64,000 nt of DNA from Comamonas resistens. Its GTDB lineage: Bacteria; Pseudomonadota; Gammaproteobacteria; Burkholderiales; Burkholderiaceae_C. Below the pieces are notes generated by a model. That model was not told where the DNA came from. It worked only from the letters and a program-made list of their open reading frames with translations, and made no database searches. The stretch's first letter is position 1. Each line of letters opens with the position of its first letter. The translations under genes and the position numbers were made by a program. Of this stretch, positions 1 through 64,000 are shown in pieces. The stretch covers positions 4,712,001-4,776,000 of the forward strand of contig NZ_CP125947.1 in assembly GCF_030064165.1 (NCBI RefSeq), given 5' to 3'.

Positions 1-2
1 CG

Positions 3-734
3 GCCAGCAGCATCACGGTGGTCGAGCCTTTTGAGGCCTCCCGCCAGGCCCTCAAGACCCAGTTCGGCATCGATGCCCTTCCTGCTGCCAGCGATGCACT
101 GCAAAGCGCGCAGCTCGTGGTCTGGGCCGTCAAGCCACAGAGCTTCAAGGAAGCCGCCGAGCCCGTGGCAGCCTTCACCCGCAATGCACTGCACCTGAGC
201 GTGGCAGCCGGTATCACCACCGAAAGCGTGGCTGGCTGGACTGGCACACAGCGCATCGTGCGTGCCATGCCCAATACCCCGGCACTGGTCGGCAAGGGCA
301 TGACCGGCCTGTTTGCCCGCCCCGAAGTGGATGCCGCTGGCAAGGCCTTGATAGCCGCCGTGATCGGCAGCACGGGCGAGCTCACCTGGGTGGAGCAGGA
401 AGCGCATCTGGACGCCGTGACGGCCCTGTCCGGCTCCGGCCCCGCCTATGTGTTCCTGTTCCTCGAAGCCATGACCCAGGCAGGTGTGGACATGGGCCTG
501 ACCGCCGAGCAAAGCTACAAGCTGGCCGTGGCCACGTTTGCAGGCGGCTCGGAGCTGGCGGCACGTTCCACGGAGAGCGCCGAAGTCCTGCGCCAGCGCG
601 TGACCAGCAAGGGGGGCACCACTTATGCGGCCATTACCCATATGCAGGAGAACAAGCTGCCCGAGATCTTCATTGCCGCCATGCGCAAAGCGGAAAAGCG
701 GGCCCAGGAACTGGCAGCCGAATTCGGCAAATAA
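3..734 (+). CDS. proC: Pyrroline-5-carboxylate reductase, 5' end cut by window
   Basis: This enzyme catalyses the last step of proline synthesis, the NAD(P)H-dependent reduction of pyrroline-5-carboxylate in the cytoplasm. The reading frame is open from the first bases, so the N-terminal Rossmann glycine motif lies outside the window; 243 residues are visible. Family hallmarks seen are AVKPQ, RAMPNTPA and the C-terminal ALSGSGPAYVF helix that forms the substrate and dimer interface, followed by VTSKGGTT. The gene ends just before a strong hairpin terminator. Identity is secure; only the start is missing. Confidence 0.96.
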   Translation, partial: ASSITVVEPFEASRQALKTQFGIDALPAASDALQSAQLVVWAVKPQSFKEAAEPVAAFTRNALHLSVAAGITTESVAGWTGTQRIVRAMPNTPALVGKGMTGLFARPEVDAAGKALIAAVIGSTGELTWVEQEAHLDAVTALSGSGPAYVFLFLEAMTQAGVDMGLTAEQSYKLAVATFAGGSELAARSTESAEVLRQRVTSKGGTTYAAITHMQENKLPEIFIAAMRKAEKRAQELAAEFGK

Positions 735-760
735 AAAAACCGGCTTCAGCCGGTTTTTTT
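734..760 (+). terminator. Rho-independent terminator of proC
   Basis: AACCGGCT-TC-AGCCGGTT forms an 8-bp stem with A residues before it and a run of seven T after it. It starts at the proC stop codon. Because A and T runs flank both sides it could also work for the convergent ubiA transcript. Confidence 0.9.
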
Positions 761-777
761 GAGCCTTTTTGGGCTCT

Positions 778-798
778 AGCGCTTGCTCAGCAAGTGCT
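778..798. repeat. REP-like hairpin between proC and ubiA
   Basis: AGCGCTTGCT and AGCAAGTGCT pair around one central base, and GGCAGCTATCAAA follows. A related AAGCGC...GCAGCTATC unit occurs between trpD and trpG, so this looks like a dispersed intergenic repeat of the host chromosome. Function is unknown. Confidence 0.5.
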
Positions 799-827
799 GG
801 CAGCTATCAAAAACGATTAGCCCATGA

Positions 828-1709
828 TCACTTCAGCGCAAACCCCAGCGCCACGCCCGCAAAAATGCTGGCGCCAATCCAGTGGCTTTTGCTGAAGGCC
901 ACAAAGCAACCCTCACGGGTACGGTGGCGAATCAGTGTGAAATGCCAGGCAATCTGCGCCGCCGCCACAGCCATGCCCAGCCAGAACGGCAAGCCCAGCT
1001 GGTATGGCGCCAGCACCCAGGCGATTAGAGCCCAGCACAGCACGAAAAAACCCATCACCCCCGCCACATCGAAGCGGCCCAAGGTGATGGCCGAGGTCTT
1101 CATGCCGATCTTGAGATCGTCATCGCGATCCACCATCGCGTATTCGGTGTCATAGGCCAGCACCAGAAACATATTGGCCAGCCACAGCGTCCAGGCCGTG
1201 GCATTGACCTCGCCCGTCACCGCCGCAAAGGCGATCACGATGCCGAAATTGAAGGCAATGCCCAGAAAAGCCTGGGGCATGGCAAAGAACCGCTTGGTAA
1301 ACGGGTAAAGGATGGTGAACAGCACGGCCGGAACCGACCAGGCTACCGCCTCCCAGCGCGTGGACAGCACCAGCCCGAACGCCACCAGCGTGAGCACCAG
1401 GCCCACCATGGCGGCCTCCTTCACACTGATCTGGCCGCTGGTGATGGGGCGCTGCGTGGTGCGCTTCACATGTTTGTCAAAGTCGCGGTCCGCAATATCG
1501 TTGATGGTGCAACCCGCACTGCGCATCAGCACCGTGCCCAGCACAAAGACCACCAGCAGATGCCAGCCCGGAAAGCCCTTGGATGCCACCCACAGCGCCA
1601 CCAGCGTGGGCCAGACCAGCACCAGCCAGCCCGCAGGACGGTCGAAGCGGATCAGATCCAAGTACAGCGACAGCTTGGAGCGCTGGGAGGCGGGAATGGA
1701 AGCAGACAT
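828..1709 (-). CDS. ubiA: 4-hydroxybenzoate octaprenyltransferase
   Basis: This integral membrane prenyltransferase attaches the octaprenyl chain to 4-hydroxybenzoate in ubiquinone synthesis. The 293-residue protein has the hydrophobic multi-helix pattern of the family. Both Asp-rich motifs are visible: [15 protein letters not shown] in the first half and [13 protein letters not shown] in the second. The start at MSASIPASQ is preferred to an in-frame Met ten residues upstream because other UbiA proteins begin shortly before the RFDRPAG motif. The gene converges on proC. Confidence 0.94.
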
Positions 1710-1761
1710 GGGGACAGGTTCCGGAAGGCAAGAGATCACGACGGCAGCCTACGGGCCACGG

Positions 1762-2604
1762 TCAGCGCAGTGGCAATTGTGCCTCGGACCGTGGCAGCCC
1801 GAGGGCGCCGCCCCCATGCTCGATACGGTCTGCTGCCCAGAGCACCAGGGCCGTCCAGGCCAGGCCCAGGCACAGTCCGGCCAGCACATCACTGGCATAG
1901 TGCACGGACAGCAACACCCGGCTCAGCCCCGTGCTCAACGCCAGCAGCCCTGCCGCAGCCAATACCGGAGCCCGCCAGCGCGGCGGCATGCGGCGTGCGG
2001 CCAGCCAGGCCAGCATGCCGAAGACCGCGGCCGCGCCCGCGCTATGGCCGCTGGGAAAGCTGAAGCCCGCCTCGTGCACCAGCCCGTCCAGCGGCCGTGC
2101 ACGCTGTATGGCAGCCTTGAGGCAACGCACCCACAGCCCCGTGCCGGCCACGGCCACCGTCCAGGTCAGCAGTTGCAGGCCCTGGCGCCGCCACAGCAGC
2201 CACAGGCCCACGGCCAGGCTCAGCAGCCCCATGACGCGCAAATCCCCAAGCATGGTCCAGCCCCTGACCAGGGGCACCAGCGCGGGCGGCAGGCCGGCGC
2301 TCACCATGCGCTGCAGCGCCAGATCCAGCGCCATCAGCCCCTGCACAGGCTGGGTCGACTGAGACAGGTGCACTCCGATGGCCAGCAGGGCCAGAGCGGC
2401 GGCGGCCAGCCCCGCCGCCGCCAGCAGCTTGCCGCCTTCGGGCCTGAAGCCGGTGCTGCAGTCCTCCCATAGCCACGCGGCCCCGCCATGCGCACGCCAG
2501 CGCAGCATGGCAGCTGCGGCCAGCAACAGTAGCAGCAGCATCCAGATGGCATGCCCGTCCAGCCACTGCATCAGGGAAACCATGGGAGCCGCCTCAGAAA
2601 ACAC
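1762..2604 (-). CDS. PAP2-family phosphatase, membrane-bound
   Basis: A membrane phosphatase of the PAP2 superfamily, probably acting on a lipid phosphate or pyrophosphate. The three signature motifs are present: KAAIQRARP, PSGHS and SRVLLSVHYASD with the catalytic histidines. Several hydrophobic segments precede and separate them. A GTG start is preferred because AAGGAA sits 6 nt upstream; an ATG seven codons later is the alternative and would only shorten the N-terminus. The substrate cannot be read from the sequence. Confidence 0.85.
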   Translation of the reverse strand: MFSEAAPMVSLMQWLDGHAIWMLLLLLLAAAAMLRWRAHGGAAWLWEDCSTGFRPEGGKLLAAAGLAAAALALLAIGVHLSQSTQPVQGLMALDLALQRMVSAGLPPALVPLVRGWTMLGDLRVMGLLSLAVGLWLLWRRQGLQLLTWTVAVAGTGLWVRCLKAAIQRARPLDGLVHEAGFSFPSGHSAGAAAVFGMLAWLAARRMPPRWRAPVLAAAGLLALSTGLSRVLLSVHYASDVLAGLCLGLAWTALVLWAADRIEHGGGALGLPRSEAQLPLR

Positions 2605-2625
2605 GCAAATTCCTTTCAAGAGCAA

Positions 2626-2672
2626 AACAAAAAGCCCTGGCGGGCCTCCAAAGGCTAGCCCGCCAGGGCTTG
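2626..2672 (-). terminator. Terminator downstream of dps
   Basis: AGCCCTGGCGGGC and GCCCGCCAGGGCT form a perfect 13-bp stem around a 12-nt loop. Read on the minus strand it is followed by TTTTTGTTTTG, so it terminates the dps transcript before the PAP2 gene. Confidence 0.88.
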
Positions 2673-2746
2673 AAGAAAGCTGAAAGCGCAGCAGAGATCG
2701 GTGAGCCGGCACGCCCCGTAAGCCTGGCGCCTCGGCACCAGGCTGC

Positions 2747-3298
2747 TTACTCCTCGAGCAGGGAGCGCAACATCCAGGCCGTCTGCTCGTGCACGGCCAG
2801 GCGCTGGGTCAGCAAATCGGCCGTGGGTTCGTCGCCGGCCTTGTCGGCCCGGGGGAACAGCTGGCGGGCCGTGCGCGCCACGGCCTCGTGGCCCTGCACT
2901 AGGATGCGCACCATCTCCAGGGCCTTGGGCGGCTGGGTCGGCGCATCGGGCAGACTGGTGAGCTTGCCGAACTGTGCGTACGAGCCCGGCGCATGGTGGC
3001 CCAGCGCGCGAATGCGTTCGGCTACGGGATCGACCGCGTTCCACAGCTCGGTGTACTGCGCCATGAACATGGTGTGCAGCGTGTTGAACATGGGTCCCGT
3101 GACGTTCCAGTGGAAGTTGTGCGTGGTCAGGTACAGCGTATAGGTATCGGCCAGCAGGGCCGACAGGCCCTTGGCGATGGCAGCGCGGTCCTCGTCGCTG
3201 ATGCCGATATGAATGCCGGTCGAAGGCGGCAACGCCACGGCCTCCGGTACCGCGTCAGGCTTGTGTTTCTGCGATTTTTCCTTGCCTTGCTTGGCCAT
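2747..3298 (-). CDS. dps: Dps/ferritin-like DNA-protection protein
   Basis: Dps forms dodecamers that oxidise and store iron with hydrogen peroxide and bind DNA under stress. The 183-residue protein carries the ferroxidase signature [12 protein letters not shown] followed by the D/E residues of [19 protein letters not shown]. The N-terminus is Lys-rich ([12 protein letters not shown]), as in Dps proteins that bind DNA through this tail. The start was chosen because AAAGGTGAG lies 5-8 nt upstream. It lies just downstream of oxyR on the same strand, which fits peroxide-stress control, though no operator was identified. Confidence 0.94.
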
Positions 3299-3355
3299 GC
3301 TCTCACCTTTCAGGTTTAACAAATCAAGACTGCGGTGCCCAAGCCACGCCAGCGC

Positions 3356-4324
3356 TTATTCCGACAGGCGCTTCACGCCGGGCAGCGGGCAGGCATAGAC
3401 AGCATTGCGCAGCGCAGCAATGGCCTCGTAGCGCGTAAAGCTGCGGCGCCAGGCCAGCACCACGCGACGGGTGGGCGGTGCAATGCCGTCTTCCTCGTGA
3501 ATGGGCAGGTAACGGATGTGGGGCTCGTCCGACTTGCGGCGGCGCTCCGTGGCAACGAGAGCATCCTCTGGAACGGACAGGCGCGGCACCAGGGTCACGC
3601 CCATGCCGGCAGCCACCATATGCTTGATGGTTTCCAACGACGAGCCCTCAAACGTGCGGCGAATGCCTTCGGAATTGCTGGCATAGCGCGCGAATTCGGG
3701 GCAGACCTCCAGCACATGGTCGCGGAAGCAATGGCCCGCGCCCAACAGCAACATGGTTTCGTTCTTGAGGTCCGTGGTGGACAGGCTTTTTCTCTCCGCC
3801 AGCGGATGGGCGCTGGGCACCGCGGCCATAAAAGGCTCGTCGTACAGAGGCGCCAGCGCCAGACCGGTATCGGGGAAAGGCTCGGCCATGATGGCGCAGT
3901 CGATCTCGCCCGTGCGCAGCATCTCCAGCAGCCTGACGGTGAAGTTCTCCTGCAGCATCAGCGGCATCTGCGGCGTCATCTTGATGGAGTTGCGCACCAG
4001 CTCGGGCAGCAGATAGGGACCGATGGTGTAGATCACGCCCAGAGTCAGCACACCGGACAGAGGGTCCTTGCCGCGCTTGGCAATTTCCTTGATCTCATTG
4101 GCCTGCTCCAGCACGCTCTGCGCCTGGCGCACGATCTCTTCGCCCAGCGAAGTGACCGAAACCTCTCCGGCGCTGCGCTCAAACAGCTTTACGTCCAGTT
4201 CTTCTTCCAGCTTCTTGATAGCCACTGACAACGTGGGCTGGGAAACATAGCAGGCTTCGGCCGCACGGCCAAAGTGCTTTTCCCGCGCAACAGCCACGAT
4301 GTACTTCAATTCGGTAAGGGTCAT
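3356..4324 (-). CDS. oxyR: Hydrogen peroxide-sensing LysR regulator OxyR
   Basis: OxyR is a LysR-type activator that senses peroxide through a disulfide switch. From the chosen start (MTLTELKYIVAV) it is 322 residues long with an N-terminal winged helix-turn-helix (FGRAAEACYVSQPTLS). The sensor loop GHCFRDHVLEVC places its cysteines at residues 199 and 208, the same numbers as in E. coli OxyR. Longer in-frame starts exist but add residues unlike the family. It lies between dps and recG, all on the minus strand. Confidence 0.95.
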   Translation of the reverse strand: MTLTELKYIVAVAREKHFGRAAEACYVSQPTLSVAIKKLEEELDVKLFERSAGEVSVTSLGEEIVRQAQSVLEQANEIKEIAKRGKDPLSGVLTLGVIYTIGPYLLPELVRNSIKMTPQMPLMLQENFTVRLLEMLRTGEIDCAIMAEPFPDTGLALAPLYDEPFMAAVPSAHPLAERKSLSTTDLKNETMLLLGAGHCFRDHVLEVCPEFARYASNSEGIRRTFEGSSLETIKHMVAAGMGVTLVPRLSVPEDALVATERRRKSDEPHIRYLPIHEEDGIAPPTRRVVLAWRRSFTRYEAIAALRNAVYACPLPGVKRLSE

Positions 4325-4512
4325 AGCGACAAGGTGATGGCGAACATCAAAAACTGCATGAATCGTGCAAGTTCGGGCATTCTTTGCACAAACCTCACGG
4401 CGAAAGCCTGGGCTATCACATGCATTCAACCATAAATTTCTTTAGTCACAGATTACAGAAAACCAGCACATCCTGTGACCGCTTGCATTGAAAGCCATAC
4501 TGTCCGGCGATA

Positions 4513-6744
<2,232 letters not shown>

Positions 6745-6908
6745 GCGAGAAGGCGGGTGAAGCGTGTGCGCCCTGTCGCGCCACACACTGATGATGAACC
6801 AGTGTATGAATATACAGCTCTCTTCCCAAAAATGAACGTCTGACATACAGGAATTCAGCGTTACATCTATGATTCGTTTTGTTACATCATGCTTTTCTTC
6901 GCCCGACT

Positions 6909-8117
6909 GTGTTACAGCTCATCCGCGTTGAGCAGGCAACCGTTGGTATGTTTGTGCATGAGCTCTGCAGCCCATGGATGAAGCATCCCTTCTGGCGCCC
7001 TCGCTTCCCCATCAACTCCGAGCAGGATCTGGAGCGCCTGCGCGCCACTGCCATTGAGTACCTGTGGATTGACGCAAGCAAAGGCGTGAAAGCCACCAGC
7101 CCCGAGCCGGAATCACAGCCTACAGAAGCTGCTCACGCACCGGCGCCTGCCGTCGCGCCACTTACCCCGCCGACACCTTTGTCTCAGGAGCTGGCGCGCG
7201 CCGCGCAAATCTGCGCACGCACGGGACGGGTACTGCAATCCATGTTCAGCGATGTGCGCCTGGGCCGCCCCATCAAGCTCGACAACGCCAACCAGCTGGT
7301 GCAGCAAATGCATGCCTCCATCCAGCGCAATCCCCATGCGCTGATCAGCCTGGCGCGCATCAAGTCCGCCGACAACTACACCTATCTGCACAGCATGGCC
7401 GTCTGCACGCTGATGATGGCCTTGGCCCAGCGCATGCAGATGAATGAGGACGAAGTGCGCCTCGCAGGTCTTGCAGGTCTGCTGCACGATGTGGGCAAAT
7501 GCCGCATTCCCCTGCGCATCCTTAACAAGCCCGGAGCATTGACGCCGGAGGAATGGCGCATCATGCAGGATCATTCGCTGCTGGGTGCACAGCTGCTACG
7601 CCCACTTGATGTCCCCGAACCCGTGCTGAACGCCTGCCTGCAACACCACGAAAAAATGGATGGCACCGGCTACCCAGGCAGGCTCAAGGCAGAGCAGATC
7701 CATGAGCTGTCTCGCATGACAGCCATCTGCGATATCTATGACGCCGTGACCTCGGACCGCCCCTACAAGAAGGGCTGGCCTCCCGCGCAGGCCCTGCATC
7801 GCATGGCCCAATGGTGCGGCAGCCATCTCGACAAAGCCATCTTCGAGCAATTTGTTCAGACCGTGGGCATCTATCCCATAGGCTCCCTGGTGCGTCTGAG
7901 CACGGAGCAACTGGCCGTGGTGATCGATGCAACTTCGCAAAACCTGCTCAGCCCCCTGGTCCGCGTTTTCTACTGCATCACCTCAGGCCAGCACCTGGCG
8001 CCTACCGAAATGGACTTGCAGCAGGGCGAGGTACGCATCATCTCCCGGGAGGACCCACAAGATTGGCAACTGGGCGACATCGATGCGCTGTGGCAGCCCT
8101 GCTCCCAGCGGACTTAG
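6909..8117 (+). CDS. HD-GYP domain cyclic-di-GMP phosphodiesterase
   Basis: Probably hydrolyses cyclic di-GMP and so influences the switch between motility and biofilm growth. An N-terminal DUF3391-like segment (IRVEQATVGMFVHEL) precedes a Pro/Ala linker and an HD-GYP domain with LLHDVGK and HHEKMDGTGYPG. The GTG start is inferred because DUF3391 proteins normally begin two or three residues before this motif; TTG 30 nt upstream or ATG 39 nt downstream are alternatives. No receiver domain is attached, so the input signal is unknown. Confidence 0.88.
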   Translation: MLQLIRVEQATVGMFVHELCSPWMKHPFWRPRFPINSEQDLERLRATAIEYLWIDASKGVKATSPEPESQPTEAAHAPAPAVAPLTPPTPLSQELARAAQICARTGRVLQSMFSDVRLGRPIKLDNANQLVQQMHASIQRNPHALISLARIKSADNYTYLHSMAVCTLMMALAQRMQMNEDEVRLAGLAGLLHDVGKCRIPLRILNKPGALTPEEWRIMQDHSLLGAQLLRPLDVPEPVLNACLQHHEKMDGTGYPGRLKAEQIHELSRMTAICDIYDAVTSDRPYKKGWPPAQALHRMAQWCGSHLDKAIFEQFVQTVGIYPIGSLVRLSTEQLAVVIDATSQNLLSPLVRVFYCITSGQHLAPTEMDLQQGEVRIISREDPQDWQLGDIDALWQPCSQRT

Positions 8118-8189
8118 AACCAATTTGAGACAATCGCCAACCTGTTTGATTGAACTTGGAACGGGCCCGGTCCGGCCCTCAAGCCCCGC

Positions 8190-9278
8190 ATGTCTTCCTG
8201 CTCTCGTGAATTCACCCTCAGCGACTTTGACTTTGAACTGCCCGAAGCGCTGATCGCCCAGCATCCAACCGCCGTGCGCAGTGCCTCTCGCCTGCTCGAC
8301 GGCCGTGATCTCACACCTACCGATCGCATCTTCCGCGAACTGCCCGATCTGCTTCAGCCCGGCGACCTGCTGGTCTTCAATGACACCAAGGTCATCAAGG
8401 CCCGCGTCTTTGGCGAAAAAGCCAGCGGCGGCAAGATCGAAATCCTGGTCGAGCGCGTGTTGCAAAACAATGAAGTCGTCGCGCATATGCGCGTGAGCAA
8501 GAAGCCGCTGCCGGGAGCCAAGATTCATCTTTGCGGCGGCCTCAAGAACGGTGGCTTCGAAGCCACGCTACTGGGCCGCTGGCCCGATGAGAATGGCCCA
8601 CTGTTCCACCTCTCGCTTCAGGGCAACAACGGCCAGACCCCTTACGAGCTGCTGGAACAGTTCGGTCATCTGCCCCTGCCACCCTATATCGAGCGCCAGC
8701 AAGATAGCGGCAACGATCCTGACGAAAAGGAAGACAGCGAACGCTACCAGACCGTGTTCGCCGCACACCCCGGCGCCGTGGCGGCCCCCACGGCGGCTCT
8801 GCACTTTGACGAAACCGTGCTGGCCGCCCTGGAGGCCAAAGGTGTGGAACGCGCCAGCGTGACCTTGCATGTGGGCGCTGGAACCTTCCAGCCGGTCAAG
8901 ACCGAAAATCTTGCCGAGCACAGAATGCACAGCGAGTGGTATGACATCCCGCTGCCTACATTGGCCGCCATGGAACGCTGCCGCCAACGCGGAGGCCGCA
9001 TCATCGCCGTGGGCACCACCACGGTACGAACCCTGGAATCCTGGGCCAAGTACGGCAATATCACCGGCGACACCAGCATCTTCATCACACCGGGCTTTGA
9101 ATACCAGGTCGTGGACATGCTGGTCACCAATTTCCACCTGCCCAAAAGCACCTTGATGATGCTGGTCAGCGCTTTTGCCGGTTATGAGCATGTCATGAGC
9201 CTTTACCGGCACGCAGTGGCGCAGCACTATCGCTTCTTCAGCTATGGAGATTCGATGTTGCTTGAGCGCAAGCGTTGA
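8190..9278 (+). CDS. queA: tRNA preQ1(34) S-adenosylmethionine ribosyltransferase-isomerase
   Basis: QueA transfers and rearranges the ribosyl moiety of S-adenosylmethionine onto preQ1 at the tRNA wobble base, making epoxyqueuosine. The 362-residue protein starts [19 protein letters not shown], typical of the family, and contains [26 protein letters not shown] and [15 protein letters not shown] Glu/Asp-rich insertion (residues about 175-190) is slightly longer than in enterobacterial QueA. It is a monocistronic gene between the HD-GYP gene and ung. Confidence 0.96.
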
Positions 9279-9427
9279 AACACCCCAGAAACAAGACATA
9301 AATCAGTAACAGAGGCCTTGCAATTATTGGCTTCAATTCCAATGTCTCTGCACCTGTTTCAGCCAGCTAGGCCATGTCTACCTGCCCAGGGGCAATCCGC
9401 TGCATAAAGCATTTTTTCAAACCTCAG

Positions 9428-10162
9428 TCAATATCCATGGCTGAGCCTGAACTCCCGCGCCCTCCCGAAGTGGCCGTTTCCGATGAACGGAACGGGCGGG
9501 CGCAGCGCGGACAGCGGAGAGGGGTGATTGCTCATCAACACAAGATGACCACTATCCTGCGGGATGAAGACCCGCTTGGACTGGGCATGCGAGCCCCAGA
9601 GCATGAACACTGTTGGGCGTCCGTGTTCGGCCACATGACGAATGATGGCGTCAGTCAATGCTTCCCAGCCACGTTTGGCATGGCTGGCTGCCTGCCCTTC
9701 CTCCACGGTCAAGCAGGTGTTGAGCAGCAGCACACCATGCTGCGCCCAGCTCACCAGACTGCCTCCGGGCTGCGGAAACGATGGGAAAGGCGTTCCAAGA
9801 TCGCGCTGCATTTCCTTGAAGATATTCTGCAGCGAGGGCGGCAGCCTCACACCAGGAGCCACCGAGAACGACAGCCCTTCGGCCTGGCCTCGCCCGTGAT
9901 AAGGGTCCTGCCCCAGGATGACGACACGCACCTCTTCGGGTGGCGTCAATTCCAGCGCGCGCAGCGGCTTGGGCGGGAACACGACTGCACCATCTGCCAG
10001 ACGCTGCTGCAAAAAGCCCAGCAATTGCTGCCCCGTCTTTCCAGCAAAAAAAACATCCACCACCGATTGCCAGCCCTCCGCCACCGGCCATTGGGCCGGG
10101 TCTGCACTGCAGAGCTGGGTGGAACAAAGGTCTTGGCCGGAGTTCTGACTGGATAGATTCAT
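9428..10162 (-). CDS. ung: Uracil-DNA glycosylase, family 1
   Basis: Removes uracil from DNA to start base excision repair. The water-activating motif GQDPYHG and the uracil/leucine-intercalation loop HPSPLSA are both present, with the central LLLNTCLTVE. Its 244 residues are in the normal range for the family. It is transcribed away from the helix-turn-helix gene on its right. Confidence 0.96.
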   Translation of the reverse strand: MNLSSQNSGQDLCSTQLCSADPAQWPVAEGWQSVVDVFFAGKTGQQLLGFLQQRLADGAVVFPPKPLRALELTPPEEVRVVILGQDPYHGRGQAEGLSFSVAPGVRLPPSLQNIFKEMQRDLGTPFPSFPQPGGSLVSWAQHGVLLLNTCLTVEEGQAASHAKRGWEALTDAIIRHVAEHGRPTVFMLWGSHAQSKRVFIPQDSGHLVLMSNHPSPLSALRPPVPFIGNGHFGRAREFRLSHGY

Positions 10163-10320
10163 GCACTGATTTTCACCGCATCCAGGGGCGATTCATCCTC
10201 AAATATCAAGGGTTAACCCTTGAATTTAAGTCGCAAAATACCTGATTTCAGTGAGTGACTCAAGGTGACAAATTGCAAAGAATTGCATCCGATGCCGATC
10301 ACTTGGCGAAGGAGGTTCTC

Positions 10321-10722
10321 ATGCATACCACTCAACACTTTCAGCAAGCACCCACGCCTCCCAGGTTTTTTCCCGTCACCAGCTCCGCTTTCAGCCTGGG
10401 CCCCCAGGGATTTCGATTTGCAGGCTGGGAGCTACGCTTGCGCTCGCGTCGCCTCATCAGCCCGGAGGGCAAGGAGGTGAGTCTGACCAAGACGGAATGC
10501 GCACTGCTGCAGGTGCTGCTGCACTGCCCGCGCCAGATCATGAGCCGCGAGCAAATCATGGACATGACCCATACCGAAGCCAATGTCTTTGACCGCGCCG
10601 TCGATGTGCAGATGCTGCGCCTGCGCCGCAAGGTCGAAGCCTGCGGCAACGCCCCGGCCTTGCTCAGGACCAAGCGCGGTGCCGGCTATTTTCTGGATGC
10701 CGATGTGCAGGTTCTGAACTGA
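10321..10722 (+). CDS. Orphan OmpR/PhoB-type winged-helix DNA-binding protein
   Basis: A 133-residue protein that is almost entirely a C-terminal-type OmpR/PhoB DNA-binding domain: SLTKTECALLQVLL, MSREQIMD, VQMLRLRRKVE and the wing LLRTKRGAGYFL are visible. No phospho-receiver domain precedes it. The ATG is preceded by AAGGAGG five nt upstream, so this short form is genuine and not a truncated reading of a longer frame; an in-frame GTG 66 nt upstream would add only unstructured residues. No histidine kinase is nearby. The target genes are unknown. Confidence 0.82.
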   Translation: MHTTQHFQQAPTPPRFFPVTSSAFSLGPQGFRFAGWELRLRSRRLISPEGKEVSLTKTECALLQVLLHCPRQIMSREQIMDMTHTEANVFDRAVDVQMLRLRRKVEACGNAPALLRTKRGAGYFLDADVQVLN

Positions 10723-10743
10723 GCCTGCCCGCACCTTTGAGAA

Positions 10744-11544
10744 TCAGCGAAACAGCTTGGCCAGGGCCTCGCCCGGGTCAGGCGCACGCATAAATGCCTC
10801 ACCGACCAGAAAGGCGTTGATACCGGCATCGCGCATGGTCTTCACATCGGTCGCGGCCAGAATGCCGGACTCGGTCACCAGCAAGCGGTCGGCCGGCACG
10901 TTCTTCTGCAGCTCCAGCGTGGTTTCGATATGGACCTCGAAATTGCGCAGATTGCGGTTGTTGATGCCCACCAGCTCGGTCTTGAGCTTGAGAGCACGCT
11001 CCAGCTCCTCGCCATCGTGCACTTCGACCAGCACGGCCATGTCCAGGCTGCGTGCGATCTGCTCCATCTCGGCCATTTGCGCGTCATCCAGGCAAGCGGC
11101 TATCAGCAAGATGGCATCGGCGCCCATGGCACGCGATTCGTAGATCTGATAGGGGTCGACCATGAAATCCTTGCGCAGCACGGGCAGCGTGGTGCTGGCA
11201 CGGGCCTGCTTCAGATAGTCGGGCTGGCCCTGGAAGAACTGGCGATCCGTCAGCACGGACAGGCAGGCTGCGCTGGTCTTGCCATCGCCCACCATATAGC
11301 TCTGGGCAATCTCGGCGGGATCGAAGTTGGCGCGGATCACCCCCTTGCTGGGGCTGGCCTTCTTGACCTCGGCAATCACCGCTGCCTGGCCATGCGCAAT
11401 CTTGGCGCGCAGCGCACCCACGAAGTCGCGCGTGGAAATACGGCTTTCCGCATCGCGGCGCATATCCTCCAGCGACATTTTTTTCTTCGCGGCGGCGACT
11501 TCCTGCACTTTGACGTCGCAGATTTTTTTCAAGATGTCAGACAT
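10744..11544 (-). CDS. trpC: Indole-3-glycerol phosphate synthase
   Basis: A TIM-barrel enzyme that closes the indole ring in tryptophan synthesis. Family motifs include [14 protein letters not shown] (substrate-phosphate and catalytic Lys region), [27 protein letters not shown] and VTESGI. The 266 residues match the monofunctional enzyme. It is the last gene of the minus-strand trpG-trpD-small ORF-trpC group. Confidence 0.96.
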
Positions 11545-11546
11545 TC

Positions 11547-11693
11547 TTATTCCTTGGATTCAGGGGCCGGGGCACGCACCACCTTCATGATGATGCGATG
11601 CATGGCAATGCCGACCACGATGAACAGCAGCGAGACACCCAGAACAATCCAGGTGCCCGCATCATTCCAGATGGGCGCGTCCAGCAGGCTCAT
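11547..11693 (-). CDS. Small single-span membrane protein inside the trp operon
   Basis: A 48-residue protein whose ATG overlaps the trpD stop codon as ATGA, indicating translational coupling. It ends three bases before trpC. Residues about 14-33 form one hydrophobic segment ([17 protein letters not shown]), followed by a basic and acidic tail ([11 protein letters not shown]). Tight packing between trpD and trpC argues that it is real. No known function is recognised. Confidence 0.62.
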
Positions 11694-12724
11694 GCCTGTG
11701 CGCCGAGCTTTTGCGTATAGCCCACCAGTTCCTTGAGCTTGGCCAGCGCCGCACCACTGTCGACAGCCTTTTGCGCGCGCTCCAGACCATCTTCGATCGA
11801 ACTGGCCACATTGGCCGCATACAGGGCTGCGCCGGCATTCAGGCAAACGATATCGCGCGCCGGCCCTTGCTCGCCTTGCAGCACGCCCAGCAGCATGGCC
11901 TTGGATTCCTCGGGGTTCTCGACCTTGAGCGAGCGCGTGCCCGCCATGCGCAGGCCAAAGTCCTCGGGGTGGATCTCATACTCGCGCACCACGCCGTCCT
12001 TGAGTTCGCCGACCAAGGTACCCGCGCCCAGGCTGATTTCGTCCAGGCCATCGCGGCCATAAACGACCAGTGCATGCTCGGCTCCCAGGCGCTGCAGCGC
12101 ACGCACCTGGATACCGACCAGGTCTTCGTGGAACACGCCCATGAGGATGTTGGGCGCACCAGCCGGGTTGGTGAGCGGGCCCAGGATGTTGAAGATGGTG
12201 CGCACTCCCAGTTCCTTGCGCACGGGCGCCACATTCTTCATGGCCGGGTGGTGGTTGGGCGCGAACATAAAGCCTATGCCCACATCGCGTATGCAATCGG
12301 CGATCTGCGCGGCGTTGAGGTTGATGTTGACGCCCAGCGCTTCCATGGCGTCGGCGCTGCCGCTCTTGCTGCTGACGCTGCGCCCGCCATGCTTGCTGAC
12401 CTTGCCGCCTGCTGCCGAGATCACAAAGGTGGAGCAGGTGGAGATATTGAAGGTGTTGGCGCCGTCGCCGCCCGTGCCCACGATATCGACCAGATTCGCC
12501 CTGTCATGCACATTGACCTTGTTGGAGAACTCGCGCATCACCTCGGCGGCGGCCGAGATCTCGCCAATCGTTTCCTTCTTCACGCGCAGGCCCGTGAGGA
12601 TGGAGGCCGTCATCACCGGCGAGAGCTCGCCGCGCATGATCATGCGCATCAGATGCAGCATTTCGTCGTGAAAGATTTCGCGGTGTTCGATCGTGCGTTG
12701 CAGCGCTTCCTGGGGAGTAATCAT
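11690..12724 (-). CDS. trpD: Anthranilate phosphoribosyltransferase
   Basis: Transfers phosphoribosyl from PRPP to anthranilate, the second step of tryptophan synthesis. The glycine-rich PRPP loop [14 protein letters not shown], the [15 protein letters not shown] segment and the [12 protein letters not shown] motif identify it. Its length, 344 residues, is normal. A REP-like repeat separates it from trpG upstream. Confidence 0.96.
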
Positions 12725-12749
12725 TGCCGTACCTCTCTATGCTTTTAGG

Positions 12750-12825
12750 AGCTGCTTGCGCTTCTCATTCATGAATTTTGAATAGTTTTCGTAGTGAAAC
12801 CCATGCATGAAAAGCGCTAGCAGCT
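12750..12825. repeat. REP-like inverted repeat between trpG and trpD
   Basis: AGCTGCTTGCGCTT and AAGCGCTAGCAGCT pair over 14 positions with one mismatch, around a 48-nt AT-rich centre that contains the smaller motif CATGCATG. It shares its right arm with the repeat near proC. It could tune expression between trpG and trpD, but that is inference. Confidence 0.6.
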
Positions 12826-12861
12826 ATCAGTTAATGAGTAAGCCTTGCTTGTGAACTTGAC

Positions 12862-13443
12862 TTACTTTTGTTCAAGGAAGTTCTTCAGCATGGCATGGCC
12901 ATGCTCGGTCAGGATGCTCTCTGGGTGAAACTGCACGCCCTCGATGGCCAGCGTCTTGTGACGCACGCCCTGGATTTCACCATCTTCGCTGGTCGCGGTG
13001 ATTTCAAGGCAGTCGGGCAACGTATTTCTGTCAATGACCAGAGAGTGATAGCGGTTGACCGTGAACTCCTTGGGCAGATCGGCAAACACGCCTTTCTGGT
13101 CGGTGTGGATCACGCTGGTCTTGCCGTGCATTTGCTGGCCCGCACGAATGATGTCGCCGCCAAAGGCCGCGCCAATGCTCTGGTGGCCCAGGCAGACGCC
13201 CAGAATCGGCATCTTTCCGGCAAAGTGCTTGATTGCAGCCACCGAAATACCGGCCTCGTTGGGCGAGCAAGGGCCGGGCGAAATCACCAGGCGCTCAATG
13301 CCTTCACGCGCCATCAGCGCCTCGACTTCGGCCACCGTGGTTTCGTCATTGCGCACCACGGTCACCTCGGCGCCCAGTTCGCCAAAGTACTGGACGATGT
13401 TGTAGGTAAAGCTGTCGTAGTTATCGACCATCAGGATTTTCAT
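12862..13443 (-). CDS. trpG: Anthranilate synthase glutamine amidotransferase subunit
   Basis: Supplies ammonia from glutamine to the TrpE subunit of anthranilate synthase. The class I amidotransferase catalytic set is complete: Cys in ILGVCLGHQ, and His/Glu in [14 protein letters not shown]; the oxyanion region [11 protein letters not shown] is present. The 193-residue length is typical. In related bacteria trpE is normally found just upstream of trpG, but here the next ~1 kb holds no trpE and ICE genes follow. Confidence 0.95.
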
Positions 13444-13475
13444 GAACTTAAGTCCTTGATTTTATTGATTTTTTT

Positions 13476-13515
13476 CATTACACACACCCGCCATTACACA
13501 CATCATTACACACAT
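13476..13515. repeat. Three tandem copies of CATTACACACA(T) upstream of trpG
   Basis: CATTACACACA occurs at 13476, 13492 and 13504; the first two copies are separated by five bases and the last two are adjacent. They lie 33-72 nt upstream of the trpG start. They might be a regulator-binding array or a slippage product. They are too short and close to be CRISPR repeats. Confidence 0.7.
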
Positions 13516-14511
13516 GGACATTTGATTGCGATGAACGAAATGCAGACAGGACTCGGAACGGGAACACGAAAGGGCGCGGAGCTAGTCGCCAGGCGCACCA
13601 GTGTGATGCGCTATGGAAGTATTCGCAGAGTTGGGCCAAACGCGGAGACCGGACGAACACGCATGAGCCCCACAGCAGCGCGGCGCGCGGGGCCTCAAGT
13701 TGACTACGGGGTAGGTGCGCTAAGGGCATCGGGCTATCTCCTCAAATCTTGGAGCCGCCGTGCCGGGAAGCTTTCTTGAAACCTTGCCTGCCGGTACGGC
13801 GGCAAGGTGCGGTCAAGACCGCGACGACATGCCGCTTCCTATTGGAAGCGCCACCACAGAGCGATGCAGGTCGAAGCGGTATGGGTCATGGACAGACCAA
13901 AAATGTATTGAAATAAGAAGCCAACAAAACCAGTCCGAACGTCTCTCGAACCGAATTCCAGCTGGCAGCCTTAATCATTTTACCACAGAAAGGCTAGCCA
14001 AAGTCCACTTCTATGAGAACGAAGAGATCCCTGCGTCGAGCACTCGAGTCGCCGAAAGAACCACTAGCAACCCTCCGCCAGCTTGTCGCTCAAAGCAGCT
14101 AAACGTGATGCTATCTCGCTATATCAGCATCCCGGCCAGATATGGGCATCGAAGGTTTTCTCTGCAAACCACTGCTTTCAAGCAATAGTTGCCGGTACTC
14201 GTAGCCTCTGAAACCGGTTGCATATCAGAGGATACCTAGATGGTTTTGCCAGGACCGCAATTTCTTACGACCCTGATAGCGTGAGCATCAATGTCGAACC
14301 CGCGTTCAGATGCTCGCCCACCACACGATCGATGACATTTTGCACATTGAGTACACGGCGGCTACCAGCAGCACGAACTGCTGAAAAGCACTCAATACCT
14401 AGTCCGAAGCGAGCCCGCTGCTCGCTTACGAGTAAAGGAAAACAGGCCGACCGATCGAATCGGCAGCAAAGGAGCCGTCCATGTAGATCTTCACCTGGAA
14501 GGAGACGGAGC
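13516..14511. other. About 1 kb without a confident gene: probable host/ICE junction
   Basis: Open frames here on both strands lack recognisable domains and good ribosome binding sites, so none is annotated. The stretch separates host trpG from the first ICE gene. In ICEclc the bisR-proximal side is the end of the element, so an attachment site is expected here. No tRNA gene and no integrase was found. The only clear structures are the triple repeat next to trpG and a tandem hairpin at 13781-13822. Confidence 0.5.
13781..13822. repeat. Two adjacent perfect hairpins near the ICE end
   Basis: ACCTTGCC-t-GCCG-gta-CGGC-GGCAAGGT forms a 12-bp stem with one bulged base. It is immediately followed by GCGGTC-AA-GACCGC, a second inverted repeat. 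No T-run follows, so this is not an ordinary terminator. Its position between trpG and the first ICE gene makes a recombination or transfer site possible, but this is inference. Confidence 0.6.
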
Positions 14512-15267
14512 ATGCACGAGAACAGAAATGATGCACCGCCATCAAAGGTGTTCTACCGCCCCATCGAGGCATCCATCCGCTGGGCTGGGCTGCTGCGGTA
14601 TAAGCAACTCATCCTGGCCGCGATCTCATCGCCAAGGAATCTGCCGCTGTCGCTGGACTGCCCGCGTTGGGCAGAACTACGGCTGTGCACTGACCGCATC
14701 TACGACGGCATACTCAACGGAGAACTGCCATTCGGAAAAAACGGCATCACGGTACAAGACACTTCATTGCTCGATGCCCCCGACTTGACGGTGCGCCATG
14801 TCGATCTAAAGCGTTGGATGTGCCAGCACTATCCTGAGCAGCGACCTAACTTCCTTTTTTCTCGTAGCGAGCGTATCGCACATCCTGTCATCTCTCTTGA
14901 AACTGGGCAGGCCATGCTTGTGGAACAGCTTGCCCTGAAGTCAGCCTTGGAGCATTCCAAGCGCCAACTTCGCGAGCTGCAGGACAAGCACGACGCACTG
15001 CTCAAGCAGTCCACGGTGATCCCCGCCTGCGCGCAGTGCCCGATCAGCGATCGAGCCGAAGCCACCTACCTGAACATCATCGGGGGCATGCTGGAGCTGA
15101 TGCTCGGCCAGTCGCCCTCGGGCACGCCGTACTCCAGTTTCAAGACGCAGGAGGCCGTTGTCAGCGCATTGGTCGCCCATCACCACGGCGTCATGGGCAT
15201 CGCCGAGCGGACATTGAACGGCAAGTTCGCCACGGCCAAGCGCCAGCTGCATAGCGCCACGCTCTGA
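14512..15267 (+). CDS. BisR-like ICE control protein
   Basis: A 251-residue protein with no enzymatic motif recognised. It contains a probable coiled coil at about residues 130-165 (LALKSALEHSKRQLRELQDKH region) and a CPISDRAEATYL segment. AAGGAG lies 8-11 nt before the chosen ATG. It sits directly upstream of alpA-parA-shi-bisD-bisC, the place held in ICEclc by bisR, the activator of the alpA promoter. The assignment rests on position and general character; I could not align the sequences. Confidence 0.6.
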   Translation: MHENRNDAPPSKVFYRPIEASIRWAGLLRYKQLILAAISSPRNLPLSLDCPRWAELRLCTDRIYDGILNGELPFGKNGITVQDTSLLDAPDLTVRHVDLKRWMCQHYPEQRPNFLFSRSERIAHPVISLETGQAMLVEQLALKSALEHSKRQLRELQDKHDALLKQSTVIPACAQCPISDRAEATYLNIIGGMLELMLGQSPSGTPYSSFKTQEAVVSALVAHHHGVMGIAERTLNGKFATAKRQLHSATL

Positions 15268-15298
15268 GGATTTCCAGCTTGTATGTGCAGTCGCGGAG

Positions 15299-15312
15299 AT
15301 TGCATTTGCAAT
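15299..15312. promoter_or_regulatory. Palindrome ATTGCATTTGCAAT in the alpA promoter region
   Basis: ATTGCA-TT-TGCAAT is a perfect inverted repeat in the 118-bp gap between the bisR-like gene and alpA. The same gap holds GGTCAC...GTGACC arms closer to alpA. In ICEclc this promoter is switched by BisR and then by BisDC, so the palindrome is a candidate operator. Confidence 0.45.
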
Positions 15313-15385
15313 GTCTTTCCGCAGCCATGTCTATTGAATAGAGGTCACGCCAACAAACGCCACTGAGCGTTCAGGAGTGACCGCC

Positions 15386-15598
15386 ATGTCGCAAACACCT
15401 GTACTGCTACCCAACGAGCGCCGCATCCTGCGCCTGGAAGAAGTCGAAGCGAAATCCGGCTTCAAGCGTGCCCACATCTACAACCTGATGAAGAAACGCC
15501 AATTCCCGCAGGCGCTGCGCCTGGGTGTACGCGCCGTCGGCTGGGATTCCATCGAAATCGATCAGTGGATCGCCGAGCGCGTCAACAACCGGACCTGA
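15386..15598 (+). CDS. alpA: AlpA-family helix-turn-helix regulator
   Basis: A 70-residue protein of the AlpA/excisionase-like family. The pattern RRILRLEEVEAKSGFKRAHIYNLMKKRQFPQALRLG (read here as motif positions 12-47) is the usual MerR-like helix-turn-helix of phage and ICE regulators, ending in W-x-EIDQWIAER. The ATG is eight nt after AGGAG. It heads the alpA-parA-shi-bisD-bisC group. AlpA proteins usually control integrase or excision genes. Confidence 0.85.
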   Translation: MSQTPVLLPNERRILRLEEVEAKSGFKRAHIYNLMKKRQFPQALRLGVRAVGWDSIEIDQWIAERVNNRT

Positions 15599-15639
15599 CC
15601 CTTCTCCCACGGACTTTCCATCCTCTCACGGAGAACGCC

Positions 15640-16515
15640 ATGCAGGTTGTATCCATCATTTCAACGAAAGGTGGCGTCGGCAAGACCACCACGGCCGCGA
15701 ACCTGGGCGGGCTCGTTGCCGACGCGGGACTGCGCGTGCTGCTGCTCGATCTTGACGTGCAACCTACCCTGTCGTCCTACTACGAACTGGGCCACCGCGC
15801 GCCTGGCGGCATCTATGAGCTGTTGGCCTTCAACGAGCGCGACCTCGGCCAGCTCGTGTCCCGCACAATCATCTCGGGCATGGATCTGGTGCTGTCCAAC
15901 GACCACCGGGGCGAGTTGAACACCTTGCTGTTGCACGCACCCGATGGGCGCCTGCGACTGCGGCACCTGCTGCCGATCCTGGCTCCCCTCTACGACCTGA
16001 TGCTGATCGACACCCAGGGGGCACGCTCGGTGACGCTGGAGATGGCGGTGCTCGCCTCCGATCTCGCGCTATCACCCGTAACCCCAGAAATCCTCGCCGC
16101 CCGAGAGCTGCGGCGCGGCACCATGCAGTTGCTGGAGGACATCGCCCCGTACCGGCACCTGGGCATCGAGCCGCCGCCGCTGCATCTGCTCATCAACCGG
16201 GTCCACCCGGTGTCGGCGAACGCCCGGCTGATCCAGCAGGCCCTGCGCGATCTGTTCCAGGACCACACTGGCATCCACGTGCTGGACACCGACGTGCCGG
16301 CCATCGAAGCCTATCCGCGCGCCGCGACGCGCGGCCTGCCGGTGCATCGGGTCGAGTACCGCCAGCCACCGGGCAGAGTCGCCCCCGCCGCGCTCGACAG
16401 CATGCGCGGCCTCGCTGGCGAACTATTCCCGCAATGGCAGCACCGATTTGCCACGGTGTCCGGCCGCCCGCCATTTCCTCTTGATAGCGGGAGGCCACAT
16501 GGCGAACGCGCATGA
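15640..16515 (+). CDS. parA: ParA-family ATPase of the ICE
   Basis: A 291-residue ParA/MinD-type ATPase. The deviant Walker A is at residues 10-17 (KGGVGKTT) and LLLDLDVQPTLSS follows as Walker A'. In ICEclc parA together with shi has been reported to slow or arrest growth of transfer-competent cells. The reading frame runs 17 bases past the start of the next gene, so the two are translationally coupled. The start follows CACGGAGAACGCC. Confidence 0.9.
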   Translation: MQVVSIISTKGGVGKTTTAANLGGLVADAGLRVLLLDLDVQPTLSSYYELGHRAPGGIYELLAFNERDLGQLVSRTIISGMDLVLSNDHRGELNTLLLHAPDGRLRLRHLLPILAPLYDLMLIDTQGARSVTLEMAVLASDLALSPVTPEILAARELRRGTMQLLEDIAPYRHLGIEPPPLHLLINRVHPVSANARLIQQALRDLFQDHTGIHVLDTDVPAIEAYPRAATRGLPVHRVEYRQPPGRVAPAALDSMRGLAGELFPQWQHRFATVSGRPPFPLDSGRPHGERA

Positions 16516-16756
16516 ACTGGCCCGAGGCCACAAGCGGCTGCGCTCCCTGATCGAGTTCGCTGTCGGCGAAGGCTGGCACGTCAAGCGCACGCCAGGCGGC
16601 CACCTCAAATTCACCAAGGCCGGCTGCGCCGCTATCTACACCAGTTCGACTGCCAGCGACCACCGGGCAGCCCTCAATGCCCGGGCGCAGATCCGCCGCG
16701 CCGAACGGGAGGTGCAGGCGTCCAATGCCCGCGGGGGGGAACCATGGCTGAAATGA
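16499..16756 (+). CDS. Shi-like small protein (HicA-like fold possible)
   Basis: An 85-residue basic protein overlapping both parA and the next gene. The segment GWHVKRTPGGHLKFTK resembles the HicA-type RNA-binding fold (small dsRBD-like with a conserved His before the last strand). Its place between parA and the ParB-like gene is that of shi in ICEclc, where parA and shi together alter host cell division. The HicA resemblance is from motif reading and is tentative. Confidence 0.7.
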   Translation: MANAHELARGHKRLRSLIEFAVGEGWHVKRTPGGHLKFTKAGCAAIYTSSTASDHRAALNARAQIRRAEREVQASNARGGEPWLK

Positions 16757-18378
16757 CCTCCCAGGACATGGCAGGCAAGCTGCTGGCCGCTGGATTCGAG
16801 CGCAGCGGCCCGTCAGCGACAGCCCTGAGTGACCCGATCGCTGACACACCCATGGTCGTGACGCTGGACCAATTGCGCCCCTACGATCACGACCCGCGCA
16901 AGAAGCGCAATCCGGCCTACGATGAAATCAAGGCATCGATCCGTGAGCGTGGCCTGGACGCGGCTCCAGCCATCACCCGGCGCCCAGGCGAGGACCGCTA
17001 CATCATTCGCAACGGTGGCAACACGAGGCTTGCGATCCTGCGTGAACTGTGGTCGGAGACCAAGGATGAGCAGTACTTCCGCATATCGTGTCTTTTCCGC
17101 CCGTGGCCCGAACGTGGCGAGATCATCGCGCTTACTGGGCATCTTGCCGAAAACGAACTGCGTGGCGGCCTCACGTTCATCGAACGCGCATTGGCCATAG
17201 AGAAAGCACGCGAGTTCTACGAACTGGAAAGCGGTGCCACGCTGAGCCAGTCAGAACTGGCCCGCCGCCTCGCTGCCGACGGATACCCCGTGCAGCAATC
17301 GTACATCAGCCGCATGGCCGATGCAGTGCGCTACCTCTTGCCCTCGATTCCGACGATCCTCTATGGAGGCCTCGGCCGCCACCAGGTCGAACGCCTGTCG
17401 GTCATGCGCAAGGCCTGCATGCTCGCGTGGGAGCGGTACGCCAAAGGCCGCACCCTAGTACAGGACTTCGATGACTTCTTTCAGGAGGTGCTGTCGCAGT
17501 TCGACACGCAGGCCGACGAGTTCGCCCCCCAGCGCGTGCAGGACGAGCTGATCGGCCAAATGTCCGAACTGCTCGGCATCGCCTACGACGTACTGGCGCT
17601 CGACCTCACCGAATCCGAAAGCCGCCATCGCGCCCTGGTCAGCGATCCGACCCCACCAACGGCACCGCCCACGCTGCCTGAGGCTGGCACCATGGCACGC
17701 CCGCCCGCGGCACCAGCCCCATCGGCCCCGACGCCGGCGAACACGCCTGGGTCGCGCGAGCGCGAGGGCGGCTCTGGGACGGACGGCACACCAGCAGGAA
17801 GCCCAGTCTCTGCTCCTGGTGATCTGCTGCAGGGGCACATCGTTTCGCCTGCACCGACGACGGAGCGGCTGCAATCCATTCAGCGGATGGTCTCCGAGGA
17901 GCTGGGGGATGCGCTGCCCGATTTCTCTGCCAACGTCTTGCAGTCCATTCCCGTCCAGGCAGGCGGTCTCTACCCGATTTCCGACGTCTGGCACATCGAC
18001 GCGGGCCTGGACACGCCTGATCGCCTGCGCATCCACATCGCGCAGTTCGCACGCGAGATCGCGGGCGAGGCAGGCCTCGATCAGTGCATCGAGGAACGCG
18101 CGGACAGTGTGGGCTTCGCATGCCATGCCAGCGCGCAGACCCCATCACCGCAGGGCCGCGCCGTGCTGGCATTGCTGGCGAGCCTGGCAGGCCAGAGCTT
18201 CACCGATGCTGATCTGGACGGCGGGCAGCTTGCCGCCGAGCTGCCGGCGCTGCTGCACGGCCAAGGCGATGCGAGACGCCGCTTGAGCGACACCGCGCTG
18301 GTCAAGCTGTTCCGATTGCTGCGCCTGGCCCGGCGCCTGCTGGACCTGGAATCCGGTGTCGCAGGCCCTGGGGCATGA
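16744..18378 (+). CDS. ParB-domain ICE protein, BisD-like
   Basis: A 544-residue protein with an N-terminal ParB/Srx nuclease-like domain (QLRPYDHDPRKKRNPAYDEIKASIRERG and RYIIRNGGNTRLAIL, residues about 40-110), a central helix-turn-helix (LSQSELARRLAADGYPVQQSYISRM) and a Pro/Ala-rich linker near residues 300-365. It matches the PFGI-1-class ICE ParB family. In ICEclc the corresponding BisD acts with BisC as the complex that keeps transfer competence on, and is not a simple partition protein. Confidence 0.82.
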   Translation: MAEMTSQDMAGKLLAAGFERSGPSATALSDPIADTPMVVTLDQLRPYDHDPRKKRNPAYDEIKASIRERGLDAAPAITRRPGEDRYIIRNGGNTRLAILRELWSETKDEQYFRISCLFRPWPERGEIIALTGHLAENELRGGLTFIERALAIEKAREFYELESGATLSQSELARRLAADGYPVQQSYISRMADAVRYLLPSIPTILYGGLGRHQVERLSVMRKACMLAWERYAKGRTLVQDFDDFFQEVLSQFDTQADEFAPQRVQDELIGQMSELLGIAYDVLALDLTESESRHRALVSDPTPPTAPPTLPEAGTMARPPAAPAPSAPTPANTPGSREREGGSGTDGTPAGSPVSAPGDLLQGHIVSPAPTTERLQSIQRMVSEELGDALPDFSANVLQSIPVQAGGLYPISDVWHIDAGLDTPDRLRIHIAQFAREIAGEAGLDQCIEERADSVGFACHASAQTPSPQGRAVLALLASLAGQSFTDADLDGGQLAAELPALLHGQGDARRRLSDTALVKLFRLLRLARRLLDLESGVAGPGA

Positions 18379-18393
18379 AGGAAGGAGACCAGC

Positions 18394-18954
18394 ATGTCCA
18401 CCCCGCACCCGCTCAATCAAGCCGTCATCGCCCAGGCGCTCTACGACCTGCGCAACGGCCAACTGCGCCGCTGCAAGGCGATGGGCTTCAGCGAGGCCGA
18501 GCTGGATGCACTCAAGCATCCAGCCATGGTGAGCGTGCTGGCCAACGCCGGTGTCTCGTGGTGTTCCGTATCTGTGAACCGTGAGGTGCTCCGGCGTCTG
18601 CTCGCGCAGGCGCAGGACGTGGAGAAGGAAATCGCGACCGTCGATCGCATGCTCAGGCTGGGCGCGAGCACCGAGATGGTTAGCCGCTTCTACGGCCTGA
18701 CTCACCAGGAAGTGGCGCTTCGCCGCGAAATCCTGGGCATGCCCAAGCGCAAGGGCCGCCACCCCGTGCTGGATGAGAAACAAGACACGGAACTGTGGCG
18801 GAAGTGGAAGGCCGTGACCGGCAGCAGGAACGTCGATCTCGAAGACGAGACCTCCATCCTCGATGCCGCGATGGACTTGGCCGAAGTCATGTCGCTGCCT
18901 CTGTCGGTGGTCTGGGCCTCGATCAAGGGCTGGGTCGATCAGGGACTGGGTTGA
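18394..18954 (+). CDS. DUF2857 protein, BisC-like
   Basis: A 186-residue protein with the DUF2857 pattern: LYDLRNGQLRRCKAMGFSEAEL at the N-terminus, then a helix-turn-helix-like stretch (EMVSRFYGLTHQEVALRREIL, residues about 90-110). It directly follows the ParB-like gene with a 15-nt gap, an arrangement matching bisD-bisC of ICEclc, where BisC is described as related to the flagellar activator FlhC. The assignment is by family and gene order. Confidence 0.78.
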   Translation: MSTPHPLNQAVIAQALYDLRNGQLRRCKAMGFSEAELDALKHPAMVSVLANAGVSWCSVSVNREVLRRLLAQAQDVEKEIATVDRMLRLGASTEMVSRFYGLTHQEVALRREILGMPKRKGRHPVLDEKQDTELWRKWKAVTGSRNVDLEDETSILDAAMDLAEVMSLPLSVVWASIKGWVDQGLG

Positions 18955-18957
18955 ACC

Positions 18958-20226
18958 ATGGCCGTGGACGATAGCGCACCACGTCGTGGCCCCATCCCGA
19001 TCGCAGATCTGTTCGACGCTGCGCTGCAAGACCTTGCGCCCAAGCCCCAGTCCGAACCCGGCCCCAGCGCGCCTGCGGCGGCACCGACGCCCATGCCCAC
19101 GTCCACGCCCAGCACGTCCGGCGATGCCTTCCTGTTCAGCGGCAACCGTCATGAAACCGTGCCGCGCCGGCTGTTTCTTGACCGTCGCCTGACGCCGCTG
19201 GAGCGAAACGCCTGGCAGGTGTTCCGGTTGATGCTCAATGACGATGGCGTGACCGCGTTCCCCACCTATGAGCAACTTCGACCGTGGCTGGCCTCAATGC
19301 CCTGCGCTGGACAGGCTTCGCATGAAACCGTGGCACGGGCGCTCACGCTGCTGCGCCTGACCCGATGGTTGAGCCTGGTGCGGCGACGGCGCGATGCCAA
19401 GACCGGCCGCATCCTCGGCAATCTCTATGTCCTCCACGATGAACCGCTGACGCCGTTCGAGGCCATGCAGCTCGACGCCGACTACCTGGCGCTGGTCAGC
19501 CAGTCCCTGGGCCACTCGGCCAAGGCCGTGCAGATCGTCGGCCTGAATACGCTCAAGGAGATAGCGGACGACCCGCTGCTCTCCGGCCGCACGCTGCCGT
19601 CACGGTTGCAGGTCCTGGCCGAGCGCCTCGCCAGCCAGGGCATCACGACCACCGAGAGTTATCCACAGCAGGAAGACATCCACGATTCCGAAGAAGGGGT
19701 CGCGAGCCTTCTTCGGAATCACGATGACCCCACTTCGGAATCCGAAGCAGGGCCGAAACCCGCACCAGACGCCTCTCTTCGGAATCCGAAGCAGGCCCGT
19801 ACAGTACGTAGTAGTTGTATTAATGAAGTACGTACTACCGCGCACGCACAAGCGCAGGCGCGCGCGTTGGGCGATCTGCAATGGCCCAAGCGCTTCGCGG
19901 AACTGAAGGCAGAGCAGCAGACAGGTGCCAGGGTGGCATTGAAGCAGGTCGATACCTCACTGAGACAGGCCGTGCTGGACGAATGGGCTACGCGATGCAG
20001 CAGCCCTGGCATCCGCAATCCTGCGGGTTATCTGTTCGGCATTATCCAGCGGGCCATCCATGGCGAGTTCAATGCCTGGACCAGGAAGGATGCGCCATCG
20101 GCACCCATCTCGCCGAATGAGCAGCCACCCCCAGCGCCACCACCTCAGCCGCAGGGCAAGCCGGTGTCGCCAGAGGTCGCCAGGCAGCACATCGAACGGC
20201 TGCGCAATCTGCTCGCCAACCAGTGA
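18958..20226 (+). CDS. STY4528-type ICE/pathogenicity-island replication protein
   Basis: A 422-residue protein starting three bases after the preceding stop. The N-terminal part is Pro/Ala-rich; residues about 45-160 look like a winged-helix replication-initiator fold (FLFSGNRHETVPRRLFLDRRLTPLERNAWQVF). The STY4528 family is a conserved ICE backbone component. Within the frame (bases about 19688-19795) a short segment, TTCGGAATC with variants, recurs four times. Its last 23 codons are copied again about 2 kb downstream. Confidence 0.75.
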   Translation: MAVDDSAPRRGPIPIADLFDAALQDLAPKPQSEPGPSAPAAAPTPMPTSTPSTSGDAFLFSGNRHETVPRRLFLDRRLTPLERNAWQVFRLMLNDDGVTAFPTYEQLRPWLASMPCAGQASHETVARALTLLRLTRWLSLVRRRRDAKTGRILGNLYVLHDEPLTPFEAMQLDADYLALVSQSLGHSAKAVQIVGLNTLKEIADDPLLSGRTLPSRLQVLAERLASQGITTTESYPQQEDIHDSEEGVASLLRNHDDPTSESEAGPKPAPDASLRNPKQARTVRSSCINEVRTTAHAQAQARALGDLQWPKRFAELKAEQQTGARVALKQVDTSLRQAVLDEWATRCSSPGIRNPAGYLFGIIQRAIHGEFNAWTRKDAPSAPISPNEQPPPAPPPQPQGKPVSPEVARQHIERLRNLLANQ

Positions 20227-20422
20227 GCCGGCCTGCAAGGCAGTGAAAGAGACGTCCATGGATGCCCGTGGAATTATCCCCAGGGGATAAATCTACTGAG
20301 GTCTACTACATCGAGCCGCTGCACACCAGGCTTCGATCGCCTGCGGCGGGATCGGCCTTGTCCTCTCTGATCCAGGCCTGTAGCGTCCCTTGGCGCTCGA
20401 TGGAACTACCCCTTGGGGATAG
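20158..20422 (+). repeat. Direct repeat, copy 1, flanking the ars cargo
   Basis: This ~260-bp segment includes the 3' end of the STY4528-type gene and two inverted repeats. The same order of sequence, at an estimated 80-90% identity, returns at 22242-22494. Between the copies lie only the arsR-fdxA-transporter genes. Shared landmarks are CAGCACATCGA, CTGCAAGGCAGTGAAAG, TTATCCCCAGGGGATAA and CTTGGCGCTCGATGGAACT. Confidence 0.88.
20274..20290. repeat. 17-bp palindrome TTATCCCCAGGGGATAA, copy 1
   Basis: Perfect inverted repeat shared with 22359-22375 and 24509-24525; CTATCCCCAGGGGATAG at 22478-22494 and the decayed CTACCCCTTGGGGATAG at 20406-20422 are variants. It is followed by ATCTACTGAGGTCTAC in three copies. 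Confidence 0.85.
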
Positions 20423-20450
20423 GTGACATCCTCTTAGGTCTTTCTATAAT
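20423..20450 (+). promoter_or_regulatory. Likely sigma-70 promoter of arsR-fdxA-transporter
   Basis: GTGACA (-35, one mismatch to TTGACA) and a perfect TATAAT (-10) are 16 bp apart, and the ArsR start codon is 28 nt downstream. The -35 begins exactly where the direct repeat ends. Confidence 0.65.
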
Positions 20451-20478
20451 ATCATTTCAACATTTCGTTAACTATCAC

Positions 20479-20838
20479 ATGAAAGAGAAAATTGCACTTG
20501 CAGGCTTTTCTGCACTCTCCCACGAGGATCGTCTGCGAATCATCCGCATGCTGGTCGTCGCTGGCGCCGAGGGCATGGCTGCTGGCGCAATTGCAAGTAG
20601 CCTTGATGATGCGCAACCTTCGCGCGTTTCTTTTCATCTGAAGGAACTGGAACACGCTGGACTCGTGCAGGGGCGCCGGGAGGGCAAGTCAGTCATCTAC
20701 AGCGCCAACTTCCCCGCGCTCTCAGACCTTGTTGCATTCCTGATGCACGACTGCTGCCAGGGACATTGCGCCTACTGCGACAAGGCCATCGCACTGTTTG
20801 CGAAATGCACAGGCCGCCCGACCGAGAGGGACGCATGA
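20479..20838 (+). CDS. ArsR/SmtB-family repressor
   Basis: A 119-residue winged-helix repressor: [14 protein letters not shown], a recognition helix [18 protein letters not shown] and the wing [11 protein letters not shown]. The C-terminus carries a dense cysteine cluster (CCQGHCAYC), likely the metal(loid)-binding site; this placement differs from the E. coli ArsR CxC in the DNA-binding helix. It overlaps fdxA by ATGA and probably represses its own operon in the absence of arsenite or a similar inducer. Confidence 0.85.
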
Positions 20839-21176
20839 CGCATGTAGTGACGGAGAACTGCATTCGGTGCAAGTACATGGACTGCGTGGAGGTGTGTCCT
20901 GTGGACTGCTTCTACGAAGGGGAGAACATGCTCGCCATTGACCCAGACGAGTGCATCGACTGCGCCGTCTGTGTGCCGGAGTGCTCTGCCAACGCGATCT
21001 TTCCCGATACCGTCTCAGGTCTTGAGCCCTGGCTGGAGTTGAATGCAACGTATGCCGCCCAGTGGCCGAACATCACCAGGAAAGGTGCCGTACCCACTGA
21101 TGCGGATGCGTTCAACGGCATGCCGGACAAATACCACCTCTACTTCTCGCCCCGGCCAGGCCGGGCGAAGCAATGA
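20835..21176 (+). CDS. fdxA: FdxA-type 7Fe ferredoxin
   Basis: A 113-residue ferredoxin with the FdxA cysteine pattern [17 protein letters not shown] and [11 protein letters not shown], which bind a 3Fe-4S and a 4Fe-4S cluster. The C-terminal extension ([20 protein letters not shown]) is typical of proteobacterial FdxA. It is translationally coupled to arsR and to the transporter, so in this context it is part of the cargo operon and not a housekeeping gene. Its redox partner is unknown. Confidence 0.9.
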
Positions 21177-22189
21177 ATTCCTCAACCACTATCAGCATTC
21201 AAGGTCACCGCATGGAGAACATCAGGGCAACACTCGAAGCACGCCAAGTCTGGATTTATTTTCTTGCGATTGCGTGTGGCGCACTTCTGGGACTGACCGT
21301 GCCCGGCATGGGGACGCTGGAGGCAGCGATCAACCCTGCGCTCGCCGTCATGCTTTTTGCGACGTTTCTGCAGGTACCGCTGGCGGAGATCGGCGCGGCC
21401 CTGCGCAATGTGCGCTTCCTGGGTGCATTAGCGGTGACGAACTTTGTCATCATTCCCATCGTGGCCGCCGCGCTGGTCCAGTTCTTGCCCGCCGAGCCCA
21501 TGCTCCGCCTGGCGGTGTTGTTCGTGCTGTTGGCCCCCTGCATCGACTATGTCATCACCTTCACCCACTTGGGCGGCGGTAACGCTCGTCTGCTACTGGC
21601 GATGACGCCAGTCCTGCTCGTTCTCCAAATGCTGCTGCTGCCGGTTTACTTGACCTTGGTATTGGGCAGCGAGGTCTCGAATCTCGTTGAGGTTGGTCCG
21701 TTCCTGCACGCCTTTATCTGGCTGATCGCTGTTCCACTACTGCTGGCCGCCAGTTTTCAGGCGCTGGGGCGCAAGACGTCGGCTGGTGAGCGACTGGTTG
21801 ACGTTTTGAATCTGTTGCCCGTACCGGCGACCGCGATCGTACTGTTCATCGTACTGGCCTCGGTGATGCCGCAAATTGGGTTGGCGCAAGAGGCGGCATT
21901 GCGTGCCGCACCGATCTACGTGGCCTTTGCCCTGATCGCACCACTCGCAGGGCGACTCGTCACACGTAGCTTGGGTCTCGACGCTGCCTCAGCGCGGGCC
22001 GTGTCGTTTTCCGCGTCGTACCGAAATTCGTTGGTCATCCTGCCATTGGCCTTTGTCGTGCCCGGCGGGGTGCCACTGCTACCGGCCGTGATTCTGACGC
22101 AGACCATTGTCGAACTGTGCTTCATGCCGATTTACGTGCGTTGGATACCTCTCCTTGCCAAGGCCGAGACCGGAGCATCGGCAGCGTAA
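21173..22189 (+). CDS. ACR3/BASS-family transporter, probable arsenite efflux
   Basis: A 338-residue protein with about ten hydrophobic segments, of the bile acid:sodium symporter superfamily that includes ACR3 arsenite exporters. The motif [20 protein letters not shown] contains the conserved Cys after Pro that ACR3 needs for arsenite. The usual ACR3 PCTAMV is replaced by PCIDYV, so the substrate could differ. The ATG overlaps the fdxA stop. Its partners ArsR and FdxA support a role in metalloid resistance. Confidence 0.75.
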
Positions 22190-22241
22190 ACAACTGGTAT
22201 TGCTTGGACACCGGCGGCTCGAAAGACCTCGGTAGCAGATC

Positions 22242-22494
22242 AAACCGATATCGCCAGAAGTCGCCAGGCAGCACATCGAGCGGCTGCGCAATCTGCTCGC
22301 CAAACAGTGAGCCGACCTGCAAGGCAGTGAAAGTAGACGCCCATGGATGCCCGTGGAATTATCCCCAGGGGATAAATCTACTGAGGTCTACAACATCGAG
22401 CCGCTGCACACCAGGCGCGAGACATGCCTTGTCCGCGCTGATGCAGCGCCTGAAGCGTTCCTTGGCGCTCGATGGAACTATCCCCAGGGGATAG
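22242..22494 (+). repeat. Direct repeat, copy 2, flanking the ars cargo
   Basis: Second copy of the segment at 20158-20422. Here the coding part of the STY4528-type gene is an orphan 3' piece. The copy carries palindromes at 22359-22375 (TTA form) and 22478-22494 (CTA form). It probably represents the original upstream region of the next gene, while copy 1 came with the cargo or the reverse. Confidence 0.88.
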
Positions 22495-22615
22495 CTCTCG
22501 CCACATCAGCCCACCACGCCTTGAACCGGTGACAGGCGGGTTTCGGTTTGTTGACTGACTGCCTTCCGCTTCCTGCCGAAGCTGTCCGCTCCTTTTCCCA
22601 AAACGAGCGGACACC

Positions 22616-23392
22616 ATGGCAACTGAACCTCTACAACTGAATCTCGGGGCCTTGCGCAGCGCAATGTCGCTGACGCTGCACACGCACCACGCTTCCCGCA
22701 TCTGGCACGGCCGCGCCGCTGCCGAAGGGCGACCCGGCATCGTCGGCCTGAACGGCTACATCGCCCAGATGAACAAGATGCGGCGCGGCTCGGAACAGGA
22801 CGACCCGTATTCGGACTGGTGGATGCTGCGCATCGAGGACAAGCTCGACCAGACCAAGACCACGCTGCAATCGCTGCGCGAACAGGTGGATCAGGCGCTG
22901 GCCGGTGTCCCCGCCGCATTGAGCCTGGGCGAAAACCTCAACGTCCAGCCCGTCAAGCTGCCGCTGTTCGTCAATGCGCAGTTGGGCTTTGCCGCCGTCT
23001 ATCTGCTGGCCGACTACGACGACATCGCACGCAAGCTCATCCTCGCGCATCACACTGCACTGATTGATCGGTCGACGCTCGAACGCTGGCTCAACGAAGG
23101 GGCGCACGCGCTGCGTAGTCTTTTCAGCCTGGCCCAGCAGTACCGCTTTTCGGGCTGCACCCGCGATGACTTCGCTTCGAAGAACGCTGCAGCGCGAGCG
23201 GCGCTGGAGAAGTTCGGCGAGCTGCCGCAGGACGTGCTGGTAGGCACGCGCCGCTCGAAGTTTGCGCCACCCATCGTGCGCCGTGGCCTGCAGCAACACG
23301 GTGATGGAACTGCCGCAGCACCTTCGGCCGACGAAGAAACACCTACCGCCGAGCCGATCGAGGGCAACACCGGCGAGGACGAGTCGGCATGA
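22616..23392 (+). CDS. PFL_4669-family ICE protein, InrR-like
   Basis: A 258-residue protein matching the TIGR03761/PFL_4669 ICE family in its pattern LTLHTHHASRIWHGR, GLNGYIAQMNKMRRGSEQDDPYSDWWML and the C-terminal RKLILAHHTALIDR. It starts an operon with DUF3158 and ssb. In ICEclc the gene two places before ssb is inrR, required for full expression of the integrase promoter; same order here supports that assignment. A palindrome ends 121 nt upstream. Confidence 0.72.
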   Translation: MATEPLQLNLGALRSAMSLTLHTHHASRIWHGRAAAEGRPGIVGLNGYIAQMNKMRRGSEQDDPYSDWWMLRIEDKLDQTKTTLQSLREQVDQALAGVPAALSLGENLNVQPVKLPLFVNAQLGFAAVYLLADYDDIARKLILAHHTALIDRSTLERWLNEGAHALRSLFSLAQQYRFSGCTRDDFASKNAAARAALEKFGELPQDVLVGTRRSKFAPPIVRRGLQQHGDGTAAAPSADEETPTAEPIEGNTGEDESA

Positions 23393-23916
23393 GCGACCCG
23401 AACCGCGAAACCCTCTACTTCCGGGATCTGCAACAGACTGCCTTCATGCGGCTGGAACACGCAGCCTCTCTAAAAGGCCTTTTAAAGCCTTTTAAAGGTA
23501 AAGGGGACTTGGAGGACTGGGCCAGCCAGTGCTTCGCCATGCGCGACGAGTTGATTGGCCTGGCGCAGCGACAGGTACTGCAACAGACTGGCGGACATCC
23601 CTTCCATCTGTTGCGCGTGGAACTGGCCCAGCAAACCACTGGCGCAGGTACGACGTTTTTGCGCTGGCGCAGGCACGACAGGTCAGCCATGGGCGTGTCC
23701 CTGTGGCAGGAACTGATGGCGAGCACCACCACGCCGGTCAACCTGCTGGCCGATCTGCACGCCATCGAGCTTCAGCGCATCACGCTCAACATGCAGATCA
23801 GCCTGTTGCACACCTTGGGCAGGCAAGCGCAGGACTGCGCCAGCAAGGCCGCCGAGGCGGAAAACGCATACCTACGCCGGCTCAAGGCAACCCCACCCGC
23901 TATGCGCGATCGCTGA
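23389..23916 (+). CDS. DUF3158 family ICE protein
   Basis: A 175-residue protein whose ATG overlaps the preceding stop (ATGA). The region LEHAASLKGLLKPFKGKGDLEDWA and the HPFHLLRVELAQQTT-x-AGTTFLRWRR stretch match DUF3158, which occurs only in ICE backbones. It lies between the inrR-like gene and ssb. No function is established. The DNA near the start (AAAGGCCTTTTAAAGCCTTTTAAAGG) is locally repetitive. Confidence 0.78.
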   Translation: MSDPNRETLYFRDLQQTAFMRLEHAASLKGLLKPFKGKGDLEDWASQCFAMRDELIGLAQRQVLQQTGGHPFHLLRVELAQQTTGAGTTFLRWRRHDRSAMGVSLWQELMASTTTPVNLLADLHAIELQRITLNMQISLLHTLGRQAQDCASKAAEAENAYLRRLKATPPAMRDR

Positions 23917-23985
23917 TCGCGCTGGGCAACCCAGCGCCCGCGGCCGATCAGGTGCGGGTATTTCAACCACCATGGAGATTGCAAC

Positions 23986-24432
23986 ATGAGCACGCATTTT
24001 TCGGGCGAAGGCAACATCGGCTCTGCGCCGGAGTACCGCGAATTCCCCAGCGGCAACGACGAACCGCGGCGCTTGCTGCGGCTGAACGTCTATTTCGACA
24101 ACCCCGTCCCCACCAAGGGCGGTGACTTCGAGGACCGCGGCGGCTTCTGGGCTCCCGTCGAAATCTGGCACCGCGACGCCGCGCACTGGAAGGACCTCTA
24201 CCAGAAGGGCATGCGTGTGCTGGTGGTCGGCCGCATGGAGCGCGAACCCTGGACGGACAACGACGAGCAGCCACGGGAGACCTGGCAGATCAACGCGCGC
24301 AGCGTGGCCATCCTTCCGTACCGCATCGAGTCTGTGACCCTCAGCCCGAAGCCGCAGCAGGAGGCAGAACCGAAGCCCCAGGCCAACGACGAACCGACTG
24401 CGCCGAAAGAGACCAGGCAGCGCAAGAAGTGA
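23986..24432 (+). CDS. ssb: Single-stranded DNA-binding protein without acidic tip
   Basis: A 148-residue OB-fold protein (LRLNVYFDNP, GGFWAPVEIW, GMRVLVVGRMEREPW). It would coat single-stranded ICE DNA during transfer. The C-terminus is basic (PKETRQRKK) and lacks the acidic DDDIPF-type tip by which host SSB recruits partner proteins. It is the third gene of the inrR-like operon, as in ICEclc. Confidence 0.85.
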   Translation: MSTHFSGEGNIGSAPEYREFPSGNDEPRRLLRLNVYFDNPVPTKGGDFEDRGGFWAPVEIWHRDAAHWKDLYQKGMRVLVVGRMEREPWTDNDEQPRETWQINARSVAILPYRIESVTLSPKPQQEAEPKPQANDEPTAPKETRQRKK

Positions 24433-24732
24433 CCTGAATGGAGGGCGGCCAGCATGCTTCGCCGTCCTCCATGCATTCAGCGGTTCGAGGTCGTAGACCT
24501 CAGTAGATTTATCCCCAGGGGATAATTCCATGGAAGTCCACTGACTTCCACGCGCTCCCGGAAATCGCGGCTCCCGCCGTACACACCTTCGGCCGCTCCC
24601 ACTCCCATTCCCGCCATTCCATCCCTTGAAAGCGGTCGCCACCGGATGCGGCTTGTTTGCTGCTGCCTCTGGCGGTGCTCGGCATTCTCGATTCCAGCAA
24701 CTCCATGAACTACGGGAATCGGATGGACGGAC
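24433..24732. promoter_or_regulatory. Gap between ssb and topB with inverted palindrome copy
   Basis: The 300-bp gap holds TTATCCCCAGGGGATAA at 24509-24525. Here the flanking ATCTACTGAGGTCTAC lies to the left in reverse complement, so this copy faces the opposite way from those at 20.3 and 22.4 kb. The inrR-like/DUF3158/ssb operon is therefore bracketed by facing copies. Nothing else was recognised. Confidence 0.6.
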
Positions 24733-26766
24733 ATGCGGCTGTTCTTGTGCGAGAAGCCCTCCCAGGGCAAGGATATCGGCCGGATTCTCGGCGCGACGCA
24801 GCGCGGTGAAGGCTGTCTCAGCGGCTCCGGCGTCACCGTCACCTGGTGCATCGGTCATCTTGTAGAAGCGGCAGCACCCGAGGTCTATGACGCAGCCCTC
24901 AAGCGCTGGTCGCTGGAACAGTTGCCGATCATTCCCCAGCAATGGCGGGTCGAGGTCAAACCGAAGACCGCCACGCAATTCAAGGTCGTCAAGGCTCTTC
25001 TGTCGAAAACGACCCATCTCGTCATCGCCACCGATGCCGACCGCGAAGGCGAGTTGATCGCCCGCGAGATCATCGAACTCTGCGGTTACCGAGGTCCCAT
25101 CGAGCGGCTGTGGCTGTCGGCGCTCAACGATGCGTCGATCCGCACCGCGCTCGGCAAGATGCGGCCCTCGTCCGACACGCTGCCGATGTACTACTCGGCG
25201 CTGGCACGTTCACGGGCCGACTGGCTCGTGGGCATGAACCTCAGCCGGTTGTTCACGGTGCTTGGCCGACAGGCGGGCTATGACGGTGTGCTTTCGGTTG
25301 GCCGCGTCCAGACGCCAACGCTCAAATTGGTCGTGGACCGCGACCGCGAGATTGCAGCGTTCAAATCGGCACCGTTCTGGGTCATCGACGTGTCCCTGTC
25401 CGCTGGCGGCCAGGCTTTCAGCGCGCAGTGGGTGCCACCCGATGGCTGCACCGACGACACGGGGCGATGCGTGCAACAGCAAATCGCCCAGCAAGCCGCG
25501 CAGCACATCCGCGCAGCGGGTGCTGCCCAGGTGGTATCGGTCGAGACTGAGCGCGTGCGCGAAGGTCCGCCGCTGCTGTTCGATTTGGGCACCTTGCAAG
25601 AAGTCTGTTCCAAGCAGCTTGGGCTCGACGTTCAGGAGACCCTGGAGATCGCCCAAGCCTTGTACGAAACGCACAAAGCCACCACGTACCCGCGTTCGGA
25701 TTCCGGCTATCTGCCCGAAAGCATGTTCGCCGAAGTGCCCACGGTCCTGGACAGCCTGCTCAAGACTGATTCCACGCTGCGACCGATCATGGAACAGCTT
25801 GATCGCTCCCAGCGCTCGCGCGCCTGGAACGATGGCAAGGTCACGGCCCACCACGGCATCATCCCCACCCTGGAGCCTGCCAACCTCTCAGCCATGAGCG
25901 AGAAGGAACTGGCGGTGTACCGGCTGATCCGGGCGCATTACCTTGCGCAGTTTCTGCCTCATCACGAGTTCGACCGCACCGTCGCCGAGCTTTCCTGCGG
26001 CCAGCAGAAGCTGGCGGCCACCGGAAAGCAGGTGGTCGTCAAGGGCTGGCGCCTGGTGCTGGCCGAGCCTGAACGTGAAGGTGGTGAGGACGAGGATGGT
26101 GAAGTCACAGCGCGCAGCCAGGTACTCCCCGCGCTGCGTGAAGGCCTGGCGTGCCAGGTGGCTCAGGCTGAGATCAAGGCGCTCAAGACGCTGCCGCCCA
26201 AGCCCTATACCCAGGGCGAACTGGTCAAGTCGATGAAAGGCGTTGCGCGCTTCGTCACCGACCCGCGCTTGAAACAGAAGCTCAAGGACACGACGGGCAT
26301 CGGCACCGAAGCTACGCGCGCCAACATCATCACCGGCCTGCTGACTCGGGGCTATCTTGTGAAGAAAGGTCGTTCCATCCGCGCATCGGAGGCCGCTTTC
26401 ACGCTGATCGACGCCGTGCCCACCGCGATTGCCGACCCCGGTACGACGGCGGTGTGGGAGCAGGCGCTCGACATGATCGAGGCCGGCCAGCTCACACTGG
26501 ACGTGTTCATCGGCAAGCAGGCCTCGTGGATTTCGCAACTGATCGCGCAGTACGGCAGCACTTCGCTGTCCATCAAGGTTCCCCACGGACCGCCTTGCCC
26601 GCAGTGCGGCGCTCCCACGCGCCAGCGCACCGGTAAGACAGGCCCCTTTTGGTCATGCAGTCGCTACCCCGACTGCAAAGGCACGCTGCCGGTCGAATCC
26701 GACGCGTCCAAGCCTGGCGCCTCGCGCACCCCACGCCGTAACATTACGAGCCGCAAAGGTGCCTGA
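24733..26766 (+). CDS. topB: DNA topoisomerase III
   Basis: A type IA topoisomerase of 677 residues that relaxes and decatenates DNA; ICE copies are thought to help DNA processing in transfer. The TOPRIM motifs (FLCEKPSQGKD at the start, ATDADREGE near residue 100) and the active-site Tyr in TTYPRSDSGYLPE are present. One C-terminal four-cysteine zinc ribbon (CPQCG...CSRYPDC) is visible. It is a standard PFGI-1/ICEclc backbone gene. Confidence 0.95.
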   Translation: MRLFLCEKPSQGKDIGRILGATQRGEGCLSGSGVTVTWCIGHLVEAAAPEVYDAALKRWSLEQLPIIPQQWRVEVKPKTATQFKVVKALLSKTTHLVIATDADREGELIAREIIELCGYRGPIERLWLSALNDASIRTALGKMRPSSDTLPMYYSALARSRADWLVGMNLSRLFTVLGRQAGYDGVLSVGRVQTPTLKLVVDRDREIAAFKSAPFWVIDVSLSAGGQAFSAQWVPPDGCTDDTGRCVQQQIAQQAAQHIRAAGAAQVVSVETERVREGPPLLFDLGTLQEVCSKQLGLDVQETLEIAQALYETHKATTYPRSDSGYLPESMFAEVPTVLDSLLKTDSTLRPIMEQLDRSQRSRAWNDGKVTAHHGIIPTLEPANLSAMSEKELAVYRLIRAHYLAQFLPHHEFDRTVAELSCGQQKLAATGKQVVVKGWRLVLAEPEREGGEDEDGEVTARSQVLPALREGLACQVAQAEIKALKTLPPKPYTQGELVKSMKGVARFVTDPRLKQKLKDTTGIGTEATRANIITGLLTRGYLVKKGRSIRASEAAFTLIDAVPTAIADPGTTAVWEQALDMIEAGQLTLDVFIGKQASWISQLIAQYGSTSLSIKVPHGPPCPQCGAPTRQRTGKTGPFWSCSRYPDCKGTLPVESDASKPGASRTPRRNITSRKGA

Positions 26767-27309
26767 CCGACCCCGTTCCCCCTGAGCCGTCCCCGCCATC
26801 GGCGGTAGGCCCGTGTCCCGCATGCCCTGCGGGACGTCCAGCGCGCATTGCCTTCCCGATTCGTGTGCGCGTCCCGCCCGGCCATTCCCGGCCGTGGGAC
26901 CTGAAGGTGGCTTCTCCCGCGAACAGCGCTGCGCGCGTTCTCCTGCTCCGCGTTCATTCCGCCCCTGCGAAGGGTCCCCCGATGGCTTGCCTCTCCAGGC
27001 TGCGAACCATCGGGAGACCCTTCGTGGTCAGCGGTATTCAGTGCCGTGCCCAACGGCGAAAAACTGGGCTCCATTTGTGCGCGGATGTGCGCCAGACGAT
27101 GCCGGCGCCAACCACGATATGCGCCGGGTGTGATTGCTTGATAAGCAGACGGTTTTAACGACGACCGTACCTGCCGATCAGCCCACGGGTGGTTCTGTCC
27201 TCCCGAGCCGAAGGCCGCAGTGCCTTCGGCAACTTTCTCCTGCCCATCAACGTCCCGGCCCGCCTTGACTCCAGTTCAAGCCCTGGGCCACACGAACAGG
27301 AGACCCAAC
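26767..27309 (+). promoter_or_regulatory. 543-bp leader between topB and the cytosine methyltransferase
   Basis: No coding frame is convincing. Two strong hairpins are present: CGAAGGGTCCCCCGATGG/CCATCGGGAGACCCTTCG (26968-26985 with 27007-27024, 18 bp with two mismatches) and CCGAAGGC/GCCTTCGG (27208-27229). The loop of the first contains CAGGCTGCG, which resembles the arm of the recurring leader element described below. This looks like a long structured 5' leader. Confidence 0.55.
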
Positions 27310-28884
27310 ATGAACCCGCAACCTCGCACCCCACGCGGCGCGCCCCAGGCCGCGCCACTGCTGTACGGCAGCGTGTGCAGCGGCATCGAGGCCGTGAGCC
27401 TCGCCTGGCAACCCCTCGGCCTCAAAGCCGCGTGGTTCGCCGAAATCGAGCCGTTCCCGAGCGCCGTGCTCGCCCACCGTTACCCCCACGTGCCGAACCT
27501 CGGCGACATGACCGCGATCGCCCGCCTGGTGCGCGCCGGCACCGTGCCGGCACCCGACATCCTGGTCGGCGGCACGCCGTGCCAGTCGTTCAGCGTGGCC
27601 GGTAGCCGTCGCGGGCTGGATGACCCGCGCGGAGCCCTTTCCCTTGCCTATGTGGAGCTTGCAAATGCCATTGACCAAACCCGCCACCAAGACCGCCGCC
27701 CGCCGGCAACCATCGTCTGGGAAAACGTCCCGGGCGTCCTCAACGACCGCAGCAATGCTTTCGGCCACTTTCTGGGAGCACTTGCCGGCGAAAGCCGTGC
27801 GCTCGAACCGCCAGGGGACAAGTGGGCGTACGCAGGTTGTGTGTCTGGACCCCGGCGCCGCATCGCGTGGAGGGTGCTCGACGCTCAACATTTCGGTGTC
27901 GCCCAACGCCGCAAGCGCGTGTTTCTTGTTGCAAGTGGTGGAGATGACCTCGATCCCGCCGAAGTACTTTTTGAGCGCGCTGGCGTGCTCGGGGATTCTT
28001 CTTCGGGCAGCGCGCCGTGGCAAGAAGCTGCCCGCGCTGCTGGATCTGGCGCTCAAGCAGCAGGCAGCGGGTACGCAGGACTAACGCAACCCTACGGCAA
28101 GGTCACGACGACGTTCGGGTTCAGTGGCGGCACCGGACCCGCCAATGTCGCGGCATGCCTGATGGCTGCTGGCCCCAAGCATGACATTTGCACCGAGACG
28201 TTCATGGTGCAGACGATCGCAGGCAACATCACTCACACCCTGAACACCGCCAACAACGGCAAGGGCAGCAGCGAGGACGGCACGGGTAAAGGTGTGCCAA
28301 TCATTGCCTTCACTGCTGAGGATTGCGGTGCTGATGCCACGGTTGATCGGACGCCGACGGTGCGCGCGAGCGTACATGCTGCAATTGCTTTCGCGCAGAA
28401 CTCGCGGGGTGAGCTACGGCTGGAGTCTGGGCATGGTCAGGTAGCCGGAACGCTTTCCACGGGGGGCGGCAAACCAGGTCAAGGCCGTCCCATGGTGGTT
28501 AGCGTGGCGCTGCGCGGCCGTCCCCAAGGCCTCGCGGCTGAATTGGGCGGCAGCGTGGCGGCCGCATTGCGCACCAGCAGCGGCGGTGCCGACAAGCCCC
28601 ATGTGCTGGCCCCCGACTTCGAGGCACATTTCCACTACGACTGGAACGACCCCGGCCCCGGCGACTGGTCGCACTGGCGGGTGCGGCGGCTGATGCCTGT
28701 GGAATGCGAGCGGCTGCAAGGCATGCCCGACGACTACACGCTGATCCCGTACCGTGGCAAGCCCGCCACCGACGCTCCGCGCTACAAAGCCATCGGCAAC
28801 TCCATGGCCGTCCCGTGCGTTGCCTGGCTGGGCCAACGGCTGGTGCAGCACCTGCACAAGACGGGCGAAACCGATTCGGATTGA
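27310..28884 (+). CDS. C5-cytosine DNA methyltransferase
   Basis: A 524-residue m5C methyltransferase. Motif I is GSVCSGIEAVSLAW, the catalytic Cys91 is in GGTPCQSFSVAG, and the ENV motif is near residue 139. The middle (about residues 255-420) is a long, Gly/Thr-rich variable region with repeated T-x-T-L/AGT-L elements, longer than in minimal enzymes. AGGAGA lies 6-11 nt before the ATG. No cognate restriction endonuclease is visible, so it is probably a solitary, anti-restriction methylase. Confidence 0.9.
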   Translation: MNPQPRTPRGAPQAAPLLYGSVCSGIEAVSLAWQPLGLKAAWFAEIEPFPSAVLAHRYPHVPNLGDMTAIARLVRAGTVPAPDILVGGTPCQSFSVAGSRRGLDDPRGALSLAYVELANAIDQTRHQDRRPPATIVWENVPGVLNDRSNAFGHFLGALAGESRALEPPGDKWAYAGCVSGPRRRIAWRVLDAQHFGVAQRRKRVFLVASGGDDLDPAEVLFERAGVLGDSSSGSAPWQEAARAAGSGAQAAGSGYAGLTQPYGKVTTTFGFSGGTGPANVAACLMAAGPKHDICTETFMVQTIAGNITHTLNTANNGKGSSEDGTGKGVPIIAFTAEDCGADATVDRTPTVRASVHAAIAFAQNSRGELRLESGHGQVAGTLSTGGGKPGQGRPMVVSVALRGRPQGLAAELGGSVAAALRTSSGGADKPHVLAPDFEAHFHYDWNDPGPGDWSHWRVRRLMPVECERLQGMPDDYTLIPYRGKPATDAPRYKAIGNSMAVPCVAWLGQRLVQHLHKTGETDSD

Positions 28885-28926
28885 TGCAAGACGCCAGCGG
28901 TGGCTGACGCCATTCTCATCCCTGCA

Positions 28927-29028
28927 TAGCCGAAGCATCGGCGACTGCCAGCAGCCACGGTCTTTCAGGCTGCGCCGCGGATTCTCCCGCGTCGACCTCC
29001 TTGTCCGCATCGCACTGTGCCGCGGACA
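28927..29028 (+). promoter_or_regulatory. Recurring multi-hairpin leader element, copy A
   Basis: Four stems: GCCGA/TCGGC, GCAGCC/GGCTGC (28951-28956 with 28968-28973), CGCGG/CCGCG, and TGTCCGC/GCGGACA around a 13-nt loop. It lies in the 307-bp gap before the GHKL ATPase gene. The same four-stem order with different bases occurs ahead of four other ICE genes. Confidence 0.7.
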
Positions 29029-29191
29029 CGCGCCCAGCCTGGGCGTTGGTGCTGCATCTCCAACGGGCCTATCCGCCCATTCCCCCTAGACCGGCCATTA
29101 CCGCCCGGCACGCCATCGCGGCGGGCTTCGGTGTACGCCGCTTCCATCTCCGCGCCAGACCGGCGCACCACCTCATCCAAGGAACCATGCC

Positions 29192-30769
29192 ATGACCACC
29201 ATCCGTCTTCAGACGAACCAGAACCGCCTGATCGAAACTTTTCGCCATGCGTTCACCCAGGCCTCGATGCTGGGCGAGCTGCTACAGAATGCCCGGCGCG
29301 CGAAAGCCCGCCACATCCACATCACCGCCGAAGGCGACACGCTCACCGTCAGCGACGACGGCGAAGGCATCGCCAACCTTCAGACCCTCATCTGCATCGC
29401 CGAATCAGGCTGGGACGAGGAACTGAAAGCCCGCGAAAACCCCTTCGGCATCGGTGTCCTCTCCACGCTGTACTTCGCACGCAGTCTGCGCGCGCATTCA
29501 CTTGATATGGCCTTTCGTGCCACCACCGCCGCGATCATCAACGGCGAGGACATCGACGTGATTGCCGCGCCAGCGCGCATCGGCACCGAGATCCGCTTGT
29601 GCGGTGTCGAGCCCCCGTACAAGGGCCCGACACTGACCCAGTGGGTCGCGCAGCAACTGGTGCGGCTGTGCGAAGCCTTCCCCGTCCCCGTGACATTCAA
29701 CGGTACAGAGGTCGAGCGCCCGCTATCGCGCCCAGGCTTGGCCTGGCGGGAAACAGACGTCGGCCAAATTCTCATCGATCTGGAAGGAGCGCCGTCACAG
29801 TACCGCTGCTATCTCCAGGGACTTCCCATCGGAAGGTGGCCATCCTCGCAGTTGCACCAGATCGTGATGTTGCGCGACGACATGATCGCCCGCCCACCGG
29901 ATCGCCAGCACCTGCTCCATGAAGAAGAGGATGGCAAGCGCATCCAGGCAGCGGTCGATCAGGCCTTCCGCAAGGCGTTGATCGAAGCAAAGGAGAAACT
30001 GTCCGGGGTCGATTTCGTGACGCTGTATGCATCCACGTGCCTGTCCTCATCGAACGCCGACCTGCTCAACAGCATTCCCTTTGTGCCACGCAGTTGGTTC
30101 CGTGACTGGGCCCATGAGCCGCCGGGCTTTCGCAGTCACTGGGGCAGGTACTGGGATAGGCCCCACGCTGAGGGTGTGGTCGTTCAGGAAGAGCTCCAAG
30201 AGGCCGGTGTCTGGTCTATCGACGCCGAAGACGATGAAGATGTACCAACCGCCGAGGTCTACCTGGCGGCCCGACAGGCTTTCCTGCTGGAGGAACATCG
30301 TCTCAGTGGTGATCATTGGCTGATGGATTTGGTTCGCTACGCAGACCCGGATCAGGTTGGCATCCACCATGGTGAAGTTCTCCACGTGGACGACAGCTTG
30401 CCATTCAACGGCGACATCGTTGGCGTCACCCTGGTCGGAACCTTGTCCGCCAGCCTTGGCGAGGACACCCGCGAATACGCGGTATCTGCCATCCGCAGGC
30501 ACGGTCGACTCTACGTAACACCCCATGCGAGTGGCGCCACACTGCTGTTGTCCGACTACATCTTCGATGACCGCTACGACGAAGGTCGGGAAGATGAGGA
30601 TGCACTGACCATCGCCACGTTCATCGCGGTCGGCTGCTCGGTTTCGCCTGCCCGTGCCATCGAGGAACTGCTGCCCAGGTCCTGGCGATACACCCCGCAG
30701 TCCAAGCTCGTCGGTGCCACCGTGCACCTGAGTTTCGATGCCGATGGCAAGCTCGCCAGCGTGCAGTGA
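29192..30769 (+). CDS. GHKL/HSP90-like ATPase domain protein
   Basis: A 525-residue protein with a Bergerat ATP-binding fold: N box ELLQNARRAKA (Asn33), G1 box SDDGEGIANL (residues 55-62) and G2 box NPFGIGVLSTLYFA (residues 83-96). The rest resembles no named family to me; residues about 240-525 are acidic. HSP90-like or MutL-like folds share this domain and no histidine-kinase H-box is present. It is conserved in ICE backbones; function is unknown. AAGGAACC precedes the ATG. Confidence 0.75.
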   Translation: MTTIRLQTNQNRLIETFRHAFTQASMLGELLQNARRAKARHIHITAEGDTLTVSDDGEGIANLQTLICIAESGWDEELKARENPFGIGVLSTLYFARSLRAHSLDMAFRATTAAIINGEDIDVIAAPARIGTEIRLCGVEPPYKGPTLTQWVAQQLVRLCEAFPVPVTFNGTEVERPLSRPGLAWRETDVGQILIDLEGAPSQYRCYLQGLPIGRWPSSQLHQIVMLRDDMIARPPDRQHLLHEEEDGKRIQAAVDQAFRKALIEAKEKLSGVDFVTLYASTCLSSSNADLLNSIPFVPRSWFRDWAHEPPGFRSHWGRYWDRPHAEGVVVQEELQEAGVWSIDAEDDEDVPTAEVYLAARQAFLLEEHRLSGDHWLMDLVRYADPDQVGIHHGEVLHVDDSLPFNGDIVGVTLVGTLSASLGEDTREYAVSAIRRHGRLYVTPHASGATLLLSDYIFDDRYDEGREDEDALTIATFIAVGCSVSPARAIEELLPRSWRYTPQSKLVGATVHLSFDADGKLASVQ

Positions 30770-30779
30770 TCCTCCTTTG

Positions 30780-30805
30780 CAGCTCCCTTCGGGGAGCTGT
30801 TTTTC
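30780..30805 (+). terminator. Terminator after the GHKL gene
   Basis: CAGCTCCC-TTCG-GGGAGCTG followed by TTTTTC: an 8-bp stem with a stable UUCG loop and T-run, beginning ten bases after the stop codon. Confidence 0.9.
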
Positions 30806-30884
30806 TTGGGGCCAATCCGGTGGCGATGAATTCAGATTGCCGGATGACGCACGGCGGCGCTGCGCCGATGCTCCATCGCATGTG

Positions 30885-30985
30885 TTGCTGCTGTCGCAGC
30901 GCCATGCCCGCAGCCAGGGTGTCCAGGCTGCCGTGGGTTTCCACCACGTCACCCGCCAGTTCGCCCCGGCATCTCACCGGCGAAC
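30885..30985 (+). promoter_or_regulatory. Recurring multi-hairpin leader element, copy B
   Basis: Stems: GCTG/CAGC, GCAGCC/GGCTGC (30910-30915 with 30926-30931), GTGG/CCAC (30933-30944), and GTTCGCC/GGCGAAC around a 13-nt loop (30959-30985). It lies upstream of the 187-residue ICE protein gene. Confidence 0.72.
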
Positions 30986-31085
30986 GCTGCCCACCGGGCA
31001 TCGATGCCTCCTTTCTCCAACCCACGGGATGGTCGCCACATCCCGCCAGGGGCGTGTCGCCACCCGGTCAATTTCAGGACTTTCC

Positions 31086-31649
31086 ATGGAAAACATTACC
31101 AACCAAGACCGCATCACGCTGAAGAATCTCAAGGTGGCAGACTTCGCAAGCGAAGAGACTCTGTGCTTCACCGCCACTGTGATCTTCGACGGCAAGCCTG
31201 TCGCCACTGCCAGCAACGACGGACATGGTGGCTCCACCCGCCTGCTCGCGCTGGAAGGCCAGCGTGACCGCTTCACCGAGGCAGAAGCCTTTGCCGCCAG
31301 CCTGCCACCGGACGTCACCGAGTACGACGACCCCAACGACAGGTCGCGCCGGTTCACCATCGACATCACGCTGGACTATCTGGTCGATGGACTGGCCAAC
31401 GCCATCCACGCCGACCGCAAGCTGCGTACTTCGTTCAACCGCGACGTCGGCAACAAGGTGCTGTTCATCAAGGACGGCAAACTGCTGTTCATCAAAGGCA
31501 TCAAGCTCAAGGCCATCGCTGACCGCAAGACGTACTTCGCGTCGCTGCGCACCCGCCAGGCCCAGCCCATCGTGATCCTCGCCGAGCTTCCGCCCGAGCA
31601 GGCATTCGACCTGTGGAAGCAGCATGTCCTGGGCGACAAGCCCGACTGA
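31086..31649 (+). CDS. Conserved ICE protein of unknown function, 187 aa
   Basis: The protein is mixed alpha/beta with no recognised domain. Features are an N-terminal TATVIFDGKPVATASNDGHGGSTR beta-rich part and a Lys-rich middle with a small internal duplication (VLFIKDGKLLFIKGIKLKA). It is bounded by a structured leader upstream and a strong terminator downstream, so it may form its own transcription unit. The start follows CAGGA at a short distance. Confidence 0.65.
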   Translation: MENITNQDRITLKNLKVADFASEETLCFTATVIFDGKPVATASNDGHGGSTRLLALEGQRDRFTEAEAFAASLPPDVTEYDDPNDRSRRFTIDITLDYLVDGLANAIHADRKLRTSFNRDVGNKVLFIKDGKLLFIKGIKLKAIADRKTYFASLRTRQAQPIVILAELPPEQAFDLWKQHVLGDKPD

Positions 31650-31672
31650 CCCGGTGCCTTTGCACCGTCCTG

Positions 31673-31703
31673 ACAGCCTCGCGTGACGCGGGGCTGTTTT
31701 TTT
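31673..31703 (+). terminator. Terminator after the 187-aa ICE gene
   Basis: ACAGCC-t-CGCG-tga-CGCG-g-GGCTGT pairs over 10 bp with one symmetrical mismatch and is followed by seven T. Confidence 0.9.
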
Positions 31704-31786
31704 CGCTATTCGCATGAATCGGGGCCAGGCCGGATGCGGTTTTCCAACTGACGCAGCGCGGCCCGCGCACGAAGCTGCCCGCATGT

Positions 31787-31883
31787 TCGCTGATTCGTCA
31801 GCACATGCCAGCAGCCAGGGTTCCAGGCTGCGCGGAGTTCGCTCCGTACAACCCACCAGTCCGCCCAGCATCGTCCTGCGGAC
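31787..31883 (+). promoter_or_regulatory. Recurring multi-hairpin leader element, copy C
   Basis: Stems: GCTGA-ttcg-TCAGC (31789-31802), GCAGCC/GGCTGC (31811-31816 with 31826-31831), GGAG-TTCG-CTCC (31834-31845), and GTCCGC/GCGGAC around a 13-nt loop (31859-31883). This is the cleanest copy and lies ahead of the 69-residue gene. Confidence 0.75.
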
Positions 31884-31980
31884 GAGCGTCCTCGCGACGC
31901 CGATGCATCTTTCTCAACCCCAGCGGGAGCCGCCATCCCGCCTAGGCGTGGTCGCCTCGCATCTTTCAAGGAGTCCGACC

Positions 31981-32190
31981 ATGCCAAACGCCTCTTTCGG
32001 CGAACTCGCCTTGTTCCATACCGGCAAGCAATTGCCGCTTCAAGTCCTGCCTAGCGCCGCCGGTCATTACATCGGGACGCGCGATTCCCAAGGGCCTGTC
32101 TCGCGGGAATCCCGCGAGTACTTCCGCAGCTCTGCCGCTGCGGAACGCGCCCTCGCAAGAGGCGGCTGGTCTCAGCTCGCCATCCCTTGA
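31981..32190 (+). CDS. Small conserved ICE protein, 69 aa
   Basis: A short hydrophilic protein starting MPNASFGELALFHTGKQL. It contains GHYIGTRDSQGPVSRESREYF followed by an Ala-rich stretch. An AAGGAG sits 7 nt before the ATG and a structured leader lies upstream, both supporting translation. No domain recognised. Confidence 0.65.
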   Translation: MPNASFGELALFHTGKQLPLQVLPSAAGHYIGTRDSQGPVSRESREYFRSSAAAERALARGGWSQLAIP

Positions 32191-32212
32191 TCCACTCAGT
32201 AAGGAATCTCTC

Positions 32213-32602
32213 ATGAGCCAGCTTCCCCTGGAAGTTGCCGAAGAGATCGCACGGGAGCAGCAGCACTTCGCTGCTGCGCCCGATGCCTTCTTCAAGGCAT
32301 GGAAACGTGGTGTACAGATCGCCGGCCCCCGGTGGTTCGGTGACGGCACCCAAGAGGGCTTTGAGCAGGCCCGCGACAAATGGGCCTTGTGCCCGGACAT
32401 GCCGCGGATCAGCAAGGCCCTGGGCGTCCTGAGCGCCGGGGAGCGCATGTTCCTCGCCGCGATGGTGAGCTTCTACAACGCCCACAGGAGCGCGCCTTTG
32501 CTGCGCCGCTGCGGGTTTGAAGGCCTGTCCGACCTGAGCGGCCTCGACCTTGCACGCCGCCAGGTCATTGCCAGCCTGGTGCTGCACTACAACGGCTGGT
32601 AA
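32213..32602 (+). CDS. Conserved ICE protein, 129 aa
   Basis: Mostly helical protein with EVAEEIAREQQHFAAAPDAFFKAWKRG near the start and FLAAMVSFYNAHRSA in the middle. AAGGAA precedes the ATG by 6 nt. It follows the 69-residue gene with a 22-nt gap, so the two are probably cotranscribed. A short GACCC-ttgc-GGGTC hairpin follows the stop. Function unknown. Confidence 0.65.
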   Translation: MSQLPLEVAEEIAREQQHFAAAPDAFFKAWKRGVQIAGPRWFGDGTQEGFEQARDKWALCPDMPRISKALGVLSAGERMFLAAMVSFYNAHRSAPLLRRCGFEGLSDLSGLDLARRQVIASLVLHYNGW

Positions 32603-32846
32603 GACCCTTGCGGGTCTCGCCGCCATTCCTCTCCGCCCCGAACGAGGGACACGCACCCTCCGGGGCCGTGTCCCTCCGACACTACAACCATTTGTATGTC
32701 CTTGCCAACTGCGGCCTGATCGAGGTGTTAAAGGCGCTGGGCGACTTCAGCGATTTCGGCGAATAGACCGGAATTTCTTCTTTTTCCCCCTTGCGGATGC
32801 TCTGTCCGCAGGGGCTGGCTCCGCTCATTTCTCGAAAGGAGCCACC

Positions 32847-33548
32847 ATGGCAAACAACTACTACGAAGGCACCGGCGTGCTCATGCTCGACCGCGTGACC
32901 CCCATCATCAAAGCGCTGTTCAGCGGCTTCAAGCTGGACGAAAACTACCCCGGTAACGGGCAGGCCTACATCGCCCAGATCTCCGAAACCAACAATCCTC
33001 AATGGGACGATGTCTTTGGCGGCCTGGAAGATTTGGCCGCGCAGCTTGGCGCCCCCATGCCCAAGGACGAAGGATCGGAAGACGAAGGTTTGCCGATCCC
33101 GCAGGCCATCGAACGGCTGGCCGAGTTCTTCGGCAGCAGCAAGGACGCAGAACTGGCGAACCTGATCGAACACCATAACTTCGAGGACGGTGCCGATCTC
33201 GACGCACTGCTTTTGATCGCAACCTGCCTGGACGACGGCCATCACCTGACCGCCATTCAATACGAGGGGTGCTGGTATTGCAGCAAACCGCGATTGTTCG
33301 AGTTTGGTGGCGACGGCTGCTATCTGAGCCGGGAGGTTCAGGTCGTCAGAGCATCTTCACGGGCACGCCAACTCGGCGACCAACTGCGCAAAGCCATTCT
33401 GGCCGCCGACGCAGAAGAAGCCTCGGCCGTGATTGCACTGGAGGCCGGCAGCCTGCTCGCCGGCATCAATGACGAGCGATTTCGCATGAATGTACGTCGA
33501 CGCGTTGCAGAACGGCTGGCCCAAGCGCCAGTAATCAGCGCCGTCTGA
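32847..33548 (+). CDS. Conserved ICE protein, 233 aa, acidic
   Basis: An acidic protein with no enzyme motif recognised; MANNYYEGTGVLMLDRVTPIIKALF is the N-terminus and a CLDDGHHLTAIQYEGCWYCSKPRLFEFGG stretch lies centrally. The C-terminal 60 residues are helical. GAAAGGAG is 7-14 nt upstream of the ATG, which decides against longer in-frame starts. The 244-bp gap before it carries GCGGATGCTCTGTCCGC, a hairpin just before the ribosome binding site. Confidence 0.65.
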   Translation: MANNYYEGTGVLMLDRVTPIIKALFSGFKLDENYPGNGQAYIAQISETNNPQWDDVFGGLEDLAAQLGAPMPKDEGSEDEGLPIPQAIERLAEFFGSSKDAELANLIEHHNFEDGADLDALLLIATCLDDGHHLTAIQYEGCWYCSKPRLFEFGGDGCYLSREVQVVRASSRARQLGDQLRKAILAADAEEASAVIALEAGSLLAGINDERFRMNVRRRVAERLAQAPVISAV

Positions 33549-33626
33549 CGCAGTTTCCACTTTAACCCACCGGGTGCCATTCTCGGTGACGGGAATTGGC
33601 TCCATTATTCAATCTGGAGAAATCCC

Positions 33627-34364
33627 ATGTCCCAGAAACCCAATCCTTTCCTTCGCGGCTACTGGAATCTGAAAGTCGTCCGCACGCTGTGCATCAGCTA
33701 CGACGATGGTAGTCCGCATGTCTGGCGAAACATCCATGCGAGCCAGCAGCATTTCTCCGACGAGGAACTGGTTTCATCCTCCTGCATCGTCACCAGCGAT
33801 TTTGCGGTGGTCAGCTATGGTCGCGAGCCCGCGAGTTCCGAGGTGCTGGCCGAATGCCATGCCGGCGAAGGCGTCTGCGGTGAAGGCATGATCGACGCCG
33901 TGGTCTATGCCATCCAAGGCGAAGATTTCGACGGCCGCCCGCTCCACGTCGCCGACTGCTATTCGGCCGAGGCCGCGCAGGAAGTCGTGCAGCGCCTGAG
34001 TTTCGAGACCGGCTACTACAGCCGTTGCTGGGAAATCAGCAGTGCACACATCAGCCACGAAACCGGCCAGTACCTCGCCAACCTGGCAGACCTTGCTACG
34101 CCGGAGGCCTTCCTGTTCATCGCCTTCCGGGTTCCGTACAGCCCTGCAATCGGCATCAAGCTGATTTCTACGCCCTGGACGGATGAGAACCTGGAGCACG
34201 CTGAAGGCATCAGCGCGCAGCAGCTTCGGCAGGAGCACCGCAGCAAGGGTATGCCGGACGACCTGGCGAACATCCTTGAACTGGCTGGCCAGGCCGATGT
34301 GCGCATCCTCATCCTCGATGCCGATGCGCCCGTGTTGCTGGGTCTGCCGCTGACCGAGCCCTAG
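33627..34364 (+). CDS. Conserved ICE protein, DUF5983-like C-terminus
   Basis: A 245-residue protein. The C-terminal half (SSAHISHETGQYL ... VRILILDADAPVLLGLPL) resembles the DUF5983 pattern of plasmids and ICEs; I am unsure of the exact family. CTGGAGAAATCCC precedes the ATG. No catalytic residues recognised. Confidence 0.6.
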   Translation: MSQKPNPFLRGYWNLKVVRTLCISYDDGSPHVWRNIHASQQHFSDEELVSSSCIVTSDFAVVSYGREPASSEVLAECHAGEGVCGEGMIDAVVYAIQGEDFDGRPLHVADCYSAEAAQEVVQRLSFETGYYSRCWEISSAHISHETGQYLANLADLATPEAFLFIAFRVPYSPAIGIKLISTPWTDENLEHAEGISAQQLRQEHRSKGMPDDLANILELAGQADVRILILDADAPVLLGLPLTEP

Positions 34365-34461
34365 CAGGCGCGCAACGCGCCAGCTTTCCTCTTTGTCTCC
34401 CCAAAGCCGGCCCGACTCCTCGCCAGGAGCCGGGCTGGTCCATTTTCATAGGAGCACCCCC

Positions 34462-34740
34462 ATGTTCCCCGACCTCATCTCTCGCGCACCCGACTTCGAG
34501 CACCAACTCGGAGCCTGCGTCAACGCCATGAGCCAGGACGACGCCATCGGCCAAATCCTGGTATTCGAGCGCACGAGCGGCACGCTGCACATGCGCCATA
34601 TTGCCAGCGTCGACCTGCTGGGCACCGACATCGACGACTACGAGATGGTCGTCTTCGACGGTGGCAACACCAGCGGCGATGCGTGGAAGCACGTTTTCTT
34701 TCCACGTCAGCGTGAACACTACTTCGTGTACGAAGCCTGA
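34462..34740 (+). CDS. Small conserved ICE protein, 92 aa
   Basis: A 92-residue acidic protein (FEHQLGACVNAMSQDDAIGQ ... DIDDYEMVVFDGGNTSGDAWK). AGGAG is 7 nt upstream of the ATG. The gap before it carries a GCCCG...CGGGC hairpin with a TTTTC run directly before the ribosome binding site. It is the last backbone gene before the thioesterase/rhodanese cargo block. Function unknown. Confidence 0.62.
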   Translation: MFPDLISRAPDFEHQLGACVNAMSQDDAIGQILVFERTSGTLHMRHIASVDLLGTDIDDYEMVVFDGGNTSGDAWKHVFFPRQREHYFVYEA

Positions 34741-34746
34741 CCCTGC

Positions 34747-34775
34747 CAGCCCCTCATCCGAGGGGCTGCTTGTTC
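34747..34775 (+). terminator. Terminator at the left edge of the sulfur cargo block
   Basis: CAGCCCCTC-atcc-GAGGGGCTG is a 9-bp perfect stem followed by CTTGTTCT. It sits between the convergent 92-aa gene and the thioesterase gene. Confidence 0.75.
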
Positions 34776-35237
34776 TCAGGCCTTCGCCACGAACTGCACG
34801 GCCACCATCACGCCGGTGACGCACACCTCACCGCCCGCGCTCAGTGTCAGGTCGATGACGGCCTTGCGTCCCTCTAGGGAACACAGCGTGCCTTCGATCA
34901 GCAGTTCGACACCGAGGGGCGTAGGCCGCCGGTAGTCCACCTTCAGCGAGCCGGTGACAAAGCGGATCGGCGGGCCGCCGTCACCCATGACACGGCTTTG
35001 CGCCCGGTATGCGAAGGCCGCCGCGCTGGCGGTGCCGTGGCAGTCCAGCAACGAGGCCAGCATGCCGCCGTAGACGTTCCCCGGATAGCCACCGCTGTAC
35101 ATCGACGCCGGCGTGAAACGCGCATGGGTCCGTTCCCCGTCGATATAGCTCTTGAGATGGAACCCATGCGGGTTGGCTGGCCCACAGCCGTAGCAGTGCG
35201 AGAATTCGGCCGGGTAATGATCCTGGATGGCTTGCAT
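34776..35237 (-). CDS. PaaI-like hotdog-fold thioesterase
   Basis: A 153-residue single hotdog domain. The start MQAIQDHYPAEFSHCYGCGPANPHG and the central NVYGGMLASLLDCHGTASA pattern fit the PaaI/YiiD acyl-CoA thioesterase group. It follows the ArsR-rhodanese gene on the same strand with a 29-nt gap, which suggests one operon. The acyl substrate is unknown. Confidence 0.8.
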   Translation of the reverse strand: MQAIQDHYPAEFSHCYGCGPANPHGFHLKSYIDGERTHARFTPASMYSGGYPGNVYGGMLASLLDCHGTASAAAFAYRAQSRVMGDGGPPIRFVTGSLKVDYRRPTPLGVELLIEGTLCSLEGRKAVIDLTLSAGGEVCVTGVMVAVQFVAKA

Positions 35238-35266
35238 GTCGATCCTTGGTTGAACAATGGCGAGGC

Positions 35267-35947
35267 TCAAGCCTCCACGGCCAGCCCGGCTGCCTTCCAC
35301 TCCGGGAAGCCGTCTTCGAGCCGGCGCACCTTGAAGCCCTTGGCGCGCAGCGCCGCCACGGCCTCGAAGGACATGACGCAGTACGGCCCCCGGCAGTAGG
35401 CAATGAGTTCGTGGCCCTTGGGCAAGTCGGCCAGGCGCCGCTCCAACTCGTCGGCCGGGATGTTGATGGCGCCGGCCACGTGGCCCAGCGCGTATTCCGC
35501 TTCCGGGCGCACGTCCAGCACCGTCACCTGGTCGGCATTCAGGCGCTGTGCCAGCTCCTCGCGCGTGACGGCTTCCAGCGCATCGCGGTCGTGGAAGAAG
35601 TCGCGCATCACGCCGCGCACCTCCGCGATGTTGCGTTCGCCCACGCGGCCAAGCGCCTTCAGCAGCGCCACCACCTCGACGTCGCCCGCCAGCCGGTAGA
35701 AGACCCGCTTGCCCTGGCGTTCGGCCTCCACCAGCCGCGCGCGCCGCAGCAGTTGTAGGTGGCGCGAGGCGTTGGCCATCGACAGGCCGACCAGTCCAGC
35801 CAGGTCTTCGACGCTGCGCGGCCCCTGCGCCATGCCTTCCAGCAGTTCCAGCCGGTGCGCGTGGCCCAGCGCCTGGGCCACGGTGGCCAGGTTCTCAAAC
35901 ACCACGTGCTTGGGACTTTCGGATGAGGTTGACAAGATCGCTTTCAT
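35267..35947 (-). CDS. ArsR-type repressor fused to a rhodanese domain
   Basis: A 226-residue fusion. Residues about 15-100 are an ArsR winged helix (LGHAHRLELLEGMAQGPRSVEDLAGLVGLSMANASRHLQLLRRA). Residues about 125-220 are a rhodanese domain with loop YCRGPYC carrying the persulfide cysteine. Such fusions are thought to sense or carry sulfane sulfur. It is transcribed divergently from the dsrE gene, and a palindrome AATCAACATATTGATT lies 9 nt upstream of its start. Confidence 0.88.
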   Translation of the reverse strand: MKAILSTSSESPKHVVFENLATVAQALGHAHRLELLEGMAQGPRSVEDLAGLVGLSMANASRHLQLLRRARLVEAERQGKRVFYRLAGDVEVVALLKALGRVGERNIAEVRGVMRDFFHDRDALEAVTREELAQRLNADQVTVLDVRPEAEYALGHVAGAINIPADELERRLADLPKGHELIAYCRGPYCVMSFEAVAALRAKGFKVRRLEDGFPEWKAAGLAVEA

Positions 35948-35955
35948 AATTACAC

Positions 35956-35971
35956 AATCAACATATTGATT
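35956..35971. promoter_or_regulatory. Operator candidate AATCAA-CATA-TTGATT
   Basis: A perfect 6-bp inverted repeat with a 4-bp spacer in the AT-rich divergent region between the ArsR-rhodanese gene and dsrE. Position and symmetry suit an ArsR-family dimer that would repress both sides. Confidence 0.7.
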
Positions 35972-36041
35972 GAATGATGGCATGATTGCTGTCAAGCAGC
36001 AAGTCATTCCCTACAAAGCCATTTTCTCCGCTGAGGCCCCC

Positions 36042-36395
36042 ATGAAAACCCTTCTCATCATCAACGACCCGCCCTACGGCACCGAGCGCATGTACAACGC
36101 GCTGCGTCTGGCCTCCAAGCTGCTCAAGGACGCGGCCAACCACGTCAGCGTGTTCCTGATGGCCGATGCCGTCTCGGGCTGCAAGGCCGGGCAGAAGACG
36201 CCCGACGGCTACTACAACGTCGAGCGCATGCTGCGCCGCGTGACGAGCAACGCCCAGGGCGAGGTGCTGCTGTGCGGCACATGCCTGGATGCGCGCGGCA
36301 TCAAGGACGAGGAGGTGATGCCCGGTGCGCGCCGCAGTACCATGGACGAACTGGCCGCAGCCACCGTGGCGGCAGACAAGGTGCTGGTATTCTGA
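36042..36395 (+). CDS. DsrE/DsrF-like sulfur relay protein
   Basis: A 117-residue DsrE-family protein (MKTLLIINDPPYGTERMYNALRLASKL ... VSVFLMADAV). The conserved cysteine region is VLLCGTCLDARGI, where a persulfide can be carried. The stop overlaps the next start as TGATG. It is the first gene of the plus-strand half of the sulfur cargo block. Confidence 0.85.
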   Translation: MKTLLIINDPPYGTERMYNALRLASKLLKDAANHVSVFLMADAVSGCKAGQKTPDGYYNVERMLRRVTSNAQGEVLLCGTCLDARGIKDEEVMPGARRSTMDELAAATVAADKVLVF

Positions 36396-37060
36396 TGGCC
36401 GGCATCTATCTCGACTACAACGCCAGCACGCCCATAGCGCTGGAAGTGCGGGCGGCCATGCTGCCGCTGCTGGAGATGGCTTACGGCAATCCCTCCAGCG
36501 GTCATTTCGCCAGCACCCCGGCCAAGGCGGCGCTGGAACGGGCGCGTGCTCAGGTGGCGGCGCTACTGGGTGCGGCACCCGACGAAATCGTCTTCACCAG
36601 CGGCGGCAGCGAGGCCAACAACCTCGCGCTCAAGGGCAGCTTCCTGCCGTCGCTCTTCACAGGCTCGCTGATCGCGCGCTTCGGTGTGCTGCGCATCATG
36701 CTCACGGGCGTGGTGCTGTTCATCGGCCACATCCTGACGACGCTCACCGGAACCGGCTTCACGTCCTTCGCCAGCGCACTGGTGCTGCTGGGCGTCGGCT
36801 GGAACTTCATGTACATCGGCGGCACCACGCTGCTGACCGGCACCTACACCGCCGCCGAGAAGGGCCGTGCGCAGGCCATCAACGACATGACGATCTTCGC
36901 CGTGGGCCTGACCTGTTCCTTCAGCGCCGGCAGACTGCTGCAGGCCCTGGGTTGGCAGACCATGAACGTGGTGCTGATCCCGTGGCTGGTGCTGGCGGCG
37001 CTGTCTCTGCTGTGGCTCGGGATGCGCCAGCGGTCGCAAGCCGTGAAGGCGGGTGCATGA
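36395..37060 (+). CDS. Chimera: N-terminal cysteine desulfurase fragment fused in frame to C-terminal MFS fragment
   Basis: Residues 1 to about 83 match the start of an IscS/NifS cysteine desulfurase (YLDYNASTPIALEVRAAML, YGNPSSGHF, IVFTSGGSEANNLALKG). Residues about 84-221 switch to the last four or so helices of a major facilitator protein (SLFTGSLIARFG ... LLGVGWNFMYIGGTTLLTG). The PLP-binding Lys and the first two thirds of the transporter are absent. An internal deletion from one gene into the other, in frame, is the simplest origin. It is unlikely to work as either enzyme, but the frame and coupling to both neighbours are intact. Confidence 0.85.
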   Translation: MAGIYLDYNASTPIALEVRAAMLPLLEMAYGNPSSGHFASTPAKAALERARAQVAALLGAAPDEIVFTSGGSEANNLALKGSFLPSLFTGSLIARFGVLRIMLTGVVLFIGHILTTLTGTGFTSFASALVLLGVGWNFMYIGGTTLLTGTYTAAEKGRAQAINDMTIFAVGLTCSFSAGRLLQALGWQTMNVVLIPWLVLAALSLLWLGMRQRSQAVKAGA

Positions 37061-37602
37061 GCGCGCAGACAAGCAACGAGGCAGCGGCCGAAGATGCGGC
37101 CTACCGCCGCCTGTCCGAGCGCTTCGAGGCCCTGGGCATCGGCGCGAAGGTCGTGCCGTACCCCGAACACACGACCGTCGAGGAAGGCAAGGCACTGCGC
37201 GGCGCCATGGCCGGGACATTCACCAAGAACCTGCTGCTCAAGGACAAGAAGGACCGGCACTTCCTGCTGGCGATCCATGAGGATCGGGTACTGGACCTGA
37301 AGGCCGTTTCGGCGCTGTTGGGCGGCAAGGGGCACCTGAGTTTCGTGACCGGCGAACGCATGCAGGCGTTGCTCGGCGTGCAGCCGGGTGCGCTGACGCC
37401 GCTGGGCCTGTTGCAGGACGAAGAACGCTTGGTGACGGTGGTGGTGGATGCCTCGCTGATGGGTGATGCCCAACTGAACTTCCATCCTCTGCAGCAGACA
37501 GAGAGCGTCGGGCTGACGCCCAAGGAGCTGGTGGCCTTTGTGCACTCATGCGGGCGCGAGCCGCTGCTGGTGGATTTCGACGTACCGCTGCCAGCCGCGT
37601 AG
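37057..37602 (+). CDS. Prolyl-tRNA deacylase (YbaK/ProX family)
   Basis: A 181-residue trans-editing protein that would hydrolyse mischarged Ala- or Cys-tRNA(Pro). Family features are the N-terminal VVPYPEHTTVEEGKALRG, KNLLLKDKKDRHFLLAI with the conserved Lys, and GALTPLGLL. Its start overlaps the chimera's stop as ATGA. Why an editing enzyme is in this block is unclear; cysteine homeostasis is a possible link. Confidence 0.85.
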   Translation: MSAQTSNEAAAEDAAYRRLSERFEALGIGAKVVPYPEHTTVEEGKALRGAMAGTFTKNLLLKDKKDRHFLLAIHEDRVLDLKAVSALLGGKGHLSFVTGERMQALLGVQPGALTPLGLLQDEERLVTVVVDASLMGDAQLNFHPLQQTESVGLTPKELVAFVHSCGREPLLVDFDVPLPAA

Positions 37603-37627
37603 CGCCTGCGGCACGGGAGAACAGGAC

Positions 37628-38248
37628 ATGCAATCCAGAGAACATTGGGATCACGTCTATCGAACCAAGGGGCCGACCGGCGTGAGCTGGTTCCAGCCGC
37701 ACGCCAGCGATTCGCTGGCGTTGATCCGCGAAACCGGCGTGCCGCTCGATGCGCCGAGCATCGACGTGGGCGGCGGTGCCTCGACGCTGGTGGACGATCT
37801 GCTGGACCTGGGCCATACCAGCCTCACCGTACTGGATCTGTCGGGTGCCGCGCTGGCGGCATCCCAGGCCCGGCTGGGCGAGCGCGCCAAGGCGGTGGCC
37901 TGGAAGGTCGGGGACATTACAAAGGTCGAGCTACCCGCGCTGGCCTACGACGTGTGGCACGACCGCGCGGTGTTCCACTTCCTGACGGCGCCGCAGGAGC
38001 GCCAGGCCTATGTTCGAGCGATGCTGCACGCCCTGCGGCCGGGCGGCTTCGCCATCATCGCCACCTTCGCGGATGACGGGCCGCAGCAGTGCAGCGGATT
38101 GCCAGTGGCGCGCTACAGCCCGGACGAGCTGCATGCGCAGTTCGGCGATGCGTTCTCGATGCTGCGGCAGGAGCGGCAAGCGCATCACACGCCCTTCGGG
38201 ACGGTGCAGCAGTTTGTTTGCTGCCTATTCCAGAAGACGGCCTCATGA
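37628..38248 (+). CDS. Class I SAM-dependent methyltransferase
   Basis: A 206-residue methyltransferase with motif I SIDVGGGASTLVDDL, followed by LTVLDLSGAAL and VWHDRAVFHFLTAPQERQAY. The start REHWDHVYRTKGPTGVSWFQPH is typical of a small group found next to sulfur and metal genes. Thiopurine/tellurite-type methyltransferases share this start, so a small sulfur or metalloid substrate is possible, but not shown. It is the last gene of the block. Confidence 0.8.
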   Translation: MQSREHWDHVYRTKGPTGVSWFQPHASDSLALIRETGVPLDAPSIDVGGGASTLVDDLLDLGHTSLTVLDLSGAALAASQARLGERAKAVAWKVGDITKVELPALAYDVWHDRAVFHFLTAPQERQAYVRAMLHALRPGGFAIIATFADDGPQQCSGLPVARYSPDELHAQFGDAFSMLRQERQAHHTPFGTVQQFVCCLFQKTAS

Positions 38249-38355
38249 AATCTTGAGGAGCGACATGGCATAGGCCATAGGAAGAAACCGGGCGCGGCGC
38301 AGTGCTGTTTCCTACGGGCGGGTAGTCTGCTCCAGGGCCATCCTTGGCCCCATGT

Positions 38356-38459
38356 TCGTCGGCATAGCCGACACATGCCCAGGCAGCCGAGACCTTCGAG
38401 GCTGCAAGCGCGAGTAACCGTGCTGGTCGTTTCTTCCTACGGACGCACCGCGTCCATCC
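38356..38459 (+). promoter_or_regulatory. Recurring multi-hairpin leader element, copy D
   Basis: Stems: GTCGG-catag-CCGAC (38358-38372), GCAGCC/GGCTGC (38383-38388 with 38400-38405). The third stem is not clear. At the fourth position GGACGC-acc-GCGTCC forms a shorter-loop hairpin. CAAGGGAT...ATCCCTTG follows just before the ribosome binding site of the 270-aa gene. Confidence 0.65.
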
Positions 38460-38523
38460 ACCCACAAGGGATCTCTCCCTTGTGGGCGGGGAATCCCTTG
38501 TTTCATCTTCAAGGAGATTTCCC

Positions 38524-39336
38524 ATGGATCGCTCTCTCATCAAGACCCTGATGCCTTCGCTTGTCGCAGGCCATGTCCCCCGCAACGTGCGGTCGTTCAA
38601 GTACCGCGTGTTCGATGATCAACCACAGTCCTCGACACTGGGCTTCGCCATTGATCCCAAGCCCTTCGACGGCAAGGTGGTCGCCGCCAACGACGACGCC
38701 ATCGTCGTCAAGCTCAAGCCCAGCGAGTTCGCGGTGCTCGACCCCAACCTGGTGACTACCGTTCCCAGCGAAGGTGCCAAGGTGCATGTCCAACCGTATG
38801 CCCGCCGCCGTTTTGACGGCCTGCGTGCGGACACCCCGGAAGAACGCACGGAGATGACGTCCGACGGCATTCCTTATACCGTCAAGACGCACATCCTCGG
38901 CTCCGCGCCGGCCAAGCTGCCCATCCCCGAGCCGAAATGCCCGGAACTGCACGACCTCATCCAGCAACTGGAAGAACTTCCTGCTCCTGATGGTTTTCGG
39001 AAGATCACTCACATGCTGGTCGATGCGGGTGCCAAGGACTTCACCTGGGTCGATCCGACGCCCAGCAAAATCATCGAAACTCCGCCCGCCATCAGCTTTT
39101 CCGTTTCCACGGCGAAGTTCGAGGGGAGCGTCACCGTGCTCTATGACCGTGCCGGGGACGTGTACGTGATCGAACTGCACCAAGGTGACGAACTGGTCGA
39201 ACGCATCGACGAGGTGTATTTCGACAGCCTCGGCGAAGTGCTCGCTCATCGGATTGACGACGGGCAATGGCGCCAGATCCGCGTGGACGTCCTCAATGCG
39301 AAGGCGACCCGCCCGCGCAAGGCGCTTCCCGCATGA
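38524..39336 (+). CDS. Conserved ICE protein, 270 aa
   Basis: Protein with a beta-rich N-terminus (SFKYRVFDDQPQSSTLGFAIDPKPFDGKVV) and a Pro-rich centre; ends in basic residues (KATRPRKALPA). No domain recognised. AAGGAG is 7 nt before the ATG. It continues the ICE backbone on the right side of the sulfur cargo block and is coupled to the next gene by ATGA. Confidence 0.65.
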   Translation: MDRSLIKTLMPSLVAGHVPRNVRSFKYRVFDDQPQSSTLGFAIDPKPFDGKVVAANDDAIVVKLKPSEFAVLDPNLVTTVPSEGAKVHVQPYARRRFDGLRADTPEERTEMTSDGIPYTVKTHILGSAPAKLPIPEPKCPELHDLIQQLEELPAPDGFRKITHMLVDAGAKDFTWVDPTPSKIIETPPAISFSVSTAKFEGSVTVLYDRAGDVYVIELHQGDELVERIDEVYFDSLGEVLAHRIDDGQWRQIRVDVLNAKATRPRKALPA

Positions 39337-39551
39337 CCGGCGAGAACATGGGTGTTTGGGTGATCTATTCGCCCAACGAGTCGGCCATCAGCGATGGCTC
39401 AGGCTTCTGGTCCAGCGAGCATGGCTGGGTCGAAATCGACCAGGCCACGCACTTCAGTCCCGCGCAGGCCTGCGACGTGGCGCTGCCAATGGCTACCGGC
39501 CATGACGCACGGTTCGTCGCGCTGAGCGAAGCCATGCAGCACTACCGCTGA
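39333..39551 (+). CDS. Small conserved ICE protein, 72 aa
   Basis: A 72-residue protein (MGVWVIYSPNESAISDGSGFWSSEHGWVEIDQ) whose ATG overlaps the stop of the preceding gene. The aromatic-rich sequence is probably a small folded beta domain. Followed by a strong hairpin that ends close to the next gene's ribosome binding site. Function unknown. Confidence 0.65.
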   Translation: MTGENMGVWVIYSPNESAISDGSGFWSSEHGWVEIDQATHFSPAQACDVALPMATGHDARFVALSEAMQHYR

Positions 39552-39581
39552 CTCCGCAGCCAACCGGCAACTTGTCCCCAC

Positions 39582-39616
39582 AGGCCCTCCATCCATTCGG
39601 TGGAGGGCCTTTTTTT
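39582..39616 (+). terminator. Terminator hairpin directly before the DUF3085 gene
   Basis: AGGCCCTCCA and TGGAGGGCCT form a 10-bp stem followed by seven T. The T-run is followed at once by CAGGAGATTCAACC and the ATG, so no promoter fits between terminator and gene. Confidence 0.88.
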
Positions 39617-39630
39617 CAGGAGATTCAACC

Positions 39631-39984
39631 ATGTCACTGCGATTCAAAGGCTCCGACCTGCGCCCCATCCTGGCCGAGGCCGTTACCAACCAATGCCGCG
39701 TTGTCCTTGCCAAGGATCAGGGTGTGTACTTCCTCGCCGAGCGTGGGGAACGCCATCCCGATGGCCGCGTGAAGCTGCTGGCCTATGCCGTCGGCTGCAA
39801 CCCGGATACCGACCCGTTCGATGACTGGTGGGAACTGGCGCGCACCGAGCTGGGCGGCGACGACTTCGGCGAGTTCTTCGACCCGAAGGAAGGCGTCTTC
39901 GCACGCATCCTGCACGGCACAGACGATTTGATGTTGTCCGCCACCGCAACGCACCTGTCGCTGGAGGTGGTGCCACCGGCGTAG
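39631..39984 (+). CDS. DUF3085 family protein
   Basis: A 117-residue protein with the DUF3085 pattern: RFKGSDLRPILAEAVTN, GVYFLAERG and CNPDTDPFDDWWELART. The family is confined to ICEs, plasmids and phages; no activity known. AGGAG lies 8 nt before the ATG. Published comparative-genomics work named a leader RNA motif after this family; the hairpin just upstream may belong to it. Confidence 0.8.
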   Translation: MSLRFKGSDLRPILAEAVTNQCRVVLAKDQGVYFLAERGERHPDGRVKLLAYAVGCNPDTDPFDDWWELARTELGGDDFGEFFDPKEGVFARILHGTDDLMLSATATHLSLEVVPPA

Positions 39985-40005
39985 TTCGGCTACTACCGTC
40001 CCTCA

Positions 40006-40032
40006 CGGCCCCTTCATGGGGGCTTTCTTTTC
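40006..40032 (+). terminator. Terminator after the DUF3085 gene
   Basis: GGCCCC-ttca-TGGGGGCT with a following TTTCTTTTC run. The stem is about seven base pairs counting G-T pairs. Confidence 0.7.
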
Positions 40033-40129
40033 TACGCACCGCGGCTGTTGCCGCGCGTGCGCGTTCGTCTCCAGCCGCCATGGCCTGCCGCGTCGGCCCG
40101 TCCGCCGACCACCCCACGGAGACGAACCC

Positions 40130-40972
40130 ATGCACGACCCGTTCAAGATTACCCAACCGACCTGCATCAGCTTCTCGGGTGGGCGCACCAGCGCCTACAT
40201 GCTCTGGCGTGTGTTACAGGCCAATGATGGTCTGCCCGCGGACACTGTGATCTGCTTCGCCAACACTGGCAAGGAAGTGGAAGCAACCCTGCGCTTCGTG
40301 CGCGACTGCGCCGAGCACTGGCAGGTGCCGATCCGCTGGCTTGAATACCTGCCCACGGCACCGGGCTTCACGCTGGTGGACTTCGATCGGGCCAGCCGAC
40401 AGGGCGAGCCGTTCGAGGCACTGATCCGCAAACGCCAGTATCTGCCCAATCCCGTCGCACGTGGCTGCACCACCAGCCTGAAGATCCGCCCGATGCACCA
40501 CTACCTGCGGAATCTGGTCTGGGAGGACTGGGACCAGATGATCGGCATCCGGGCCGATGAACAACGTCGGGTCGCCAAGATTCGCGCGCGCGGCCATTCC
40601 ACCGAATCGACCCACGAGACCATGTGCATGCCGCTGGCGGATGCCGGCATCACTGTTCGCGACGTGGGCGCGTTCTGGCAGGCGCAACCGTTCAACCTCG
40701 ACCTGCTGACAGTGAACGGGCGCACGCTCGAAGGCAACTGCGACCTGTGTTTCTTGAAACCGCTCAGGCAGCGCCTGGCCCTCATCAAGGCCCGTCCGGA
40801 GGCTGCTGCGTGGTGGATTCGTATGGAGTCCCTGAACCTGGCGAGCAAGCCCAGCGGGGCGCGGTTCCGCGCTGATGGTCCCAGCTACGCTGACCTGGCG
40901 CGCTTTGCTGCCGATCAGGGCGACCTGTTCGACGCCACCGAGGAATCCATCGCCTGCTTCTGCGGCGACTGA
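40130..40972 (+). CDS. PP-loop (PAPS reductase/adenine nucleotide alpha-hydrolase) family protein
   Basis: A 280-residue protein with the PP-loop SFSGGRTSAYML (residues 14-25) that binds ATP pyrophosphate. GIRADEQRR and the cysteine pairs CDLC (about residue 206) and CFC at the extreme C-terminus follow; they could hold a metal or iron-sulfur centre. Similar proteins occur in phage nin regions and in phosphorothioation (DndC) systems. Sulfate reduction is unlikely for an ICE gene. The role here may be nucleotide or DNA/tRNA modification. Confidence 0.72.
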   Translation: MHDPFKITQPTCISFSGGRTSAYMLWRVLQANDGLPADTVICFANTGKEVEATLRFVRDCAEHWQVPIRWLEYLPTAPGFTLVDFDRASRQGEPFEALIRKRQYLPNPVARGCTTSLKIRPMHHYLRNLVWEDWDQMIGIRADEQRRVAKIRARGHSTESTHETMCMPLADAGITVRDVGAFWQAQPFNLDLLTVNGRTLEGNCDLCFLKPLRQRLALIKARPEAAAWWIRMESLNLASKPSGARFRADGPSYADLARFAADQGDLFDATEESIACFCGD

Positions 40973-41044
40973 GGAAAAGGGATGCCCCCGGATACCGATT
41001 GATTGCTGCCTCGCACGCGAGGCCCGGCCATGCTGATCCCATGC

Positions 41045-41149
41045 CTGCTGACGTTGTCAGCGACATGCCAGGCAACCATCGGTCTTCGAGGTTGCGGCGC
41101 AGTTCCTACTGCGTGACCGAGCCAGCTCGCACCGCATCCATCCGCGAGC
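41045..41149 (+). promoter_or_regulatory. Recurring multi-hairpin leader element, copy E
   Basis: Stems: GCTGAC-gtt-GTCAGC (41047-41061), GCAACC/GGTTGC (41072-41077 with 41090-41095), GCAG-ttccta-CTGC (41099-41112), and GCTCGC/GCGAGC around a 13-nt loop (41125-41149). The second stem carries a compensated change relative to GCAGCC/GGCTGC in the other four copies. It lies upstream of the DUF3577 gene. Confidence 0.78.
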
Positions 41150-41266
41150 GACCACCAGTCTCTGGTGGCGGATGCTTTCGCCTTATCAACCCACCGCGGG
41201 GTTACGCACCTTTCCCCGCATGCGTGGGGCCGGTGTGTCTCCGCTTCTTCCCTATGGAGATTCACC

Positions 41267-42175
41267 ATGAGCACCACTTCCAACGAGAAATCGTATTTCG
41301 ACCTCCACACCTCGGGCATCGGCTATATCCAGCGCGCCCGTGAAGTACCCGTCAGGGGCGGCCGCCGTGCGCAGCCTTTCCTGGCATGCACGATCGCCGC
41401 GCTGGTCGGTTCCGCCAAGGACCCGACCTACCGTTACTTCGACGTCAAGGTCTCGGGTGCAGAGGCCAAGAAGCTGGTCCAGAGCTATATCGGCGTTGAC
41501 GATCCCAAGCAGCGTCCGTTGGTGCGCTTTCGCACCGGCGATCTGCGGGGTGATCCCTTCATCCGCGACAAGGGTGACAAGAAGGGCCAGGCCGGCGCGT
41601 CCCTCAAGGCACGTCTGCTCAAGTCCGAACTGTTGGATCGGGCCGAACTGGCTTCGATCGAGCAGCATGAACTGATCACCCGCGGCATCGGTTACCTCAG
41701 CCGAGTGAAGGACGTTACCCCTAAGGATGGCGATCCCTTCCTGTCGTGCACCATCGCCGCCCTGAGCGGACCTGTCGATGAACCGGAGTACCGGTACTTC
41801 GACACCATCGTCGCCACCCCTGAAGCCGAGCATTTGGTTCGCCGGTGCATCCAGGCTATCGAGGGGGACCGCAAGGTGCTGATCAGCTTCAAGTTGAACG
41901 ACATGAAGATCGATCCGTACATCCGCACCAAGGGCGAGCATGCCGGGGAACCGGGTGCGAACCTCGAATCAACGCTGGTTCACATCGGTCTGATCAAGAT
42001 CGATGGCACCCAGGTCTATCCGACGAGCCAGGCTCAAGCCGAGGCGCCGCAAGCTGAGGACGCACCCGCGCCCGAAGCCGAGGTTGCCGCCGAAACTGTT
42101 GCCGACCAGCCCGCCGAGCGCGAGCCCGCAGGTGAAGTCGAGGAGCAAGAGCCGGCATTGGCTGCTTCGTTCTGA
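41267..42175 (+). CDS. DUF3577 (STY4534-type) ICE protein with a tandem domain repeat
   Basis: A 302-residue protein made of two copies of the same domain: GIGYIQRAREVPVRG...PFLACTIAALVGSAKDPTYRYFD (residues about 17-60) and GIGYLSRVKDVTPKDGDPFLSCTIAALSGP...YRYFD (about 142-185). The last 60 residues are acidic and Ala/Glu-rich. STY4534/DUF3577 proteins are ICE backbone components linked to replication. A leader RNA motif has been named after DUF3577, and a multi-hairpin element precedes this gene. Confidence 0.82.
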   Translation: MSTTSNEKSYFDLHTSGIGYIQRAREVPVRGGRRAQPFLACTIAALVGSAKDPTYRYFDVKVSGAEAKKLVQSYIGVDDPKQRPLVRFRTGDLRGDPFIRDKGDKKGQAGASLKARLLKSELLDRAELASIEQHELITRGIGYLSRVKDVTPKDGDPFLSCTIAALSGPVDEPEYRYFDTIVATPEAEHLVRRCIQAIEGDRKVLISFKLNDMKIDPYIRTKGEHAGEPGANLESTLVHIGLIKIDGTQVYPTSQAQAEAPQAEDAPAPEAEVAAETVADQPAEREPAGEVEEQEPALAASF

Positions 42176-42180
42176 TCCGG

Positions 42181-42209
42181 CATGGCCCCCTCACGGGGCC
42201 ATGCTTTTT
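42181..42209 (+). terminator. Terminator before the DUF3275 gene
   Basis: CATGGCCCC-ctcac-GGGGCCATG is a 9-bp stem followed by CTTTTTC. The next ribosome binding site AAGGAG starts about 10 nt later. Confidence 0.88.
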
Positions 42210-42232
42210 CCTATTCCTCAAGGAGAACCATC

Positions 42233-42931
42233 ATGGCAGCCACAACGGCACCCACAAGATCAGTCTTGCCCATCGTCGTCCCAGGTCAGCTCACGTTGCG
42301 GACCATCCGCGGCAAGAACGGGCCGTTCACGGTCGGTCGATTGACCACCCCTATCGGCGAGTTCGCCGTCAAAGACGCGGAGCTGGAGCAGTACCCCGAA
42401 GGCAAGTACGACGGGGAGTTCATCATCCGGTACATCTTCGCGAAGTCCTATCCGGTCGCGGGCGGCGCGCGCTTTGAAGTCCGCGCCAACCTCGATGGCA
42501 TGACGCTCAACGGCATCGACAAACTGAGCCGTGACGAGGCCCGCAGCTTCGCCACCCAGGAAGTCGATCCGCTCGATGAAGAGCAAGGTGCGCAGCCTGC
42601 GGCAACGCCGGCCAAGCCCGTCAAAGCATCCAAGCCCGCCAAGCCCGCACCCGTGCAGGCGTCGGCGGACCCGATGGTCGATACCACGCCCTTCGGTGTG
42701 GATGCGCCGACGCCTGCTGCGACCGATGCGGCCGCTGCCCACGGCAGTGCCGAAGAAGGCGACGTCGCTCTGTTCGGCATCCTGTGGCCGCTGGGTGAAT
42801 CCGTAAAACTGGATTCGACCATCGACCGCCGCGCGTTGCGTGCGCAGATCGCCCGTCTGGGTGAACTGGGCTACTCGCTGGACTTCAAGACGCAGGAGTG
42901 GAGCCGCCAGGCCGAACTGCAACCTGCGTGA
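42233..42931 (+). CDS. DUF3275 family ICE protein
   Basis: A 232-residue protein: an N-terminal OB-like part (GQLTLRTIRGKNGPFTVGRLTTPIGEFAVKD) and C-terminal LFGILWPLGESVKLDSTIDR, joined by a long Ala/Pro/Lys linker (residues about 115-165). This matches DUF3275. AAGGAGAACC decides the ATG. It follows the DUF3577 gene after a terminator, as in related ICEs. No activity known. Confidence 0.8.
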   Translation: MAATTAPTRSVLPIVVPGQLTLRTIRGKNGPFTVGRLTTPIGEFAVKDAELEQYPEGKYDGEFIIRYIFAKSYPVAGGARFEVRANLDGMTLNGIDKLSRDEARSFATQEVDPLDEEQGAQPAATPAKPVKASKPAKPAPVQASADPMVDTTPFGVDAPTPAATDAAAAHGSAEEGDVALFGILWPLGESVKLDSTIDRRALRAQIARLGELGYSLDFKTQEWSRQAELQPA

Positions 42932-42969
42932 TCGCAGACGCCGCATCCGCGGTGTTCTTCATTCACCCG

Positions 42970-43008
42970 CCGGGGTTCCTCCCCCATGCGGGGGAGCCCC
43001 CGGATTTT
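42970..43008 (+). terminator. Terminator-like nested hairpin before the 107-aa gene
   Basis: CCGGGG...CCCCGG encloses CTCCCCC-atgc-GGGGGAG and is followed by ATTTTTC; the ribosome binding site GAAGG lies at once after it. Confidence 0.8.
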
Positions 43009-43026
43009 TCTCTGAAGGTTTCCACC

Positions 43027-43350
43027 ATGTCCACCATCGCTTGCGATACCCCAGTTTCCTCGCTGGATGAATCTGCCTGGCAGGCTGTCTGCAAGACGGC
43101 GGCCGAGCAAGCCCAGCGTGGTTGCGGCCTGTCCTGGGACCACTGGGTCACGCTTTTCAGTTCGGAGATCGACATGCAGGCCAGTCGGTTGCCGGAGGAC
43201 CAGCGCTCTCATGCGCTGGACATCGCAACCCAGGAATGGGACTACGCAACGCCTGCCGAACGGCAGGAAGCCCAGGACTGGAATGCCGAAAACGGCTTCT
43301 GCACGCATGGCATCGAACTGGGCTACTGCCCGGCCGGTTGCGGTTCCTAG
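43027..43350 (+). CDS. Conserved ICE protein, 107 aa
   Basis: A Trp- and acid-rich protein with SSLDESAWQAVCKTAAEQAQRG and a C-terminal cysteine-rich tail (NGFCTHGIELGYCPAGCGS) that might bind metal. GAAGG is 8-12 nt before the ATG. Function unknown. Confidence 0.62.
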   Translation: MSTIACDTPVSSLDESAWQAVCKTAAEQAQRGCGLSWDHWVTLFSSEIDMQASRLPEDQRSHALDIATQEWDYATPAERQEAQDWNAENGFCTHGIELGYCPAGCGS

Positions 43351-43451
43351 TCTGCACCAGACTCCATCGCCGCACACACGGCATTCCATCACCCGCTGGG
43401 GGTTCTTCCCCACGGGGAGGCCTCCGGCTTAACTTTTTCAGGAGGCCTTTC

Positions 43452-43610
43452 ATGGGCTGGTTTTTCTCACCCCAAGCGCGGTCAGAACTGATCGCGAAAT
43501 TGATCGAACAGCAGGAGACCGCCGACTGGCGTGAAGGTGTTAGCTCCTACCACGCGCGACGGCGCACACCCTCGGCACCTGCGGCACTCGCCGCGGTGCT
43601 GATAGCCTGA
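43452..43610 (+). CDS. Short ICE protein, 52 aa
   Basis: A 52-residue protein (MGWFFSPQARSELIAKLIEQQ) ending in an Arg/Ala-rich tail. CAGGAGG precedes the ATG after a GC-rich hairpin with a T-run. Its short length lowers confidence. It may be the remnant 5' part of a longer gene; related starts occur in larger ICE proteins. Confidence 0.45.
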   Translation: MGWFFSPQARSELIAKLIEQQETADWREGVSSYHARRRTPSAPAALAAVLIA

Positions 43611-43626
43611 GCCAGGAGGGACCGAC

Positions 43627-43887
43627 ATGGACCCGATCCTGGCTACGCTCCCGGCCGAGTTGCTGCAGCTCGTCGAAGGGAGTTTGTCTAACGACGAAGC
43701 GTCCTCTGACGAGGAAATGCTGAAGCACTTCATCAGCAACGGTTTGACTCTGCCACAGGCTGAACAAGCCTTGACCTATCGAAACCTGTACCTCAACAAC
43801 ATCTACCTGGACGACCAGACACCTATCCGTGTCGGCAATCAGGCGCTTCGCTTCAGTCCGTACAGCCGTTGGATCGAACCGATCTGA
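43627..43887 (+). CDS. Small conserved ICE protein, 86 aa
   Basis: An acidic, mainly helical 86-residue protein (MDPILATLPAELLQLVEGSLSNDEASSDEEML). GCCAGGAGGGACCGAC precedes the start. No domain recognised; it follows the previous short gene with a 16-nt gap. Confidence 0.6.
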   Translation: MDPILATLPAELLQLVEGSLSNDEASSDEEMLKHFISNGLTLPQAEQALTYRNLYLNNIYLDDQTPIRVGNQALRFSPYSRWIEPI

Positions 43888-43963
43888 CGACTGATTTCCC
43901 CAGTGCCATGGCAGCGCTTGCCCAAGTGGGCGGTGCTGCTGCAACTCATCCAAGGACACCACC

Positions 43964-44305
43964 ATGAGTCAGCACTACTTCGAGACGGTTCACAAGGAAT
44001 TCCCCATCACCGTCATGCTCGGCTGGGATCGGCCGCTGCGCTATTTCTTCATGACGATCCGCAAGCCTGCAGAACTGATCGACAGCGCCATGAAGGTCGA
44101 GGACGAGGATTTCCTGTACAGCAACCTGCACGAGGAAGACCCGTTCTGCCACGGCCTGGACTACTACCGTGTCGTCCTGGGCCATTTCCACATCGACGTG
44201 CCGAGCAGCATGTTCACCGAAGTCCAGAAGGACTATGCGGGGAACGTCGGCAACCGCGTCGTCAAACATGAGGCCGATGGTTCGTTCACCGAACTGGGAG
44301 CCTGA
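43964..44305 (+). CDS. Conserved ICE protein, 113 aa
   Basis: A 113-residue alpha/beta protein (HYFETVHKEFPITVMLGWDRPLRYFFMTI ... GHFHIDVPSSMFTEVQKDY). No motif recognised. AAGGACACC precedes the ATG. Confidence 0.62.
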   Translation: MSQHYFETVHKEFPITVMLGWDRPLRYFFMTIRKPAELIDSAMKVEDEDFLYSNLHEEDPFCHGLDYYRVVLGHFHIDVPSSMFTEVQKDYAGNVGNRVVKHEADGSFTELGA

Positions 44306-44417
44306 CGTCACCAGCGACGCAGTCGAGGCATTCGCCCTGGAACTGCGCGTTTTTCATCCCTAACGGGGCATTCACTGCCCCTGCGGGCGGTGCGCCCCTC
44401 ACATCGAGGAAACCACC

Positions 44418-45068
44418 ATGCCTGCAATTTCATCCGACCAGCCCCTGTACCGCATTGACGAATGCACCGACCTCATGGCCGATGCCTGCGTCTGCGGCGA
44501 CCAGGGCGATTTGATCTTCCTCTCGGTCTGGGCGCGCGACACCGCCATCCAGCAGTTCATCGGGCGGCTCACCCTGGGCCGCGCCGAGGACGGCCTGGAC
44601 CAGTTCCACGTCATCACCGATCAGGGCGGCTCGCTGCCCGTGTTCGTCGGCTCGGTCGAGCGCCTGGAAAAGCGCCTGACCCGCAGCTATCGCCGCACGC
44701 TGTTCGGCTCGATGGTCAATCTCTGGCTGTTCGACCGGCGCTGCATCCGGCCCGACAAGAGTTCGGCCAGCGCCTTGGCGCTGTTGCCACGCTCTGCGGC
44801 CGATCCCACGTCACGCCTGTGGCACCTGGTCAAAGACACGTGCCCGCTGCCGCTGCTGGAGCACTGGCAATCGCCAGTCCTGACGCTGTTGCGTGAGCGC
44901 GAGATGCTGCGCTCCCTGCCGGTGGCCCTCGGGCCGCTGCAAGGGTTCCGGCTCGCCATCGACGTTCCGGCGCTCACCAACGCGCTGGGCGACCTCATCC
45001 GCCAGGGCGAGCTACCCGCCTATCCCTATCCATCCGCGATCTGGATGCCACAACTGGCGACCGCCTGA
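44418..45068 (+). CDS. Conserved ICE protein, 216 aa
   Basis: A soluble protein with a beta-rich N-terminal half (GDLIFLSVWARDTAIQQFIGRLTLG) and an Arg-rich centre (RLEKRLTRSYRRTLFGSMVNLWLFDRRCIRP). No catalytic motif recognised. CGAGGAAACCACC precedes the ATG. It sits directly upstream of the DUF6094-like methyltransferase gene. Confidence 0.62.
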   Translation: MPAISSDQPLYRIDECTDLMADACVCGDQGDLIFLSVWARDTAIQQFIGRLTLGRAEDGLDQFHVITDQGGSLPVFVGSVERLEKRLTRSYRRTLFGSMVNLWLFDRRCIRPDKSSASALALLPRSAADPTSRLWHLVKDTCPLPLLEHWQSPVLTLLREREMLRSLPVALGPLQGFRLAIDVPALTNALGDLIRQGELPAYPYPSAIWMPQLATA

Positions 45069-45136
45069 TCCCCCCCATGCAAGCACGCCCTTGGCGTGCT
45101 TGCCCCCAATCCTCTTTCGCCAACCAGGAGACTTCC

Positions 45137-46246
45137 ATGGCACTCATGTTCCCCAGGCTCGCTCGGAATTTTGCCAAGAACGGCTACTACCCGACCGACG
45201 AAGCCACGCTCGAAAGAACCCTCAGCGCACTGGCGCCCAGCGACGGGTCGATGTGCATTTGTGATCCCTGCGCCGGCGAAGGCGTCGCCATTGCCGAAGC
45301 TGCCCATGCCCTCGGGACTGAGCTGGCCAATGCCTATGCCGTCGAGTTCGACCAGGAACGGGCCAACCATGCCCGGCTGCTGGTCGACCACTGCATCCAA
45401 GGTGACCTGATGGACACCATGATCTCGCGGCAGGCCTTCGGCCTCCTGTGGCTCAACCCGCCCTATGGCGATCTCGCAAGGGACGCGAACGGCAACCTGG
45501 GCTACGAAGGCAAGGGCCGCGGTCGCCTGGAAAAGCTGTTCTACCAGCGCACGCTGCCCCTGTTGCAGTACGGCGGCATCCTGGTCTTCATCATCCCGAT
45601 CCACGTGCTGGATCAGGAGATGGTCGGTTGGCTAACACGGCATTTCACGGACCTGTCCGTGTTTCAGGCCGTGGACAAGCAGTTCAAGCAGATCGTGATC
45701 TTCGGCCGTCGTGTCCGCCAGCGCGAGCAGGCGGGCGACGAGGTGAAAGCGTCCCGCGCCCGGCTGCTGCAAATCGGCCTGGGCGAACAGGAGGCGGACG
45801 AGCTGCCGCCAGAATGGACGCTGCTGCCGTATGTGGTCCCCACGGCCCAGGCTGAACCGGAGTATTTCTACCGGATCAGCATGGAGCCGGAGCAGTTCGC
45901 CGACGAAGTGCGGCGCCTCAAAGGCCTGTGGCCCGCGTTCGAGACCCATCTCGGCGCAACCCAGCAGACCCTGCGTGCTCCAGCACGCGCCTTGTCCCAA
46001 TGGCACCTGGCTCTGGCCCTCGCGGCTGGTGCGATCTCCGGTGTCGTGAAGTCACCCAGCGGCCGCACCCTGGCCGTCAAGGGCGACACCTTCAAGCAGA
46101 AGTCTTCCGCAGTGGAGTACCGCGAGCGCGACGATGGCTCACTGGCCGAGACCCGCATCCTCACGGACCGCTTTGTGCCAGTGATTCGGGCCTGGGACTT
46201 GACCCCTGACTCGGCCACGCTGGGCCAGGTTCTCACCATCCACTGA
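45137..46246 (+). CDS. N6-adenine-type DNA methyltransferase, DUF6094-like
   Basis: A 369-residue protein with the SAM-binding motif ICDPCAGEGVAIAEAA (near residue 42) and the catalytic NPPYGD (near residue 110), the gamma-type adenine methylase order. LPLLQYGGILVFIIP forms the motif V-VIII region. No target-recognition or endonuclease domain is obvious. It may protect ICE DNA from host restriction. The second DNA methylase of the element. Confidence 0.8.
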   Translation: MALMFPRLARNFAKNGYYPTDEATLERTLSALAPSDGSMCICDPCAGEGVAIAEAAHALGTELANAYAVEFDQERANHARLLVDHCIQGDLMDTMISRQAFGLLWLNPPYGDLARDANGNLGYEGKGRGRLEKLFYQRTLPLLQYGGILVFIIPIHVLDQEMVGWLTRHFTDLSVFQAVDKQFKQIVIFGRRVRQREQAGDEVKASRARLLQIGLGEQEADELPPEWTLLPYVVPTAQAEPEYFYRISMEPEQFADEVRRLKGLWPAFETHLGATQQTLRAPARALSQWHLALALAAGAISGVVKSPSGRTLAVKGDTFKQKSSAVEYRERDDGSLAETRILTDRFVPVIRAWDLTPDSATLGQVLTIH

Positions 46247-46298
46247 TCCCCGTGGGCGGCTTGCCGCCCGATCTTCATCACCTGCAAGGAGTATTCCC

Positions 46299-46616
46299 AT
46301 GCTGTCCATCTTCCAGGGGCGCAAGCCCCAGGTTCAACCGCTGTTCGCACTGGGCACGCTCAAGCTGAGCGAGAAGGTGCATTGGCTGGCGAGCAAAAGC
46401 CTCATCGACCCTTTGCCCTACGTGCAGCGCCATGTGCGCGGCGACTGGGGCGAGGCCAGTGAGGCCGAGCGCCAGTTGAACGACGTCGCGCTGGAACAAG
46501 GCGCCCCCATGACGTCGCGTTTTCCGATCACGCCGAGGCTGTTCCTGCTCGTCATCACCAGTGACGACCATCGCACCACGGTCGTGCAACTGCCTGAAGA
46601 AGGCGAATTGAATTGA
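46299..46616 (+). CDS. Small ICE protein, 105 aa, paralogue 1
   Basis: A 105-residue protein whose core (YVQRHVRGDWGEASEAERQLND ... LLVITSDDHRTTVVQLP) is shared with the next gene, so both come from a duplication. Similar short proteins are sometimes annotated as plasmid-related proteins. CAAGGAGT precedes the ATG. Function unknown. Confidence 0.68.
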   Translation: MLSIFQGRKPQVQPLFALGTLKLSEKVHWLASKSLIDPLPYVQRHVRGDWGEASEAERQLNDVALEQGAPMTSRFPITPRLFLLVITSDDHRTTVVQLPEEGELN

Positions 46617-46675
46617 ACTGATCGACCTGCGCCCGCATCCGCGACGCGCTTTTTTCCACCCACCGGGGCACTTCA

Positions 46676-46704
46676 CCCCGATGGGGCGAGGTGCCTCTTT
46701 TTTT
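46676..46704 (+). terminator. Terminator directly before paralogue 2
   Basis: GGCAC-ttca-CCCC-gat-GGGG-cgag-GTGCC is a nested stem followed by TCTTTTTTT; GAAGGAG follows immediately. Confidence 0.85.
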
Positions 46705-46719
46705 GAAGGAGTTACCTCC

Positions 46720-47019
46720 ATGTCCACCGTTACTCAGCAAGCTTTTCCCAGGTTCAACCCCGGCCAGGTCGTCATGACCTCGGGTATCGCCAGTCTGGTC
46801 CAACAAGGCCAGTTCAACCCTCGTCCGTACCTGCTGCGGCATCTGTCCGCCGACTGGGGCGACCTCGACGACAGCGACCGGCGCCAGAACGACGCCGCGT
46901 TGAAGTCGGGTGAGGACCGTCTGTTCTCGTCCTACGAGATCGACCCGGGCCTGAAGGTCTGGGTCATCACCGAATGGGATCGCAGCGTCACCACGGTGCT
47001 GCTGCCCAGCGAGTACTGA
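46720..47019 (+). CDS. Small ICE protein, 99 aa, paralogue 2
   Basis: A 99-residue protein related to its upstream neighbour: YLLRHLSADWGDLDDSDRRQND matches YVQRHVRGDWGEASEAERQLND, and WVITEWDRSVTTVLLPSEY matches the end. GAAGGAG lies directly upstream. Conserved Trp and Asp residues suggest a binding surface. Function unknown. Confidence 0.7.
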   Translation: MSTVTQQAFPRFNPGQVVMTSGIASLVQQGQFNPRPYLLRHLSADWGDLDDSDRRQNDAALKSGEDRLFSSYEIDPGLKVWVITEWDRSVTTVLLPSEY

Positions 47020-47072
47020 TTCTCTGCAACACCGGCCAGATCCTGAATCTGGCCGTCTCTTCCTTCCCACCC

Positions 47073-47118
47073 AGGGGCATGCCATCGCCCCTTGGGGAGC
47101 GGTGCATGCCCCTTTTTT
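47073..47118 (+). terminator. Terminator directly before the helicase gene
   Basis: GGGGCATGCC...GGTGCATGCCCC encloses an inner CCCC-tt-GGGG and is followed by six T; CTGGAG and the helicase ATG come 14-20 nt later. Confidence 0.85.
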
Positions 47119-47131
47119 CTGGAGCATCACC

Positions 47132-49414
47132 ATGAATGCACAAGTCATCGAAGCGGCCCCGACCGTAGATCCTTCGTCCCTGGACGGCGACCTGCTCGAA
47201 CAGGAATCGTCCGAGCTGTCTCTGAGCCTTCAGGACTTCGTTTCCGAGTTCGGAGACGAATTGTTGGAGTCCCTCAACCAGGCGAACCCGCCTGTCTACA
47301 GCGGCACGCCGCGCCCGCACCGGCAACTGGTGCTGGCTGGCCTCAAACGCCAGTTGTTCCCCGCCCAGGCCGAGGTCGTGCATGCGGCCTCGGAACTGCT
47401 CGTCAACCAAGGCGAGCGGGCTGTTTTTGTCAACGGCGAGATGGGCACCGGCAAGACCACGATCGGCATTGCGCTGGCCGCGGTCCTGCATGCGGAGGGC
47501 TATCGCCGCACGCTGGTCCTGAGCCCGCCGCACCTGGTCTACAAGTGGCGCCGGGAGATCCTCGAAACCGTCGCAGGCGCGAAGGTTTGGGTGCTCAATG
47601 GCCCGGACACGCTGCTCAAACTCATCAAGCTGCGCGAGCAACTGGGCGTACCTTCGGCGGCGCAAGAGTTTTTCGTCCTCGGTCGTGTCCGCATGAGGAT
47701 GGGCTTCCATTGGAAGCCTGCCTTCGCACGCAAGCGCACCCGTCACGGCTACGTGGGATGCTGCCCGCACTGCGGGGAGGTCATCACCAACCTCGACGGT
47801 GAGCCGTTCAGTGTTCAGGAGCTGGAGGCGGAAGAGTTCCGCCGCAAGTGCAATGGCTGCGGCGGTGCGCTGTGGACGCTGATGCGTCCGCGTTCACTGT
47901 CCGGCAGCGACCAGTCCTCGGCCGTGCTGCGTGCCTTGAAGCGTATTCCCACCATCGGCGAAGCCACCGCGCAACGTTTGATGAAGACCTTCGGGGACAG
48001 CTTCCTGGCCTCGATGCTCGGCGACAACCTGCACAACTTCATCAACCTGATGGACGCGAGCGGGAAACTGGTCTTCAGCGACCGCCAGGCGCACCGCATG
48101 GAGCGGGCCATGGCGAACATGGAGTTCGGCTTCGGTGAGGGTGGCTACCAACCCAGCGAATTTGTGAAGCGGTATCTGCCGCGCAGCACATTCGATTTGC
48201 TCATCGCAGACGAGGCCCACGAGTACAAGACCGGGGGCTCGGCGCAAGGCCAGGCGATGGGCGTCATCGCGTCCAAGGTCCGCAAGACGATCTCGCTCAC
48301 CGGCACCCTGATGGGTGGCTACGCGGAGGACTTGTTCCACCTGCTGTTCCGCGCGCTTCCGGGCCGCATGATCGAGGACGGCTACGTTCCCAGTCGCAAC
48401 GGCAGCATGAACGCCGCCGCGATGGCCTTTATGAGGGATCACGGTGTTCTCAAGGACATCTATTCCGAGTCCGATGGTCCGGCGCACAAGACGGCCAAGG
48501 GCAGCAAGGTCACGGTCAGAACGGTCAAGGCTCCAGGCTTCGGCCCCAAGGGCGTACTGCGCTGCATCCTGCCGTACACCATCTTCCTCAAGCTCAAAGA
48601 CATCGGCGGTGTGCTGCCGCCGTATGACGAGGAGTTCCGGGAGGTGCCGATGAGCGCCGAGCAAGGCGAGGCGTATCAGAAGCTGGCTTCCAGTCTGACC
48701 CAGCAACTCAAGGAGGCCCTGCGCAAGCGGGATACCACCTTGCTGGGCGTGGTCCTCAACACGCTGTTGGCGTGGCCCGACTGCTGCTTCAGGGCAGAGA
48801 CGGTCCGCCATCCGCGCACGCGCGACGTGCTGGCTTTCACCCCGGCCCAGTTCAACGAGCTGGAGTTGATGCCCAAGGAACGCGAGCTGATCGACATCTG
48901 CCGCCAAGAGAAGGAAGCAGGTCGCAAGACCCTGGTGTATTCGGTCTATACCGGCACGCGGGACACCACGAGCCGGCTGAAGATGCTGCTGGAGCAGGAA
49001 GGCTTCAAGGTGGCGGTACTGCGCGCAAGCGTGGATGCAAGCCAACGCGAAGACTGGATTGCCGAGCAGATCGAACGGGGTATCGACGTGCTCATCACGA
49101 ACCCCGAACTCGTCAAGACCGGGTTGGACCTGCTCGAATTCCCCACGATCGTGTTCCTGCAATCGGGGTGGAACGTGTACACGCTGCAGCAGGCCGCGCG
49201 CCGCTCGTGGCGTATCGGCCAGAAGCTGGCTGTGAAGGTGATCTACCTGGGGTATGCCGCCTCTTCACAGATGGCATGCCTCGCGTTGATGGCCAAGAAG
49301 ATCCTCGTATCCCAGAGCACATCGGGCGATGTGCCGGAGTCTGGGCTGGATGTGCTCAACCCGGACGGTGATTCCGTCGAGGTCGCACTGGCCCGGCAAC
49401 TGGTCGCCGCCTGA
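47132..49414 (+). CDS. SNF2-like DEAD/DEAH helicase with internal zinc ribbon
   Basis: A 760-residue superfamily 2 ATPase. Walker A GEMGTGKTT is at residues 102-110 and the DEAH box (LIADEAHEYK) at about 360. The C-terminal helicase lobe ends with QSGWNVYTLQQAARRSWRIGQ, the SNF2-type motif V-VI. Between the lobes a four-cysteine ribbon (CCPHCG ... CNGCGG, about residues 209-250) is inserted. It is an ICE backbone gene of unknown role; remodelling of protein-DNA complexes is likely. Confidence 0.88.
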   Translation: MNAQVIEAAPTVDPSSLDGDLLEQESSELSLSLQDFVSEFGDELLESLNQANPPVYSGTPRPHRQLVLAGLKRQLFPAQAEVVHAASELLVNQGERAVFVNGEMGTGKTTIGIALAAVLHAEGYRRTLVLSPPHLVYKWRREILETVAGAKVWVLNGPDTLLKLIKLREQLGVPSAAQEFFVLGRVRMRMGFHWKPAFARKRTRHGYVGCCPHCGEVITNLDGEPFSVQELEAEEFRRKCNGCGGALWTLMRPRSLSGSDQSSAVLRALKRIPTIGEATAQRLMKTFGDSFLASMLGDNLHNFINLMDASGKLVFSDRQAHRMERAMANMEFGFGEGGYQPSEFVKRYLPRSTFDLLIADEAHEYKTGGSAQGQAMGVIASKVRKTISLTGTLMGGYAEDLFHLLFRALPGRMIEDGYVPSRNGSMNAAAMAFMRDHGVLKDIYSESDGPAHKTAKGSKVTVRTVKAPGFGPKGVLRCILPYTIFLKLKDIGGVLPPYDEEFREVPMSAEQGEAYQKLASSLTQQLKEALRKRDTTLLGVVLNTLLAWPDCCFRAETVRHPRTRDVLAFTPAQFNELELMPKERELIDICRQEKEAGRKTLVYSVYTGTRDTTSRLKMLLEQEGFKVAVLRASVDASQREDWIAEQIERGIDVLITNPELVKTGLDLLEFPTIVFLQSGWNVYTLQQAARRSWRIGQKLAVKVIYLGYAASSQMACLALMAKKILVSQSTSGDVPESGLDVLNPDGDSVEVALARQLVAA

Positions 49415-49465
49415 TCCCCATGCCAACGCCGGCCTAGCGCCGCCGGCTTTTCATTGCTCCCACCT

Positions 49466-49511
49466 CGCAGCCACGCTCCACGGGCCCCGTGGAGCGTGGC
49501 TGCGCATTTTT
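49466..49511 (+). terminator. Strong terminator after the helicase gene
   Basis: CGCAGCCACGCTCCACG and CGTGGAGCGTGGCTGCG form a perfect 17-bp stem with a 5-nt loop, followed by CATTTTTC. A smaller GCCGGC...GCCGGC-TTTTC hairpin lies just before it. Together they close the ICE backbone transcript. Confidence 0.9.
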
Positions 49512-49722
49512 CAAGCGCAACATCGTCCCGATTTTGAACAGCATGCAGGAGCAGGACGTGACACGTCCGGACATCGCCGGCGCAATGAAGAGAATAGTGC
49601 ACAAGTCAGCGGACGCCAACCGCACGTTCCGGGGTGATGCGCAAGATGTTCAACCTGGGCGAGGTTGGGGGCTCTTGACAATTTCGATTGGTCCACAGTG
49701 AGCGGGTTGACGGCCAACGATG

Positions 49723-49890
49723 CTTGTCCAGTGCACGGTACACCTGTTGCGGCGCGCGCAATCCCTCCGCCCGCAGATGGTCGAGTAGCGTGTCTGCGCT
49801 CGCAGGATTCTCCTCACGCGCAAGTGCGTTGAGCACGAGTGACTGGCGCTTGACCAGCTCAAGAGAGTGCAGCTTGGCTGAGGGCGACAT
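49723..49890 (-). pseudogene. Fur/Zur-family 5' fragment
   Basis: About 56 residues resemble the winged-helix half of Fur-family proteins (RQSLVLNALAREENPASADTLLDHLRAEGLRAPQQVYRALDK). They align with the intact zur-like gene 0.3 kb away. After RALDK the similarity stops, and the metal-binding half is missing. It is divergent to the intact gene and marks an old rearrangement point. Confidence 0.65.
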
Positions 49891-50081
49891 TGCTTCAAAC
49901 GTTATTTTGTAACGATCATCAGTTTGGCGCTTCTAGCCCACAGAGGAAATATCAGCCCTTGCCTCGGGCTGCGGCATTCAATGGCGTCAATGCTCGTGGG
50001 AACGGGGCGATCCCATAGTCCATTCACATGGCCTGGTCGAGCGTATTGACGCGCCAGACTGACTCCAATGCAATTATTATT

Positions 50082-50095
50082 TATGTTATAACATA
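50082..50095. promoter_or_regulatory. Fur/Zur-type operator candidate TATGTTATAACATA
   Basis: A perfect 14-bp palindrome in an AT-rich stretch 28 nt upstream of the zur-like gene; GTTATAAC is the core usual for Zur boxes. A further ACATAA half site follows. Zinc-loaded Zur would repress this operon and perhaps the leftward fragment. Confidence 0.7.
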
Positions 50096-50123
50096 ACATA
50101 AAATTCAATATTAGTTCCTGTGC

Positions 50124-50537
50124 ATGTCGCGATCCATGGAGAGTTCTGTGCAACTGACTATCAACCAGCAACGAGTCCTTACGGCCCTTCGGCAAACCAG
50201 CGAGCCTCTCAGCGCATATGCGCTTCTTGATCGGTTGCGCGAGCAGGGTTTCAGTGCACCCATGCAGGTCTATCGAGCTCTGGAGCGTTTGGCCAACGAT
50301 GGGTTGGTACACCGTCTTGCGACCTTGAATGCGTACGTGCCATGCAATCACACGGTGGACTGCCAACACGGCCTCAGGGCCTTCGCCATCTGCGATCAGT
50401 GCGGCCATGTGGATGAGTTTTCTGAGCGTGGCTTGGGACGCTGCATCAACCGTTGGACGAAGAATAAAGCCTTCTCGCTGCTTAGTTCGACTATCGAACT
50501 GCATGGCAAATGCGCAGATTGCGCAGGGTCGCAATGA
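50124..50537 (+). CDS. zur: Zinc uptake regulator, Fur family
   Basis: A 137-residue Fur-family repressor. N-terminal winged helix: QRVLTALRQTSEPLSAYALLDRLREQGF-SAPMQVYRAL. Metal sites: CNHTVDCQHGLRAFAICDQCGHVDEF and a C-terminal CADC pair for the structural zinc. The CDQCGHV and tail arrangement fits Zur better than Fur. ATG at 50136 is an alternative start. The following zinc-paralogue genes support the Zur call. Confidence 0.82.
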   Translation: MSRSMESSVQLTINQQRVLTALRQTSEPLSAYALLDRLREQGFSAPMQVYRALERLANDGLVHRLATLNAYVPCNHTVDCQHGLRAFAICDQCGHVDEFSERGLGRCINRWTKNKAFSLLSSTIELHGKCADCAGSQ

Positions 50538-50663
50538 CATCTGACCGAGCCGATTGCCCCTGAATATGAAGAAATCAAGATGAAACTGAAGGCAGCCGGC
50601 TTCATCGTGGAAGACACGCTCAAAGGCATGGTGGTTCGCCCCAAAGGAAAGGAACTGGCATGA
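50538..50663 (+). pseudogene. Orphan C-terminal fragment, possibly of a cysteinyl-tRNA synthetase paralogue
   Basis: The frame is open right after the zur stop and encodes a 41-residue tail ([25 protein letters not shown]) ending at ATGA of yidD. The look of a short helix then GFIVEDT-x-KG is that of the CysRS C-terminal end. Second CysRS genes are found in zinc-starvation operons of Burkholderiales. The rest of the gene is absent. The identification is weak. Confidence 0.4.
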
Positions 50664-50917
50664 CGCGCTGGCCCGCCCGCATGCTGGTGCTGCTGGTGCG
50701 CGGCTACCAGTTGTTCATCAGCCCGATGCTCGGCCCGCGCTGCCGGTTCCACCCCACTTGCTCGCAGTACGCCGTCGAAGCCTTGCAAACGCATGGGGCC
50801 GTCAAGGGAAGCTGGCTGGCACTGCGGCGCGTGCTGCGCTGCCATCCGCTGCACCCAGGCGGGTATGACCCCGTGCCACCCGCCAAACCCACAACATCAT
50901 GGACCAAAAAACCATGA
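50660..50917 (+). CDS. yidD: Membrane protein insertion efficiency factor YidD
   Basis: An 85-residue protein of the YidD family ([31 protein letters not shown] ... [19 protein letters not shown]). It begins by overlapping the previous fragment's stop (ATGA). YidD normally sits with rpmH-rnpA-yidC; this copy is a second, cargo one. It overlaps the next start by 19 bases. Confidence 0.9.
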
Positions 50918-51474
50918 TCCGCAAAAACCCACGCGGCAATTTGCCACAGATTCATCCCGGCGCCTTCGTCGATCCGACCGCCATCCTGTGTGGCCTCGTG
51001 GTTGTCGAGGAAGACGTGTTCATCGGCCCCTATGCGGTCATCTGCGCGGATGAGATGGATGCCGATGGGCACATCGACCCCATCGTGATCGGCGCCCACT
51101 CCAACATCCAGGACGGCGTGGTGATCCATTCCAAGTCCGGGGCCAGTGTGCGGATCGGGCAGCGCACTTCCATTGCCCACCGTGCCATCGTGCATGGCCC
51201 CTGCGCCATCGGCAACGGCGTCTTCATCGGCTTCAACAGCGTGCTGTTCAACTGCACGGTCGATGACGGTTGCGTGGTTCGCTACAACGCCGTGGTTGAT
51301 GGCGTGCATCTGCCTTCGGGCTTCTATATGCGCTCGACCGAGCGCATCGGCCCTGAAACCGACCTGGCTGCGCGGCCGCAAGTGCCGGCCGCCGCCAGTG
51401 AGTTCTCCGAAGACATGGCACGCACAAACAACGAGCTGGTGCGGGGCTACAAAGCCATTCAAAACGAGTTCTGA
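50899..51474 (+). CDS. Gamma-class carbonic anhydrase-like protein
   Basis: A 191-residue left-handed beta-helix (hexapeptide repeat) protein. The three zinc His appear in VVIHSKSG and [10 protein letters not shown]. The protein resembles the CamH/YrdA group. In Burkholderiales zinc-starvation clusters a gamma-carbonic anhydrase often stands in for zinc beta-enzymes. The position next to zur fits that role, though all three His are retained so it still needs a metal. Confidence 0.85.
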
Positions 51475-51476
51475 AC

Positions 51477-51614
51477 ATGGACATCACACACCCTCAACAA
51501 GCCATCACGCTGACCTTGCCGGATGGATCGCAGCGCCATTTGAATCATCTTGTCACCGTGGCAAAGGTCGGTTCCTCGAATCGCGGTCACGGGAAATCAC
51601 TGGAGAAACGTCTT
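51477..51614 (+). pseudogene. N-terminal TGS fragment of a threonyl-tRNA synthetase paralogue
   Basis: The first 30 codons (QQAITLTLPDGSQRHLNHLVTVAKV) match the TGS domain that opens ThrRS. Similarity stops there; the catalytic domain is missing. It starts two bases after the carbonic anhydrase gene, as an operon gene would. A second ThrRS is another typical Zur-regulated paralogue. Confidence 0.6.
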
Positions 51615-51719
51615 ATGCCTGATTCAAGCGAACTCAGAAGCCGGGGCTTGAAGGTCACGGTGCCTCACCTGCAAATCCTGGCAATATTTCAGAAAGCAGA
51701 TAACGAGAAAAACACATGA
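51615..51719 (+). pseudogene. N-terminal fragment of a Fur-type regulator
   Basis: The 34 codons from this ATG read MPDSSELRSRGLKVTVPHLQILAIFQ and then stop. SELR-GLKVT-P-L-IL is the start of Fur proteins. It is in frame with the preceding ThrRS fragment, so both form one 80-codon mosaic frame. It shows that at least two broken genes were joined here. Confidence 0.6.
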
Positions 51720-52234
51720 ACTCCAATACTGATGCATCCCGCTCCATCAAGGCCTCTGTGCCGGTGTCATTGCATGCTAGAACGTCCGTTGAACAGGTAG
51801 AGGAAGGCCGGGAACTGGCGCCGAAGTTCGATCAGGATGGCTTGATCACTTGCATCACCACCGATGCAGACAGTGGCGACGTGCTGATGCTGGGCTACAT
51901 GAACCATGAAGCCTTGGTGAAAACTGTTCAAACTGGGAAAGCGCACTACTGGAGTCGATCGCGGAAAACGCTGTGGCACAAAGGGGCAACCAGCGGCTTG
52001 GTGCAGGAAGTCGAAGAAATGCGCGTCGACGATGACCAAGATGCGGTATGGCTACGTGTTCGCGTATCCGGCTCCGGTGCTAGTTGCCACGTCGGCTATC
52101 GCTCATGCTTTTACCGGTGCATTCCAGTTGGTAAAGAGCATGGAGCAGGAAAGGAACTGATATTCACCGAATCGAGCAAAACCTTTGATCCCAATCTGAT
52201 CTACGGAGATGCACCCAACCCGACGCTTCTGTAA
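51716..52234 (+). CDS. Phosphoribosyl-AMP cyclohydrolase paralogue with altered zinc site
   Basis: A 172-residue HisI-type enzyme, which opens the adenine ring in histidine synthesis. The motifs [25 protein letters not shown], and [13 protein letters not shown] identify it. The usual DCD triplet, whose Cys is a zinc ligand, is DDD here (residues 105-107); Cys124 and Cys131 remain. N- and C-terminal extensions are longer than in housekeeping HisI. Together with zur it looks like a second HisI for zinc shortage. Confidence 0.88.
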
Positions 52235-52590
52235 GCGTTCCGCTCCAAGAAGTAGTGTGATACCCGTTGGTGCTGGGCGCCCCGGCCATCTGCGAGGATC
52301 ATCCTCGTCAGGTTGATCGGCTTCTTCGTAAGTGCGAACAAGAGCCACTTATCGTCCAGAGGGTAGCGACCTTCGACGTGATAATGACTTTGGTTTACGC
52401 CGGCATCGCTTTGGATTTGGTAGGTGCGGCGCTTATTTCTTCCAGTCGCGTGTCTGGCGTCTTACCTCGGCGCATAGCTGGCTAGGCCAACCATGCTCAC
52501 AACATCTCTTCTGCGACGTAATGCGAAGCCGAATGGGCAGTCCAAAGTCAGCTGAAAGGTGCCTTAGGAATGCGGGGCGATTCAACGTAT
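52235..52590. other. 356-bp gap without recognisable gene
   Basis: Short open frames exist on the plus strand but none has a ribosome binding site or a known domain. It lies between the zinc-related remnants and the sulfide module, so it may be a junction of two cargo blocks. Confidence 0.4.
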
Positions 52591-52803
52591 TCAGTGCCCG
52601 CGCACCTGGCTTTTTGTCTTAAGTGGACAAGTGTTGATGCCGACGATTAGATACAACGGGCAAAAGCGCACTACCCCCGTCAGGAGCGGGATGACGCCCA
52701 GCCAGCCCCACCAACCTACTGTGCCTGTAGCGGCTAGTGCGATGAGGGCGACACCGACAAGGATTCGAAGGATGCGGTCCACGCCGCCGACATTGAATTT
52801 CAT
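52591..52803 (-). CDS. DUF2892 inner-membrane protein
   Basis: A 70-residue protein with two hydrophobic helices (ILVGVALIALAATG and LGVIPLLTGVVRF) and the family pattern CPLY-x-IVGINTCP. DUF2892 domains accompany rhodanese and persulfide dioxygenase genes. It is probably in one operon with the rhodanese gene upstream (69-bp gap). Confidence 0.85.
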   Translation of the reverse strand: MKFNVGGVDRILRILVGVALIALAATGTVGWWGWLGVIPLLTGVVRFCPLYLIVGINTCPLKTKSQVRGH

Positions 52804-52872
52804 GATTTATCCTGCGTCAGTCAAACAAAAAACGAAGCCAGACACGGCTGAATGTGGATATCGGCGAGGCGC

Positions 52873-53400
52873 TCACCCGGCAAGCGCGTTGCGGTTCCAG
52901 GGCATGCGCATCAGCACGCGGGCGAGCCCGCAGAACCCCGAGACACCCGCAAACACAAGCCCGGCCCCCACAAAGCCCGAGAGCGCATGAAACCACGGCG
53001 AGACCGTGGCACCCAGCACCGCCCCGAGCACGATCAATGAGCCTGCGGCGATCTGCACCTGCCGCTGCAGCTCCAGCGGCCGCGAGGCATCGGCCACGAC
53101 GGGTAGCCCCGCTTTTTTCCACGCGTCCAGCCCGCCTTCCAGTACGTAGGCTTCGCAGGCCGTACAGGCCCCCAGAGCCGACGCGTTCACCCTCGTCCGG
53201 TTGCCTGAGCGGCAATGGAAGATGACGGCCGGCGCTCCGTCGAGCGGCATGTCGCCGCTTTGCAGGCGGTCCATGGGGACATGGCGCGCCGCTGCAATGC
53301 GTTCGCGGGCGTGTTCGTCCGCGGCACGGATGTCCACAAGGACGGCGCCCTGTTTCACAAGTTCGCTGGCGGCTCGGGGCGAGATGGATTTCAGGGACAT
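52873..53400 (-). CDS. Rhodanese-DUF2892 fusion, YgaP-like sulfurtransferase
   Basis: A 175-residue membrane-anchored sulfurtransferase. Residues about 5-105 are a rhodanese domain with active loop HCRSGNRT; residues about 115-170 are two helices like DUF2892. YgaP has the same order. It would handle sulfane sulfur at the inner membrane. It follows the repressor gene by 22 bases. ATG chosen after a short Gly/Pro upstream frame was rejected. Confidence 0.88.
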   Translation of the reverse strand: MSLKSISPRAASELVKQGAVLVDIRAADEHARERIAAARHVPMDRLQSGDMPLDGAPAVIFHCRSGNRTRVNASALGACTACEAYVLEGGLDAWKKAGLPVVADASRPLELQRQVQIAAGSLIVLGAVLGATVSPWFHALSGFVGAGLVFAGVSGFCGLARVLMRMPWNRNALAG

Positions 53401-53422
53401 GGGGATGGCCTCCGGTGGCGGG

Positions 53423-53734
53423 TCATGGGCAGAAGATGGTCTTGAGCGTGGCAATGAGCTTTGACACGTCCGGGTTTTCAATGCGGTAGTGCAGGGTCTG
53501 TGACTCGCGCCGATAGGCCACCAGGCCTTCCTCGCGCATCTTGGCAAGGTGCTGGGATAAGGCGGACTGGCTCAGCGCCACATACTCGTTCAAGGCACCG
53601 ACGGTCATCTCTTTTTGCTCGATCAGCAGGCAGAGGATGAGCAGGCGATGCTCGTTGCCGACCGCCCGCAACATGGCTGCGGCCTTGGCCGCACCTTCCT
53701 GCAAGAACGATTGGTCTTTTTGGCTCAGCGTCAT
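53423..53734 (-). CDS. BigR/SqrR-type sulfane-sulfur-responsive ArsR repressor
   Basis: A 103-residue ArsR winged-helix protein (LRAVGNEHRLLILCLL, LSQSALSQHLAKMREEGLV). It has exactly two cysteines, Cys35 and Cys102, at the positions of the BigR/YgaV/SqrR redox pair. Formation of a di- or polysulfide bridge by persulfides releases DNA. It is divergent from the dioxygenase gene. A TTAG-N6-CTAA palindrome lies between. Confidence 0.87.
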   Translation of the reverse strand: MTLSQKDQSFLQEGAAKAAAMLRAVGNEHRLLILCLLIEQKEMTVGALNEYVALSQSALSQHLAKMREEGLVAYRRESQTLHYRIENPDVSKLIATLKTIFCP

Positions 53735-53762
53735 GGCGATTCATATTTCATTGTTTTCTAAT

Positions 53763-53776
53763 TTAGCATAAACTAA
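53763..53776. promoter_or_regulatory. Operator candidate TTAG-CATAAA-CTAA
   Basis: Inverted repeat in a 90-bp AT-rich divergent promoter region between the BigR-like gene and the persulfide dioxygenase gene. Symmetry and position fit an ArsR-type operator controlling both directions. Confidence 0.62.
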
Positions 53777-53824
53777 TAAACTGTCAACGCACTTCTTCCA
53801 AAAATCCAAAGCAGGACACTCCCC

Positions 53825-54694
53825 ATGCAATCCGCTGCTCAGATCCAGGCTTTCTTCGATGAGGCCACGAACACCGTGACCTACCTCGTCGCCGATCCCG
53901 CCACGCGGCAGGCGGCCGTGATCGACCCCGTGCTCGACTACGACCACCGCAGCGGCAAGGTATCGACCACATCGGCCGACCAGGTGCTGGCCGCAGCGGC
54001 TACGCAGGCGCTGGATATCGCCTGGATCCTGGAGACCCACGCCCATGCGGACCACCTGAGCGCTGCGCCCTATCTGAAGGCGCGCACCGGTGCCCAGGTG
54101 GCCATAGGAGAGCACATCCGCGATGTGCAAACCATCTTCCGGCCCGTGTTCAACCTGGACGACGTGTCTGGCGACGGCAGTGAATTCGACCGTCTGCTGC
54201 GCGATGGCGAAACCCTGACCATCGGCGACTTGAAGGTGGACGTGCTGCACACCCCGGGCCACACGCCCGCGTGCGTGTCCTACCGCATCGGTGATGCCGT
54301 GTTCGTGGGCGACACCCTGTTCATGCCGGACTACGGTACCGCGCGCGCCGACTTCCCGGGTGGCAGCGCCCAGACCCTATACCAATCGATCCAGAAACTG
54401 CTTGCGCTGCCAACCGAAACGCGGCTGTTCATGTGCCACGACTACAAGGCGCCCGGCCGCGACCGCTACGCGTGGGAGAGCACGGTGGCCGAGGAGCGTG
54501 CGCGCAACGTGCACGTGCATGAAGGGGTGAGCGCAGACGAATTCGTGGCCATGCGCCAGCGCCGAGATGCAACGCTGGCCGCGCCCACGTTGCTGCTGCC
54601 GTCGATCCAGGTCAACATCCGCGCGGGCCGCTGGCCAGAGGCCGAATCCAACGGGGTTCGCTATCTCAAGATTCCGATGCGCACACCCGCATGA
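53825..54694 (+). CDS. blh: Persulfide dioxygenase, Blh/ETHE1-like metallo-beta-lactamase fold
   Basis: A 289-residue MBL-fold enzyme that would oxidise glutathione persulfide to sulfite. Metal motifs are ETHAHADHL, HTPGHTPACVSY, VGDTLFMPDYG and MCHDYKAPG. The length and GTARADFPGGSA-x-TLYQSI fit Blh of BigR operons. It is coupled by ATGA to the following fragment. SQR downstream would supply its substrate. Confidence 0.92.
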   Translation: MQSAAQIQAFFDEATNTVTYLVADPATRQAAVIDPVLDYDHRSGKVSTTSADQVLAAAATQALDIAWILETHAHADHLSAAPYLKARTGAQVAIGEHIRDVQTIFRPVFNLDDVSGDGSEFDRLLRDGETLTIGDLKVDVLHTPGHTPACVSYRIGDAVFVGDTLFMPDYGTARADFPGGSAQTLYQSIQKLLALPTETRLFMCHDYKAPGRDRYAWESTVAEERARNVHVHEGVSADEFVAMRQRRDATLAAPTLLLPSIQVNIRAGRWPEAESNGVRYLKIPMRTPA

Positions 54695-55173
54695 CGGTTT
54701 CTTCTGCCAAACAGTTTTGGGCAGCGCAGTGGCTGCACGCTACAGCCCCGCTGTGGTGGCTGCAGCAGGCTGCGCTGCTGGCGTTGGCGGTGTCCCGCCT
54801 GCAGGCGGGCGGCGGGCTCACCGCCATGCTGCAGCCGGCCGCTGGGATCGTCCTGCTCGGTCTGCTGCGGGCGAGCTGCGAGGCCTGGAGCGCCGCGCGC
54901 CTGTTCGACAACGCGCGCGAACAACTGACCATGTGGCGCGCCGAGGCCATGAATGCGTTGGCAGCTCGCTCCCCTCTCGATCGTCAGCGGATCCCGGCCG
55001 GTGCCGCCGCCAGCTTTCGCCTCGCTCAACGCGATGTGATTCGAACTGATGGAGGACGAGGCAGTTCGCCGAGACCGCCTCGATCCCAAACAACCCTGAC
55101 GCGCACCAGCCTCTTTTCGACGAACCACACCCGGCTATGGCAGGGTGCGGTTCGTCTCGCACTTCTTCTCTGA
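54691..55173 (+). pseudogene. Truncated membrane protein gene, possibly the start of a CydD-like ABC exporter
   Basis: About the first 110 codons encode two hydrophobic segments (WWLQQAALLALAV and PAAGIVLLGLLRASCEAW) and RSPLDRQRIPAGAAAS, which I associate with the N-terminus of CydD-like thiol exporters. After that the frame runs into low-complexity Arg/Thr-rich residues and stops; no ATPase domain follows. It seems to be a 5' remnant joined to the upstream DNA of the MFS gene. The CydD call is moderate at best. Confidence 0.45.
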
Positions 55174-55180
55174 TTCATTC

Positions 55181-56407
55181 ATGACGCAAGCCGCTTCACT
55201 ACTGTTGCCAACGCCCCCAGACGCACGCCGCAACGTGGCACTGCTGATGGCGGCCCAGTCGCTAGGGGGGGCCGCGCCTCCCATCATCATCTCGCTGGGC
55301 GGCATCGTCGGGCAGATGCTGACCAGCACGCCGTCGCTGGCCACACTGCCGGTCAGCCTCTACAACCTGGGCCTGGCGCTATCGACCATTCCCGCTGCCC
55401 TCTTGATGCGCCGCCTGGGTCGCCGTGCGGCCTATGCGCTGGGCGCCTTGTTGGGTGTGCTCTCGGGCCTGATTGCCACCTTCGGCGTGCTGCAAGGCAG
55501 CTTCGAGACCTTCTGCGTCGGCACGGCCATGGCCGGCTTCTACGGTGCCTGCGTGCAGAGCTACCGCTTCGCAGCCAGCGATGCGGTGCCGCCGCCGCAG
55601 CGCGCCGCCGTTATCTCGCGCATCATGATCGGCGGCCTGATCGCCGCTGTCATCGGTCCGCAGGTCGTCATCTGGACGCGCGACGCCTGGCCCATGGCGC
55701 CGTTTGCCGGCAGTTTCCTGGGCCAGGCGGGCCTGGCGCTGCTGGCCCTGCCACTGCTGTTGATGCTCCGCATGCCGCCGCCGCAGGCGGCCGCCGTCGA
55801 GGGCACGGCACGACCGCTGGCCGAGATCGCACGCAGCCCCGGCTTCGTCGTGGCTGTCACAGCGGGCATCGTGTCCTATGGGCTGATGGCGTTCATCATG
55901 ACGGCCGCACCGATGGCCATGGTGGGCTGCGGCCACACCGTGGGAGAGGCCGCCTTCGGCATCCAGTGGCATGTGCTGGCGATGTTCGCACCGAGCTTCT
56001 TCACGGGTCGGCTGATCGCCCGGTTCGGCAAGATCGCCATCACGGCGGTGGGACTGGTGCTGATCGCGGCCTCGGGGCTGCTGGCCCTGGCCGGGCTCGA
56101 ACTGCTGCACTTCTGGGGTTCCCTGGTTCTCTTGGGCGTGGGCTGGAACTTTGGCTTCATCGGCGCCACGGCCATGGTGACCGATTGCTACACCGCACCC
56201 GAGCGCGCCAAGGTACAGGCCCTCAACGACTTCCTGGTGTTCGGCACGGTGGCCGTCGCCTCGTTCGGTTCGGGCAGGCTGCTCAATACCTCGGGCTGGG
56301 AGACCATCAACAGCCTGATGTTGCCCCTCATCGCCGGGGTGCTGGTCATGCTGGCCTGGCTGGCGTGGCGCAACCGTCGCCAGCCGACGCCGGCTACCGC
56401 GCCGTGA
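55181..56407 (+). CDS. Major facilitator superfamily transporter
   Basis: A 408-residue protein with about 12 hydrophobic helices. MFS signatures are MRRLGRRAAYALGALLGVLSG in the 2-3 loop and TGRLIARFGKIAITAVGLVLI in the symmetric 8-9 loop. Its C-terminal third is related to the MFS part of the chimera at 36.6 kb, so both come from one family that travels with sulfur genes. The substrate is unknown; sulfite or thiosulfate export is possible. Confidence 0.83.
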   Translation: MTQAASLLLPTPPDARRNVALLMAAQSLGGAAPPIIISLGGIVGQMLTSTPSLATLPVSLYNLGLALSTIPAALLMRRLGRRAAYALGALLGVLSGLIATFGVLQGSFETFCVGTAMAGFYGACVQSYRFAASDAVPPPQRAAVISRIMIGGLIAAVIGPQVVIWTRDAWPMAPFAGSFLGQAGLALLALPLLLMLRMPPPQAAAVEGTARPLAEIARSPGFVVAVTAGIVSYGLMAFIMTAAPMAMVGCGHTVGEAAFGIQWHVLAMFAPSFFTGRLIARFGKIAITAVGLVLIAASGLLALAGLELLHFWGSLVLLGVGWNFGFIGATAMVTDCYTAPERAKVQALNDFLVFGTVAVASFGSGRLLNTSGWETINSLMLPLIAGVLVMLAWLAWRNRRQPTPATAP

Positions 56408-56429
56408 GACCGCCCGGCGCGGGCAGGGT

Positions 56430-58199
56430 TCAGGCCAGGCTGTCGGGGGCCAGTTCAGCGATGGCCTGGTAGTGGCTGAGGTGGATGCGTCCACCGAGGT
56501 GTGCGAGGAAGGGCGTGCGCGACAGGCGGTCCATCACCGGCCCCTTCACCTCCGACAGGTGCAGCTGGATGTCGGCCTCGCGCAGCCGAGCCTCGATGGC
56601 CTCCAGGCTTTCCAGCGCGCTGGCATCGATGTCGTTGATGGCCGAGCATTGCAGCACCACGTGGCGCAGTTCACCCTGTGCCGCCACCGCGTCGTTGATG
56701 CGGTCTTCCAGGTAGCGCGCGTTGGCGAAATACAGGCTTTCATCGATGCGCAGCCCCAGCACTCGCGGGCCGGTGCGCACCGGGTGCCGCAGCACGTTGC
56801 GGAAATGCTCGGTGCCCGGGACCTGCCCCACCACGGCGATGTGCGGACGGCTGCTGCGGTACAGGTGCAGAACCAGGGCCAGGCCCACGCCGGCCACCAG
56901 GCCCATTTCCACACCGGCCAGCAAGGTCGTGGCAAGTGTGGCCGCCACCACGGTGAAATCGAAGCGCGAGTAGCGCCAGGTGCGCCGCAGCATGTCCAGG
57001 TCCACCAGGGAGAGCACCGCCACGATGATGGTCGCGGCCAGCGTCGCTTGCGGCAGGTGGTGCAGCAGTGGCGTGAACAGCAGGGTTGCCACGGCGATGC
57101 CGGCCGCCGTGTAGATGCCTGCGGCCGGCGTCTGCGCGCCCGCATCGAAGTTGACGACCGAACGCGAGAAGCCACCGGTCACCGGCAGGCCACCATTGAA
57201 GGCCGCTGCCACGTTGCTGGCGCCCAGCGCCACCAGTTCCTGGTCGGGCTCGACCCGCTGGCGCCGCTTGGCCGCCAGGGTCTGTCCGACGGAGATTGAC
57301 TCGACGAACCCGACCACGCTCAGCAGCAGGGCCGGCACCACCAGTTCGGCCAGTTGGGTCCAGAGGGCCGGGTTCCCGGTCGGTGGCGTGAAGGGTGGCA
57401 GGCCTTGGGGAACCTCGCCCACCACGCGCACCCCATGGGCCGTGGCCAGGTCCCAGTACCAGACCGCCACCGTTGTCGCTGCGATGGCGGCCACGGGGCC
57501 CGCCTTGGCCAGTGCGTCGGCCAGGCGCGGGCCAATGCCGGCATGCAGCAGCAGGGGCTTGAGTCGGCGCCGCGACCACCACAGGAACGCCAGGGCCGCC
57601 AGGCCGATCGCCAATGCATGGCCATTGGTTTGCGGCAGACCGTGCCAGAGCGCAGGCAGCAGTTCGGGCAGGGTGTCGCCCGAAGCCGGAATGCCCAGCA
57701 GGTGCTTGGCCTGGCCGGTGGCGATGAGTACGCCGGATGCCGAGATGAAGCCGGAAATGACGGGATGGCTCAGGTAGTTGGCGATAAAGCCCAGCCGCAG
57801 CAGTCCCATCGCGGTCAGCATCAGGCCAGACAGCAGTGCCAACAACAGGGCCGCATCCCAGTAGCCGACGGAACCTGACGCCGCCACCTGACCGACGGCA
57901 GCTGCCGTCATCAGCGACGTCACCGCGGCGGGGCCGACCGCCAGCGTGCGGCTGCTGCCCAGGACCGCGTAGGCCAACAGCGGCAGCATGCTGGCGTACA
58001 GGCCGGCCTGGGGCGGCAGGCCGGCCAGCAGCGCATAGGCCAGGCTCTGCGGGATCAGCATCAGCTTCACGATGCCGGCGGCCAGCAGGTCGCCGGTGAA
58101 TTGGTCTCGGTGGTAGTGCCGGCCCCATGACAGGATGGGGAACCAGCGTTGGAGCCGGCGTGGCCTTGCGGCGTTCGGGTGTGGGCGTTGGAGCGGCAT
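56430..58199 (-). CDS. SulP-family anion permease with STAS domain
   Basis: A 589-residue transporter. The SulP signature PQSLAYALLAGLPPQAGLYAS lies near residue 50-70, with around 12 helices and a C-terminal STAS domain (HVVLQCSAINDIDASALESLEAI). It probably moves sulfate or a related anion. It converges on the MFS gene and is divergent from the second ArsR gene, sharing an AT-rich promoter region with it. No strong ribosome binding site is seen before the ATG. Confidence 0.9.
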   Translation of the reverse strand: MPLQRPHPNAARPRRLQRWFPILSWGRHYHRDQFTGDLLAAGIVKLMLIPQSLAYALLAGLPPQAGLYASMLPLLAYAVLGSSRTLAVGPAAVTSLMTAAAVGQVAASGSVGYWDAALLLALLSGLMLTAMGLLRLGFIANYLSHPVISGFISASGVLIATGQAKHLLGIPASGDTLPELLPALWHGLPQTNGHALAIGLAALAFLWWSRRRLKPLLLHAGIGPRLADALAKAGPVAAIAATTVAVWYWDLATAHGVRVVGEVPQGLPPFTPPTGNPALWTQLAELVVPALLLSVVGFVESISVGQTLAAKRRQRVEPDQELVALGASNVAAAFNGGLPVTGGFSRSVVNFDAGAQTPAAGIYTAAGIAVATLLFTPLLHHLPQATLAATIIVAVLSLVDLDMLRRTWRYSRFDFTVVAATLATTLLAGVEMGLVAGVGLALVLHLYRSSRPHIAVVGQVPGTEHFRNVLRHPVRTGPRVLGLRIDESLYFANARYLEDRINDAVAAQGELRHVVLQCSAINDIDASALESLEAIEARLREADIQLHLSEVKGPVMDRLSRTPFLAHLGGRIHLSHYQAIAELAPDSLA

Positions 58200-58222
58200 G
58201 TTGCTGTTCTATGTTATATATT

Positions 58223-58245
58223 TTTATAGTTTATACTTTTATAAA
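58223..58245. promoter_or_regulatory. Operator candidate TTTATA-N11-TATAAA
   Basis: Inverted repeat in the very AT-rich 66-bp gap between the divergent sulP and ArsR genes. The ArsR-type repressor next to it is the likely binder. A GTTTATAC core lies in the centre. Confidence 0.55.
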
Positions 58246-58265
58246 TTGAAATAAGAAATACGCCC

Positions 58266-58589
58266 ATGAACAGCAAAAAAACGCCCAGTCACACGCCGGA
58301 GCAGCTGCGCGAACACGCGAGCGAGGCCTGTGCCTTGCTGAAGGCGCTTGCCAACGAGGATCGTTTGATGCTTTTGTGTCAGATGGCACCTGGCCGCCTG
58401 AACGTGGGCCAGTTGGAAGCAGCCACGGGCATCCGCCAGCCCACTTTGTCGCAGCAACTGGCCGTGTTGCGTCAAGAGGGGCTGGTCGACACCGAGAAGG
58501 AGGGGAAGTTCGTCTATTACCGCCTGGCCAGCGACGACGTCGTGCGCATCATGCGCACGCTCTGGGACATCTACTGCGCTCCGAAGTGA
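58266..58589 (+). CDS. Second SqrR/BigR-type ArsR repressor
   Basis: A 107-residue ArsR protein (LKALANEDRLMLLCQM, GIRQPTLSQQLAVLRQEGLV, KEGKFVYYRL). Cys38 and Cys104 match the redox pair of SqrR/BigR; Cys22 is extra. It starts the operon with the SQR-like flavoprotein 13 nt downstream. It is clearly different in sequence from the repressor at 53.4 kb, so the two may answer to different sulfur levels. Confidence 0.87.
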   Translation: MNSKKTPSHTPEQLREHASEACALLKALANEDRLMLLCQMAPGRLNVGQLEAATGIRQPTLSQQLAVLRQEGLVDTEKEGKFVYYRLASDDVVRIMRTLWDIYCAPK

Positions 58590-58602
58590 CGGAGCCAACA
58601 CC

Positions 58603-59955
58603 ATGAAAAACGAAAAAAACCTGACAGGAGACACCGCGCTGCAGCGCTCGATCGACCGCCGCCGCGCATTGCTGATGCTGGGGGCGGCAGGGACTGCTGG
58701 CGCGATGCTGCAAACGACTTTGGCTCGCGCTGCAGACAGGACACGGACCAAGGCACGCATCGTCATCGCGGGTGCCGGCGCGGCGGGCCTGACTGCGGCC
58801 TCGCGCCTGGCCGCCATGCTGGACGGTGCGCAGATCACCTTGATCGACGCGCGCAAAGAGCACTTCTACCAGCCTGGTTTCACGCTGGTCGGCTCAGGCA
58901 TCAAGCCGATGAACTACGTCACCTCCAGCACCACTGACTACGTGCCGGAAGAGGTCGAACTGGTCCAGGAACGGGTGGCGGAATTCGACCCGGAGGGCAA
59001 CCGTATCGTCACCGAAAGTGGCAAGGCCTATCCCTACGATTTCCTCATCGTTGCCACCGGCATGAAGCTGGAATACGGCCTGATCGAGGGCATGGACGAA
59101 AAGCTGATCGGCCAGAGCGGCATCGGCAGCATCTACCACAGCCCGTCGGGTGCGTTGGCTACCTGGCAGGCGATGTCCGCGTTTGCTGACCGGGGCGGCC
59201 GTGGCGTGTTCACGCGCCCCGCCACTGAGATGAAGTGCGCGGGCGCGCCGCTCAAGTACACCTTCGTGACCGAGGACTACCTGACTCGGCGCGGCCAGCG
59301 CGGCAAGGCCGAGGTGGTCTACAACTCAAACAACAAGGTCTTGTTCAGCGTGCCCATCGTCTCGGAGAAGGTGCGCATGCTGTTCCAGGAGCGTGGCATC
59401 CAGGTGAACCACGAACGTGTGCTCAAGGCCATCGACCCGGGCCGTCGCATCGCGACCTTCAGCACGCCCGAAGGCGCGGAGGAACAGAACTACGACTTCC
59501 TCCACGTGATTCCGCCCATGCGCGCGCCCGAAGTCATCCGCAACAGCCCCTTGCCCTGGCAAACCGGTGCCTGGGCAGCCGAGGGATGGATGGAAGTGGA
59601 CAAAGGCACGTTGCGTCATGTGCGCTACCGCAACGTTTTCGGCGTAGGCGACATCGCTGGAGTGCCCAAGGGCAAGACGGCGGCCAGCGTGAAGTGGCAG
59701 GTGCCGGTGGCCGTCGACCATCTGGTGGCGGAGATTGCAGGCAAGCAGTCGGACGCGGTCTACACCGGCTACACCTCCTGCCCCATGATCACGCGCCTGG
59801 GCCAAGCCATGTTGGTGGAGTTCGACTACCAGAACAACCTGGTGCCGTCCTTCCCCGGCGTGATCGCCCCCTTGGAAGAGCTGTGGGTTAGCTGGGTCAT
59901 GAAGACCATGGCCTTGAAGCCCACCTACATCAGTATGCTGCGCGGCCACGCCTGA
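58603..59955 (+). CDS. Sulfide:quinone oxidoreductase-like flavoprotein with Tat-like signal
   Basis: A 450-residue FAD enzyme. Residues about 18-44 look like a twin-arginine signal (DRRRALLMLGAAGTAGAML). The Rossmann motif VIAGAGAAGLTAA is near residue 54. Redox cysteines typical of SQR appear in EMKCAGAPLKY and YTSCPM. It would oxidise sulfide to sulfane sulfur and pass electrons to quinone at the membrane. The periplasmic export signal is more usual for flavocytochrome c sulfide dehydrogenases than for SQR. Confidence 0.88.
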   Translation: MKNEKNLTGDTALQRSIDRRRALLMLGAAGTAGAMLQTTLARAADRTRTKARIVIAGAGAAGLTAASRLAAMLDGAQITLIDARKEHFYQPGFTLVGSGIKPMNYVTSSTTDYVPEEVELVQERVAEFDPEGNRIVTESGKAYPYDFLIVATGMKLEYGLIEGMDEKLIGQSGIGSIYHSPSGALATWQAMSAFADRGGRGVFTRPATEMKCAGAPLKYTFVTEDYLTRRGQRGKAEVVYNSNNKVLFSVPIVSEKVRMLFQERGIQVNHERVLKAIDPGRRIATFSTPEGAEEQNYDFLHVIPPMRAPEVIRNSPLPWQTGAWAAEGWMEVDKGTLRHVRYRNVFGVGDIAGVPKGKTAASVKWQVPVAVDHLVAEIAGKQSDAVYTGYTSCPMITRLGQAMLVEFDYQNNLVPSFPGVIAPLEELWVSWVMKTMALKPTYISMLRGHA

Positions 59956-59967
59956 GGAGACTGCACC

Positions 59968-60333
59968 ATGAAAGAACTTGATCCCTTTGTCCTGCTGGTG
60001 GTGTTCCAGGAAATGCTCGGGCCTCTGTTATGGCTGCTGTTGGCGGTGGTAGTGCTTGGCCTGCTGGCGTTCGTGGCTCTGCTGATCCACGAGCGTGGGC
60101 TGGTGTCGCGTCGCCTAGTGCGCTCGCAAGGCCTGGGCTTGATCGGCGGAGGTCTGGCGCTGGTGCTGATGGCCCAAGTGTCGTCGTCCGGCTTTACCGA
60201 TGCCGGCGGGCCGGCCGACTGGTTCCTCATCGCCCTCGTGTTCGGGCTGGGGCTCGTGGGTTCCACCATTCTTTTCTACACCGTCGGCGGCTGGTGGTCT
60301 GGGCGCGGCCCGTCCACACGGTCTTCGATCTGA
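59968..60333 (+). CDS. DUF5368-like membrane protein
   Basis: A 121-residue protein with three hydrophobic segments (MLGPLLWLLLAVVVLGLLAF, GLIGGGLALVLMAQ, FLIALVFGLGLVGSTILFY). Gene position after the SQR-like gene and general character fit DUF5368. It may anchor or support the flavoprotein. No catalytic residues. Confidence 0.72.
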   Translation: MKELDPFVLLVVFQEMLGPLLWLLLAVVVLGLLAFVALLIHERGLVSRRLVRSQGLGLIGGGLALVLMAQVSSSGFTDAGGPADWFLIALVFGLGLVGSTILFYTVGGWWSGRGPSTRSSI

Positions 60334-60369
60334 TTGCAGCCTGATTTTTCTGCCAATGAGGAGTGTTTG

Positions 60370-60747
60370 ATGACGAGTAACTACAAGCAACTGACCCAGG
60401 ACGTCATGGCCAATCTGGCGCCTTTGCACAAAGGCGTTCCGCAGGTCATGAAGGGTTTCGGCGAGATGGGCAAGGCCGCCATTGCCGATGGGGCACTTGA
60501 TGCCAAGACGAAGGAGTTGATCGCGCTGGCGATCGGCGTTGCCTCGCGGTGCGATGGCTGCATCGCCTTCCATACCAAGGCGCTGGCCAAGCTGGGCGCC
60601 ACGGAAGCCGAAGTGCATGAGGCTCTGGGCGTGGCCATCTACATGGGCGGTGGCCCCTCCGCGATGTACGCTTCAAACGCCGTGGCCGCCTTCAATGAGT
60701 TCTTGGCGCTGACCGGCAATTCTGCGCCCTCCGCCCCGGCCCAATAG
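60370..60747 (+). CDS. Carboxymuconolactone decarboxylase/AhpD-like protein
   Basis: A 125-residue all-helical protein with the AhpD-type CxxC site CDGCIAFHTKAL. Such proteins are peroxidase partners or thiol-disulfide exchange proteins; in sulfur operons they could reduce or carry persulfides. AGGAG lies 8 nt before the ATG. The decarboxylase family name does not imply the aromatic pathway here. Confidence 0.85.
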   Translation: MTSNYKQLTQDVMANLAPLHKGVPQVMKGFGEMGKAAIADGALDAKTKELIALAIGVASRCDGCIAFHTKALAKLGATEAEVHEALGVAIYMGGGPSAMYASNAVAAFNEFLALTGNSAPSAPAQ

Positions 60748-60853
60748 CGGACACGACGCGCCACAAACCGAGATCGTGGTCTCACTGCCTCGCCGTGTGG
60801 GCGCTGTAGTTCAGACTTTCCCGCATTCATTCGATATAAACAAGGACTTGACC

Positions 60854-61225
60854 ATGCAAACTACTGATTTCGTCGCAACCGTTTTTGACGGAAAGAGCAA
60901 CCCCAACAAAGTTACCGTGACATTTACCATGGCGCTCAATGCGCTGCTCAAGGGGCATACGGCGACTATCATCCTAATGATGGAGGCCGTCGAACTGGGC
61001 AAGCCGGGCGCAGCGGCCAGTATGGATGTCGGAAAGCCTTTCGAGCCGGTTGCCAATTTATTGGAGAAATTCGTGGAGAAGGGTGGGCGAATTGCGATCT
61101 GCGGAGCGTGCATGATCCACAACGGAATGAGTGCCGAACAAATGGACCCGCGCTTCAGCATCATCACGGCGCCAGACGTCATTGACCTGCTCATAGAGGC
61201 CAAAGGGTCATTGCAAGTTACTTGA
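60854..61225 (+). CDS. DsrE-family sulfur carrier
   Basis: A 123-residue DsrE/TusD-like protein (KVTVTFTMALNALLKGHTATIILMMEAVELG). The candidate persulfide Cys is in GGRIAICGACMIHNGM. Its sequence differs from the DsrE at 36.0 kb. It ends the sqr operon, before an AT-rich gap. Confidence 0.83.
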   Translation: MQTTDFVATVFDGKSNPNKVTVTFTMALNALLKGHTATIILMMEAVELGKPGAAASMDVGKPFEPVANLLEKFVEKGGRIAICGACMIHNGMSAEQMDPRFSIITAPDVIDLLIEAKGSLQVT

Positions 61226-61930
61226 GACTTCGAAAAACAGATTGAAAAGGCTTTTATCTCATAGCCCCGGCTGTCTATCTGGCCGGGGGAAGTCCACTCC
61301 ATTACTTCTGCATGTCCGCATGATGCGTTTAGCACAGGGGGCATGATGAAACACACGACAATTCTTTCTATTTGCACTACGCTTTATGAAGGACTGAGTG
61401 CCCGCGTGCTTTATGCGCAAAGCGCGCGATAGATTCACAGGCTATATGATACAGGCAGAGAGCCAGGAAAGCAATCTGTCGACAATACGGCAAACTCAAC
61501 AATGGAAGCGCAGCCTCTAGATCGGCGCGCTCGATGTGTGTTGTCAACAGGTCCTGCAGGGCCTTTTTTCTTAAATACGGACATGAATCTCAAGTTGTTT
61601 TCCCGCAGTAAACCAGAGGAAATTTCGATCATTCTTAGATGCAAAAAAAACCAAAGAATATTTCAAATGACGCCACAATTAAAAAAACTTGGAAAATCCA
61701 TATTTTCAGAGAAAATCGATATTCCGGAAATATTAATTTAGTGTCAATGATTTTTTATTTAAACCATTCCGGATTTAATTAATGAAAGTTGCTTAATTTT
61801 CAATTAATCGGAGTGTGGGAAAATCCTAATGGAATCTGTTTTTGCAGTATAAATCATGCATTGATAGTTGACTTCAATCAATCAATTTAGTTGAGAGAGC
61901 GCCGATAATTCAGTCATCAGACGTTAATGG
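61226..61930. other. 705-bp AT-rich intergenic region
   Basis: Much richer in A and T than its surroundings. CCCCGGC-tgtctatctg-GCCGGGG (about 61265-61289) is a hairpin after dsrE without a T-run, and GGTCC-tgca-GGGCC followed by TTTTTTC (61550-61569) is terminator-like. An open frame at 61502-61741 is not supported. The stretch probably holds the cytochrome promoter and a boundary between acquired segments. Confidence 0.5.
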
Positions 61931-61939
61931 ATGCTCGCA

Positions 61940-64000
61940 ATGATCAAGGCCCATACTCTTAAGCCCAAATACTTTTCCTGCAGGAAGCGTCGGTTATTAC
62001 TATTGGTCATTTTTATTGGAGTGATCTCTCTAATCTGGCTGACTGTAGCGGTATTCAACGCACGCACTATCCGTGTCGCAGTGAACAATGAAGGGCTTCC
62101 GGCCAGCGGCGCGACCGAGTTGACACCGCAGCAACATGAACTGGTTGAGCAGGGGCGCTACGTTGCACGCTTGGGCGATTGCGTTGCCTGTCATACGTCT
62201 GACCCGTCCAAGCCCATGGCCGGTGGCCTTGCACTGGAAACGCCCTTCGGCAAGCTTTACTCCACCAATGTCACGGCAGACAAGAGAACGGGCATTGGCA
62301 GTTACAGCTTGGAGCAGTTTGATCGCGCAATGCGCCTTGGGGTGGCTGCCGATGGCCACAACTTGTATCCAGCCATGCCTTATCCGTCCTATGCGAAGAT
62401 GACGCCGGACGATATGAAGGCGCTTTATGCTTACTTGATGCACGACGTCACACCCGTCGAACAAGCGAATCGGCCCTCTGAGATGGGCTTTCCGTTCAAC
62501 CAGCGCTGGGGGCTGGCGCTTTGGAACGCGGTGTTTCTGGAAGACGAACCCTTCAAGCCGGTGCAGGACCAGAACGACGTGTGGAACCGAGGGGCATACC
62601 TCGTTCAGGGTCTAGGCCATTGTGGTGCCTGTCACACGCCTCGCGGCGTTGGCTTCCAGGAGAAGACCATGACCAGCGAGGGCTCTAGCGGCGGCCTGTT
62701 CCTGGCCGGGGAAACCGTCGAAGGCTGGCGTGCTCTGAGCCTACGTAACCTCTGGACCTCCGAGGAAACCGCCGAGATGCTCAAGACTGGGCGCAACAAG
62801 CACGGCACAGTCTCAGGCAACATGGTGGACGTGGTGCAGCACAGCACTCAGTACATGACAAACGACGATCTGCTCGCTATCGGCATCTACCTGAAATCGT
62901 TGCCTTCTGGCAAAGACGACCTACCCATGCAGGTCGCCCAAGGTCCGGGACCTGTCATCACACCATACCGGACTGGTGGCAGGGTCAATCCCGGCGAAGT
63001 ACCCGGCGACATCTTCACCACACGCGGTGGCCTTGGCTACTTGCAATTCTGTGCCGACTGCCACCGCTCGAACGGCGATGGTGTGCCCAATGCGTTCCCC
63101 TCTCTAGTCGGCAATAACACCCTGCAATCGCAAAACCCGGCAACGCTGATCCACATCATGTTGACGGGCTGGCAGGCGCCGCTCACGCAAAGTCATGCAC
63201 GGCTACTGACGATGCCCTCGTTCGCGCAGTTGAGTGACCAAGAGATCACCGAAATCCTAAACTTCACACGCCGCGCATGGGGTCGGGCCGACGCTCGTGA
63301 GATCAAAGCCAGCGAGGTGAGTCGCGCCCGCCAGCTCCTTGATGCCACGGCCGACAATCATCGTCCGTTCGAGACGCCACGTCTCGCAGAAATGCTTAAG
63401 GAAAACAACGCCGAGCAACTCGTATTGGGTGCGCGACTGAATATCGATACGGCACGCATGCTTCCAAATAATGTGGGCAACAAGCTCAACTGCGCTAGCT
63501 GCCACCTGAATGCCGGCACGGTTGCGGATGGCTCCCCTTATGTTGGCGTTTCTGCCTTCTTCCCCAGCTACGCCCCACGCGCAGGTCGCATCATCACATT
63601 GGAAGACCGCATCAACGGATGCTTCCAGCGTTCCATGCACGGCAAGCCATTGCCCATCACCAGCGACGAGATGAAGGCGATGGTCGCCTATTTCGACTGG
63701 ATGAAGCGAGAGACAAAGCCTGAGGACAAGGTTGAAGGCCGTGGAATCGGCAAGATCGATCGGACGCTCATTCCCAATACGGAGAATGGCAAACGCATCT
63801 ATGCGGCGCAATGTGCGTTGTGCCATGGAGATAACGGCGAAGGTGTCAGAAATGCTAAGGGCGAGATGGTCTATCCGCCTCTGTGGGGTGACGAATCTTT
63901 CAACATCGGCGCCGGCATGGCTCGCACCTACACAGCGGCGGCCTTTGTGAAGCGGAACATGCCCATTGCCTTCGGCAAGCATTTCCCGCTGGGTCAAGGG
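61940..64000 (+). CDS. Multihaem cytochrome c with TsdA-like C-terminal half, 3' end beyond window
   Basis: At least 687 codons. A membrane anchor lies at residues about 18-40 (LLLLVIFIGVISLIWLTVAVF). Five CxxCH haem sites begin at residues 81 (CVACH), 228 (CGACH), 371 (CADCH), 518 (CASCH) and 625 (CALCH). The first three with their spacing resemble the three-haem subunit of membrane alcohol/gluconate dehydrogenases. From residue about 500 the protein resembles TsdA thiosulfate dehydrogenase (CASCHLNAGT, PSYAPRAGRIITLEDRINGCF with a candidate Cys haem ligand, MHGKPLP). An in-frame ATG at 61931 is an alternative start. It may link thiosulfate or sulfide oxidation to the respiratory chain. Confidence 0.85.
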   Translation, partial: MIKAHTLKPKYFSCRKRRLLLLVIFIGVISLIWLTVAVFNARTIRVAVNNEGLPASGATELTPQQHELVEQGRYVARLGDCVACHTSDPSKPMAGGLALETPFGKLYSTNVTADKRTGIGSYSLEQFDRAMRLGVAADGHNLYPAMPYPSYAKMTPDDMKALYAYLMHDVTPVEQANRPSEMGFPFNQRWGLALWNAVFLEDEPFKPVQDQNDVWNRGAYLVQGLGHCGACHTPRGVGFQEKTMTSEGSSGGLFLAGETVEGWRALSLRNLWTSEETAEMLKTGRNKHGTVSGNMVDVVQHSTQYMTNDDLLAIGIYLKSLPSGKDDLPMQVAQGPGPVITPYRTGGRVNPGEVPGDIFTTRGGLGYLQFCADCHRSNGDGVPNAFPSLVGNNTLQSQNPATLIHIMLTGWQAPLTQSHARLLTMPSFAQLSDQEITEILNFTRRAWGRADAREIKASEVSRARQLLDATADNHRPFETPRLAEMLKENNAEQLVLGARLNIDTARMLPNNVGNKLNCASCHLNAGTVADGSPYVGVSAFFPSYAPRAGRIITLEDRINGCFQRSMHGKPLPITSDEMKAMVAYFDWMKRETKPEDKVEGRGIGKIDRTLIPNTENGKRIYAAQCALCHGDNGEGVRNAKGEMVYPPLWGDESFNIGAGMARTYTAAAFVKRNMPIAFGKHFPLGQG

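Follow-up and report, generated by a model that had tools for sequence, protein, structure and literature searches.

radC RNAs ahead of ICE core operons: a proposed two-part leader with a translational switch

Five related multi-hairpin elements precede genes in a 64-kb window of the Comamonas resistens genome (the whole stretch analyzed, NZ_CP125947.1, positions 4,712,001 to 4,776,000, forward strand), which is part of an ICE related to ICEclc. What are these elements, and what might one structure do in front of so many genes? A preliminary description made from the sequence alone had taken them for a folded, probably cis-acting RNA, perhaps one of the motifs named after DUF3577 or DUF3085.

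Identity and distribution of the elements

Comparison with Rfam covariance models gave a clear answer. All five elements matched the radC RNA family (RF01754) from end to end in a search of the 64-kb window, at 64.5 to 122.7 bits (E values of 9.8e-10 to 5.7e-23), above the gathering score of 40 bits (Table 1). Their identity as radC RNAs is nearly certain. No other Rfam family reached its own gathering score in the window, and no DUF3577- or DUF3085-named motif appeared up to an E value of 1 in the Rfam copy used, which may not contain those motifs; the suggested names were thus replaced by radC. A DUF3577 gene (41267) does follow one of the elements, with a DUF3085 gene (39631) close by.

The cis-acting role agrees with the Rfam type of RF01754, Cis-reg, and a table in Weinberg 2010 (PMC2864571) marks radC as RNA "Y," cis-regulatory "y," and riboswitch "?." The motif has been listed since 2010, and the literature searched held no paper assigning it a function. 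To our knowledge, it has no established ligand or binding protein.

Each of the five window copies is followed on the same strand by a start codon with an SD sequence. The distance of 170 to 265 nt to the start codon given earlier holds from the start of the element; from the end of the Rfam match it is 36 to 139 nt. A sixth radC RNA of the same ICE lies beyond the window, ahead of a RadC-domain gene (G000:C1:4794050-4794198), and the genome has 10 copies in two clusters.

Table 1 Features of the radC RNA loci (positions in the 64-kb window)
Feature	Positions	Strand	Remarks
Upstream box, copy 1	28853..28882	+	19.4 bits; starts 60 nt before copy (model R1 bounds); inside 3' end of dcm-like gene
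radC RNA copy 1	28912..29052	+	RF01754, 74.8 bits; leader of HATPase-like gene at 29192
525-aa protein, weak HATPase_c/sacsin-like N terminus	29192..30769	+	Both matches below cutoff
radC RNA copy 2	30869..31007	+	RF01754, 64.5 bits; leader of 187-aa gene at 31086
187-aa protein	31086..31649	+	No family match
Upstream box, copy 3	31714..31743	+	18.4 bits; starts 60 nt before copy (model R1)
radC RNA copy 3	31772..31906	+	RF01754, 78.5 bits; leader of 69-aa gene at 31981
P6 hairpin, copy 3	31923..31941	+	Alternative pairing -8.5 kcal/mol
SD-occluding hairpin, copy 3	31950..31980	+	-8.2 kcal/mol; anti-SD arm 31950-31958
69-aa protein	31981..32190	+	No family match
Upstream box, copy 4	38282..38311	+	19.9 bits; starts 61 nt before copy (model R1)
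radC RNA copy 4	38341..38487	+	RF01754, 96.8 bits; leader of 270-aa gene at 38524; stem 4 loop of 3 nt
P6-equivalent hairpin, copy 4	38461..38486	+	Overlaps 3' hairpin of Rfam match; alternative pairing -13.8 kcal/mol
SD-occluding hairpin, copy 4	38488..38523	+	-16.9 kcal/mol; anti-SD arm 38488-38500
270-aa protein	38524..39336	+	No family match
Upstream box, copy 5	40972..41001	+	19.7 bits; starts 60 nt before copy (model R1)
radC RNA copy 5	41030..41175	+	RF01754, 122.7 bits; leader of DUF3577/STY4534-family gene at 41267
P6 hairpin, copy 5	41196..41219	+	5' arm and loop complementary to anti-SD arm; alternative pairing -17.0 kcal/mol
SD-occluding hairpin, copy 5	41232..41266	+	-13.4 kcal/mol; anti-SD arm 41232-41243
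DUF3577/STY4534-family ICE replication protein	41267..42175	+	PF12101, 4.4e-90; NF040584, 1.5e-74

The radC pattern was found in 1 of 229 genomes of a class sample (the window's own), in 2 of 41 relatives including the window's genome, and in 91 of 298 genomes of the family of G268, at least five of which (G268, G277, G288, G292, and G307) were known carriers beforehand. Two further sets of 40 genomes share 39 members, one having G000 in place of the genome of L163; all but G000 were picked for holding the pattern, so their 40 of 40 gives no prevalence. We dismissed 86 pattern-scan stretches in viral contigs as chance matches because model R1 recovered none of the 86 at an E value of 0.01.

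Fold and covariation

The four stems described earlier were found again at their positions. Stem 2 reads GCAGCC/GGCTGC in all but one copy, which has GCAACC/GGTTGC. Stem 4 encloses its 13-nt loop in four copies, but the element at 38356-38459 has the hairpin GGACGC-ACC-GCGTCC there. In the other four, a pseudoknot joins GCATC or GCACT in the stem 4 loop to GATGC or GGTGC at the 3' end, with an additional hairpin, P5, between the loop and its partner.

Hairpins P1 to P3 and the 3' hairpin of RF01754 covaried in three alignments. In the first, with 20 sequences, 95.9% of cells pair, a value reached by none of 500 shuffles and falling to at most 48.4% with the partner slid; the count of additional pair types did not stand out from shuffles (250 of 500). 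The two wider alignments had 96.9% and 96.2% of their cells paired, with double changes at 21 and 19 of 36 pairs, respectively, and 0 of 500 shuffles did as well on each of five measures (duplicate rows counted once per alignment; 54 of 204 matches of one search left unaligned). Covariation in a wider alignment, whose absence had been named beforehand as speaking against a folded RNA, is therefore present and strong. P4 and the pseudoknot are missing from the nested Rfam structure line of radC. PMC7657543, as far as consulted, names radC among families whose database structure omits covarying pairs, so these helices may already be known.

Stem 1 with its CATG/CATG extension is nearly palindromic, and a second dyad-like box stands upstream at fixed spacing, as might be expected of a duplex DNA operator with stem 1 as the dyad bound by a regulator. 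However, P2, P3, P4, P5, and the pseudoknot covary beyond stem 1 and that extension, and DNA dyads would not be expected to prefer G-U pairs. An operator is thus extremely improbable. The G-U preference amounts to 84 cells versus 23 for A-C, or 33 versus 20 when counted as subtype-by-pair events; subtype 0 (72 of 290 model matches) was excluded because its 3' half differs. This bias favors an RNA read from the strand of the gene.

The same bias, together with the short, separate hairpins, made us give up our initial main reading, in which the elements act as single-stranded DNA, for example, as an Frpo-like promoter on the strand entering in conjugation. All 138 radC places with a relaxase within 130 kb share its strand, and 133 lie 5' of it, among the matches listed (150 places from the 40-genome set, where more exist, and 10 from the window's genome; for 22 of these, no relaxase place lay within that distance, and five short or weak relaxase rows were omitted). 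Anti-defense genes of plasmid leading regions are likewise encoded on the T-strand, some using Frpo (PMC11541004, in part). However, that strand is common to most core genes seen here, and the radC hairpins are unlike Frpo, which has its -35 and -10 in one hairpin; a simple consensus scan of the window elements found no sigma-70-like site. We looked for oriT and its direction without finding them, and the portion of PMC6561031 consulted gives none. We regard a single-stranded DNA role as highly improbable.

Proposed output region between the motif and the start codon

Between the motif and the start codon lies an anti-SD arm able to pair either with the SD or with an upstream hairpin, P6. The Rfam radC model stops short of this region; only in copy 4 does P6 overlap the 3' hairpin of the model. 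A clear SD hairpin was found in three of the five window copies; ahead of 29192 and 31086 it is weak (-5.1 and -2.2). Occlusion of the SD by itself was dropped as a signal, being weak relative to control genes: the probability that the SD is paired was 0.71 in radC leaders versus 0.62 in control genes (p 0.06), and the energy was not significantly below theirs (p 0.23). For the anti-SD arm with the SD alone, p was 0.017 over 20 subtypes and 0.09 over 12 families. Pairing of the P2 loop with the SD looked promising by eye in several leaders and was abandoned, as cognate and swapped pairs gave p values of 0.15 and 0.26.

P6 and the anti-SD arm gave a stronger result. Cognate pairs reached -10.4 versus -7.9 kcal/mol for swapped ones over 12 gene families (mean permutation p 0.0007), and no permutation equaled the cognate pairing over 19 subtypes; these were kept from 22, the rest having no start, no 6-pair SD hairpin, or no 4-pair P6. 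In control genes (63 of 104 regions parsable), the cognate-swapped difference was -0.40 (sd 0.73), with -2.5 reached by 0.4% of 2000 sets of twelve. The radC leaders gave -2.80, and -2.42 to -3.24 with any single family omitted. Because three other pairings had been tried before it and folding was used to pick the arms, the result is exploratory: P6 pairing appears, post hoc, to be specific to each leader. Comparison of sequences shows the family, the fold, the orientation, the gene context, and this leader-specific complementarity.

Upstream boxes and published transcripts of ICEclc

One genome reproduces ICEclc, a single offset fitting 29 of 30 published ORF numbers. Its five radC RNAs stand before ORF89247, 88400, 84835, 81655, and 58432, and the downstream stops land exactly on those numbers. 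Within the 120 kb searched, no radC element accompanies other promoters of the ICEclc regulon, such as those of inrR, alpA, ORF67231, traI, and intB13. Neither main text of the two ICEclc reports used here (PMC9286271 and PMC2892462) contains the words radC, Rfam, riboswitch, or leader; the following data are taken from these reports as far as we consulted them.

Primer extension located a weak 5' end some 250 bp ahead of ORF81655 (PMC2892462); the element begins 233 nt upstream of the ORF, which places the published end shortly before the element, about 15 to 17 nt from its edge. Failure of 5'-RACE was also reported at ORF66202, 73676, and 89746 and is hence not specific to radC leaders (PMC2892462). 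In a dot blot at 72 h, ORF81655 (177), ORF87986 (100), and ORF84835 (29.8) were the top three of 21 probes, followed by ORF75419 (28); ORF84835 was outside the top three at 24 h (PMC2892462). The published data thus support transcription of ICEclc and high abundance of three radC-led units. Such abundance is not general among radC-led ICEclc transcripts: the sole probe for that of ORF58432, the distal ORF53587, gave 1.4 at 72 h (PMC2892462).

The radC RNA might raise message levels by stabilizing or processing the mRNA, its compact 5' fold protecting the transcript or remaining after cleavage. The three most abundant probes lie close behind radC leaders, and ORF83350 and ORF84835 gave 0.9 and 29.8 on one transcript (PMC2892462). 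RNA-seq coverage also rises before ORF84835 and 89247, both with a radC leader, where cloned fragments showed no subpopulation promoter and the authors suggested transcript processing (PMC9286271). However, abundance could come from strong promoters, and a coverage step of this kind is also seen at ORF73676 (PMC9286271), which has no radC RNA. An upstream box, found before four window copies with a matrix trained on these very leaders, also stands 60 nt before the elements of ORF84835 and 89247, so that a promoter may have been overlooked there. We looked for the published 27-bp ICEclc promoter motif by a motif search that did not converge; that motif is absent from other regions according to PMC9286271, unlike the upstream box. 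Stabilization would also leave the cognate P6/anti-SD complementarity unexplained, and we consider it rather unlikely.

If the leader instead decided entry of RNA polymerase into the operon by attenuation or antitermination, the 14.5-kb ICEclc transcript with a signal falling from 5' to 3' (PMC2892462) would fit. Copies 2 and 3 are also preceded, at a distance of about 70 nt, by strong terminator-like sites (30779 and 31672), but these close the upstream unit, and the sole terminator-like site listed in the five window leaders is a 6-pair stem in copy 4 at 38407. Control of this kind seems improbable.

Reporter fusions of PMC9286271 carried their own RBS and are thus no test of translation; its authors suggested that Pint and P81655 are subject to post-transcriptional mechanisms.

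Discussion

We propose, with a probability of about one-half and moderate confidence in the mechanism, that radC RNAs belong to two-part leaders with a translational switch and a trans-acting factor. They would be structured 5' leaders starting at or near the first nucleotides of ICE core operon mRNAs. The first part would be a conserved, receptor-like domain of P1 to P5, with the pseudoknot in most copies, and the second a variable output before the start codon composed of P6, the anti-SD arm, and the SD. Pairing of the anti-SD arm with the SD would close the ribosome-binding site, and pairing of that arm with the 5' arm and the loop of P6 would leave the site open. Binding of the shared domain by a common trans-acting factor, probably an ICE or host protein, would switch several operons together. 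We infer the existence of this factor, the competition of the alternative helices in the cell, and translation as the controlled step.

More tentatively, and with the odds against it, the radC RNA may be the sensor half of a modular switch, in which one domain and an ICE-encoded or host factor serve many unrelated P6/anti-SD/SD outputs and time several ICE operons together in transfer-competent donors or in a new host. If the leaders do switch translation, part of the ICE program would be post-transcriptional, outside the promoter-centered model of transfer competence. Through the link to ICEclc, the question can be put to a direct test in a model ICE that has working genetics, published transcripts, and single-cell reporters.

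The window copies share with the radC RNA motif as described (RF01754, Weinberg 2010) their location upstream of genes carried by mobile DNA in Proteobacteria. The core genes of the ICEclc transfer-competence regulon (PMC9286271, PMC2892462) are the same as those of the window's ICE, and three of the five radC-led ICEclc units have published subpopulation promoters, at ORF88400, 81655, and, weakly, 58432 (PMC9286271). Frpo promoters resemble the elements in their mobile-element setting and single orientation, but the window copies show sense-strand RNA pairing and no -35/-10 hairpin was found in them. Translational riboswitches and protein-responsive leaders form a class in which a conserved domain is followed by alternative helices that control the SD, and the radC leaders would resemble them in having a conserved domain and then putative alternative helices around the SD.

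Identity of the five elements

The preliminary description had reported five leaders with a common stem order, in which the sequence varies while pairing is kept. All five match radC RNA in Rfam (RF01754; gathering score, 40 bits) and are almost certainly members of this family. No other Rfam family reached its own gathering score in the window, and the DUF3577 and DUF3085 motifs considered earlier therefore found no support. The proposal of a cis-acting folded RNA agrees with the rating of radC in Weinberg et al. 2010 (PMC2864571), namely RNA certain, cis-regulatory probable and riboswitch status ambiguous. In a structure prediction study (PMC7657543), radC is among the families with covarying pairs absent from the database structure. 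No function for radC RNA is reported in the accessible parts of the literature searched.

The same cluster is present in two copies in a genome whose species is presumably P. knackmussii. When the ICEclc ORF numbers were taken as stop coordinates, one constant fitted 29 of 30 and the next-best constant 3, and this stretch is therefore ICEclc. It carries five radC RNAs, whose next genes were read from the start codon bearing a Shine-Dalgarno (SD) sequence; the automatic ORF58432 start, inside the element, was left out. ORF89247, homologous to the window's 187-aa protein, reads as 84 aa only.

radC RNAs of the window and of ICEclc (ICEclc bounds from our own covariance model, R1; Rfam agrees on all five)
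Element	Position	RF01754 score (bits)	Stop of next gene
Window, copy 1	28912-29052	74.8	
Window, copy 2	30869-31007	64.5	
Window, copy 3	31772-31906	78.5	
Window, copy 4	38341-38487	96.8	
Window, copy 5	41030-41175	122.7	
ICEclc	89717-89581		exactly 89247
ICEclc	88817-88684		exactly 88400
ICEclc	85830-85650		exactly 84835
ICEclc	82805-82662		exactly 81655
ICEclc	59154-59009		exactly 58432

Fold, covariation and strand

An alignment of 20 diverse copies has 95.9% of its cells paired over 36 pairs, some of which form a pseudoknot joining GCAUC in the P4 loop to GAUGC at the 3′ end. The pseudoknot helix is paired in 100% of cells, with changes on both sides at three of its five pairs. A covariance model made from this alignment with the pseudoknot left out matched 204 times across 100 loci and 86 times across 63 sources; alignments of 150 and 86 rows, respectively, were taken from these matches. 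These wider alignments, biased to the model for nested helices and unbiased for the pseudoknot, have 96.2% and 96.9% of cells paired, double changes at 19 and 21 of the 36 pairs, and a pseudoknot paired in 97.8% and 96.3% of cells, respectively. None of 500 shuffles of either alignment equalled any measure. Because the pattern used to pick loci fixes part of stem 2, variation in this stem is visible mainly in copies outside the pattern. Divergent radC-like elements at two other loci (L121:3190-3332, preceding the gene for an 83-aa protein, and L177:7746-7886) represent a subtype whose P4 and pseudoknot are not clear by eye.

Where the sense RNA has a G-U pair, the opposite strand has an A-C mismatch. 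Over all helices, G-U outnumbers A-C by 84 cells to 23, and by 33 to 20 when each combination of subtype, pair and type is counted only once. The sequences thus favor a sense RNA over single-stranded DNA of the complementary strand, modestly so on the event count. Structured single-stranded DNA ranks third among the alternatives to the switch proposed below, and a DNA operator last.

Upstream box and genomic setting

A bipartite box (approximately AAAnnGGG-N11-TKCCGNTT) begins 60 nt upstream of the element in four of the five ICEclc copies and 60-61 nt upstream in four of the five window copies (model R1 bounds), a constant spacing consistent with a start site at the edge of the element. The box, whose matrix was trained on such leaders, also lies upstream of inrR, a gene without radC RNA. 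A weaker match (12.8 bits) at 22521-22550 in the window, where no radC match occurs, lies ~95 nt before an AcaB-family gene at 22616. Strong terminator-like sites are found shortly upstream of copies 2 and 3 (30779 and 31672) and upstream of a DUF3085 gene and a PAPS-reductase-like gene (39582 and 40007). Rhodanese/ArsR-like, tRNA-editing-domain and methyltransferase genes at 35267-38248, between radC-led core genes, are probably cargo.

The window's genome holds 10 radC copies in two clusters, each in a single orientation; these separate ICE-like clusters (~2.68-2.72 and 4.74-4.80 Mb) each combine radC RNAs with a TraI_2 relaxase on one strand. The wider comparison used 160 radC places, 10 of them in the window's genome and 150 in 40 genomes picked for having the pattern. 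For 138 of these, a place for a TraI_2 relaxase lies on the same contig no more than 130 kb away; radC and relaxase then share a strand in every case (138/138), and radC is 5′ of the relaxase in 133. A family sample around another genome, G268, gave a match in 91 of 298 genomes. The 1.1-Mb Tistrella mobilis plasmid NC_017958.1 carries a copy of window positions 41020-41266 at 94.7% identity, as well as proteins that share 81% identity with two of the window's radC-led proteins.

A possible translational switch

Most subtypes have two hairpins downstream of the Rfam motif, P6 and one that covers the SD. Four pairings were tested in this output part. Pairing of the P2 loop with the SD found no support. 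SD occlusion was 0.71 in radC leaders and 0.62 in nearby genes (p 0.06), and pairing of the anti-SD arm with the SD, cognate versus swapped, gave p 0.017 for 20 subtypes and 0.09 for 12 families. The P6 5′ arm and loop pair with the cognate anti-SD arm at −10.4 kcal/mol, versus −7.9 for swapped arms (12 families, mean p 0.0007); in 19 subtypes no permutation matched the cognate set. With a cruder cut, which split some P6 stems and so included some of P6 in the count, p was 0.0065 in 11 families. The cognate-swapped difference was −2.80 in radC leaders, stable when any one family was dropped, versus −0.40 (sd 0.73) in identically treated control genes.

By this complementarity the anti-SD arm can take either the SD or P6 as its partner, not both in full; the alternative is clear in window copies 3, 4 and 5 and weak in copies 1 and 2. 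Exchange of partners by the arm would switch translation, and we give a translational switch a probability of about one in two. Its receptor side, its trigger and the link between the radC domain and the output half are parts that we infer. mRNA stabilization by the element is the foremost alternative, followed by attenuation.

Comparison with ICEclc expression

The ICEclc data below come from published work. Deletion of ORF81655-75419 or 88400-84388 did not measurably change transfer to an isogenic strain, and the radC-led genes of these stretches are therefore dispensable in that test. ORF81655 (177), ORF87986 (100) and ORF84835 (29.8) gave the top three of 21 dot-blot signals at 72 h, followed by ORF75419 (28); ORF84835 (9.5) was outside the top three at 24 h, and ORF53587, distal on the ORF58432 transcript, was low (1.4) (PMC2892462). 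5′-RACE gave no specific fragment upstream of ORF58432, 66202, 73676, 81655, 88400 and 89746 (PMC2892462), a failure not specific to radC leaders because three of the six lack one. Primer extension placed a weak end ~250 bp upstream of ORF81655 (PMC2892462), whose element starts 233 nt (model R1) to 235 nt (Rfam) upstream of the gene start. Subpopulation promoters were described for ORF88400, ORF81655 and, weakly or not independently, for ORF58432, and coverage steps without such activity for ORF73676, ORF84835 and ORF89247 (PMC9286271); the last two genes carry a radC leader. Coverage peaks upstream of ORF81655, and post-transcriptional mechanisms were suggested for Pint and P81655 (PMC9286271).
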